A stretch of DNA of 34,288 bases, from positions 1 through 34,288 of the forward strand of contig PCUU01000018.1 in NCBI GenBank assembly GCA_002786855.1. Direction: 5' to 3'. Made by a program: the position numbers and the translations under genes. Source of the stretch: Cytophagales bacterium CG12_big_fil_rev_8_21_14_0_65_40_12. GTDB taxonomy: Bacteria; Bacteroidota; Bacteroidia; Cytophagales; Cyclobacteriaceae. Position 1 is the stretch's first letter, and the number at the start of each line of letters is the position of its first letter. Below the pieces are notes generated by a model. The model was not told the origin of the DNA and searched no databases. It worked only from the letters and a program-made list of their open reading frames with translations. Positions 1 through 34,288 of this stretch are shown one piece after another.

Positions 1-42
1 GCAGGCCAGGTGAAGAACCTCAAACTGATGATCAAGAAGTAA
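1..42 (+). CDS. C-terminal end of an unidentified protein (partial)
   Basis: The first 42 bases read as an open frame with no interruption and end in TAA, giving a short basic tail that finishes VKNLKLMIKK. The gene begins before the window, so the product cannot be named. A GNRA-type hairpin and a strong rho-independent terminator follow within 130 bases, as expected for the end of a rightward transcription unit. Thirteen codons are too few to prove coding, so this rests mainly on position and context. Confidence 0.45.
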   Translation, partial: AGQVKNLKLMIKK

Positions 43-60
43 GCAAGTAAACAAGGCGAA

Positions 61-80
61 GGGGCAGGGCAACCTGCCCC
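61..80. other. GC-rich hairpin with GCAA tetraloop
   Basis: A perfect 8-base-pair stem, GGGGCAGG and CCTGCCCC, encloses a GCAA (GNRA-type) loop. No T-run follows, so it is not a terminator by itself. It lies between the end of the upstream gene and the canonical terminator at 135-170 and could stabilise the 3' end of the mRNA. That role is inferred. Confidence 0.5.
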
Positions 81-134
81 AAGCCGACAGGATATCTGGG
101 CTGGGGCGACCCAAAACAGTGTTTAGGTGAATAG

Positions 135-170
135 AAAACCCCGATCAGATGGATCGGGGTTTTGTTTTTT
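135..170 (+). terminator. Rho-independent terminator
   Basis: A perfect 12-base-pair stem pairs AAAACCCCGATC (135-146) with GATCGGGGTTTT (152-163) around a 5-base loop and runs into a T-rich tract (160-170). It ends the rightward gene whose tail is at 1-42. The A-run on the left side would also allow function in the other orientation, but no leftward gene ends here. From 171 to 365 I see only a weak TAGGTTTG (255-262), a possible -7 element for the next gene without a matching -33 TTG. Confidence 0.9.
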
Positions 171-365
171 AGGGCTGGCCAACACAAGCCAAATAGAACT
201 GAACTAAAACTACCCCAATAGGGTAGCGGAAGTTAAACATTATGTGTTCAACTTTAGGTTTGGATGTATCAACATCCGATCCGTTGCTCAAGCTTTTGTG
301 GGTTATTATTCAATGGTGACGTTGAATAGATGAATCATAAATGAGAGGAAAGGATAAAAGTTATT

Positions 366-824
366 ATGATCACCTCAACCATAATAGTCATTTCTGGAAT
401 TATGGGCCTTCTTTGGGTTAAGAAGGTTCATAATAACTTCACAAGGCTCGTTAACATCATGCTTTCTGTAAGTGCGATTAGTACGGCTATTCCTTATTTA
501 GGTATTTCTTCATATTCACCCTACGCAATTGCCTTTTTTTCTCTTTTAGCCAGCTTTGAAGCTACAAATTCCTTTTCTATGAAAAGGCAACAGGTGATCT
601 TTATGGTCATATCTGGAATTACTTTTTTTGCGCTTTCTCTAGCATCATTGTTTCCAATCCCTTTCGAAATTCCTTATTGGCTATTCTCTTTGGCTTTCTT
701 AAGCGCTTTTGCTTTTTATTGGAAATCGAAAAAGAAGAACATCTTTTCTAGGACTGGAATATTGATTGTATGGAGTGGTATCGCGCTTGCATGGCTCATC
801 AGCCCTTTGCTTTCAATGTTCTGA
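366..824 (+). CDS. Small multi-pass membrane protein, unknown function
   Basis: The 152-residue product is almost entirely hydrophobic, with about five predicted membrane segments (roughly residues 2-18, 27-42, 48-65, 78-97, 102-117 and a last one near 130-150, one of these being marginal). A short basic loop, KSKKKN, near residue 120 would be cytoplasmic. I do not recognise a family. The ATG at 366 is the first in frame after a stop-rich leader, and a TAGGTTTG at 255-262 may be its -7 element. Its 3' end overlaps the convergent Sco gene by 26 bases. The full-length open frame and the regular alternation of hydrophobic stretches support real coding, but the gene stands alone and nothing around it gives a role. 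Confidence 0.65.
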   Translation: MITSTIIVISGIMGLLWVKKVHNNFTRLVNIMLSVSAISTAIPYLGISSYSPYAIAFFSLLASFEATNSFSMKRQQVIFMVISGITFFALSLASLFPIPFEIPYWLFSLAFLSAFAFYWKSKKKNIFSRTGILIVWSGIALAWLISPLLSMF

Positions 825-1458
825 TATCCTCGGTAAGTCTTACCATTTCTAAACCGATGGTACCGTTATAAACCCCACGAATATGGCCTTTGCCGTCCAC
901 GAGAATGAAGTTTTCTGTATGAAGAAACTCATCCGTACTTCGGTTCAAGCCAATTTCTTTTTCAGCAAAAAAGGACTGACGCGCCAAACGGTAAATCTGT
1001 TCCGTGTCGCCAGTAAGCAAATTCCACTGCTGATCGTTGATTTGATGAACCTCTGCGTAGTTTTTCAATACTGAAACACTGTCCACCCAAGGCATAACAG
1101 AAAATGAAATCAGCTGAATTTCTTTATCGTCTTCAAATTCCTTTTGCACCCTCGCCAAGTTCGAGGTCATTTTAGGGCAAATACTTGGGCATATAGTAAA
1201 GAAGAAGTCGGCTACGTAAATTTTACCAGCTAGGCTTTCATTGCTTACCAATTCACCATTTTGGTTAAGAAGGCTAAATTCTTGAATGGTATGCAGTTCG
1301 TTTATGCCATTGTCTGCTTTATCTAACCAAATAGGAGTAAAATCAGCCGAGTTATAGTAGGGTAAGGGAATTTCCTCATCTTGGCGCTGTGTATTGTTCG
1401 CGCAGCCCCAAACTACTAAAAGGAGTAAGCTAAAAAGGAACCGCTGTAAATTCTCCAT
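799..1458 (-). CDS. SCO1/SenC-family copper chaperone, lipoprotein
   Basis: This 219-residue protein has a lipoprotein signal (lipobox around VVWGC, Cys19) and a thioredoxin-like fold with the family's CxxxCP motif (FTICPSICPKM, Cys90 and Cys94). The third copper ligand, a histidine just before the F-x-L-V-D strand, is present in LHTENFILVD (His180). The family delivers copper to the CuA site of cytochrome c oxidase or acts as a thiol oxidoreductase at the membrane. The start lies inside the end of the preceding MORN gene (29-base overlap), which suggests translational coupling in a YHYH-MORN-Sco operon. The specific target oxidase is not in the window, so the respiratory role is from family knowledge. 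It converges on the membrane gene at 366-824. Confidence 0.9.
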   Translation of the reverse strand: MENLQRFLFSLLLLVVWGCANNTQRQDEEIPLPYYNSADFTPIWLDKADNGINELHTIQEFSLLNQNGELVSNESLAGKIYVADFFFTICPSICPKMTSNLARVQKEFEDDKEIQLISFSVMPWVDSVSVLKNYAEVHQINDQQWNLLTGDTEQIYRLARQSFFAEKEIGLNRSTDEFLHTENFILVDGKGHIRGVYNGTIGLEMVRLTEDIRTLKAKG

Positions 1459-2026
1459 TGCTTTCTACTGATTTACAATTTTTTAAACCTACTAAGCCAT
1501 ACCGATGTCCATTTTTCACTACATAGTTGGCACGAATACTTCCATCGGAGTCCCACATTTTTTGAGAGCCTACTTCAAAGCCCATTTCATGATGAAACTC
1601 TTTATAAGGTTTTCCATCCATTTGCCATTCTCTATATTCTCCATGATGCAAGCCATCAACGAAAGTGTATTCGAATTTTTTCTGGCCACTCGGCCACCAG
1701 CCTTGATGAAAACCCACTTTTTTGTTGGCTTTAAAGTATCGCCTTTCGATTTGATTTCCACTTTCGTCATATACTTCGGCCATTCCTTCTCGTTTCCCTT
1801 CCACGTATCCTGTTTTGGAAAGCAGCCTGCCTTGCTGGGAATATTTGACCAAGTAACCATTAAATGGCAAGTTGTTGAACATCAGCAATGCGCCTTTCTG
1901 TTGCAAGCCAGCAGTTCCGATTTCTACTTCAATTGCTGAAATGGTATCAAAACTTAAAGCGGCAGTCTCTCTGGTAGTGCAATTCCACAGCAGGCAGCTC
2001 AACAATATGGTGCCAACAAATTTCAT
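1430..2026 (-). CDS. MORN-repeat lipoprotein (YwqK-like)
   Basis: The 198-residue product starts with a lipoprotein signal (LLWNC, Cys16). From about residue 55 onward it carries repeated MORN-type units of the form G-x-x-x-x-x-x-x-Y-x-x-G, for example KTGYVEGKREGMAEVYDESG, HQGWWPSGQKKF and HHGEYREWQMDGK. Such repeats form an elongated beta-meander and in Bacteroidota are usually annotated as YwqK-family antitoxin-like proteins, although a true antitoxin role is not shown by anything here. Its ATG shares a base with the TAA of the YHYH gene (TAATG), and its own end overlaps the Sco start, so the three genes are tightly coupled. A structural or interaction role on the periplasmic face is inferred. 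Confidence 0.85.
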   Translation of the reverse strand: MKFVGTILLSCLLWNCTTRETAALSFDTISAIEVEIGTAGLQQKGALLMFNNLPFNGYLVKYSQQGRLLSKTGYVEGKREGMAEVYDESGNQIERRYFKANKKVGFHQGWWPSGQKKFEYTFVDGLHHGEYREWQMDGKPYKEFHHEMGFEVGSQKMWDSDGSIRANYVVKNGHRYGLVGLKNCKSVESNGEFTAVPF

Positions 2027-2775
2027 TATTGACTCACCGTACCTGGGACTCCAAAAAATCCTGATCCATTGATGTAAGGGTCTTCAGCAGTGATGTGGTA
2101 GTGATAAGTACCCAGAGGATAATCCGCTGTGGCATGATTGTGACCATGGTAATCATCCAAAAAGCTTGCAGTAACGGGTACACCATTTTCATAGGGACCA
2201 TACACAGGAAAACCATCCAATAACCAGCCTAACAGCACATTATTGCCTAAGGTAGTCGTAAGGAAAGTGGGTTCTTGGTGATAATGATACTGACCAACCT
2301 GCTGAGGATGACCAAGGTATTGATCAAAACTGTCGATTTCACTTGTCAAAGGTTGATTGTTTGGGCCAGCATATTGATTATAAAAAACCACCCCATTCAA
2401 TGAAATCCCAATAGGTCCAAGAGGAGTTGCGGGGTGATTGGTGGATTCAACAGGTTCGTATGGAATTCGGAGCGTAATGCTCTGAACAGCAATTTTGTTT
2501 GGGTTCAATTGAAAATTGGCATTTGTACCATTGTATTCTTCATAACGAGGGTCGGTGGCGTTGAAGTAGGGGCTGCCATGATTTGGAATGTTATCCGTTT
2601 CTATGACAATGAAAATACCGTCTACGTATACATTCACATTATCCGTGAATTTTTCGAATACAGCAGGTAACTCTTTGGTGGTTGTAGATTCTGGCGTTGC
2701 ATCTGTCGTTAAGCAGCCTTGAAGCAAAGCAACAGCCACTACCGCTATTGTAAGGTGTAATTTTAGTTTCATCAT
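2026..2775 (-). CDS. YHYH-domain lipoprotein
   Basis: The 249-residue protein has a lipoprotein signal (LLQGC, Cys21) followed by a YHYH domain, named for the two YHYH motifs seen at about residues 163-166 and 224-227. Between them lies a histidine-rich stretch, DDYHGHNHAT (about 207-216), and the family-typical LLDGFPVYGPYE. The clustered histidines look suited to metal binding, but the family's biochemical function is not established. It is the first gene of a leftward operon with the MORN and Sco genes; linkage to a Sco copper chaperone makes copper handling a reasonable guess. Tandem ATG codons at 2775 and 2772 make the exact start uncertain by one codon. Confidence 0.88.
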   Translation of the reverse strand: MMKLKLHLTIAVVAVALLQGCLTTDATPESTTTKELPAVFEKFTDNVNVYVDGIFIVIETDNIPNHGSPYFNATDPRYEEYNGTNANFQLNPNKIAVQSITLRIPYEPVESTNHPATPLGPIGISLNGVVFYNQYAGPNNQPLTSEIDSFDQYLGHPQQVGQYHYHQEPTFLTTTLGNNVLLGWLLDGFPVYGPYENGVPVTASFLDDYHGHNHATADYPLGTYHYHITAEDPYINGSGFFGVPGTVSQ

Positions 2776-2873
2776 TGTTTATTTAACTATCACTTTAGAC
2801 GCCAGAAGTTGATCAAACTTGCGCATATTTTTAATTTCTGAAAAATTAATTTCCCAAACAATGCAATCTACAT

Positions 2874-4208
2874 TTAGAAATTGGCTTCCTGAAGCTTACC
2901 TGCCAATTGAAAAAGAGTCAGTTCTGCTAATTTAGCTTCATATTTGGCCTGAATAAGGCTGGTTTGGGCAATCAATAAATTGGTTTGCGAAGTTCTAAAT
3001 TCAATCGAACTCACTTGGCCTAGGCGATATTGCTCTTCCGTTCTTTCAAAATTCAGCTGATTAGTGCTCAAGTTATTTTCTTGGGCTTGCACTATGAATT
3101 GCTTATTCCGAAAATCTCCCCAAGCATTTTCGAAATTCAACTGTAGTTGATTTTGTATTTGGAGTAATAATGTCTCTTGCGTGCTTTCATTGATTTTGGC
3201 ATTTTGAATGGCGGTTTTCGTGAGTCCACCGTCAAAAATATTCCAACCAAAAGTAAGCCCTCCAGTCAAGCCATTCGAAGAGTTGGACGCGGTGAATGAA
3301 GCACTGTTGTTATTTCCCTTTCTGTAATTGTAGCCACCATTTAAACTCAGCGTTGGCAGGTAGTTGGTCGAAGTGATCTGCGTATCGAATTGCCTCAGGC
3401 TTACATCAGATTGAGCAATAAGGTATTGCACGTTTTGTGTCAATAGCTGATTTTCAAACGCATCTTTATCATCAATAACAGAAATCGTTAAGGTGGTATC
3501 CACACTGTAGTCAATTGGGGCTACATTCCTTCCAAGGATGTAATTGAGGTTTCGCTTGGCATTGCTGAAGTTTTGGCGTGCATTCAAGTAATTGATGCTG
3601 TCAGTATTCACATCCACTTCAGCATTCGATACATCGAGCTTGGTATTTCGGCCGTAATCAAAACCATATTGTGCGCGTACCAATCGCTCTTTTGAAATAC
3701 TCAAAGTCTCTATCAAGCTTTCGAGGTTTTGTTCCAGCCTAGCGACCTCGTAATAAGCCGTAAAGGCTTGTAAAAGTGTATTTTCCAAAACGGCCCTGGC
3801 ATTGAGTTGACTTCTGTTCAGGTTTTCTTGGTTGCGCGAGATATTGTATTTCCGGTTAAAGCCGTCAAATAGAACATAATTCAGGCTTATCCCAGCATTT
3901 TTACTGTCAGACTTCGCGCCATCGAGTGATCTTTCAGAACCGTCCTGAAACTCCACAGCAATGTTGTCCTTGTTGTAATTGATGCCTGCCGTAGCATTTA
4001 AGGTTGGTAAATAGCCAGAATTGAAAATGCTAGTGTTGTTTTTTGCCGTTTCCACAGCGTTTTCGGCTACTTTCACATCAAAACTGCTTTCTAAAATAAT
4101 CTTGATGATCTCTGATTTAGAAAGTAAAGTTTGCGCTTCTGTCTGCTCTATAATAAACCATGCAGCGATTATTAGAATGTATTTCAATTTAATCATGTGA
4201 TTCAGCAT
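2874..4208 (-). CDS. TolC-family outer membrane efflux channel
   Basis: The 444-residue protein has a signal peptide ending near TEAQ and two internally homologous halves of long alpha-helices and short beta-strands, the layout of TolC/OEP channels (usual length 420-500). Typical features include FNSGYLPTLNATAGINYN after the first helix, TNYLPTLSLNGGYNY in the second half, and FGWNIFDGG before the final coiled-coil. It would be the outer-membrane exit duct of the tripartite pump encoded just upstream. Its start overlaps the RND gene by 20 bases; an in-frame ATG at 4196 gives a shorter, equally good signal peptide and an 8-base overlap. Last gene of the efflux operon. The substrate cannot be read from the sequence. 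Confidence 0.92.
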   Translation of the reverse strand: MLNHMIKLKYILIIAAWFIIEQTEAQTLLSKSEIIKIILESSFDVKVAENAVETAKNNTSIFNSGYLPTLNATAGINYNKDNIAVEFQDGSERSLDGAKSDSKNAGISLNYVLFDGFNRKYNISRNQENLNRSQLNARAVLENTLLQAFTAYYEVARLEQNLESLIETLSISKERLVRAQYGFDYGRNTKLDVSNAEVDVNTDSINYLNARQNFSNAKRNLNYILGRNVAPIDYSVDTTLTISVIDDKDAFENQLLTQNVQYLIAQSDVSLRQFDTQITSTNYLPTLSLNGGYNYRKGNNNSASFTASNSSNGLTGGLTFGWNIFDGGLTKTAIQNAKINESTQETLLLQIQNQLQLNFENAWGDFRNKQFIVQAQENNLSTNQLNFERTEEQYRLGQVSSIEFRTSQTNLLIAQTSLIQAKYEAKLAELTLFQLAGKLQEANF

Positions 4209-7200
4209 TTAATTCAATAACAGCACGTTCGACTTCTTCTTTACTTACTTTATTTCCGCTGACCAACCATTTGAAGCCTACTTTGATGGAATTGGTGATG
4301 GAAAGTAGAAGAGGCAAGACCAATAAGGTAAGTATAGTGGCGACTGCAATTCCATAAGCAATAGAAATGGCCATTGGGATCAAGAATTGAGCTTGTCGGC
4401 TCTTTTCTAAAATCAAAGGTGCCAAACCTGCAATTGTAGTCAATGAAGTTAGGAATATTGCCCTGAATCTTGATTTTGCAGCTTCGTACAGTGCCTCATC
4501 GTATTCCATTCCTTCCTTTAGGTTACCATTGAATTTGCCGATCAGTACCAAACCATCGTTCACCATAATGCCTATTAGGGCGATAATGCCTAGCCAAGAA
4601 AGAATATTGATAGGAAAATTGTGAATGTAATGCCCCCAGGCTACTCCAATTAGACTCAAGGGAATAAGCAGGAACAACAAAATCGGTTGGCTATACGACC
4701 TGAAAGTAAAGGCGATCGTTACGTAAATCAGCAAAAGTATGGCGGGGATTACGTTGAGCGCTGAAGCGATAAGCTTATCTGCTTCACGGTTTTGTCCCTC
4801 ATAGGATGGACTTACAGTTGGGTATTTTGATAAAATTTCTGGTAGAATGTTATTTTTTATGTCGGCTAGAATGTCTGTGGCACTTTCAGATGGATCTGTA
4901 AGGTCAGCTGAAATTTGAATTTCTCTTCTGCCTTCTAAATGGTTGATAGCCACCTCGCCTCGCTCAATGGTGTAATCAGCAATTTCGGCAAAAGGAATTC
5001 GGGAGCCATCGGCAGTCCTGATTTTCATTTCATCCAATTTATTGATGCTCGATCGGTTTTCGGCATCGTAGCGCACCCATACCCTGATCTCATCTTGCCC
5101 ACGTTGAAAGCGCTGCGCTTGAAATCCAAAGAAAGCATACCTCACTTGGCTCATTACTTCTTGCGTACTCAATCCTACCAAATAGGCCTTTTCCTTTAAG
5201 TTGATTTTGATTTCTTTAATGCCCTGAGGATCGTTGTCTGTAATGTCTTTGAGCAGGCCGTTGTTCTGTAACGCGGTTTTCAGTTCCTCCTTAGCTGCCT
5301 TTAACTCGGTAATATTATTTCCTAAAAGGGAAACCGAAACTGGACTTCCTCCAAAATTTCCACCCGAACCAAATACAATCGATTCTGCACCGTAAACCGG
5401 GCCAACGGCCTTTCTTATGGCTTCTGAAATCACAGCGGATTGTACATCGCGTAATTCGCCAGGCAATAAGTTGATGTCTAAGGTGCCATTGCCTGTGCCA
5501 GGGCCGAGACTTTTGATTACATTTTCGACTACCTGACGATTATCGTATTGTTTTGCGGTGAATTCTTCATTGATCAACCAAGTTTTCTCTTCTATAACAG
5601 AAAGAATTGAATCTGTGATGGAAACACTGGTTCCCTCGGGCATTTTCAAACTAATGGTTACTCTATCGCTGGCTACCATTGGGAAGAAGGTTGTTTTGAT
5701 CAGTCCTCCGCCAATTGAACCAACAGTGAGGATCAATAGGGCAATTGAAAAAGCCAAGGTCAAGAATTTATTGGTAAGTGCAAATCGTAAGAATTTAGCG
5801 TAAAGCTTATCTCTCAAAAAACCAATAATGGCGTCTCCAATCTTGTTGATTTGTCTCAGTTTTGAAAAGACCCTCGCCAAACCTTTCTTTCTTACGTTCG
5901 GGTCTTCGGGCACCAAGGCCTTAGAATGGGCGATATGCGCGGGGAGAATCAAAAGGGCTTCGATCAGAGAAATGGAAAGGGTGAGGATCACCACAATGGA
6001 CACTTCTCCAAAAAACTCACCTATTCTACCTTCCAAAAACAGGAAAGTACTAAAGGCCAATAGTGTAGTAATAATAGCCGAAACAATAGGGGGGATCACT
6101 TCCATTGTTCCGTCAATGGCCGCCTGAACTCGGTTTTTCCCTTTTTCATAATGATGATAGATATTTTCTGCCACCACAATTCCATCATCTACCAAAATAC
6201 CAATCACGATAATCATTCCGAAAAGGGAGAGCACATTGATGGTGACGTCTAATCCGGGCGCGAAAATGAACATGCCCAAAAAGGAGATAGGAAGGCCGAA
6301 AGCTACCCAAAAAGCCAATCGAGTATTCAAGAAAAGCGAAAGGAAAAAGAGCACCAAGGCCATGCCTATGATCGCATTCTCGGTAAGTAAAACAGTACGT
6401 TGATTAAGGGTAATTGAGGAATCGCTCACAATATTGAGCGTTACGTTGCTATAGCGTTGATTGAATTCGGTAATGTATTTTTTTACGGTAGCTGCCGTTG
6501 AGAGCAGGTCTTCATCGTTGGTGTTGCTGATGCTAACGTTCACCGCCAAATCTCCATTCAAGAAGCTGGCATTCGGGCTTTCAGTAAACCTGTCCCTAAC
6601 CTCAGCAACATCCCTTAAGCGGATCACATTGCCAGATGGATCTGCCCGAACAATCAAATAGTCAAGCTCTTTGGCGATGTACGACCTGCTGTTGGCACGA
6701 ATCAAATATTCCTCAATATCAGTTTTGATATTTCCACCTGTCACCAGAATATTCTCTCGGGCTACCGTTTGGGCCACCTCTTCAAATGTTAGATTATAGG
6801 CCAAAAGGTCCTTTTCTCTTACTGCAATTTCGATTTCTTCTGTGGGAAACCCAGAGATGGCCACTTGCGAGATTCCTTCAATGCCTCTCAAATCGTTTTC
6901 TATTTCGCGGGCAATTTCCTTTAGGGTCTTGAGCGGCACGTTTTTGCCACTTAATGCGAACCCAATGGTTTCTCGTGTGCTTTCTGTTTTGCTTACGACC
7001 AATGGCTCCATGCCTGTTGGATATGAGGGGACTCTATCCACTGCATTTTTTACTTCTGAAAGCATGACATCAATATCACGTCCCTTTTCAATTTCAACTG
7101 TGATTCTGCCAGAGTTTTCGTTGCTCACAGAAGTCACCCTATCGACTCCTACGAGGCCTTTTAGATTGTCTTCAATTTTGAGGACGATCCCTTCTTCAAT

Positions 7201-7377
7201 TTCTTGAGGCGATGCTCCCGGATAAGTAATGCCGACATTGATGATTTTGGATTCATTCAAAGGGAAAAATGATGACTTCATTTTGAACATGCCCAGCACG
7301 CCAAAAACCATAATGGCAAGCATCATTACATTAACCGCCACCGGATATTTAATGAAAAAACTAATGATTTTCCGCAT
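4189..7377 (-). CDS. RND-family efflux pump, inner membrane subunit
   Basis: At 1062 residues this matches full-length AcrB/MdtB-type RND permeases. An N-terminal membrane helix (about 10-32) precedes a large periplasmic loop, a cluster of helices, a second loop and a final cluster of helices. The helix-4 proton-relay motif GILVDDGIVVAEN is intact, with Asp397 and Asp398 corresponding to the essential pair of AcrB. The second half has GIMVNDGLVLIGK and the usual FLTSLTTIAGLAPL. It uses proton motive force to export small molecules as a trimer. The sequence is more like the HAE drug/lipid-type pumps than heavy-metal CzcA because the metal-site acidic residues are not evident to me, though this is a soft call. 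Three bases separate it from the adaptor gene; it overlaps the TolC gene. Confidence 0.95.
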   Translation of the reverse strand: MRKIISFFIKYPVAVNVMMLAIMVFGVLGMFKMKSSFFPLNESKIINVGITYPGASPQEIEEGIVLKIEDNLKGLVGVDRVTSVSNENSGRITVEIEKGRDIDVMLSEVKNAVDRVPSYPTGMEPLVVSKTESTRETIGFALSGKNVPLKTLKEIAREIENDLRGIEGISQVAISGFPTEEIEIAVREKDLLAYNLTFEEVAQTVARENILVTGGNIKTDIEEYLIRANSRSYIAKELDYLIVRADPSGNVIRLRDVAEVRDRFTESPNASFLNGDLAVNVSISNTNDEDLLSTAATVKKYITEFNQRYSNVTLNIVSDSSITLNQRTVLLTENAIIGMALVLFFLSLFLNTRLAFWVAFGLPISFLGMFIFAPGLDVTINVLSLFGMIIVIGILVDDGIVVAENIYHHYEKGKNRVQAAIDGTMEVIPPIVSAIITTLLAFSTFLFLEGRIGEFFGEVSIVVILTLSISLIEALLILPAHIAHSKALVPEDPNVRKKGLARVFSKLRQINKIGDAIIGFLRDKLYAKFLRFALTNKFLTLAFSIALLILTVGSIGGGLIKTTFFPMVASDRVTISLKMPEGTSVSITDSILSVIEEKTWLINEEFTAKQYDNRQVVENVIKSLGPGTGNGTLDINLLPGELRDVQSAVISEAIRKAVGPVYGAESIVFGSGGNFGGSPVSVSLLGNNITELKAAKEELKTALQNNGLLKDITDNDPQGIKEIKINLKEKAYLVGLSTQEVMSQVRYAFFGFQAQRFQRGQDEIRVWVRYDAENRSSINKLDEMKIRTADGSRIPFAEIADYTIERGEVAINHLEGRREIQISADLTDPSESATDILADIKNNILPEILSKYPTVSPSYEGQNREADKLIASALNVIPAILLLIYVTIAFTFRSYSQPILLFLLIPLSLIGVAWGHYIHNFPINILSWLGIIALIGIMVNDGLVLIGKFNGNLKEGMEYDEALYEAAKSRFRAIFLTSLTTIAGLAPLILEKSRQAQFLIPMAISIAYGIAVATILTLLVLPLLLSITNSIKVGFKWLVSGNKVSKEEVERAVIELNAESHD

Positions 7378-7380
7378 GGC

Positions 7381-8511
7381 TTATTGAACTAAGGAGTTGT
7401 TGGTTTTGGTGGATTTTACAAGCATACCGTCATAGGCACCTGGAATAGGCCTATTGAGCATTTCTGTGCCATCAGGAAGTCCTTTTATAATGGCCGATTT
7501 ATCGGTAAAGTAGACAGCAGAAACTTCCTTCAACTCTAAGTGATCACCGTTGACGATAAAAACCTGATTTTCATTGACCAACAGGTTACGTGGAATTTCC
7601 AAGGCGTCTTTTTCGGATTTTGCGGCAATGTTGGCTTCCAAATACATTCCTTCAATAAGTCCTTCTCCATTTACACCTATGTAGACTTGGATGGTTTGGG
7701 TATTTTGATCGATACGACCGTTGACTCTTTTTACTGTGCCTAACCATTCCCTTTCGCCCGAAAGGTTCGAAAGTGCCACGTTTTCTCCCACTTTCAGAAT
7801 GTCCATGAATTGGGCATTGACGTTTACTTCAAGTTCGAATTCGTTTGGGTCGATAAATTCCCCAAGTTTTTGGCCAGATCGGATGAGTGTTCCTGGATTG
7901 ACCAAAGTTTCTGTGAGCACGCCATCAAAAGGCGCGCTGAGTTTGTATTTTTTATAGCGTTCCTCAAGGTTTTTGATCGAATAAAAAGTAGATACTACCT
8001 GACGACCATTTACGAAATATTTTTCCTTGTCATTGAGCGGCTCGGGCAGTGGCACCAAGTCTTTTTCAATATCGAATTGTTGAATGTAAGCTTCCCAGTT
8101 TTTGAATGATGCTGGATAGTCAAACCTTAAATCGGGCATCATAGATGTAATTAAGTCGAAAAGCGTGCTTCTCTGGGCGATTAGGCTGGTGTAAAATTCG
8201 CGGCTGTCGATATTCAATAGCACCTCGCCACGCTTGTAATACTGCCCTGCTTTAAAGGCTTTATTGGTGGGTTGAAATATTCCTTGAACTTCGGCAAATA
8301 GCTCGATTTTTCTCGAAGCAACAAGATTTCCGTTAGCATTGATCACAATTGGAATTTCGCTGTTCACCACCGACTGGCTAAAAACGGTTTTAATGGTTTT
8401 TGGAACTTCCGAAATGGGCCTTTTATTATTGTCGATCAGGTTTTTGGCCAGCAACCCAGCTCCAGCTAAAAAAATAAGACCTAATACAAGGCCAATGATT
8501 TTTCGTGTCAT
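7381..8511 (-). CDS. RND efflux periplasmic adaptor (membrane fusion protein)
   Basis: The 376-residue product begins MTRKIIGLVLGLIF, one N-terminal membrane anchor, followed by the HlyD/AcrA order: a first lipoyl half (VFSQSVVNSEIPIVINANGNL, then KRGEVLLNIDSREF), a helical hairpin, a second lipoyl half (YKLSAPFDGVLTETLVNPGTL) and beta-barrel and membrane-proximal domains. It bridges the RND pump and the TolC channel. The frame stays open upstream to 8586, but only through a TTG; the ATG at 8511 places the membrane anchor at the very N-terminus, so I chose it. First gene of the efflux operon, 3 bases before the RND gene. No local TetR or MarR regulator is adjacent, so control is unknown. Confidence 0.92.
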   Translation of the reverse strand: MTRKIIGLVLGLIFLAGAGLLAKNLIDNNKRPISEVPKTIKTVFSQSVVNSEIPIVINANGNLVASRKIELFAEVQGIFQPTNKAFKAGQYYKRGEVLLNIDSREFYTSLIAQRSTLFDLITSMMPDLRFDYPASFKNWEAYIQQFDIEKDLVPLPEPLNDKEKYFVNGRQVVSTFYSIKNLEERYKKYKLSAPFDGVLTETLVNPGTLIRSGQKLGEFIDPNEFELEVNVNAQFMDILKVGENVALSNLSGEREWLGTVKRVNGRIDQNTQTIQVYIGVNGEGLIEGMYLEANIAAKSEKDALEIPRNLLVNENQVFIVNGDHLELKEVSAVYFTDKSAIIKGLPDGTEMLNRPIPGAYDGMLVKSTKTNNSLVQ

Positions 8512-8658
8512 AGTTAATATGGTGTAAAGTATCTTAATGGAATCCTGTCCATTTTTGTTCAATGAAATTGGAATTAATTCTTGCAATAGCTAGACAAGCC
8601 AATACTTTCATGGTTTAGTTGGAATATTAATTATCAATGGAATCGTTTTCCGTATTGT

Positions 8659-8699
8659 AAAACTAAAATGGGTTATGACCAATTTGATCATAACCCATT
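8659..8699 (-). terminator. Rho-independent terminator of the leftward barrel gene
   Basis: A perfect 12-base-pair stem (8667-8678 with 8688-8699, arm AATGGGTTATGA) encloses a 9-base loop. Read on the minus strand it is followed by TTAGTTTT. It lies just past the stop of the gene at 8721-10034 and separates it from the efflux operon, so the two are probably transcribed independently. Confidence 0.8.
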
Positions 8700-8720
8700 A
8701 TTAAATTCTTCTTGTCGAGT

Positions 8721-10034
8721 TTATAAGGTGATTTGACCACCAACTACAATACCATTACTGAAAGCACCTCTCACACTATGGGTTTCTCCTGGCGCCAAAT
8801 TGCCACCACTTAAAAAGTTCAAGGGCACATAGCCATCCGTTCTGAATAACTCCACAAATAATTTAGAAGAGTTATTGATCATCCCTGATAAGCCTAAAAT
8901 GATCTGATTTTGTCTTTCCCAAGGTGCTCCATCAGGGCCAGCGATATAGTTCGAAAATTCAGCAGAAAGGGCATAAAGTACTTTTCCTTCGGTATTCAAA
9001 TTATACTTGGCACCTAAATCCAAAGAGGATACTTTGGAGGCTTCAAATTGATCTAAAGGAGGGGTAGGGTTAAAAGTACCCGGCCATACCCTAAAGGTTT
9101 TCGCAAAACCACCTTTTATAAAAAGGTTTTCATTGATTTTAAGATTTCCATACACTGTATAGGCTGGGTTGTTGTCCGTACATGGATTGAAATGCACGAC
9201 AGGGAAGGCATGGCAATAAGCACTTCCGAACACAAATGATCCACCCACCATTAAATCAGTCTTTTCGCCTAGGCTCATTACATAATTGAGGTCCGAAACA
9301 AAGTTGTTGATTTTAGAAGGTACGTTGGTTCCGTTGCCTACAGGTGTCGCCAAAGCCCTGAATTGACTTCCGCCTTGTACCGCCATAAATTTGGTATGAA
9401 TACCACCTTTTCTGTACCCAATTTGAGCACCATAGCCCAGCCCACCGAAAGCATGCCACATGGTTGAATTTGTGAACGGGCTTACGGTACCCATTTGGCC
9501 AAAAGGAGCATCCATTTTGCCAATGGCACCATAAAGTGGTGATTTGTTCAAATCCCCAATGACCACAAAGGCCTTTACCAGTTGGATTTGGTTCCGGGTA
9601 AGTGTGGTGATTGTTCCTGCGCCAAAGCTTTGCTCGGGATTATAAAGCAATTCTGCATGGGCTGTTAACCAATTGTTGACTGCTCCAGTTGCTGAAATTT
9701 GAAACGAATGAACAACAGCTTCTGTCACCGATTTACCAATCTGATTGTTGGAGGTAGGGTGACGCATCAAGTAAGCAAACTTTGAGTCTGTATTTGATCG
9801 CTGATAATCGAATATGGAAATAAGCGAGGTGCCAATCGTTAAACTCTTGTCTCTTAGCGCTCCTTTCTGGCGCTCTTCAAGTAGAATATTTACTTTTCTT
9901 AAATTTTGGTTGGGTTCCAGCATTTTATAGGCGAACTCGGAATTGATTCCAATGCTTCCCCGCGTTGAGTCGGAGCGCTCTTGGGCAATGGTCCAATGGC
10001 ATAAAACCATTAAAATAAAAATATACTTCTTCAT
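8721..10034 (-). CDS. Outer membrane beta-barrel protein, porin-like
   Basis: The 437-residue product has a signal peptide (cleavage near IAQ at about residue 17), then a short coiled region (EPNQNLRKVNILLEERQKG) and a long series of alternating amphipathic strands with glycine and aromatic residues at strand ends. It ends in the hydrophobic strand GIVVGGQITL, typical of barrels inserted by BAM. Two cysteines (in AYCHAF and FNPCTD) may form an extracellular disulfide. The arrangement of a helical N-terminal segment followed by a barrel recalls LbtU-type siderophore porins, but I would not name it so without a profile search. It is monocistronic: its own terminator lies downstream, and a divergent gene lies upstream. 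The ligand is unknown. Confidence 0.7.
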   Translation of the reverse strand: MKKYIFILMVLCHWTIAQERSDSTRGSIGINSEFAYKMLEPNQNLRKVNILLEERQKGALRDKSLTIGTSLISIFDYQRSNTDSKFAYLMRHPTSNNQIGKSVTEAVVHSFQISATGAVNNWLTAHAELLYNPEQSFGAGTITTLTRNQIQLVKAFVVIGDLNKSPLYGAIGKMDAPFGQMGTVSPFTNSTMWHAFGGLGYGAQIGYRKGGIHTKFMAVQGGSQFRALATPVGNGTNVPSKINNFVSDLNYVMSLGEKTDLMVGGSFVFGSAYCHAFPVVHFNPCTDNNPAYTVYGNLKINENLFIKGGFAKTFRVWPGTFNPTPPLDQFEASKVSSLDLGAKYNLNTEGKVLYALSAEFSNYIAGPDGAPWERQNQIILGLSGMINNSSKLFVELFRTDGYVPLNFLSGGNLAPGETHSVRGAFSNGIVVGGQITL

Positions 10035-10349
10035 AAAATACCAGTAGTTTTGGTTAGTTAGTAGTGATTTGACCTGTATAGAAATAGCCTTCCCTAATGT
10101 CAGAAAGGCGACTTAAATAATTCAGCAATGCTACTGTTTTTGTTTGATTTGCGCAACTAATTTAAGTCGGGAATAGGCGACAAAAACTTATTTTTCAATC
10201 TATGGGAGAGCACTTTTTTTGAAAGTGATGAAAGTGGAAATTTCGTTATTCTTGCCCACTCTAAATTTGAACATGGATCTAAAGTGGGTTTAAATTTTTC
10301 AACATGCATTAGATTCCTTAACTTCATTTTCATTTTTTCATTTGTTGCC
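10035..10349. promoter_or_regulatory. Divergent intergenic region with a possible rightward -7 element
   Basis: This 315-base gap separates the leftward barrel gene from the rightward SRPBCC-GyrI gene. A TAAATTTG at 10262-10269 fits the Bacteroidota -7 consensus for the rightward gene, but I find no TTG at the correct distance upstream. No convincing promoter is visible for the leftward gene and no repeats or RNA genes are evident. Confidence 0.3.
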
Positions 10350-11276
10350 ATGCCTAAGACCCACGTAGCGCGAAGGATTGTGATCAATGCACCTGTCGCA
10401 AAAGTATTCGAGATCATGAGTAACCTTAATTTTTGGCAAGCTTGGTCGCCTTGGTTGATCATGGAGCCTGAATGTAAGGTGACTGTTCGCCAGGACAATA
10501 AGTACTACGAATGGGAAGGTAAACGAATTGGCTCAGGCAATATGCTGATTACCAGTGAAAAGGAAAATGAAAGTGTAGCCATGGATTTGGTGTTTTTAAA
10601 ACCATGGAAATCTAAATCCAAGGTACGTTTCGAGCTAAAACCGCAAGCTGATGTCACTGAGGTCAATTGGTACATGGAAGGCAGCCTGCCATTTTTTATG
10701 TTTTGGATGATAACGATGATGGAAAACTTTATTGGCATGGACTTCGACAGAGGGCTCAATCTGCTCAAAGAATATGTTGAAGATGGAGAAGTACATTCTA
10801 AACTCGAATTTAAAGGAACTTCTGATTTTGCGCACACAAAGTACGTAGGCATCAAATCGACTTGCAGCATGAGCGAGCTTAGTGAAAAAATGTCGCAAGA
10901 TTTTGGCAGACTAGGGGAGTGGATGACGCAAAATGCTGAATTAAGCGATGGCAAAATGTTTTCGATTTATCACAAATGGGACATGGCAAAAGGTACTGCT
11001 GTGTATACGGCTGCGTTGGGAGCCAACCGAATTCCAGATAATTTACCAATGGGCTTTGTAACGGGTGAAATACCTGCAACCAAGATCATCACGATTCGCC
11101 ATATCGGCCCATATCATCATTTGGGCAATGCTTGGAGCACTGCTTTTTCGATGCATCGAGGTAAAGAATTCAAACCCAAAAAGTCGATTCCGCCTTTCGA
11201 ACTGTACGTCAATACACCCATGGACACCGATTCAAAAGCTTTGATCACAGATATTAACTTTGCCATTAATGGTTAA
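10350..11276 (+). CDS. SRPBCC domain fused to GyrI-like effector-binding domain
   Basis: The 308-residue protein has two parts. Residues about 1-145 form an SRPBCC (START/polyketide-cyclase-like) ligand pocket, starting RRIVINAPVAKVFEIMSN with the characteristic FWQAWSPWL. Residues about 155-308 form a GyrI/AraC-effector-binding domain, recognisable in MGFVTGEIPATKIITIRHIGPYHHLGNAW (in parts) and a C-terminal ELYVNTP. Both domains bind small hydrophobic molecules; there is no DNA-binding domain, so it may sequester or sense a compound rather than act as a transcription factor. The open frame reaches back to a GTG at 10284, but the ATG at 10350 begins right at the SRPBCC domain and is preferred. 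It ends 4 bases inside the convergent gene at 11273-11770. Confidence 0.85.
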   Translation: MPKTHVARRIVINAPVAKVFEIMSNLNFWQAWSPWLIMEPECKVTVRQDNKYYEWEGKRIGSGNMLITSEKENESVAMDLVFLKPWKSKSKVRFELKPQADVTEVNWYMEGSLPFFMFWMITMMENFIGMDFDRGLNLLKEYVEDGEVHSKLEFKGTSDFAHTKYVGIKSTCSMSELSEKMSQDFGRLGEWMTQNAELSDGKMFSIYHKWDMAKGTAVYTAALGANRIPDNLPMGFVTGEIPATKIITIRHIGPYHHLGNAWSTAFSMHRGKEFKPKKSIPPFELYVNTPMDTDSKALITDINFAING

Positions 11277-11770
11277 TCATCTTCTTCCCAGTCTTCAGGA
11301 TTAAAAGGAATATCGTCATCGGGGTCTATGTCATGGGCACTTACACCAGGAGGGTTAAACAGGCCCCAACGGTCGATGATATAATTAGATGAATCGAAAG
11401 AGGCTACCCAATCAATAAATAGAAGCCTGAATTCGTCTATAGCATCCCGAATTAATTGATAGTAATGCACTTCTTTAAAGCCGAAAGCCTTTAAGCTATG
11501 ACAATGAAGATATAAGTCTCTGGCGGCTTTACGAATGATGGCGGCACACTCCATCCGAATATCATAAATATCGCCACCTTCTGCGCCAGCAATCTTTGCG
11601 CATATAACACTTGCATCTTGCAGCATAAAGGATTTTGTGTAACTCAATTCGGTTTGATCGTCAGGGATGAGTTCAGCCACTTTTCGGGTAAGCTCATAAA
11701 TCTCTTTGCCTTTTTTGTAAATGGCCAATTTCCGTGGATTGACCATTTCATCATCTTCTTCTTCAAACAT
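11273..11770 (-). CDS. Conserved hypothetical acidic helical protein
   Basis: The 165-residue product has a charged N-terminus (FEEEDDEMVNPRKLAIYKKG), four probable long helices and a very acidic tail (DIDPDDDIPFNPEDWEEDD). Motifs such as KIAGAEGGDIYDIRMECAAI and RLLFIDWVASFDSSNYIIDRWGLFNPPGV look highly conserved and I recall similar proteins of unknown function across Cytophagales and Flavobacteria. The helical pattern recalls four-helix-bundle proteins of the Avd/23S intervening-sequence type, but this is only a structural impression. No signal peptide, so cytoplasmic. It overlaps the convergent SRPBCC-GyrI gene by 4 bases. From 11771 to 12213 no gene is seen; that stretch holds a palindromic repeat, a low-complexity tract and a promoter. 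Confidence 0.75.
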   Translation of the reverse strand: MFEEEDDEMVNPRKLAIYKKGKEIYELTRKVAELIPDDQTELSYTKSFMLQDASVICAKIAGAEGGDIYDIRMECAAIIRKAARDLYLHCHSLKAFGFKEVHYYQLIRDAIDEFRLLFIDWVASFDSSNYIIDRWGLFNPPGVSAHDIDPDDDIPFNPEDWEEDD

Positions 11771-11904
11771 GATTAAAAATACATAAGAAAATTAATGACC
11801 GGCTGGTTTTAATGGCTAAACCTTGAATTTTTCAGGAGGACTTCGGATGGGGCTTAGGCTAAATCGACTTTATGCATGTTGCCCAACTCGTGGTCTTACA
11901 ATTC

Positions 11905-12003
11905 AAAACCGTTGAAACGGTTTGGTTAAATCTGTAATTCATAGCCCACGGTTTAAACCGTGGGCTACGAATTGGTCTGCTTTAAAGAATGGTTTTAACC
12001 ATT
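11905..12003. repeat. REP-like palindromic element, copy 1
   Basis: Three palindromes lie in a row: an 8-base-pair stem with a 2-base loop (11906-11923), a perfect 26-base palindrome built on TAGCCCACGGTTT (11942-11967) that extends to 38 bases with one mismatch (11936-11973), and AATGGTT-TT-AACCATT (11988-12003). The second and third palindromes and the bases between them recur almost unchanged at 16253-16318. Such TAGCCCACGG palindromes are, from memory, widespread in Bacteroidota and look like REP sequences mobilised by Y1 (TnpA-REP) transposases; no such transposase is in the window. Confidence 0.75.
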
Positions 12004-12061
12004 TGTCGAACTCATGTCCATCTGTTAGGCCAGTCGAATCAAGCATTGCAAATGCCCTTAT

Positions 12062-12113
12062 GCCTGATTCCTAATTTCCTGATCCCCTGATTCACTGATT
12101 CACTGATGCTCCT
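12062..12113. repeat. Short CTGATTCC-type low-complexity tract
   Basis: About six degenerate units of the type CTGATTCC or CTGATTCA follow each other directly upstream of the promoter box at 12132-12184. A much longer tract of the same units precedes the second box (16405-16553), and a relic precedes the third. Confidence 0.6.
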
Positions 12114-12131
12114 CCCCAATGCCCAATACCC

Positions 12132-12184
12132 AAACATTACGTCAATTGCCTTATTGAGTAGTGTTGTTATACCGAATAGGTTTG
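12132..12184 (+). promoter_or_regulatory. Shared promoter box A (upstream of the CHAT gene)
   Basis: A 26-base box (12132-12157, key core CGTCAATTGCCTTATTGA) leads into a perfect Bacteroidota promoter: -33 TTG at 12154-12156, exactly 20 bases, and -7 TAGGTTTG at 12177-12184. The ATG at 12214 lies 29 bases further on. The same box occurs at 16562-16587 and 21311-21336 with identical spacing. The box contains an inverted repeat TCAAT-N6-ATTGA overlapping the -33 element, where a regulator could bind. Confidence 0.85.
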
Positions 12185-12213
12185 TAGAGGTATCAATCAT
12201 ATTCCTTCAAACC

Positions 12214-15078
12214 ATGAAAAAACTTCTTTTCTCACTCGCTTTAGTTATTTCAATTGGGGCATTCGCTCAGGTAAGTATTCCACCAGCGGAATTACAGTCT
12301 CACCCAAGCTATGCTTCCTATCAACAGGCCAAACAATCAAATAACCTAAGCGCCAAGCTCAATGCAGCGATTGATTTGATGGAGGTTTATCCAGAAAATT
12401 CTCAGGCTTTTTTATTGACTTCTATGGCATTGTATAGCAACAACAAACCCACCAATGCAGTGGATTTAGTAAAATGGGCAGTAGCCTATAACAGCTACGA
12501 TGGTGCAAGCAGCTATTATGGCTTTATGTATTCAGTATTTGCCAATATGCCCGAAACAGCCAAAGATTTTTTATGGAACATGCAGAGCTTGGGTGAAAGT
12601 GCGGAAAATATGCAGCGGACCAGCCAAAACTTGAATGGGTACCTCAATTCGCTGGCAAGCTATCCTCAATTGACGAATGCCGTGCAAAAGGCGAGAGGTT
12701 ACCTTACTAATTACAATCAAGAAAGCATAGCACGGGCCAAAGCTACCTATGATTATTTAGCATCTAGCCTTGGGGCCTCCTATGAAGGAATCGCCAATAA
12801 TGAAACTGCCGATAAAATTTTGGCAGATTGGGTGGCAGCCGAAGCAGCAGTGAAACAAGGTTTGATTTCTAGAATGTTGTACAATGATGCATTGGTGAGT
12901 TTAGCGGCAATGGCAGAAAAGGTAAATTTCGTTTTTGGGCAGAAGCTGGAGCCACATTTAGAGAAGATCGTTTTCGATCAAGCTAATTACAGTTTGCCTT
13001 CGCGCTATCGTGCTTATGTAAAACTGGCCGGTCTTCAGGCGGCTTTAAAGCGTTGGGACAAAGTAGAATCTGCCAGCAATCTTATACTGACGGAACTAAA
13101 GGGCAATCTTCCTTCTACTTCGATATTGGCCAAAACCTACTTTTACCTTACCATGGCACTCACCGAGCAACGAAAATTGGCAGATGCTTCGGGTATGGCC
13201 GATGGTTATGCCGCTATTTTACCAAAACTCAAATCGCCCGAATATTTAGCCGAGGCTTACTATGTGATTTTGAGGGCTTACGCATTCAACAAAGAGATCG
13301 AAAAAGGCAAGGCCATCGCCCAGCGTGCCGAAAATTTCCTTAGAACTCCGGGAATCGACCAATACGAATACGTCAACTTTGTGAAAAACGGGCTTTCCAC
13401 TACAGCCAATATTTTGGGCGGAGGTGATGCATTGGCACTTACAGGCAACCCTTATAATGATGGCGTTCGATTTATGGGAAGCAACCAATATGCTGAAGCT
13501 GCTGTGCAATTCGAAAAAGCCCGCGAAGAGGAGATCGCAGCGCTGGACAAACTAGACCCATTGGCGCAGCGTGGTTACCTTGATAAATTTCAACGCATCA
13601 ACGGATTCTTGGCCTCAGCTTATTACGAAACCAAGCAATTCGATAAAATTTATGATGTGATTGAATCGAACCGATCTTACTCGCTTTTGAATGACAAAAG
13701 AAGTGGGAAAAAACAGCTCAGCCTCAAAGAACTTCAAGCGGTACTTGGTGAAAAGGAAGCCTATCTCTCATTTATAGATGTTTCTAAAGGTACTACCTAC
13801 GAAGGCACTTATTTGATGTGTTTGGTTACCAAAAAAGAAGTGTTCACCCGATACAACAGGTCGGCTGGTGCTTTTGTAGATTTATTGGAGAGCGATCCTG
13901 AGCTTGTGGTTTTAGAAAAAGAGTTAGCGCAACAGGAGTTCAGAAGTCCGAATCTTGATTATTTAACGGGTCAAAAAACACGCAAGCTCAACATGTTCGG
14001 GCCTGGCGAATTCAAATTAATGACGCAGTACCTAAGAAAACATATGGAGGCCAAAGTGGTAGACGGCCAATATGTGTTTTTCCAGAAAGAGAAGGTGCCA
14101 GATTTATTAAAGCGTTTCCACGTTACCTTTATCGATGGTTTAGAAGAAAAACTACAAGGCATTACCAAATTAACGATCAGCCCTGAGGGACTCATCGGTA
14201 CGATTCCTTTCGATGCCCTGATCGACTTTGATGGACGCTATTTAGCCGAACGCTTTGAAATCGGCTACATCCCGAATGCTGCTCTACTGCACACTTTGAG
14301 AACCCAGCCTAAAACGACCTATGAAAAAAGCGTATTGGGCTTTGGCGGAGCAACATATGCCAACTACACTACTGCCAAAGCGCCATTGAACTCACTGGGC
14401 GACTTGGAAAAACTTCGCTTTCGCGTAAGGGAAGACTTACAAAAGAACCAACCGCTAGATTATGCTTTTGCCACCTTCCAAGGAGAAGAGCCAATGGGAT
14501 ATTTGCAGGGAGGAAGAAAAGAAGTGGTGATCATCAAAGACATTATTCCCAATAGCGATGCTCGTTTGGACGATATGATGACTGAGAATGAACTCAAGCG
14601 CATGAGCAAAGCGAATGAATTAGGAAAATTTAAGGCCGTGCATTTGTCGAGCCATGCCAGCGTACATCCTTATGTATTTGATTTAAGTGCCATTGCCATG
14701 ACGGTAAAATCAACACCAGTAAATGGAGAGGATGGAATGCTCGTAGTAGGAGAGTTAGAAAAACTAAACTTGCCTGTTGATTTTGTGATGCTCAGCGCCT
14801 GCCAAACTGCATTGGGGGTAGAGTCGCCAGGAGATGGCATCAAAGGTCTGAACCAAGCCATTTTCAATGCCGGGGCCAACAGCAGCTTGACTTCATTATG
14901 GAGTGTAAGTGATTCAGGCACCATGTACCTCAGTGTAGAATTATATGATCGAATGTTCAACAAAAAAATGACGACTACCGCAGCTTTGGCCGAGGTAAAA
15001 CGCAATTTCATTGCAGGTAAATATGGCGATCAAAAGCATCCATATTTCTGGGCTCCATTTATTTATACAGGGTATTGA
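12214..15078 (+). CDS. Secreted TPR-CHAT (caspase-like) protein
   Basis: The 954-residue product has a signal peptide (MKKLLFSLALVISIGAFAQ), a long helical region of tetratricopeptide-like repeats (about residues 20-520) and a C-terminal CHAT domain (about 640-954). The CHAT catalytic dyad is present: His814 in VHLSSHASVH and Cys863 in VMLSACQTALG, followed by the family-typical SLWSVSDSGTM and HPYFWAPFIYTG. CHAT domains are caspase-fold peptidases, so this is probably an exported cysteine protease or a protease-like receptor. An open frame extends upstream to 12106, but the promoter -7 element at 12177-12184 lies inside that extension, so ATG 12214 is the real start. No neighbour is cotranscribed; hairpin repeats begin 39 bases downstream. 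The substrate is unknown. Confidence 0.93.
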   Translation: MKKLLFSLALVISIGAFAQVSIPPAELQSHPSYASYQQAKQSNNLSAKLNAAIDLMEVYPENSQAFLLTSMALYSNNKPTNAVDLVKWAVAYNSYDGASSYYGFMYSVFANMPETAKDFLWNMQSLGESAENMQRTSQNLNGYLNSLASYPQLTNAVQKARGYLTNYNQESIARAKATYDYLASSLGASYEGIANNETADKILADWVAAEAAVKQGLISRMLYNDALVSLAAMAEKVNFVFGQKLEPHLEKIVFDQANYSLPSRYRAYVKLAGLQAALKRWDKVESASNLILTELKGNLPSTSILAKTYFYLTMALTEQRKLADASGMADGYAAILPKLKSPEYLAEAYYVILRAYAFNKEIEKGKAIAQRAENFLRTPGIDQYEYVNFVKNGLSTTANILGGGDALALTGNPYNDGVRFMGSNQYAEAAVQFEKAREEEIAALDKLDPLAQRGYLDKFQRINGFLASAYYETKQFDKIYDVIESNRSYSLLNDKRSGKKQLSLKELQAVLGEKEAYLSFIDVSKGTTYEGTYLMCLVTKKEVFTRYNRSAGAFVDLLESDPELVVLEKELAQQEFRSPNLDYLTGQKTRKLNMFGPGEFKLMTQYLRKHMEAKVVDGQYVFFQKEKVPDLLKRFHVTFIDGLEEKLQGITKLTISPEGLIGTIPFDALIDFDGRYLAERFEIGYIPNAALLHTLRTQPKTTYEKSVLGFGGATYANYTTAKAPLNSLGDLEKLRFRVREDLQKNQPLDYAFATFQGEEPMGYLQGGRKEVVIIKDIIPNSDARLDDMMTENELKRMSKANELGKFKAVHLSSHASVHPYVFDLSAIAMTVKSTPVNGEDGMLVVGELEKLNLPVDFVMLSACQTALGVESPGDGIKGLNQAIFNAGANSSLTSLWSVSDSGTMYLSVELYDRMFNKKMTTTAALAEVKRNFIAGKYGDQKHPYFWAPFIYTGY

Positions 15079-15116
15079 GGGTTGATTGATATAACAGCAA
15101 ATGCTGAATCTAACCA

Positions 15117-15277
15117 TCATTGCTCCTCCGCTGAAGCTTAAGCGCAAGCGTTGCGAACCTGCCGAAGTTCTTCGAAGCGATGCTACTGGCGTGAAGCAAT
15201 CTCCCAGCCCAGCAACAAAGATCTAAGATTGCTTCGTCACCTTTCTTAGCTGTCGCAAGAAAGGTTTCTCGCAATGA
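15117..15277. repeat. Foldback repeat R1 of the GIY-YIG-associated array
   Basis: This 161-base imperfect palindrome is bounded by TCATTGC and GCAATGA. Inner arms GAAGCAATC (15193-15201) and GATTGCTTC (15227-15235) pair around a variable loop. The right arm carries a secondary hairpin, CCTTTCTT (15240-15247) and AAGAAAGG (15257-15264), around a 9-base loop AGCTGTCGC. The left arm holds a 22-base module beginning CGCTGAAGCT (15129-15150). An 88-base spacer (15278-15365) with AGGGTTATAAATCTTGAGGA links it to R2; that spacer recurs at 15967-16053. Confidence 0.85.
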
Positions 15278-15365
15278 CGCTCCGATCTTGTTTTTGCGGT
15301 TATTTATTGCAAGCAGAAATTATAATTAACAGGGTTATAAATCTTGAGGATGACTGCGTTAACCG

Positions 15366-15526
15366 TCATTGCGAACCTGCCGTAGTTTTTCGGAGTGATA
15401 AGATTTACGTGAAGCAATCTCTTTTTCAGGTAACGTTTGGGATAGATTGCTTCGTCACCTTTCTTCGCTACCGCAAGAAAGGTTTCTGCGCCAACGCTGA
15501 AGCTAAGGCGAAAGCGTGCGCAATGA
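15366..15526. repeat. Foldback repeat R2 of the GIY-YIG-associated array
   Basis: Same orientation and the same 161-base length as R1, with TCATTGC and GCAATGA ends and the paired GAAGCAATCTC / AGATTGCTTC arms. The secondary hairpin at 15458-15482 has the same CCTTTCTT stem with loop CGCTACCGC. Unlike R1, the 22-base CGCTGAAGCT module sits in the right arm (15495-15516). Beyond it, about 25 bases of the spacer sequence are kept before the sequence changes into the leader of the GIY-YIG gene near 15550. Confidence 0.85.
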
Positions 15527-15605
15527 CGCTCCGATTTTGCGTTTGCAGTAACGTGCACTAAAGATGAAGTAATGAAATCTCAATCAATTTTATTAATTTG
15601 AATTC

Positions 15606-15905
15606 ATGCCAAAAGGAGGTTTTGTTTATTTAGTAACCAACTTAACCCACTCCACTCTTTATACAGGAGTCACCTCTGACCTTGTTTCACGAATTATTCA
15701 ACATCGCGAGAAACATTTTCCAAATTCCTTTACAGCCAAGTATAAGTGTTGTAAGCTAGTATATTATCAGGCTTTCGGTCATATAGAATCGGCAATAGAA
15801 GAAGAGAAAAGAATTAAAGGAGGGTCACGAGCTAAGAAAATCAAGTTAATAGAATCCATGAATCCAAACTGGGAAGATCTCTATAATCACATTAAGGATT
15901 GGTGA
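15606..15905 (+). CDS. GIY-YIG nuclease domain protein
   Basis: The 99-residue product is a stand-alone GIY-YIG endonuclease domain of the short UvrC-N/YhbQ-like type. The first strand carries VYL (7-9) and the second LYTGVT (18-23), corresponding to GIY and YIG. The catalytic arginine is likely Arg29 in LVSRIIQHRE, and the metal-binding glutamate Glu67 in AIEEEKRIKGG. The family nicks or cuts DNA with a single active site. The gene is embedded in an array of foldback repeats: R2 ends 79 bases upstream, and the right half of another copy begins 8 bases after the stop. This placement suggests that the nuclease and the repeats travel together, as homing or MITE-like partners; that link is inferred. 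It has no cotranscribed neighbour. Confidence 0.9.
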   Translation: MPKGGFVYLVTNLTHSTLYTGVTSDLVSRIIQHREKHFPNSFTAKYKCCKLVYYQAFGHIESAIEEEKRIKGGSRAKKIKLIESMNPNWEDLYNHIKDW

Positions 15906-15912
15906 AATGGTT

Positions 15913-15966
15913 AGAGATTGCTTCGTCATAAGCCTTTGCCTTCGCAAGGCTTATTTCTCGCAATGA
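15913..15966. repeat. Right half of a foldback repeat (R3) directly after the GIY-YIG gene
   Basis: Only the right half of the repeat is present, starting AGAGATTGCTTCGTC and ending GCAATGA (15960-15966). Its secondary hairpin is ATAAGCCTT (15928-15936) and AAGGCTTAT (15946-15954) around loop TGCCTTCGC, so both sides of the stem differ from R1 and R2 while pairing is kept. A spacer matching the R1-R2 spacer follows (15967-16053). Confidence 0.85.
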
Positions 15967-16053
15967 CGCTCCGATTTTGTCTTTGCGGTTTTTGTAGCAA
16001 ACAGAAAGTATCATTATCAGGGTTATAAATATTGAGGATGACTGTGATAACCA

Positions 16054-16221
16054 TCATTGCTCCTCCGCTGAAGCTTTAGCGCAAGCGTTGCGAACCAGCT
16101 GATGCTATTCGGAGTGGTGGTGTATATGTGAAGCAATCTCTAGTTCAAATTACATTATCTGCTTGCTAGAGACTGCTTCGTTACAGTCCATTGCTATCGC
16201 ATGGTCTGTGCCTCGCAGTGA
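16054..16221. repeat. Foldback repeat R4 of the array
   Basis: A full copy of 168 bases, from TCATTGC to GCAGTGA (one change from GCAATGA), with GAAGCAATCTC and AGAGACTGCTTCG inner arms. Its secondary hairpin is ACAGTCCAT (16183-16191) and ATGGTCTGT (16201-16209), one T-T mismatch, around loop TGCTATCGC. The 22-base module is in the left arm (16066-16087), as in R1. After it, about 25 bases of spacer remain before the second REP-like palindrome. Confidence 0.85.
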
Positions 16222-16252
16222 CGCTCCGATTAGGCGTTTGTGGTCATTGTCC

Positions 16253-16318
16253 TTTATAGCCCACGGTTTAAACCGTGGGCTATAAATTGGTCTGTTTTAT
16301 GGAATGGTTTTAACCATT
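16253..16318. repeat. REP-like palindromic element, copy 2
   Basis: A perfect 34-base palindrome (16253-16286, arm TTTATAGCCCACGGTTT) is followed by the same linker as copy 1 (ATTGGTCTG...) and AATGGTT-TT-AACCATT (16303-16318). The first small hairpin of copy 1 is absent. Both copies are in the same orientation and lie 130-245 bases upstream of a shared promoter box. Confidence 0.8.
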
Positions 16319-16359
16319 TTGAATAACTATCCAAGTGCTCCTTTGCGAAGAATAGCAGC

Positions 16360-16392
16360 AGTAATGAGATTACTCTAAGTAATCTCATTACT
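16360..16392. other. Perfect 15-base-pair hairpin
   Basis: AGTAATGAGATTACT (16360-16374) and its exact complement (16378-16392) are separated by only CTA. No T-run follows on either strand, so it is not a standard terminator. It sits between the REP-like palindrome and the CTGATTCC tract upstream of the lipoprotein operon. Confidence 0.7.
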
Positions 16393-16404
16393 CAATGACC
16401 TGAT

Positions 16405-16553
16405 TACTAGCGTCCCCGATTTCCCGATTCCCTGATTTCCTGATTCCTGATTCCTGATTCCTTGATTCCCCGATTCCCTGATTTCCTGATTTCCTGATTC
16501 CTGATCCCCGATTCCCTGATCCCTGATCCCCGATTTCCTGATCCCTGATTCGC
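16405..16553. repeat. Degenerate CTGATTCC minisatellite
   Basis: About 150 bases consist of roughly eighteen units of 7-9 bases built on CTGATTCC, CCGATTCC or CTGATCCC. On the minus strand this makes a short open frame of G, N, Q, S and I residues that I do not regard as a gene. The tract ends a few bases before promoter box B, a place where changes in repeat number could alter promoter activity. Confidence 0.8.
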
Positions 16554-16561
16554 CAATTACC

Positions 16562-16614
16562 AAACATTACGTCAATTGCCTTATTGAACCGACTTAGGCT
16601 GGCAGGTAAGTTTG
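16562..16614 (+). promoter_or_regulatory. Shared promoter box B (upstream of the lipoprotein operon)
   Basis: The 26-base box at 16562-16587 is identical to box A. The -33 TTG is at 16584-16586, the spacer is exactly 20 bases, and the -7 TAAGTTTG is at 16607-16614, 25 bases before the ATG at 16640. Confidence 0.85.
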
Positions 16615-16639
16615 TAAGGTACTTAAAACCTGTTCAGTC

Positions 16640-18493
16640 ATGCGTCCTGAAAAAAAAGCCTTTATTCTCTTAATATCCCTTTTTTCAATTTTTGCTTGCG
16701 ACCCCAAAGAAGATGTTGATCCAACGGTTGAGGCCGTTCAAAACGTCACTTTTAAGAAAATCATGGAGCTTTCTCCCTTTGCAGCTGCCCAAAATATCAG
16801 CGTTAGCCCAAATGAGAAGTATATGATATTTTCATATAAAGAGAATACTGCCGTAAAGAATTATTACTCCAAAGATGGAGGAGAAACAGCTCAGGAACTG
16901 TTTATCTATGGAAATGACAAGGACAAGCCGATCCAAACGAATATTAGTAACGGTGGCTTATTTGTAACCACTGACGGAGGAGTGTATGACCTGAACAATA
17001 TCCGTTCGGGCTCTGCCGCCTTTTATTATGCAAAGGGAGTCACTGATTCAGGAAAACTGGTTTACATTCAGAATGATGGCGCCAATGGCAAAACCTTCTT
17101 TATCGACAATAACGGCACCTATGAAAATACTGGGGTGCGATTAACCATGGACGAAAATTTTTACCTAGGCACTTCAGGCGAAAAAATGGGTTTCTTCGAT
17201 TGGCGGAACAGGACCATTGCCGAGTTTGATGTCAGTGCACAAACCTATACCCAAACTACTTTAACCAACTTAAACTATTCGCAGCTCTATGGACTTGGAA
17301 ATAGCCAAAATAAAGTAAAAACTGACTATAGTTACGGTCATTTTGCTTACGCGAAAGAAGGAGGGGTAATCATCATCACTCCAAGTCAAGAAATTCGGTA
17401 TTATGATTATCCTGCTGACTATCAGATTTTTCAAAATACAGAGGGTGGCATGAAGCTGTTTGGCGACCATGCCTATGTCAACATCTTCGACCGATGGGGA
17501 GGAAAGAAAGTATATGTGGCTTCAGGCACTACATTAGAACCCATGAATCACGATTTTGCAGTTTGCCGAGTGGGAGATAAGGTCTACAGCCAAGGCTTTT
17601 TAGAAAATGGTACACGTTTTAAAAGCGGGATTATTAAGGAGTCTGATGGGGTAAAAGCTTATTTGCCACTTGAGTATGAATTCGAATTTGCCTCAAACCA
17701 AATGTTTGGAAAAACCTATGTTTTGGGTGATTATGCCTATGCGAGCGATAAGGTGTATGATCTCAATGCAGAGACTTATGCTACTTCGCCAATAGGCGAA
17801 ATTGTAAGTATTTATCATGATACTGGAAAAACACTGGCCTATACGGCAACAGGAACATATAGCAGCACCGATGGTAAAAATTGGACAGAAGAATCCACAG
17901 CACCTATGAAACCAGAATTGGTCACCAAAGGCACGGATGGAAAATATCATGCACTTAATTTGACCCAGCAAGTTTATGTGTCGCCAAGTACTCAAGCCAA
18001 AACCTATTCAGTAGATATTGAAGCTTATGTTTCTTCCAATGGAATTCAGTGGGAGCTAGTGGCAGGTTCGGCCACCAACAAGTCAGGAACTGGCCCACGG
18101 TCGATGACTTCTGATGGTAAGGTTTTCTTTCTTGACAATAATGTAGGTAGGGCAGGTATTTCCTTTTTCAGCGAAGACTTTGGGGAAAGTTGGGTGAGGA
18201 TTGTCAATGGTGAAAATACTACTACTGGACAGGCTGTTTCCTTAGATTTTCAAACTAGTGAATTTGAACTGAGCAATGGCAAGTTCTTATCAGTGCGTTT
18301 TGAATTCAGCGGACAAATGTTTCTAACTACTTGCGCAAACTCCATAGGCGACTGCACTGAAATAGAAATTCAGCCAAGTTTCAATACAGAAAGTATGTAT
18401 CAGTTCGATGATGGTTCTACCACACTCAGCTCCAACGATGAATTAGTCTTCAATACTTTGGATGGAATTTACCTTTCCAGCAGCTTGAAATAG
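16640..18493 (+). CDS. Asp-box beta-propeller-like lipoprotein
   Basis: The 617-residue product is a lipoprotein (LFSIFAC, Cys20) followed by an acidic linker. The body is rich in beta-strand repeats with several sialidase-type Asp boxes (S-x-D-x-G-x-x-W), for example SSTDGKNW, SSNGIQWE and SEDFGESW, which suggests a beta-propeller. Catalytic residues of true sialidases are not evident, so binding or scaffolding is more likely than hydrolysis. DPKEDVD just after the lipid-modified cysteine is compatible with surface export of Bacteroidota lipoproteins, though the match to the export signal is loose. The start is fixed by promoter box B 25 bases upstream. Two bases separate it from the next gene, so they form an operon. 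The function is unknown. Confidence 0.8.
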   Translation: MRPEKKAFILLISLFSIFACDPKEDVDPTVEAVQNVTFKKIMELSPFAAAQNISVSPNEKYMIFSYKENTAVKNYYSKDGGETAQELFIYGNDKDKPIQTNISNGGLFVTTDGGVYDLNNIRSGSAAFYYAKGVTDSGKLVYIQNDGANGKTFFIDNNGTYENTGVRLTMDENFYLGTSGEKMGFFDWRNRTIAEFDVSAQTYTQTTLTNLNYSQLYGLGNSQNKVKTDYSYGHFAYAKEGGVIIITPSQEIRYYDYPADYQIFQNTEGGMKLFGDHAYVNIFDRWGGKKVYVASGTTLEPMNHDFAVCRVGDKVYSQGFLENGTRFKSGIIKESDGVKAYLPLEYEFEFASNQMFGKTYVLGDYAYASDKVYDLNAETYATSPIGEIVSIYHDTGKTLAYTATGTYSSTDGKNWTEESTAPMKPELVTKGTDGKYHALNLTQQVYVSPSTQAKTYSVDIEAYVSSNGIQWELVAGSATNKSGTGPRSMTSDGKVFFLDNNVGRAGISFFSEDFGESWVRIVNGENTTTGQAVSLDFQTSEFELSNGKFLSVRFEFSGQMFLTTCANSIGDCTEIEIQPSFNTESMYQFDDGSTTLSSNDELVFNTLDGIYLSSSLK

Positions 18494-18495
18494 CC

Positions 18496-19530
18496 ATGAA
18501 AGAGCAACTCCCACTTTCTCCAGAAGACATTAAAAAGCTGAAGAAGCAAATGATTCCTATGCTCATCTTTCCCTTTGCGGTGGTGGTCATGTTTACGGTT
18601 TTCTATAAACTGGCTTTCAAGAACATGGACGATAGCTTCTTTCAGGACGGCATCAGCGAAAAGATCTTTATGGGATTTGCGCTGTTTTTCTTGGGCATTG
18701 TTGGCTACATGGTCTGGACTTCGGTCATCGATATAAAGCGGGGATTCAAATACCGCATTACAGGGGTTGTTACCGACAAACGGTTGAACATCCAGACCTC
18801 TACAAGGCATGGTTCTGCAGGGGGAAGATCAGGCAGTTCTGGCACCAGTTCCAGCACCACTCGACATTATTACCTCTACATCAACGATGAAGAGTTTTCG
18901 GTAGACTATAAGCACTATACCCGTGTGAAGGTGGGCGCTACGGTGGTGATGGACAGGGCACCAAAGTCCAGGCTCACCCTTTCTTTAACAGTACTGGCTA
19001 AAGAAGCCGAAGATCCACAGGCAACGAATCAAAACCGTGCAGAGAACATCAAGTTTCTGGAGAGCGAGATGCGGGAAGAGCGCTTTAGCGACAATGATCT
19101 TCAAGCGCTGAAGCAGATTTTCAGAGCGTACACCAAACGCAAGTTGCTCTTTATGCTACCCTTTGTAGTTGTTATTTTTGGAATGATCACCAATGGATTG
19201 CTGGGTTTTCTTATCGTGCTATTCCCCTTGTTTGTGGTGCCTTTGTGGCAGGGAGTAAGCGCCTTGCGCAGATGGGGCGAATACATCAGAAACAAAGGCT
19301 ACGCCCACAAACGCGGAGTCACAGCTTTGGTGGAAGACAAGCTCACCGTTACGGGCAACCGTAGGAAAGGAACAAATAAAGTCATTACCACTCGTGGTAC
19401 ATTATCGGTAAGCACGGTGCTTTATGACAGTCTGAACGTAGGGGAGAAGGTGATCATTTTCTTCCCTAAGTACGGCAAACTACCGCTAAGTGTGATGAAG
19501 CTGAATAAGGAGGAGTTTTATCTTTTCTAG
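18496..19530 (+). CDS. Membrane protein of unknown function, partner of the lipoprotein
   Basis: The 344-residue product has membrane segments at about residues 17-38, 52-74 and a double one near 213-255 (PFVVVIFGMITNGLLGFLIVL in part). Between them are two soluble regions, each a small beta-rich domain. The first carries a flexible Gly/Ser/Arg stretch (HGSAGGRSGSSGTSSSTTRH), and the two domains look distantly alike (GVVTDKRLNIQTS versus TALVEDKLTVTGN, each followed by a strand pair and a V-G-x-x-V-x-x turn), suggesting internal duplication. No signal peptide and no family I recognise; DUF3592-like proteins share this plan but I cannot confirm it. It starts 2 bases after the lipoprotein stop and should be cotranscribed from promoter box B. 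Confidence 0.7.
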   Translation: MKEQLPLSPEDIKKLKKQMIPMLIFPFAVVVMFTVFYKLAFKNMDDSFFQDGISEKIFMGFALFFLGIVGYMVWTSVIDIKRGFKYRITGVVTDKRLNIQTSTRHGSAGGRSGSSGTSSSTTRHYYLYINDEEFSVDYKHYTRVKVGATVVMDRAPKSRLTLSLTVLAKEAEDPQATNQNRAENIKFLESEMREERFSDNDLQALKQIFRAYTKRKLLFMLPFVVVIFGMITNGLLGFLIVLFPLFVVPLWQGVSALRRWGEYIRNKGYAHKRGVTALVEDKLTVTGNRRKGTNKVITTRGTLSVSTVLYDSLNVGEKVIIFFPKYGKLPLSVMKLNKEEFYLF

Positions 19531-19538
19531 AATTAACC

Positions 19539-19596
19539 TTTGCGCTCTCAGCGCCCTTAGCGATAAAATTTAACCGCAAAGCACGCTAAGGTCGCA
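19539..19596. repeat. Dispersed GCAAAG/CGCTAAGG-type repeat
   Basis: TTTGCG (19539-19544) and CCTTAGCG (19555-19562) are complementary to CGCAAA (19575-19580) and CGCTAAGG (19584-19591). The two pairings interleave rather than nest, so the RNA could form either stem or a pseudoknot. Sequences with CGCAAAG and CGCTAAGG GTCGCAGAG are, from memory, a frequent intergenic repeat in this phylum. It starts 8 bases after the stop of the membrane protein gene. Confidence 0.6.
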
Positions 19597-19698
19597 GAGT
19601 TTGCTCTTGATTCGCATCAAGTTGGAATTTGTTATTTGCCCTTTTGGGATTTACCGAAGGTCTATAGTTGAGTCGCAGGTCAGTCCTGTTTAATTGAG

Positions 19699-19728
19699 AA
19701 AGGCAGCACGTACGGTGCTGCTTTTTTT
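19699..19728 (+). terminator. Rho-independent terminator
   Basis: GCAGCAC (19703-19709) pairs with GTGCTGC (19715-19721) around a 5-base loop; the flanking A/T bases extend the stem, and seven T follow (19722-19728). It probably ends the lipoprotein operon, about 170 bases past its last stop. The remainder of 19531-19891 contains the dispersed repeat and nothing else I can name. Confidence 0.85.
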
Positions 19729-19891
19729 ATTACGACTGCTATCATGAGTGGGGATAAGAAAGCACTTGCATCTCGTCTCGCACATAGCCACGCCTTGATT
19801 TAAATTTATTAATTGTGGCGGACTATCCAATCTCCACCAAAATACCCTTACCGATGAAACCCCATTCATTCATAGCATTTGTTACCAGCTT

Positions 19892-20590
19892 TTATATTTT
19901 ACAAAGCGCAATTTCAAAGTTTTCGCCAGGTTGCCCTTCATATTCAATCTCATAGAACCGTAGTTGCTCCACAGGAATTGGTTTGAGCAGTTTGAAATTA
20001 CAATATTGAAGAAACTCAAATTCTTGCTTCTGAGACATATTGGGAATTTCTCTTCTCAAAAAGTCTAACGCCTCTTTAGCTGTTTTACCATCTTCCTTTT
20101 CGAGATCCTCATCAGGTACATCACGAACCTCAATCATTATTGGTTTGGTTTCTATATCAATGTATTGGCGGAAATTGAATAAATCTATCTCAGAGGGGAT
20201 ATTAACCTCAATTCCTTCATTTTGGAGCAGTTCGTATAATTGAATACACCTTTCCAGAATCTCACTTCCATACTTGTTCAAAACGGAATATGTAGCAGCT
20301 CGAATTCTGCTTAATGAAACGTAAATGCCATCATGTCGATAATAAAGGTTCAGGCTGTTTCCTTTTTCGTCCACTAGTTCATGAATACCTTGATGAACCA
20401 TTGCCCATGATGAATCTTTCAGTTCTTGGTGCTTTAAATTATGAGGAATATGAGTTTCACATAGTTCGAAAAGGAATTTGAGCACATCTAAATTTCTTAA
20501 TTCGATATTAGGGTTTATGGTGCCTAAACCGTGCTTCTTGATCGAATCTAAAAATATGGTTGATGTTCCATGAAAATACTTGAAATTCAT
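19892..20590 (-). CDS. ADP-ribosyltransferase-like protein, possible toxin
   Basis: The 232-residue cytoplasmic protein shows a pattern typical of ADP-ribosyltransferase (ART/PARP-like) folds: YFHGTS at residues 5-10 with a candidate NAD-binding histidine, then DGIYVSLSRIRAATYS (87-102), a tyrosine strand followed by a helix, and later the strands KPIMIEVRDV (149-158) and VEQLRFYEIEYEG near the end. The third catalytic position could be one of the late glutamates, but I cannot assign it. Similar layouts occur in RNA 2'-phosphotransferases and in toxin ARTs. The open frame begins at a TTG at 20605; the ATG at 20590, one base after the stop of the partner gene (TAACATG), is far more likely. The tight pairing with a small upstream gene resembles a toxin-antitoxin unit. 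Assignment is by eye and needs profile support. Confidence 0.6.
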   Translation of the reverse strand: MNFKYFHGTSTIFLDSIKKHGLGTINPNIELRNLDVLKFLFELCETHIPHNLKHQELKDSSWAMVHQGIHELVDEKGNSLNLYYRHDGIYVSLSRIRAATYSVLNKYGSEILERCIQLYELLQNEGIEVNIPSEIDLFNFRQYIDIETKPIMIEVRDVPDEDLEKEDGKTAKEALDFLRREIPNMSQKQEFEFLQYCNFKLLKPIPVEQLRFYEIEYEGQPGENFEIALCKI

Positions 20591-20591
20591 G

Positions 20592-20873
20592 TTATAGAAG
20601 TTCAATTGCTCTTTTCAGAGATTTTAGTTGTTCATAAGTCATTTTATTGATTGACGCGCGAAAAATTCCTTCATCGCCTTCTGCTTTATGAGTTCGACAA
20701 GATTTAATAATTGACTGAACACTTCCCCATTTGTATTCGGGCACTTCATTTTCATGCATCATGTCAATTTCACATACTGCATCTGTTAGTTGTTGTTCAA
20801 GGACTCCACGCCCCTTAAGTTTATCTTGAGCTTTTTCTCTAAGCTCCTTAAATCTTCTGTAAGTTGGTCTCAT
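20592..20873 (-). CDS. Small helical protein, candidate antitoxin partner
   Basis: The 93-residue protein is highly charged, begins MRPTYRRFKELREKAQDKLK and ends KMTYEQLKSLKRAIELL, both predicted helices. No known domain is recognised. It is the first gene of a two-gene leftward unit; one base separates its TAA from the ATG of the ART-like gene, so translation is probably coupled. A small upstream gene coupled to a larger enzyme-like gene is the common order of antitoxin then toxin, and that is the basis for the suggestion. It has no clear promoter in the 300 bases upstream that I can support. Confidence 0.6.
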   Translation of the reverse strand: MRPTYRRFKELREKAQDKLKGRGVLEQQLTDAVCEIDMMHENEVPEYKWGSVQSIIKSCRTHKAEGDEGIFRASINKMTYEQLKSLKRAIELL

Positions 20874-21310
20874 AGAGTAGATTTATTGCTGGTAACTTTG
20901 TGTATTGAGCACATTTATGCACGATATATTTCCAATAATTTACTAAAAATCCGCATTAGCCACCCCCCCATTTGTTGTATAACGTGCATAATTTCCATTT
21001 CCAGAAAAGCACAGGAGTCTAAAAAAGTCAGTGTGTTTTTTTCTTCACGGAAGTAAAGAATTTAAAAGAATATTAACAAGGGAAGGGGTTTGGAAGTGTT
21101 GGTGATGATTTCTCTAAGGCAATGCCACCCTTAACCCCGTCAGCGGTGGACAGCTAAGTCCGTTGTAGTTTCGGCTTGCACTGATGTCCTCCGCTGGCGG
21201 AGGTGGACATTCCAGTAAGCTCAGCTCTAAATGACCCATTGAACAGGTTTCTCCCCTGATTTCCTTTCTTCTTACTTCTCATTACCCAAATCCCACTACC
21301 CAATACACCC
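20874..21310. other. Gene-free stretch with palindromic repeat relics
   Basis: No credible gene lies here. Around 21135-21215 two GC-rich pieces resemble each other (GCGGTGGACA and GGAGGTGGACA), and CCTCCGC-TG-GCGGAGG (21188-21203) is a perfect hairpin of a type common between Bacteroidota genes. From 21251 a pyrimidine-rich CCCCTGATTTCC run precedes promoter box C, a relic of the tract seen upstream of boxes A and B. Confidence 0.55.
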
Positions 21311-21363
21311 AAAGATTACGTCAATTGCCTTATTGAATGCCGCAGGTGCTCAACCTAAGTTTG
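21311..21363 (+). promoter_or_regulatory. Shared promoter box C (upstream of the unknown secreted protein)
   Basis: The box at 21311-21336 differs from boxes A and B by a single base (AAAG instead of AAAC at its fourth position). The -33 TTG is at 21333-21335, then 20 bases, then -7 TAAGTTTG at 21356-21363, 27 bases before the ATG at 21391. Confidence 0.85.
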
Positions 21364-21390
21364 ATGTATTAATTATGAACTAATCAAATA

Positions 21391-22398
21391 ATGATGAAAC
21401 GACATTTATTCTTTTTTGCGATCATTCTTTTTGCATCTTCTTCCCTGTCAGTAGCGCAAGAGGTGCAGGAGTATAAGGTTAAAATGCTAGGGCCGGCCAA
21501 TCTAAATTTTAGGAAAAGCCCAAAGAGAGTTGTGATTTCCGACTTTCAAGTGAATTACCAAACTGCCTTGAGTCTAGAAGACGAAAAGAAAGGCGGAAAA
21601 ATGTTCAGAGGTGGATTGAAAGGTGATGCAAAGGCGTCCTTGACCTTGGTACTTGAGGGTTTAGATCAAGAAGCACTACAAAAACTTACCGATCAACTCT
21701 ACGCTGATTATGTGAAGGAACTTCAATCACAAGGATTTGAAGTCGCTCCAATCGAGGAAGTTTGGAACCATAAATTATACCAAACGAGCCGCGATAAACG
21801 ATGGGAATTGAAAGCCGGCAACGGGGCAGAGCGCGGTGAACGTTTTGGTATGTTGCTAACCAGACCTTCAACCCACAAATTTGTGGTTTCTAAAAAGGAA
21901 TTCGACAAAACGAAGGCTGGAATTGCCACGCTGGCTGATTATGAAACTGGTACCGAACGAAAAATCGCCACTCAGAAGAACGATTTCATTTTCAATAAAG
22001 TGGTGGTGGTTATCAATGCTTTCGAAGATGCGCAAGGCGAAGGTTCAAAGGCATTGGGAAGGTTAGCAGGTACGGCACAAGTAAAAGCCGAAACGAATTT
22101 TAAGGTGAGCGAATTTAGCGTTATAAAATTCAATTTTGGAGAAGTTATGCCAAGGGGTGGAATAGTAGTTTCAGATGTTTTGGAGAAACAAAAATTTGAT
22201 GCTTTTCAAAGGGCAGATGTAGACAAGTTGGGCACCGATTATGGAAATATAATGACTGTCTGGGAAGTTGAAAACAGGGAAGACTCTGATTATATCACTG
22301 TGAAATGCGACCCGAAGAAATTCATTAAAGGTGCAGAATTAGGAACTTCTGCCTTTTTAAAGAGTGCCGTGAAAGAGTTAGCAGACAAGTCTAATTAA
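21391..22398 (+). CDS. Secreted protein of unknown function
   Basis: The 335-residue product has a clear signal peptide (about residues 1-23, ending VAQ), and tandem ATG codons give a one-codon uncertainty. The mature part is a mixed alpha/beta protein with many lysines; segments such as RVVISDFQVNYQTALSLEDE, a helix LQKLTDQLYADYVKELQSQG followed by FEVAPIEEVW, and KVVVVINAFEDAQGEG resemble the folds of periplasmic proteins that assemble nucleotide-binding-like alpha/beta domains, but I do not recognise a family. No lipobox, no membrane helix after the signal. Promoter box C places it in the same probable regulon as the CHAT protein and the Asp-box lipoprotein. It stands 138 bases upstream of a two-component system. 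Confidence 0.75.
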   Translation: MMKRHLFFFAIILFASSSLSVAQEVQEYKVKMLGPANLNFRKSPKRVVISDFQVNYQTALSLEDEKKGGKMFRGGLKGDAKASLTLVLEGLDQEALQKLTDQLYADYVKELQSQGFEVAPIEEVWNHKLYQTSRDKRWELKAGNGAERGERFGMLLTRPSTHKFVVSKKEFDKTKAGIATLADYETGTERKIATQKNDFIFNKVVVVINAFEDAQGEGSKALGRLAGTAQVKAETNFKVSEFSVIKFNFGEVMPRGGIVVSDVLEKQKFDAFQRADVDKLGTDYGNIMTVWEVENREDSDYITVKCDPKKFIKGAELGTSAFLKSAVKELADKSN

Positions 22399-22439
22399 TG
22401 ATTGGGATAGAAGATTTTAGTTAGAATACGCTGATTAGA

Positions 22440-22471
22440 CGTTGAGTGGGTCTTTAAAAGGCCGCTCAACG
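22440..22471 (+). other. Stem-loop between the secreted-protein gene and the kinase gene
   Basis: CGTTGAGTGG and CCGCTCAACG form a 10-base-pair stem with one G-U wobble, 41 bases after the stop codon at 22398. There is no T-run, so it is either a weak terminator or a 3' stabilising hairpin. Confidence 0.5.
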
Positions 22472-22536
22472 ATAATCAATAATAGATTATACCTCAACCA
22501 ATTCAAACAAATCAATTTGTTCTCTATTTTTAGGCA

Positions 22537-24504
22537 ATGTCTTCATTCCATCAACTTCGATTTGTAATAACAGTTTCATTGCTGCAATTGATTAGTCTCT
22601 GCTCACTGGCGCAGAATACAACTCAATCAGCTATTGACGCGCTCAAAGATTCTCTCGCTATTAAAACCGGAAAGGAGAGGGTAGAGATATTAGGAGATTT
22701 GGGCTTTAAATACCGAACCATCAACAAGGACAGTGCCTGGCATTACGTGCTCTTGGCCGATAAGGAAGCAAAGGCCACTGGAGATAGGGATCTTCAAGGC
22801 AGAATTTCAATGAATTTGGCGATTCTAAAAACAGAGGCTGGCGATTATGAAGACGCTATTTCCTCCTATAAACTGGCCATGACCTTGGTAGATTCTACCA
22901 ATGGTTCACCCACATTGAGTTTTGTTTATCACAATATGGCCAATGCCTACGAGCGCATGGGTGTGATTGATACCGCCATTTACTATTCATTAAAGGCACT
23001 CAGGCGTTACGAAATTGCCAATGATTCCCTGAGAATGGCTTCTGTCCGATTGAATATAGCGAGCCAATACAGGGTGATTAAGGAATATGAACTGTCAGAA
23101 AAGGTGAATATGGAGGCTTTGGAAATGTACAGGGCCTTAGGTGATGTGTTTTTTCAGGCGGCCATTGAAAACAATTTGGCCTTACTCAATAATGATCAAG
23201 AGCGGTATGAAAAAGCCTTGGTACATGCCAAAGAATCCTTAAAACTATGGCAGTCTGTTGGGCAAAGATTGGTAATTGCTTATAGCTATACCAATCTAGG
23301 AATTGCTCAAAAAGGCCTCAATCAGTTGAATGAGGCAGAAGAATCCCTTAAAAATGCCCTGAAACTTCAACAAGAACGAGGAGACCGATATGAAGTAATA
23401 TTCCTGAAAATGCACCTTGCAGATGTTCTAAATAGACGAGGCAATTATGCGGAAGCCGCAGATTTGGGTAAGGAAGCTTACCAAGGAGCGGTTGATGATG
23501 ATCTGCTTACTTTCCAGCAGAAAACGGCCCTAACACTTAGCAGGATTTACGAAAATCAGCGGAACTACCAGAATGCTTTGGTCTACCTGCAAAAGAGCAC
23601 GGCCGCTCAGGACAGTCTTTTTATTACAGAAAAGGCCAAGGAGGTGTTAAAACTCAAAGAGCAATACGAAACCGAGCAAAAGGAAAACGAAATCCTTCGG
23701 CAGCAAAATGAGCTGGTGAAGAGCGACCTGGCATTGAAAAAGCGTGATATTATACTTTTGGCGGGTGGTGGAATGGCCGCGCTATTTTTGGTCATCGGTT
23801 TTGTGGTATTTAGAGACCAACGATTGAAGGCAAGGGCACAAGAACGTGAGGCAGCCTTGCAGCGCGCAATGATTGAGGCCAAAGCCCAAGAAAGCCTGAA
23901 AGAGCAACGCATTCGAATTGCCAGAGATTTGCACGATAACATAGGTTCCCAGCTTACCTATATCACTTCAATTATTGAAAGCGCAAAGAAAGGGATAGAT
24001 CAAGGAGAAGCCTATATAACGGGTAAATTGGTGCAAATGGGCCAGTTTGCTATTATTACAATTTCAGAACTGCGCGATACGATTTGGGCCATGAATAAAG
24101 ACGAAATAAGTCTGGTCGATATTCAGGAAAGGACCAAAGAATTGGCGGCAATGGTTCATGAAGCCACAGATGACGCTATTATGGTAAAAATTGAAAGCGA
24201 CCCGAGCGATGTGGTATTCAATTCTTTTGCAGGAATGAACCTTTTCAGGATAATTCAAGAAGGGGTAAATAATGCCGTTAAGCACTCCAAAACAACCCAA
24301 ATTCACATAAAATTTAATGAAATGGCCGAGAGTGTCGGAGTAAGTATTTCCGATACAGGAAAAGGTTTTAACTTAAAAGATAAGTCCTTGGGCAATGGAT
24401 TGAGAATCATGAAAACACGTGCCGAAAAATCAGGGATTGACTTGGTATTGGAAAGTACGATCGGCAAAGGCACAACCATTCAGCTTAACCTCGCCAAACC
24501 TTAA
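22537..24504 (+). CDS. TPR sensor histidine kinase (HisKA_3/NarX-like)
   Basis: The 655-residue protein has a signal peptide, a periplasmic domain of tetratricopeptide repeats (about 60-365), a coiled-coil, one membrane helix (about 404-425), a second coiled-coil and a cytoplasmic kinase of the HisKA_3 class. The phospho-accepting His466 is in RIARDLHDNIGSQL. The ATPase has its N-box (FRIIQEGVNNAVKH), G1 (DTGKGF) and G2 (GNGLRIM). TPR kinases with this plan are common in Bacteroidota. It lies 10 bases upstream of its cognate NarL-type regulator, forming a two-component operon. The signal sensed by the TPR region is unknown, and the targets are not evident, although the promoter boxes A-C nearby offer candidates to test. 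Confidence 0.95.
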   Translation: MSSFHQLRFVITVSLLQLISLCSLAQNTTQSAIDALKDSLAIKTGKERVEILGDLGFKYRTINKDSAWHYVLLADKEAKATGDRDLQGRISMNLAILKTEAGDYEDAISSYKLAMTLVDSTNGSPTLSFVYHNMANAYERMGVIDTAIYYSLKALRRYEIANDSLRMASVRLNIASQYRVIKEYELSEKVNMEALEMYRALGDVFFQAAIENNLALLNNDQERYEKALVHAKESLKLWQSVGQRLVIAYSYTNLGIAQKGLNQLNEAEESLKNALKLQQERGDRYEVIFLKMHLADVLNRRGNYAEAADLGKEAYQGAVDDDLLTFQQKTALTLSRIYENQRNYQNALVYLQKSTAAQDSLFITEKAKEVLKLKEQYETEQKENEILRQQNELVKSDLALKKRDIILLAGGGMAALFLVIGFVVFRDQRLKARAQEREAALQRAMIEAKAQESLKEQRIRIARDLHDNIGSQLTYITSIIESAKKGIDQGEAYITGKLVQMGQFAIITISELRDTIWAMNKDEISLVDIQERTKELAAMVHEATDDAIMVKIESDPSDVVFNSFAGMNLFRIIQEGVNNAVKHSKTTQIHIKFNEMAESVGVSISDTGKGFNLKDKSLGNGLRIMKTRAEKSGIDLVLESTIGKGTTIQLNLAKP

Positions 24505-24514
24505 ATGCACTTAG

Positions 24515-25168
24515 ATGAAAATTAAAACCGCGATTGTAGACGATAATAGCTTTTTAGCAAGGGTCATCAACGAGAAACTATCCGAATATGAAGACATCGA
24601 TATCAAATACACCGTCTATAATGGAAGTGAGTTTTTGGCTAAACTGGAGAAAAATCATAACCTAGATTTGGTGTTGATGGACATTGAAATGCCAGTGTTG
24701 GACGGCATCGAAACGGTGACCATCATCAAGCAAAAATATCCTCATATTAAAGTGATCATGCTTACGGTTTTCGATAATGACGAAAACATTTTCAATTCGA
24801 TTCGGGCTGGGGCAGATGGCTATTTGTTGAAGGAAGTGTCTGGAGAAAAGCTATACCGATCCATTGTTGAAACCATGGAAGGCGGTGCAGCAATGAGCCC
24901 TTCTATTGCCGTAAAAACTTTAAAGCTTCTGCGTTTTCCCGAAAAACGAGAGTTACTAACCATTGACGAAGACCTAATAGAATTGAGTACTCGCGAACGG
25001 GAAGTATTGGAGCAGTTGGCCGAAGGCTTGAGTTATACGCTAATTGCGAATAATCTATTCCTATCACCAAGTACAGTGAGGAAACACATCGAAAATATTT
25101 ACAAAAAACTGCAAGTCCATAATAAGCTGGAAGCAGTCCAAAAGGCCAGAAGGCAGAGTTTGATTTGA
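24515..25168 (+). CDS. NarL/FixJ-family response regulator
   Basis: The 217-residue protein has an N-terminal receiver (about 1-120) with the acidic pair in IVDDNSF, phospho-acceptor Asp56 in VLMDIEMPVLDG, and conserved Thr and Lys (LTVFDND and LLKEVSG). A LuxR-type helix-turn-helix follows (about 150-212, LSTREREVLEQLAEGLSYTLIANNLFLSPSTVRKHI in parts). It is phosphorylated by the kinase encoded 10 bases upstream and would act as a transcriptional regulator. Its stop lies 5 bases from the end of the convergent SnoaL-like gene. Confidence 0.96.
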   Translation: MKIKTAIVDDNSFLARVINEKLSEYEDIDIKYTVYNGSEFLAKLEKNHNLDLVLMDIEMPVLDGIETVTIIKQKYPHIKVIMLTVFDNDENIFNSIRAGADGYLLKEVSGEKLYRSIVETMEGGAAMSPSIAVKTLKLLRFPEKRELLTIDEDLIELSTREREVLEQLAEGLSYTLIANNLFLSPSTVRKHIENIYKKLQVHNKLEAVQKARRQSLI

Positions 25169-25173
25169 CTTTC

Positions 25174-25566
25174 TTATTTTCTAAGCACTGAGATTTTGAC
25201 GATTTTTCCTTCTTTGATTTCATAAATCACGGCCAATTCTATGGTTTCTGAGCTGCCCAGTCGGCCGGTTATTGATTCATGGTCAATCACTTGGTTGCCT
25301 AAAACAATCCTATTGATCAGCTTAGAATGCAACTCGGGAGATTTTGCAAATAACAAAGCATAGGTGCTTTTGACGGCATCAAACCCTTCTGCCAAAACTT
25401 GACCATTCGCAAAATTGTACAATACCACATTTTGAGCCATCGTGTCCATGAATTTCGAGATGTCGCGCTGATTATAAGCATCAAGCTGCTGTTGAACAAT
25501 TTGCTCGGGACTTTGAGATTGCATGGTAAAGATGGACAGCGCAAAAAGGATAATGATAGATTTCAT
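25174..25566 (-). CDS. Secreted SnoaL-like (NTF2 fold) protein
   Basis: The 130-residue product has a signal peptide (MKSIIILFALSIFTMQSQ) followed by an NTF2-like domain: QQQLDAYNQRDISKFMDTMAQNVVLYNFANG is the usual opening, with helix A and the first strand, and the last strands are IELAVIYEIKEGKIVKISVL. SnoaL-like proteins are small cone-shaped pockets of varied function. A longer reading begins at a TTG at 25629, but this would run through the terminator hairpin; ATG 25566 with a normal signal peptide is preferred. It lies 22 bases downstream of the terminator of the amidohydrolase gene, so its promoter is unclear. No neighbour indicates a substrate. Confidence 0.8.
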   Translation of the reverse strand: MKSIIILFALSIFTMQSQSPEQIVQQQLDAYNQRDISKFMDTMAQNVVLYNFANGQVLAEGFDAVKSTYALLFAKSPELHSKLINRIVLGNQVIDHESITGRLGSSETIELAVIYEIKEGKIVKISVLRK

Positions 25567-25587
25567 TTTATGCAATATAGGTGGAGT

Positions 25588-25627
25588 AAAAAGGAGGGAG
25601 GATAGCGTAAAACCGCATTCCTCCCTC
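25588..25627 (-). terminator. Rho-independent terminator of the amidohydrolase gene
   Basis: GAGGGAGGA (25594-25602) pairs with TCCTCCCTC (25619-25627), with an inner GCG/CGC pairing. Read on the minus strand it is followed by CTTTTT (25588-25593). It starts 10 bases past the stop at 25637 and ends just before the leader of the SnoaL-like gene, so part of the transcription into that gene would need read-through. Confidence 0.8.
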
Positions 25628-25636
25628 AAGTCAGGT

Positions 25637-27082
25637 TTAATCCTTGTAATCCAATGGAGGAGGTCCAGCAGGAATTAACCCTTCATAAACATAATTTCCT
25701 TTGCGTTGTTTGAATTCTGCTTTAACCGCTTCTCTCAGTTTAGCATCTTCAAACATATCCACCATGGTCATGGCCAAAGCTTTGGCGGCATAATCCATTC
25801 CTTTATGGCCTATGGACATTCCACTGCAAGCGACCACAGCCCAACTGTGCCACGGAGTGCCTTTTGGGGCGGTAGTAACGCCAAGCCTTACGGTGGGCAC
25901 AACAAAGCTTACATCGCCCACATCGGTAGAGCCTCCCATTGGATGCTCTTGAGTAGCCTCTAATGGATTGATTTTCATGTCCATGCCTACTTGTGGTTTA
26001 TCTGTTTCCTTTTGAATCAGCTTCGCGAAGTTGGTTTCTTCATCTGTATATTTAATCTCTCCTAAATATTCAAGGTTGGCCTGCATCTTTTCGCCACCAG
26101 TCCTATTGACGAGTATTTCGTGGATGCCGCTGATCAAACTGACTTTATAATCAACATTGGCCATAATTGCAGCACCTTCGGCAATGCGTTCAATTTGTTT
26201 CCAAACTGTGACCATTCCATCGCGCTTGGTATCGCGTACTCTTGTCCAAATACGCGAATAGTCAGGCACCACATTCACAACTTTTCCTGCATCCTGAATA
26301 TGGTAATGGATGCGAACGGTTGGCTTGATGTGTTCTCGATAATAATTGATTCCTGAAGTGTAAAGCTCTAACGCATCAGACGCGCTTCTTCCATTCCAAG
26401 GGTCGGCCGAAGCGTGTGCTGCTTGCCCGTAGAATTCAACCATGAAATCCACTAGCGCTAAACTGCTTTGAACATCCGCTTTGGTTTCGGCACTTGGGTG
26501 CCAATCCAGCATTACGTCTACGTCATCGAAAAGCCCAGCCCTGATCATCCACAACTTGCCAAAGAACTTTTCTTCTGCTGGCGTGGCATAAAATCTGACT
26601 GTGCCTTTGAGCTTACCGCTTTCAATAAGTTCTTTCACCGCAGTGGCAGCTCCTAATGAGGCAGTTCCAAATAAATTATGTCCGCAGCCATGGCCAGCAC
26701 CTTCTTCATTCATTGGGTCTTTGGTAGGTACTGCTTTTTGAGACAAGCCGGGCAAAGCATCGAACTCACCCATAATGCCAATGATAGGCAAGCCACTTCC
26801 GTACTCTGCGACAAAGGCAGTTGGAATTTCACCTACGCCTTTGGTCACTTTGAATCCGTTGGCCTCGGCATAGGCGGCTAAAGCGGCAGATGAATTGGCT
26901 TCGTGAAAAGCAGTCTCTTCATAACTCCAAATCTTATCACTCAATGTGGTCAGTTCAGAAAATTTACTGTCAATCGAAGTGATTACCGCTTTCTTGTTGT
27001 TAGAAATGGCAGGTTTTTTCTGTGCAAAACTTTGACTCATGGTCAAAATGCACAGCAATACAATTAAAGTGGGTCTGGTCAT
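25637..27082 (-). CDS. Secreted M20-family amidohydrolase (AbgB-like)
   Basis: The 481-residue product has a signal peptide (about 1-21) and the M20D peptidase/amidohydrolase layout. Metal-site and catalytic motifs are EFDALPG (106-112), GHGCGHN (130-136), TPAEEKF (167-173) and DWHPSAE (193-199), with GGSTDVGDVS (393-402) and PWHSW near the C-terminus. The lid domain has YGQAAHASADPWNGRSASDA. Relatives hydrolyse aminoacyl amides such as p-aminobenzoyl-glutamate or N-acyl amino acids; the AbgB type is the closest match by eye, but with export to the periplasm the substrate is likely a peptide-like amide from outside. It is monocistronic, with a plausible promoter upstream (27102-27134) and its own terminator. 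Confidence 0.92.
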   Translation of the reverse strand: MTRPTLIVLLCILTMSQSFAQKKPAISNNKKAVITSIDSKFSELTTLSDKIWSYEETAFHEANSSAALAAYAEANGFKVTKGVGEIPTAFVAEYGSGLPIIGIMGEFDALPGLSQKAVPTKDPMNEEGAGHGCGHNLFGTASLGAATAVKELIESGKLKGTVRFYATPAEEKFFGKLWMIRAGLFDDVDVMLDWHPSAETKADVQSSLALVDFMVEFYGQAAHASADPWNGRSASDALELYTSGINYYREHIKPTVRIHYHIQDAGKVVNVVPDYSRIWTRVRDTKRDGMVTVWKQIERIAEGAAIMANVDYKVSLISGIHEILVNRTGGEKMQANLEYLGEIKYTDEETNFAKLIQKETDKPQVGMDMKINPLEATQEHPMGGSTDVGDVSFVVPTVRLGVTTAPKGTPWHSWAVVACSGMSIGHKGMDYAAKALAMTMVDMFEDAKLREAVKAEFKQRKGNYVYEGLIPAGPPPLDYKD

Positions 27083-27101
27083 ATTAAGGTTGATTTAAAA
27101 A

Positions 27102-27134
27102 CAAAAGATAAGCAAGTTTTAATAAAGTATTCAA
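27102..27134 (-). promoter_or_regulatory. Possible promoter of the amidohydrolase gene
   Basis: On the minus strand TTG (27134-27132) is followed after 21 bases by TATCTTTTG (27110-27102), near the Bacteroidota consensus with one extra base in the -7 element. It ends 19 bases before the ATG at 27082. Confidence 0.4.
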
Positions 27135-27233
27135 GACGACATGCCTTCAATATTTTCTCAATGAATCGAATCGCAAATTGAACTTGTGGCAATCACTTGT
27201 GAGTTGGTGATTGAAAATATAAAACTTATACCG

Positions 27234-27647
27234 ATGGAAAAGAAGTTGCCCCTGCCTCCATTTACTGAAGAAACTGCAAAAATTAAAATTCAAATGGCGG
27301 AAGATGCATGGAATAGCCAAGACCCTGAACGTGTTTCCAAGGCATATACAGCCGATAGTGAATGGCGTAATCGCGATCAGTTTATCAATGGAAGAGAAAG
27401 CATTAAGGCTTTTTTGAGCGAAAAATGGAAAAAGGAACTCCATTATAAACTCAAAAAGGAGTATTGGGCGCACAGTGGTAACAGAATTGCAGTCCGGTTT
27501 GAATATGAATATCAAACCGAAGCTGGGGATTGGTTCAGGGCTTATGGAAACGAGAACTGGGAGTTTGATAAAAATGGTTTGATGCAAAAACGTTTTGCTA
27601 GCATCAATGACCTGCCTATTCTGGCCTCTGAAAGGAAATTGTTATGA
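27234..27647 (+). CDS. DUF1348 (NTF2-like) protein
   Basis: The 137-residue product carries nearly the whole DUF1348 signature: [20 protein letters not shown], then [19 protein letters not shown], then [13 protein letters not shown], then [27 protein letters not shown] in parts. The family has an NTF2-like pocket and is of unknown function, commonly annotated as nuclear transport factor 2 family. An earlier GTG at 27186 extends the frame by 16 residues with no family resemblance, so the ATG at 27234 is used. Its TGA overlaps the ATG of the next gene (ATGA), so the two are translationally coupled. Confidence 0.9.
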
Positions 27648-28261
27648 ATTATGCCAAACTAGCTTTTAGTGATGCGATTAAAGCGTTACAGGAAAAATTT
27701 GGAAGTCGTAAAAACTATGAGCGAATGGAGCAGTTTCGCTCAACTGACGGTTTGACTGCCAACGAAATGGATTTTGTTGCTCAGCGCGATAGCTTTTATA
27801 TGTCGAGTTTGGGCGAAAATGGGTTTCCTTATATTCAGCATAGGGGAGGTCCAAAGGGCTTTTTGAAAGTATTGGACAATCGGAGATTGGCTTTTTTAGA
27901 TTTCTCTGGCAATATGCAATACATCACCTTGGGTAATTTACAGCACAGCAGCAAAGTGTCGCTGTTTTTAATGGATTATGCGAACAAAGTACGTTTAAAG
28001 ATTTACGCCAAGGCGCAAGTGCTCGAATTGGGTGAACAGATTGATTTGGAACAAGCCTTAGTTTTGCCAGGCTATAAACATAGGGCAGAAAGAATAATGG
28101 TGTTTTATATCGAAGCCTTTGATTGGAACTGTTCGCAGCACATTACGCAGCGGTATACAGCAGATGAAATTCAAGTGGCTTTTACAAGTCAAAGTGAGTA
28201 CCTCACTAAATTGGAATCTGAGGTGAAGGCATTAAAAGAAGCGCTAAAAAGTAAGCGCTAA
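27644..28261 (+). CDS. Pyridoxamine 5'-phosphate oxidase-like flavoprotein
   Basis: The 205-residue protein contains a split-barrel FMN-binding fold (about 45-165). Recognisable parts are [24 protein letters not shown], where the substrate and flavin pocket begins, [16 protein letters not shown] and [20 protein letters not shown] in parts, and a helical C-terminal tail ending in a coiled-coil. Family members reduce or oxidise small molecules with FMN or F420; this subgroup (often fused or paired with NTF2-like proteins) is uncharacterised. It overlaps the DUF1348 gene by 4 bases and converges on the cupin gene 9 bases away. Confidence 0.88.
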
Positions 28262-28270
28262 GGCTTGATT

Positions 28271-28660
28271 TTATCGCTTGCTCAACTTAATATGGACAGC
28301 CTGTAAACTTTCTTGGTCTGTTACTTCTGCCATATGGCCATGTTTCTTGGGGTCAAAATCAATATTTTCAGGTAAATAGTCCTGAGCAATAAACATCGTT
28401 CCGCTACCAAAATCTTGAAAATCACCATTTTGAAGGGTGATTCTTAATGTTCCTTTTTGAATCAGGATAAGGGTGGGGTCTCCCGCAACATGCCACTCGG
28501 TTTTATAACCTGGATGGCTTTCTCTAATCCTGAAATTCAGGGCATCGATGCGTTCGGTTAAAATCATTCCTCCACGCAATTGCTGTGGAAATACTTCTTG
28601 GCCAAAAACGGTGACAAAATCTTGGTTTACAGAAATGGTGGGTATTGCGATTGCTGGCAT
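28271..28660 (-). CDS. Single-domain cupin protein
   Basis: The 129-residue product is one cupin barrel. The first half carries HVAGDPTLILIQKGTLRITL and the second NGDFQDFGSGTMFIAQDYLP, the usual G-x-x-x-L and D-F-x-x-G-x turns. The first motif has His in TEWHVAGD but the classical HxH...E pattern is not complete, so metal binding is doubtful. It is cytoplasmic and monocistronic; a TAAATTTG -7 element lies 23 bases upstream of the ATG (28683-28690). It converges on the flavoprotein gene 9 bases away. The role is unknown. Confidence 0.8.
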   Translation of the reverse strand: MPAIAIPTISVNQDFVTVFGQEVFPQQLRGGMILTERIDALNFRIRESHPGYKTEWHVAGDPTLILIQKGTLRITLQNGDFQDFGSGTMFIAQDYLPENIDFDPKKHGHMAEVTDQESLQAVHIKLSKR

Positions 28661-28682
28661 GTTTCAAAAGGAATGATCGGCT

Positions 28683-28690
28683 CAAATTTA
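28683..28690 (-). promoter_or_regulatory. Possible -7 element of the cupin gene
   Basis: On the minus strand TAAATTTG matches the Bacteroidota -7 consensus, 22 bases before the ATG. No TTG stands at exactly the right distance upstream, so this is a partial match. Confidence 0.4.
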
Positions 28691-28739
28691 GAAATTTACT
28701 TGTTTCTTCCTTTGGCCGAACAAATAGACTAATTTTGTT

Positions 28740-28877
28740 GGTTAATACTCTCATTATTACCAAATATTAGGGTTAGTGCTGGTAAAAATAAACATTGTAT
28801 TTTTCTTCATTAGTTATTAAATTTGATGGTAAATACAGGCAGTAAATCAAATATTAAGCTTTAATGATGGTAAATAC
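28740..28877 (+). promoter_or_regulatory. Cluster of GGTAAATAC-type half-sites, probable HipB operators
   Basis: Five related sites lie upstream of and across the start of the antitoxin gene: GGTTAATAC (28740), TTATTACC (28754-28761, inverted), GGTAAAAAT (28781), and two identical GATGGTAAATAC copies (28825-28836 and 28866-28877), 41 bases apart. The last overlaps the start codon. HipB-type antitoxins usually repress their own operon by binding several sites, so these are the natural candidates. Confidence 0.5.
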
Positions 28878-29220
28878 TAGCAATGATTGGCTCTCAATGA
28901 CGGATAAGGCTATCTTGATCAAAATAGGTGCTTTTATAAAGCAGATGCGCTTAGCCCAAAACAAAACGCAGTCCCAAATCGCCACAGAAGCTGGCCTAAA
29001 CCGATGGACTGTAAGCCAAGCAGAAAAAGGGGAGTCCATAACATTGGCAAGTTTGGTACAGTTGCTCAGGGCACTGGATGCACTTTATGTACTTGGGCAG
29101 TTTAATTTCGAGGATGAAATCAGCCCATTGGCCTACGCAAAGCTCAAGAAGGACAAGCGCAAAAGAGCTAGGCCTAAGGACATAAATCAAGTAAACGATA
29201 ATGGTGATTTGGGATGGTAG
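28864..29220 (+). CDS. HipB-like XRE-family antitoxin
   Basis: The 118-residue protein has a Cro/C1-type helix-turn-helix at about residues 19-75 (IKQMRLAQNKTQSQIATEAG, then NRWTVSQAEKGESITLASLVQLLRAL in parts) and a basic tail (KLKKDKRKRARPKD). It is followed by a HipA gene whose ATG overlaps its own stop region by 7 bases, giving the standard hipBA order. It would bind HipA, neutralise it and repress the operon through the GGTAAATAC sites that run up to its start codon. Confidence 0.9.
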   Translation: MMVNTSNDWLSMTDKAILIKIGAFIKQMRLAQNKTQSQIATEAGLNRWTVSQAEKGESITLASLVQLLRALDALYVLGQFNFEDEISPLAYAKLKKDKRKRARPKDINQVNDNGDLGW

Positions 29221-30518
29221 ATGTTGCTGAAGTAAAAATCTGGGGAGCATTGGTCGGGGCTGTCCGTTGGGATGAAAGCCAGCAATTGGCCAGTTTTGAA
29301 TACGATCCTAAATTCATTCAAAAGGGTTGGGATCTATCTCCAATCAAAATGCCCATTGGTAATGGCGCACGGATTTATCGTTTTCCCGAGTTAAGGAAAG
29401 GGAAGAACGATTCAGAAGATACTTTCAGAGGACTTCCAGGTCTTTTGGCCGATGCCTTGCCTGATCGCTATGGTAATCAATTGATCAATATTTGGCTCAC
29501 TCAGCAAAGCCGATCTTCCAATAGTATGAATCCAGTCGAACAATTGTGTTTTATTGGAGCAAGGGCGATGGGCGCCTTAGAGTTTGAGCCTGCGCAAATG
29601 CCTAAGAATCCGGGGGTATTCGATATAGAGATTGATAGTTTGGTTGAAGTGGCTCATAAGATTCTATCAAAAAAAGAGTCATTCCAAACGAACCTTAGCC
29701 ATAACGAACAACAAGCACTGACCGAAATATTGAAGATTGGGACTTCCGCAGGGGGAGCACGTCCCAAAGCAGTAATTGCTTACAACGAGAAAACGGGAGA
29801 GGTGAAATCAGGGCAAACCAATACTTCCAAAGGTTTTGAACATTGGCTATTAAAATTAGATGGAGTCAGCGATGCCCAATTTGGTGAAAGTCAAGGCTGG
29901 GGCAGAATTGAATACGCCTATTACCAAATGGCCACAACCGCTGGCATCGATATGATGGAATCGAAACTTTTGGAAGAAAATGGGCGTGCTCATTTTATGA
30001 CGAAGCGCTTCGATAGGGAAGGAAACAATACCAAGCACCATATGCAAACGCTTTGCGGCATTCAGCATTTCGATTATAATCAGATGAATGCCTACAGTTA
30101 TGAGCAGCTGTTTCAGACCATGCGCATGTTGCGATTGACTTACCCAGAAGCTGAGCAAATGTTCAGGCGAATGGTATTCAATGTCTTGGCCAAGAACTGT
30201 GATGATCACACCAAGAATTTTGCTTTTATACTCAAGAGGGGAGAGCGATGGGCCCTAGCACCAGCCTATGATCTCTGTTATGCTTATGATCCAACCAATG
30301 TTTGGGTAAATCAGCAAACCCTAAGTGTGAATGGAAAGCGCAATGGGTTTAACAAACAAGACCTTCTGGCCGTAGCCCAGCAAATGAACATTAAAAAGCC
30401 TCTCCTCATCATTGAAGAAATACAGCAAGCGATAAGCCAATGGCCGAGATTTGCTAGCGAAAATGGAGTATCCAAATCAAAAGCCCAGGCGATGCAAAAG
30501 ACTTTTCCCGTGCTATAA
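29214..30518 (+). CDS. HipA-family serine/threonine kinase toxin
   Basis: The 434-residue protein is a full-length HipA: an N-terminal subdomain with FRGLPGLLADALPDRYGN (71-88), the phosphate-binding loop GTSAGGARPKAV (176-187) with a Ser178 in the position used for autoregulation, and the catalytic region AKNCDDHTKNFAF (326-338), where Asp330 is the likely base, plus AYDLCYAYDP (351-360) with the metal-binding Asp353. E. coli HipA phosphorylates glutamyl-tRNA synthetase and induces growth arrest; whether this one does so is unknown. All catalytic motifs appear intact, so the toxin should be active. It overlaps the antitoxin gene by 7 bases. From 30519 to 30773 I see no feature. Confidence 0.93.
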   Translation: MVDVAEVKIWGALVGAVRWDESQQLASFEYDPKFIQKGWDLSPIKMPIGNGARIYRFPELRKGKNDSEDTFRGLPGLLADALPDRYGNQLINIWLTQQSRSSNSMNPVEQLCFIGARAMGALEFEPAQMPKNPGVFDIEIDSLVEVAHKILSKKESFQTNLSHNEQQALTEILKIGTSAGGARPKAVIAYNEKTGEVKSGQTNTSKGFEHWLLKLDGVSDAQFGESQGWGRIEYAYYQMATTAGIDMMESKLLEENGRAHFMTKRFDREGNNTKHHMQTLCGIQHFDYNQMNAYSYEQLFQTMRMLRLTYPEAEQMFRRMVFNVLAKNCDDHTKNFAFILKRGERWALAPAYDLCYAYDPTNVWVNQQTLSVNGKRNGFNKQDLLAVAQQMNIKKPLLIIEEIQQAISQWPRFASENGVSKSKAQAMQKTFPVL

Positions 30519-30773
30519 AACCATTTGATTTTAAATGTGTCTTGGAAATCAGGGCTTACATCAAAAAGCCATAAGGCAGAAATCCTTTTGTTATGCAGTC
30601 CTTGGTTTCTACCTTTACGCCTCTATCAATCAAATGGGAAATTTTAAATTAATCACATCCGGAACTACTCCACCTTGAGGGATTGGGCTTCAAAACCACC
30701 AATTTTTATTTTCATTTTGTTTAAGGCTTGATTCTCTATTCAAAAGGTCATTTTTGTGCCCTTCATTATTCTT

Positions 30774-32303
30774 ATGAAACAGTATTTTAAATTATTCGAC
30801 TTTCAACAGAAGGTCAATTACAAAAACGAAGTCTTGTCTGGCTTAACTGTCGCGCTCGCCTTAGTGCCTGAAGCAGTAGCTTTTGCGCTTATTGCTGGGC
30901 TTTCACCTTTAACAGGTCTTTATGCAGCGTTTGTGATGGGACTGATCACTTCTATTCTCGGTGGTCGGCCGGGGATGATTTCTGGTGCTACAGGTGCCGT
31001 TGCGGTGGTCATCGTGTCGTTGGCAAAAGATCATGGCGTTGAATATGTATTTGCAGCGGTGGTGCTGGCAGGGGCGATTCAGTTCTTGGCTGGAATGCTA
31101 AAACTAGGCAAGCTCATGAGGTTGGTGCCTCACCCTGTTATTTTTGGATTTGTTAACGGTTTGGCCATTATCATTTTTACCTCTCAATTGACCCAATTCA
31201 AAAATGCGGAAGGAAACTGGCTTACAGGAACACCAATGTATATTTTACTGGGTTTGGTTTTGCTCACCATGCTGATCATTTGGGGTTTGCCAAAGTTGAG
31301 CAAAGTAATTCCCGCCTCATTGGTGGCTATTTTGGTTGTTTTTGGAATTGTTGTGTTCTTCAATATCGAAACCAAAACAGTAGGGGACATTGCTTCCATA
31401 AAAGGAGGTTTCCCTCCGTTTCATATTCCAAATATTCCTTTCAATTGGGATACACTGATGTTGATTCTTCCATATTCGGCCATAGTTGCGGGAGTGGGTT
31501 TAATAGAAAGTTTGCTCACCCTCAATATTGTGGATGAAATCACAGAATCAAGAGGGAGGAGTAATAAAGAGGCCGTAGCACAGGGCATTGCAAATATCGT
31601 TTCTGGTTTCTTTTCCGGAATGGGCGGTTGTGCCATGATTGGGCAAAGCCTGATCAACATTTCGAATGGGGCTAGAGCGAGACTTTCTGGCATTGTGGCC
31701 TCAGTGATGCTATTGGTTTTTGTGATGTTCGGCTCAAGCCTAATTGAAAAAGTACCGATGGCCGCATTGACGGGTTTGATGATTATGGTGGCCATAGGCA
31801 CCTTCGAATGGGCGAGTTTCAAAACTATTAACAGAATGCCAAAGTCCGATATATTGGTGATGGTTTTGGTGACCCTGGTGACCGTGTTTTTACACAATCT
31901 GGCATTGGCAGTTTTGGTGGGAGTTATTATTTCTGCTTTGGTTTTTGCTTGGGACAACTCAAAAAGAATCAGGGCACGAAAATCCATTGATGAGCATGGC
32001 GTAAAGCATTATGAGATTTATGGCCCCTTGTTTTTCGGTTCTATAGCTGCCTTCAATGATAAGTTTGATGTCCATAACGATCCAGATGAAGTGATCATTG
32101 ATTTTTATGAAAGCCGTGTGGTAGATATGTCTGCTATTGAAGCTTTGAATAAAATCACCGAGCGCTATAGAAAAGCTGGGAAAAAAGTGCATCTAAAGCA
32201 CCTGAGCCCTGATTGCAAGACGCTTTTGGCCAATGCCGATGAAATCATAGATGTAAATGTGTTGGAAGATCCTACATATAAAGTGATGACCAACTCGCTG
32301 TAA
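30774..32303 (+). CDS. SulP-family anion transporter with STAS domain
   Basis: The 509-residue protein has the SulP plan: about 12-14 membrane segments (residues about 20-395) with the family opening NEVLSGLTVALALVPEAVAF and LTGLYAAFVMGLI, then a C-terminal cytoplasmic STAS domain (about 420-509, VIIDFYESRVVDMSAIEALN). SulP proteins carry sulfate, bicarbonate or dicarboxylates; the substrate is not readable from sequence. A GTG at 30756 is in frame, but ATG 30774 gives the usual short N-terminus. It is monocistronic, about 400 bases before the SLC13 transporter gene, which may be functionally related. Confidence 0.93.
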   Translation: MKQYFKLFDFQQKVNYKNEVLSGLTVALALVPEAVAFALIAGLSPLTGLYAAFVMGLITSILGGRPGMISGATGAVAVVIVSLAKDHGVEYVFAAVVLAGAIQFLAGMLKLGKLMRLVPHPVIFGFVNGLAIIIFTSQLTQFKNAEGNWLTGTPMYILLGLVLLTMLIIWGLPKLSKVIPASLVAILVVFGIVVFFNIETKTVGDIASIKGGFPPFHIPNIPFNWDTLMLILPYSAIVAGVGLIESLLTLNIVDEITESRGRSNKEAVAQGIANIVSGFFSGMGGCAMIGQSLINISNGARARLSGIVASVMLLVFVMFGSSLIEKVPMAALTGLMIMVAIGTFEWASFKTINRMPKSDILVMVLVTLVTVFLHNLALAVLVGVIISALVFAWDNSKRIRARKSIDEHGVKHYEIYGPLFFGSIAAFNDKFDVHNDPDEVIIDFYESRVVDMSAIEALNKITERYRKAGKKVHLKHLSPDCKTLLANADEIIDVNVLEDPTYKVMTNSL

Positions 32304-32706
32304 ACTTTATTTGGATTTAGGATTGAAAAGGAAGCAAGCTGTCCAAATCCTGCATTTGCTATGTGTTTTGTACTAACTGGAGAGGCTTGCTATAACCGCT
32401 TTCTAGTTTGATCTCGATTTTCTCGAAGAAGTGAAGGTATTATGCCCATTCAGGGCTTAGTTAAGTTTACACCGAATTAAGGATGAGCTTGCACCCATTC
32501 TTATAATTTTTCTCCCCATTGGGGCAAAGCACTGATATTCCGACTCACATAGTCCCGAAAGGGCTTTGTGTCTATGCGAAAGCTTTCTAATTTGATGATC
32601 GAAACTGCCTGTGTTGAGGGATTTAAAAGAGCAGTAAATACAGCAATGTTGATGGTTTTTTCTACTTTTGGTTTTATACAAAGCAATGAGACAATCCTAA
32701 ATTCTT
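32304..32706. other. Gene-free stretch with three small hairpins
   Basis: No credible gene lies between the two transporters. GCCC-N5-GGGC (32444-32456), CCCC-ATT-GGGG (32514-32524) and a longer imperfect hairpin CACATAGTCCC-GAAA-GGGCTTTGTG (32546-32570) lie in a row; the last has a GAAA loop. They look like worn copies of intergenic repeats common in Bacteroidota. A TACTTTTG at 32663-32670 could be the -7 element of the next gene, 36 bases before its ATG, without a matching TTG. Confidence 0.5.
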
Positions 32707-34140
32707 ATGTCTGATTCTAGAGCTTATTCTCTTTCGCATTACACCAAGAAGATCGAAAGACAAACCAAAGTTATTTTCTTTCTAACCACCTTAATCGTCT
32801 CATTTCTACTGGTCTACTTTTTAAGAGACCCTAGTTTTAACCCCACTCAAGATTACACCCTTTTTCTGCTTTTTTTTGCAATTGGACTTTGGATTACAGA
32901 AGCCATACCACCCTTTGCAGTCGGGATTTTAATCATTGGTTTTTTGGTCTTTACTATGGGGTCGAATCCAGACATAGACGTTAAGCAATATGTGCAAACT
33001 TGGTCAGATGGAGTTATTTGGCTATTTCTGGGAGGTTTTTTTCTTGCAGAAGCAATGCATAAAACTCAACTTGATGTATCTCTTTTAAAGTTTGTCTTGC
33101 CCAAGCTAGGGAGTAATTCTAGGAATGTTTTGCTCGGACTGATGATGGTGACGGCTGTGTTGTCAATGCTCATGAGCAACACTGCCACAACCTCTATGAT
33201 ATTGGGCGCTATTACTCCTTTGATTTTGACTTTGGGAAACAAAGCTCCGTTGGTTAGGGCATTGATCATTGGCGTACCGGCAGCAGCTTCTTTGGGAGGA
33301 ATGGGAACGATTATAGGTTCTGCTCCGAATGCCATAGCCGTTGGTGCACTTGAATCTGTTGGTATTACCATTTCTTTTATTGAATGGATGATTATTGGAC
33401 TTCCTGCTGCCGCTGTGTTGGTTTTTTGCTTTTACAAGATGTTGGTACATCGCTATAAACTGAAAACAGAAATAATATCCCTTGATTTTCTGGCGGTAAA
33501 TTCTGCCACTTCTAGTACAGATGGCGAAGAAGAGAATATAAAGAGGAATATTGTTATTGTGGTGTTGATAGGCACATTATTGCTCTGGCTGACATCTCAA
33601 TGGACGGGCATTCCTGTTGCCGTGGTTTCTGGAATTCCCATTATACTATTGACTATGTTGGGTATAATTGATTCTAAAGACGTTCGTAAACTTCCTTGGG
33701 ATACATTGATGTTAGTCGCTGGTGGGTTGTCTTTAGGCTTAGCCATTCAAGAACAGGGCATCGCTCAATATTTCATTCAAAGCATTGAGCATTTCAACCT
33801 TAATTATTACGTCTTGATTATAATTTTTGGCTATGCTTCTGTGGTATTTTCTAATTTCATGAGCAATACAGCGGCAACCACTATTTTAGTGCCTTTGGGT
33901 ATTTCCTTGGTTTCTCTCATCTCAGTAGCGAACGTGGCTTTTTTGCCAATAGTAATCGGCTTGGCCGCTTCATGTGCTTTATTCTTACCTGTTTCTACTC
34001 CTCCAAATGCAGTTGCTTTTAGTTTAGGAGTGGTTGATCAAAAAGAATTTTTCCCTGGGGGCTTATTGATTGCGCTAATTGGACCTGCGGTAATTATTTC
34101 TTTCACCTTATTGATCTTAAACCTTTTAAACCTTGGTTGA
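32707..34140 (+). CDS. SLC13/DASS-family sodium-coupled anion symporter
   Basis: The 477-residue membrane protein has two homologous halves, each with the signature S-N-T motif of divalent anion:sodium symporters: MSNTATTSM (about residues 157-165) and FMSNTAATTIL (about 386-396). Other typical parts are LWITEAIPPFAVGIL and LAASCALFLPVSTPPNAVAF near the C-terminus. Members carry dicarboxylates (succinate, citrate) or sulfate with Na+. A marine-type sodium-driven transporter fits the presumed habitat but this is inference. A leader of about 400 bases separates it from the SulP gene, so it is probably transcribed from its own promoter. Confidence 0.94.
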   Translation: MSDSRAYSLSHYTKKIERQTKVIFFLTTLIVSFLLVYFLRDPSFNPTQDYTLFLLFFAIGLWITEAIPPFAVGILIIGFLVFTMGSNPDIDVKQYVQTWSDGVIWLFLGGFFLAEAMHKTQLDVSLLKFVLPKLGSNSRNVLLGLMMVTAVLSMLMSNTATTSMILGAITPLILTLGNKAPLVRALIIGVPAAASLGGMGTIIGSAPNAIAVGALESVGITISFIEWMIIGLPAAAVLVFCFYKMLVHRYKLKTEIISLDFLAVNSATSSTDGEEENIKRNIVIVVLIGTLLLWLTSQWTGIPVAVVSGIPIILLTMLGIIDSKDVRKLPWDTLMLVAGGLSLGLAIQEQGIAQYFIQSIEHFNLNYYVLIIIFGYASVVFSNFMSNTAATTILVPLGISLVSLISVANVAFLPIVIGLAASCALFLPVSTPPNAVAFSLGVVDQKEFFPGGLLIALIGPAVIISFTLLILNLLNLG

Positions 34141-34221
34141 GATTTCCCACAAATTCCATCGCGTCCCGATACAAGCTTTCTACCTTTTTTGTCCGCATCA
34201 CGGATGAAATGGATTTTGGGA

Positions 34222-34287
34222 TTATGCTGATTTTTCTATCAAACGCTGAAAGTTCAACTCATCTAATGCAGTGGTGACAAACCTCTC
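34222..34287 (-). CDS. C-terminal end of a leftward gene (partial)
   Basis: On the minus strand a frame open at the window edge reads a 21-residue tail ending RLIEKSA before TAA at 34224-34222; the other two minus frames are closed within ten codons. It is too short to name. The bases between the transporter stop at 34140 and this stop show no terminator. The call rests only on the open frame and its position. Confidence 0.3.
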   Translation of the reverse strand, partial: ERFVTTALDELNFQRLIEKSA

Positions 34288-34288
34288 G

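Follow-up and report, generated by a model that had tools for sequence, protein, structure and literature searches.

Which regulator acts on the three nearly identical sequence boxes that lie in front of genes for exported proteins in this Roseivirga-like bacterium? The window, by which we mean the whole analysed stretch of 34,288 nucleotides, carries 26-base boxes at 12132-12157, 16562-16587 and 21311-21336, and their pairwise identities of 26/26, 25/26 and 25/26 agree with the near-identity reported in the initial annotation. The fixed promoter register described there was recovered at 3/3 sites as well: each box leads into a −33 TTG (starting at 12154, 16584 and 21333), then exactly 20 bases, then a −7 element. 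The distance from that element to the ATG, previously given as 25-29 bases, is 29, 25 and 27 bases for sites 1, 2 and 3.

Box-led promoters and a neighbouring kinase/regulator pair

The core promoters occupy 12154..12184 (TTG at 12154-12156, N20, TAGGTTTG at 12177-12184), 16584..16614 and 21333..21363 on the forward strand, the latter two with TAAGTTTG starting at 16607 and 21356. All three boxes run into TTG-N20-TANNTTTG, which is the Bacteroidota sigma-A promoter format of TANNTTTG with an upstream TTG. Within each box, directly abutting the −33 TTG, lies a 16-bp imperfect palindrome, TACGTCA-AT-TGCCTTA, which we regard as a putative operator (12138..12153, with identical 16-mers at 16568..16583 and 21317..21332, all on the forward strand). 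Judged by its sequence, it would conform to the 7-2-7 format of NarL-type operators, in which inverted heptamers stand 2 bp apart. Pairing extends to 6 of 8 positions in the window and to 7 or 8 of 8 in some relatives, where the consensus reads TACGNCA-WW-TGNCGTA. Another inverted repeat spotted by eye, TCAAT-N6-ATTGA, was dropped; it holds in the genus and not generally at Flavobacteriaceae sites, where TACG...CGTA does.

Downstream of the third box-led gene, gene C, lie a sensor histidine kinase gene (22537..24504, forward strand) and, starting 10 nt after it, the gene of a response regulator (RR; 24515..25168, forward strand). Judged by eye, the kinase starts with a signal-peptide-like segment and has a hydrophobic stretch inside, and its TPR repeats, HisKA_3 and HATPase_c domains (PF13424, PF07730 and PF02518, all above cut-off), combined in one protein, would make it a TPR histidine kinase of FimS-like architecture. 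The RR joins a receiver (PF00072, E=5e-24) to a GerE helix-turn-helix (PF00196, E=1.3e-18), both above the gathering score, and is predicted on these domains to be a NarL/LuxR-type response regulator.

We favor, with a probability of roughly 0.78, the interpretation that the box is the operator of this RR, the partner of the kinase, and that the RR activates three operons. Direct binding, control by phosphorylation and activation rather than repression are what we infer from the sequence. The phosphorylated RR would bind, as a dimer, the consensus inverted repeat, which is centred near −43.5 and borders the −33 TTG of an ordinary Bacteroidota sigma-A promoter on its 5′ side. From there it would activate the CHAT operon, the operon of the lipoprotein and membrane protein, and gene C. 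Transcription of gene C might also read through into the kinase and RR genes and create positive feedback, a step to which we give about even odds. Such read-through is doubtful because one gap among gene C, kinase and RR measures 138-392 nt in 7/7 genus genomes, which weakens the feedback step, and because the window gap contains a hairpin (22440..22471, forward strand), possibly a partial terminator or attenuator.

The register was also found beyond the window. When 247 boxes were chosen with the promoter disregarded, TANNTTTG fell at one and the same offset in 48 of them and at the runner-up offset in 3. Spacing is fixed at 20 in 108 of 113 sites, a count in which spacer ties were assigned to 20 and in which, as in the palindrome set, conservation is partly by choice since the sites were picked by box and promoter. 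Both the 247-box and the 113-site sets derive from 137 loci, among them L127-L131, which were included because boxes had already been found there. A separate count of 85 sites over 80 loci, many of them siteless, includes six in L133-L136, records identical to the genus loci G016, G015, G012 and G006, and takes the palindromes in L137 and L139 on both strands.

The same RR bound to the same operator could instead repress by covering the −33 element. Occlusion is sterically possible given that the palindrome abuts the TTG, and NarL itself represses frdA according to the available text of PMC4549865. A single fixed spacing, however, suits contact between an activator and the polymerase better than occlusion, and in the similar FimS/FimR system, as far as the available part of PMC1974823 describes it, FimR is an activator of its targets. 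We therefore hold repression to be unlikely.

Co-occurrence of box and regulator in related genomes

An RR orthologue (at least 85% identity) was found in seven of the 19 genomes of the genus. The full box-promoter, at 0 mismatches, is present in all seven of these genomes and in 0 of the 12 others. The next-nearest RRs of the genus, in G011 (49%) and G007 (48%), are each adjoined by two box-like sites with an imperfect promoter fit. At 3 mismatches a 47-base pattern matches in 13 of the 19 genomes and its reversed control in several, and we place weight on the rows at 0-2 mismatches only. In G014, which is without the RR orthologue, the lipoprotein homologue has the −7 element and no box. The sites of G015 lie on two short contigs, with one promoter present on both. 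In G004 an additional box-like site (3 mismatches) lies on a different contig.

Across the 390 genomes of the family, an RR relative (E≤1e-45) accompanies box and promoter (at most 1 mismatch) in 41 of 44 genomes, compared with 31 of the 346 others; these statistics ignore the kinship of the genomes, and the box genomes belong to 4 of 84 genera. The reversed-pattern control for box plus promoter gave 0 in the family genome rows. The box alone, without promoter and at 2 mismatches, matches in 160 of the 390 genomes, mostly at 1-2 sites. Because the bare box and its reversed control, which also matches in many genomes, occur so widely, it is box plus promoter alone that is specific. The box also stands before the RR gene itself in four loci of relatives, and RR identity between Roseivirga and Flagellimonas reaches 81-83%.

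Box presence tracks the residues of the RR recognition helix. Among 91 loci with RR identity of at least 60%, a site is present in 43 of 47 with the helix SP[SNA]T[VI]RKH and in 6 of 35 with xGT[VI]RKH; RRs with PKT/PPT helices have one in just 2 of 9 loci. Three loci (L171, L186 and L202) have a matching helix and no site. One MAG record, entered as both L079 and L141, encodes an RR with 82% identity and a matching helix, and the examined part of its contig shows neither a kinase match nor a box; L079 was excluded from the 91-locus count. Three distant RRs with a TVKKH helix lie near TAAYCCATATGGGTTA-like sites.

These data also bear on the possibility that the box serves a different transcription factor, unlinked to it, with the kinase/RR pair as one target at most. 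Binding of the box by the RR is deduced from sequence comparison, three box genomes (G248, G287 and G395) are without an RR relative at E≤1e-45, and of the 72 genomes in the family that carry an RR relative, 31 are without the box-promoter combination when up to 1 mismatch is allowed. Against an unlinked factor stand the covariation of the box with the RR recognition helix, the co-occurrence of the two in genus and family, the boxes in front of RR genes, and a palindrome that appears to have the 7-2-7 size of NarL sites as given in the available NarL text. We consider this explanation improbable.

Rarity of the box and nature of its proposed targets

The host genome (4.06 Mb, 99% complete) was scanned in whole with the 22-base box core at up to 3 mismatches, which returned three forward sites, 0 reverse sites and 0 control matches. 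These three are the window sites, all less than 13 kb from the RR gene, and 100 shuffles of the window gave 0 box matches at up to 3 mismatches. A dispersed repeat had been expected to show up as hundreds of copies, intragenic or promoterless; the genome scan with the box core yielded three sites, each with its promoter. Relaxing the search to the 47-base pattern, which combines a degenerate box with the promoter, and allowing 3 mismatches gave two more, weak matches outside the window contig, on C82 and C85; at that stringency reversed controls match in related genomes too. Since TTG-N20-TANNTTTG also occurs without a box, at 9363 and 28795, specificity resides in the box and the core promoter is generic.

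Spacers between TTG and −7 element agree among the three sites at merely 4-6 of 20 positions and the 80 bases 3′ of the −7 region at 23-27 of 80, so that neither spacers nor downstream flanks are related, in keeping with the divergence first noted. Two 40-base blocks upstream of the boxes match at 13-22 of 40 positions, the maximum of 22 being between sites 1 and 2, which have CTGATTCC-like repeats in common in that block. Farther upstream, a distinct 64-bp repeat is likewise common to these two sites.

It is very unlikely that the box, instead of being an operator, belongs to a promoter for an alternative sigma factor: it does overlap the −33 region, but the −7 element is an ordinary TANNTTTG, the box is palindromic, and a Pfam scan of 20 window proteins revealed no sigma-factor gene. 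The near-identity of the window copies and the repeats shared by sites 1 and 2 could point to a dispersed repeat or to a recently duplicated promoter, but we reject this reading in view of the three promoter-linked copies in 4.06 Mb, the differing spacers and downstream flanks, and the orthologous promoters of other species, which keep the box with different variants (a set likewise picked by box and promoter).

The first box precedes a CHAT-domain protein (12214..15078, forward strand, 954 aa; PF12770, E=1.1e-46). Its His814 and Cys863 motifs, which we take to be the catalytic residues, are present in 9/9 sequences checked (the window and eight relatives), and with a CHAT domain and this His/Cys pair it is a predicted CHAT peptidase. 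The label "secreted TPR-CHAT" held for the CHAT domain and the signal-peptide-like start; TPR is found in that label alone, Pfam having given CHAT and a sub-threshold DctP. A search against PDB sequences gave 0 matches. In four of the seven genus genomes the CHAT gene sits second, after a box-led MORN-like gene. Behind the second box lie a lipoprotein-like protein (16640..18493, forward strand, 617 aa), with an N-terminus judged by eye, one strict Asp-box motif (SxDxGxxW) and no match in a Pfam scan, and, starting 2 nt later, a membrane-protein-like partner (18496..19530, forward strand, 344 aa) with hydrophobic stretches judged by eye; the two genes probably form one operon. Gene C (21391..22398, forward strand, 335 aa) has a signal-peptide-like N-terminus and no match in Pfam or NCBIfam. 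Its AlphaFold2 model (mean pLDDT 53.7) found no match in the PDB by Foldseek at E≤0.001, and a profile search against PDB sequences returned 0 matches. Relatives of gene C adjoin kinase/RR pairs in several genomes.

The first genes behind the boxes have signal-peptide-like N-termini, by eye or by a hydrophobicity heuristic, as expected for exported products. By the same means, 96 of 103 genes behind sites across the loci examined are signal-peptide-like, and four of the seven failures are RR genes; 10 of the 113 sites have no ORF of at least 80 aa within 150 nt. The CHAT, lipoprotein and gene-C families proved to be co-inherited when their co-occurrence was checked, as had been proposed, and this would fit a partnership of the products without demonstrating one. 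The CHAT protein might, as initially suggested, act as a protease on targets among them. The initial reading of a small regulon stands insofar as the set is small, dedicated and promoter-fused; it had overlooked the NarL-type palindrome, the kinase and RR after gene C, and the MORN-like lead gene.

Implications and comparison with known systems

A literature search covering titles and abstract openings returned no description of the box among the matches listed. The analysis supplies a concrete putative operator, its distance to the promoter, an exported target set and the recognition-helix residues that co-vary with it. Regulons of this regulator clade thereby become predictable from sequence, and a defined signalling input would be assigned to an exported CHAT protein. 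Comparable kinase/NarL-type pairs are present in many of the Bacteroidota loci examined, and the signal of the studied relative FimS/FimR is unknown according to the available part of PMC11053733. As a tentative and rather unlikely extension, Roseivirga and Flagellimonas could have in common an envelope module that senses and cleaves: the TPR kinase would sense peptides or clients of a set of exported, co-regulated products (CHAT protease, MORN-like protein, Asp-box lipoprotein and gene C), all of which the regulator would then raise. The operator family might then be a general read-out code of Bacteroidota TPR-kinase/NarL-type systems, operator and recognition helix co-diverging.

The closest known system to the pair is FimS/FimR of Porphyromonas gingivalis. 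In the available text on it (PMC11053733, PMC1974823), FimS is a sensor kinase with TPR repeats in its periplasmic domain and a signal that is unknown, the response regulator FimR binds in front of genes for surface structures, at their promoters, and a FimR operator sequence was not found. Both systems combine a TPR sensor kinase with a response regulator. The window kinase matches the NCBIfam model HK_Porph_FimS (E=1.6e-20) at 72.9 bits, below its 600-bit cut-off, and identity with FimS is thus unsupported; moreover, the proposed targets are CHAT, the lipoprotein-like protein and gene C, whereas those of FimS/FimR are fimbriae.

NarL of Escherichia coli, as described in the available text of PMC4549865, binds 16-bp 7-2-7 sites, of which the engineered TACCCCTAAAGGGGTA is an example; at napF it works through a 7-2-7 site placed at −40 to −49, around −44. 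The window system appears to resemble it in the receiver and LuxR-type helix-turn-helix and in inverted heptamers with a 2-bp centre and TAC...GTA ends. It differs in the heptamer, TACGNCA against TACCCCT in the engineered NarL site, in its kinase, in the absence of a nitrate link among the genes scanned, and in the score of the RR against the NarL equivalog NF007935, 121.9 bits where the curated cut-off is 250. The sigma-A promoter of Bacteroidota has TAnnTTTG at −12 to −5 in F. psychrophilum (available text of PMC9723704), and the window sites appear to carry a −7 element of that type with an upstream TTG; what sets them apart is a palindromic putative operator joined to the −33 TTG with invariant spacing.

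Box copies, promoter layout and core anatomy

The near-identity that the initial annotation had described for the 26-base boxes at 12132-12157, 16562-16587 and 21311-21336 was borne out (pairwise identities of 26/26, 25/26 and 25/26), as was its promoter layout, each box being followed by TTG, exactly 20 bases and then TANNTTTG, with 29, 25 and 27 bases between the −7 element and the ATG at sites 1, 2 and 3, respectively. The DNA past the promoters does diverge, as it had noted, with 23-27/80 matches among the three sites; the 20-base spacers are unrelated (4-6/20 matches) and the blocks upstream of the boxes share 13-22/40 positions. We scanned the 4.06-Mb genome (99% complete), of which the window is one entire contig, for the box with up to 3 mismatches, as had been proposed, and found the three window sites as sole matches, while the reversed control returned no match. 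Among 247 boxes from 137 loci, picked without promoter information, TANNTTTG occurs at the window offset in 48 and at every other offset in at most 3. The combined box and promoter pattern was detected at 49 sites (the window and 61 other loci) and its palindrome form at 43, against 0 for the reversed control in both searches.

The core of the window box is TACGTCAATTGCCTTA, its variants in relatives include TACGTCAATTGCCGTA and TACGGCAATTGCCTTA, and a perfect palindrome, TACGGCAATTGCCGTA, is the core in Flagellimonas amoyensis. From these forms, the core consists of two inverted heptamers around a 2-bp centre, with the −33 TTG directly 3′. Using as a yardstick the TAnnTTTG element reported at −12 to −5 in Flavobacterium psychrophilum (PMC9723704), the 16-mer would lie at −51 to −36, centred on −43.5. 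Genomes of genus g103 in the family set (e.g. G352, G356, G326, G322 and G305) display two additional versions of the box, TAGGGCATTTGTCGTAT and TACGACAAATGGCGTATTTCC, again with TANNTTTG at a distance of 20. Upstream of boxes 1 and 2, the window also contains a separate 64-bp repeat (11941-12004 and 16256-16319; 92% identical, with an inverted repeat inside) that looks like a REP-type repeat, and CCTGATTCC-like repeats (12078-12100 and 16423-16499). With up to one mismatch, CCTGATTNCCTGATT occurs at 18 genomic positions, of which the window accounts for 8.

Association of the box with a response regulator

The third box lies upstream of gene C (21391-22398), downstream of which lie a TPR histidine kinase gene (22537-24504) and, 10 nt further, a NarL/LuxR-type response regulator (RR) gene (24515-25168) encoding receiver and GerE domains. 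Judged by the RR protein, Roseivirga thermotolerans, R. spongicola and R. seohaensis come closest among named relatives, and on this basis Roseivirga is the probable genus. An RR orthologue is present in 7 of 19 genus genomes (85-100% identity; next best 49%), and the zero-mismatch box and promoter occurs in exactly these seven and in 0/12 others (Fisher p=2e-5, treating genomes as independent and ignoring phylogeny). The box alone, with up to 3 mismatches, has at least 3 matches in each of the seven, one match at 3 mismatches in G001 and in G013, and none in the other 10. In G011 and G007, whose best RR is 48-49% identical, the box-like sites adjoining that RR deviate in spacing or have a −7 element that is weak. 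Genome G014, devoid of an RR orthologue, is a natural control for the RR-box link: upstream of its 48%-identical lipoprotein homologue, a −7 element is present and the box is absent.

In the family set, the box and promoter (up to one mismatch) were found in 44/390 genomes, with no match for the reversed control among those listed. An RR relative (E<=1e-45) occurs in 41 of these 44 genomes versus 31/346 others; contrary cases are these 31 genomes, which lack the box and promoter, and 3 genomes that have the box and no RR relative at this threshold. The box by itself is not specific, since at 2 mismatches it matches in 160/390 genomes and its reversed control also matches in many. Named loci around RR relatives, mostly from Flavobacteriaceae, yielded 85 sites in a set of 80 loci, many of which have no site (reversed control 0); the 85 include 6 from genus-set duplicates (L133-L136) and two palindromes counted on both strands (L137 and L139). 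The RR gene itself is box-led in four loci (L119, L122, L145 and L150). One MAG contig (L079/L141) is a counter-example, encoding an 82%-identical RR with no kinase match or box within the part examined.

We also compared the first residues of the recognition helix in 91 loci with an RR identity of at least 60%. A box site is present in 43/47 loci with helix SP[SNA]T[VI]RKH, in 6/35 with xGT[VI]RKH and in 2/9 with PKT or PPT; the operator-helix relation is unusually clear in this system. Three more distant RRs with a TVKKH helix (L118, L120 and L121) lie near the sites TAATCCATATGGGTTA, TACTCCATATGGGTTA and TAACCCATTTGGGTTA. At L118:10448, L120:5523 and L121:10419, RRs with TVKKH/ISNLY helices lie near promoters with TAAYCCATATGGGTTA-like palindromes rather than TACGNCA ones, possibly an operator-specificity switch.

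Candidate target genes and organization of the putative regulator locus

In the seven RR genus genomes, the box precedes the lipoprotein gene (16640-18493 in the window, followed by its putative membrane partner at 18496-19530) and gene C in 7/7, the CHAT gene (12214-15078) in 3/7, and a MORN-like gene (labelled by eye from the sequence) followed by CHAT in 4/7; a few extra genes are also box-led. Two operon orders with other genes interspersed were observed in these genomes; therefore the box travels with the operon. The three products, assigned by the initial annotation to one small regulon, do co-occur: CHAT in 7/7 RR genomes at 70% identity or more and in 0/12 others (next best by E-value 29%), the lipoprotein in 7/7 (at least 60%) and 1/12 (G014), and gene C in 7/7 (at least 57%) and 0/12 (45% in G003, 33-35% in some others). 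A start resembling a signal peptide was recognized by eye in all 27 box-led genes examined in the genus loci, and by a hydrophobicity heuristic in 96/103 box genes of all loci. CHAT His/Cys motifs are present in 9/9 sequences checked and the strict SxDxGxxW motif in 6/7 lipoproteins. Elsewhere, chiefly in Flavobacteriaceae, the box precedes other exported-looking families, the largest being a lipoprotein-like protein of ~172 aa (28 sites). In a Bacteroidetes MAG (L145:5457-10648), the box-led RR adjoins a box-led 510-aa gene as well as a stretch resembling CHAT (27% identical to the window CHAT, with one stop within the alignment), a further link of CHAT to this RR family.

The arrangement gene C, kinase, RR on one strand is shared by 7/7 genus genomes with an RR orthologue. 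In four of the seven, a 214-215-aa gene flanked by gaps of 6-7 and 30 nt stands between C and kinase, and the kinase-RR gap is 229-392 nt; in the other three, including the window, this gap is 10-27 nt and the C-kinase gap 138-298 nt. The gaps of 138-392 nt and the hairpin in the window gap weaken the case for read-through transcription from box to RR, which would be possible at about even odds. This strong hairpin without a T-run (22440-22471), inside the gene C-kinase gap, may determine how much target is made relative to regulator.

Elsewhere in the window, three consecutive genes (799-2775) encode a SCO1/SenC protein, a short product that matches no Pfam family and a protein with a YHYH domain. 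An RND efflux operon (2874-8586) comprises OEP, an AcrB-type pump and an HlyD-type adaptor, and a 434-aa gene together with the small HTH gene that overlaps it (28864-30518) may be a HipB/HipA-like pair.

Proposed mechanism and known systems

Most likely, the kinase would sense a periplasmic cue and phosphorylate the RR, a dimer of which would bind the box and bring sigma-A polymerase to three operons, one of them perhaps its own. Of this mechanism, the DNA part has good support; we infer the binding, the phosphorylation, the direction of control, the feedback and the signal. Our literature search found no description of this operator. The predicted operator resembles the E. coli NarL site, both being 7-2-7: NarL binds such sites, e.g. 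the engineered TACCCCTAAAGGGGTA, and its napF site is given as −40 to −49, compared with a predicted box centre of −43.5 (PMC4549865 for NarL). For the kinase/RR pair, the nearest known system is FimS/FimR of Porphyromonas gingivalis, described as a TPR sensor kinase and a promoter-binding regulator of fimbriae (PMC1974823, PMC11053733). The window kinase resembles the FimS model but scores far below its cut-off; by analogy, it may work like FimS.
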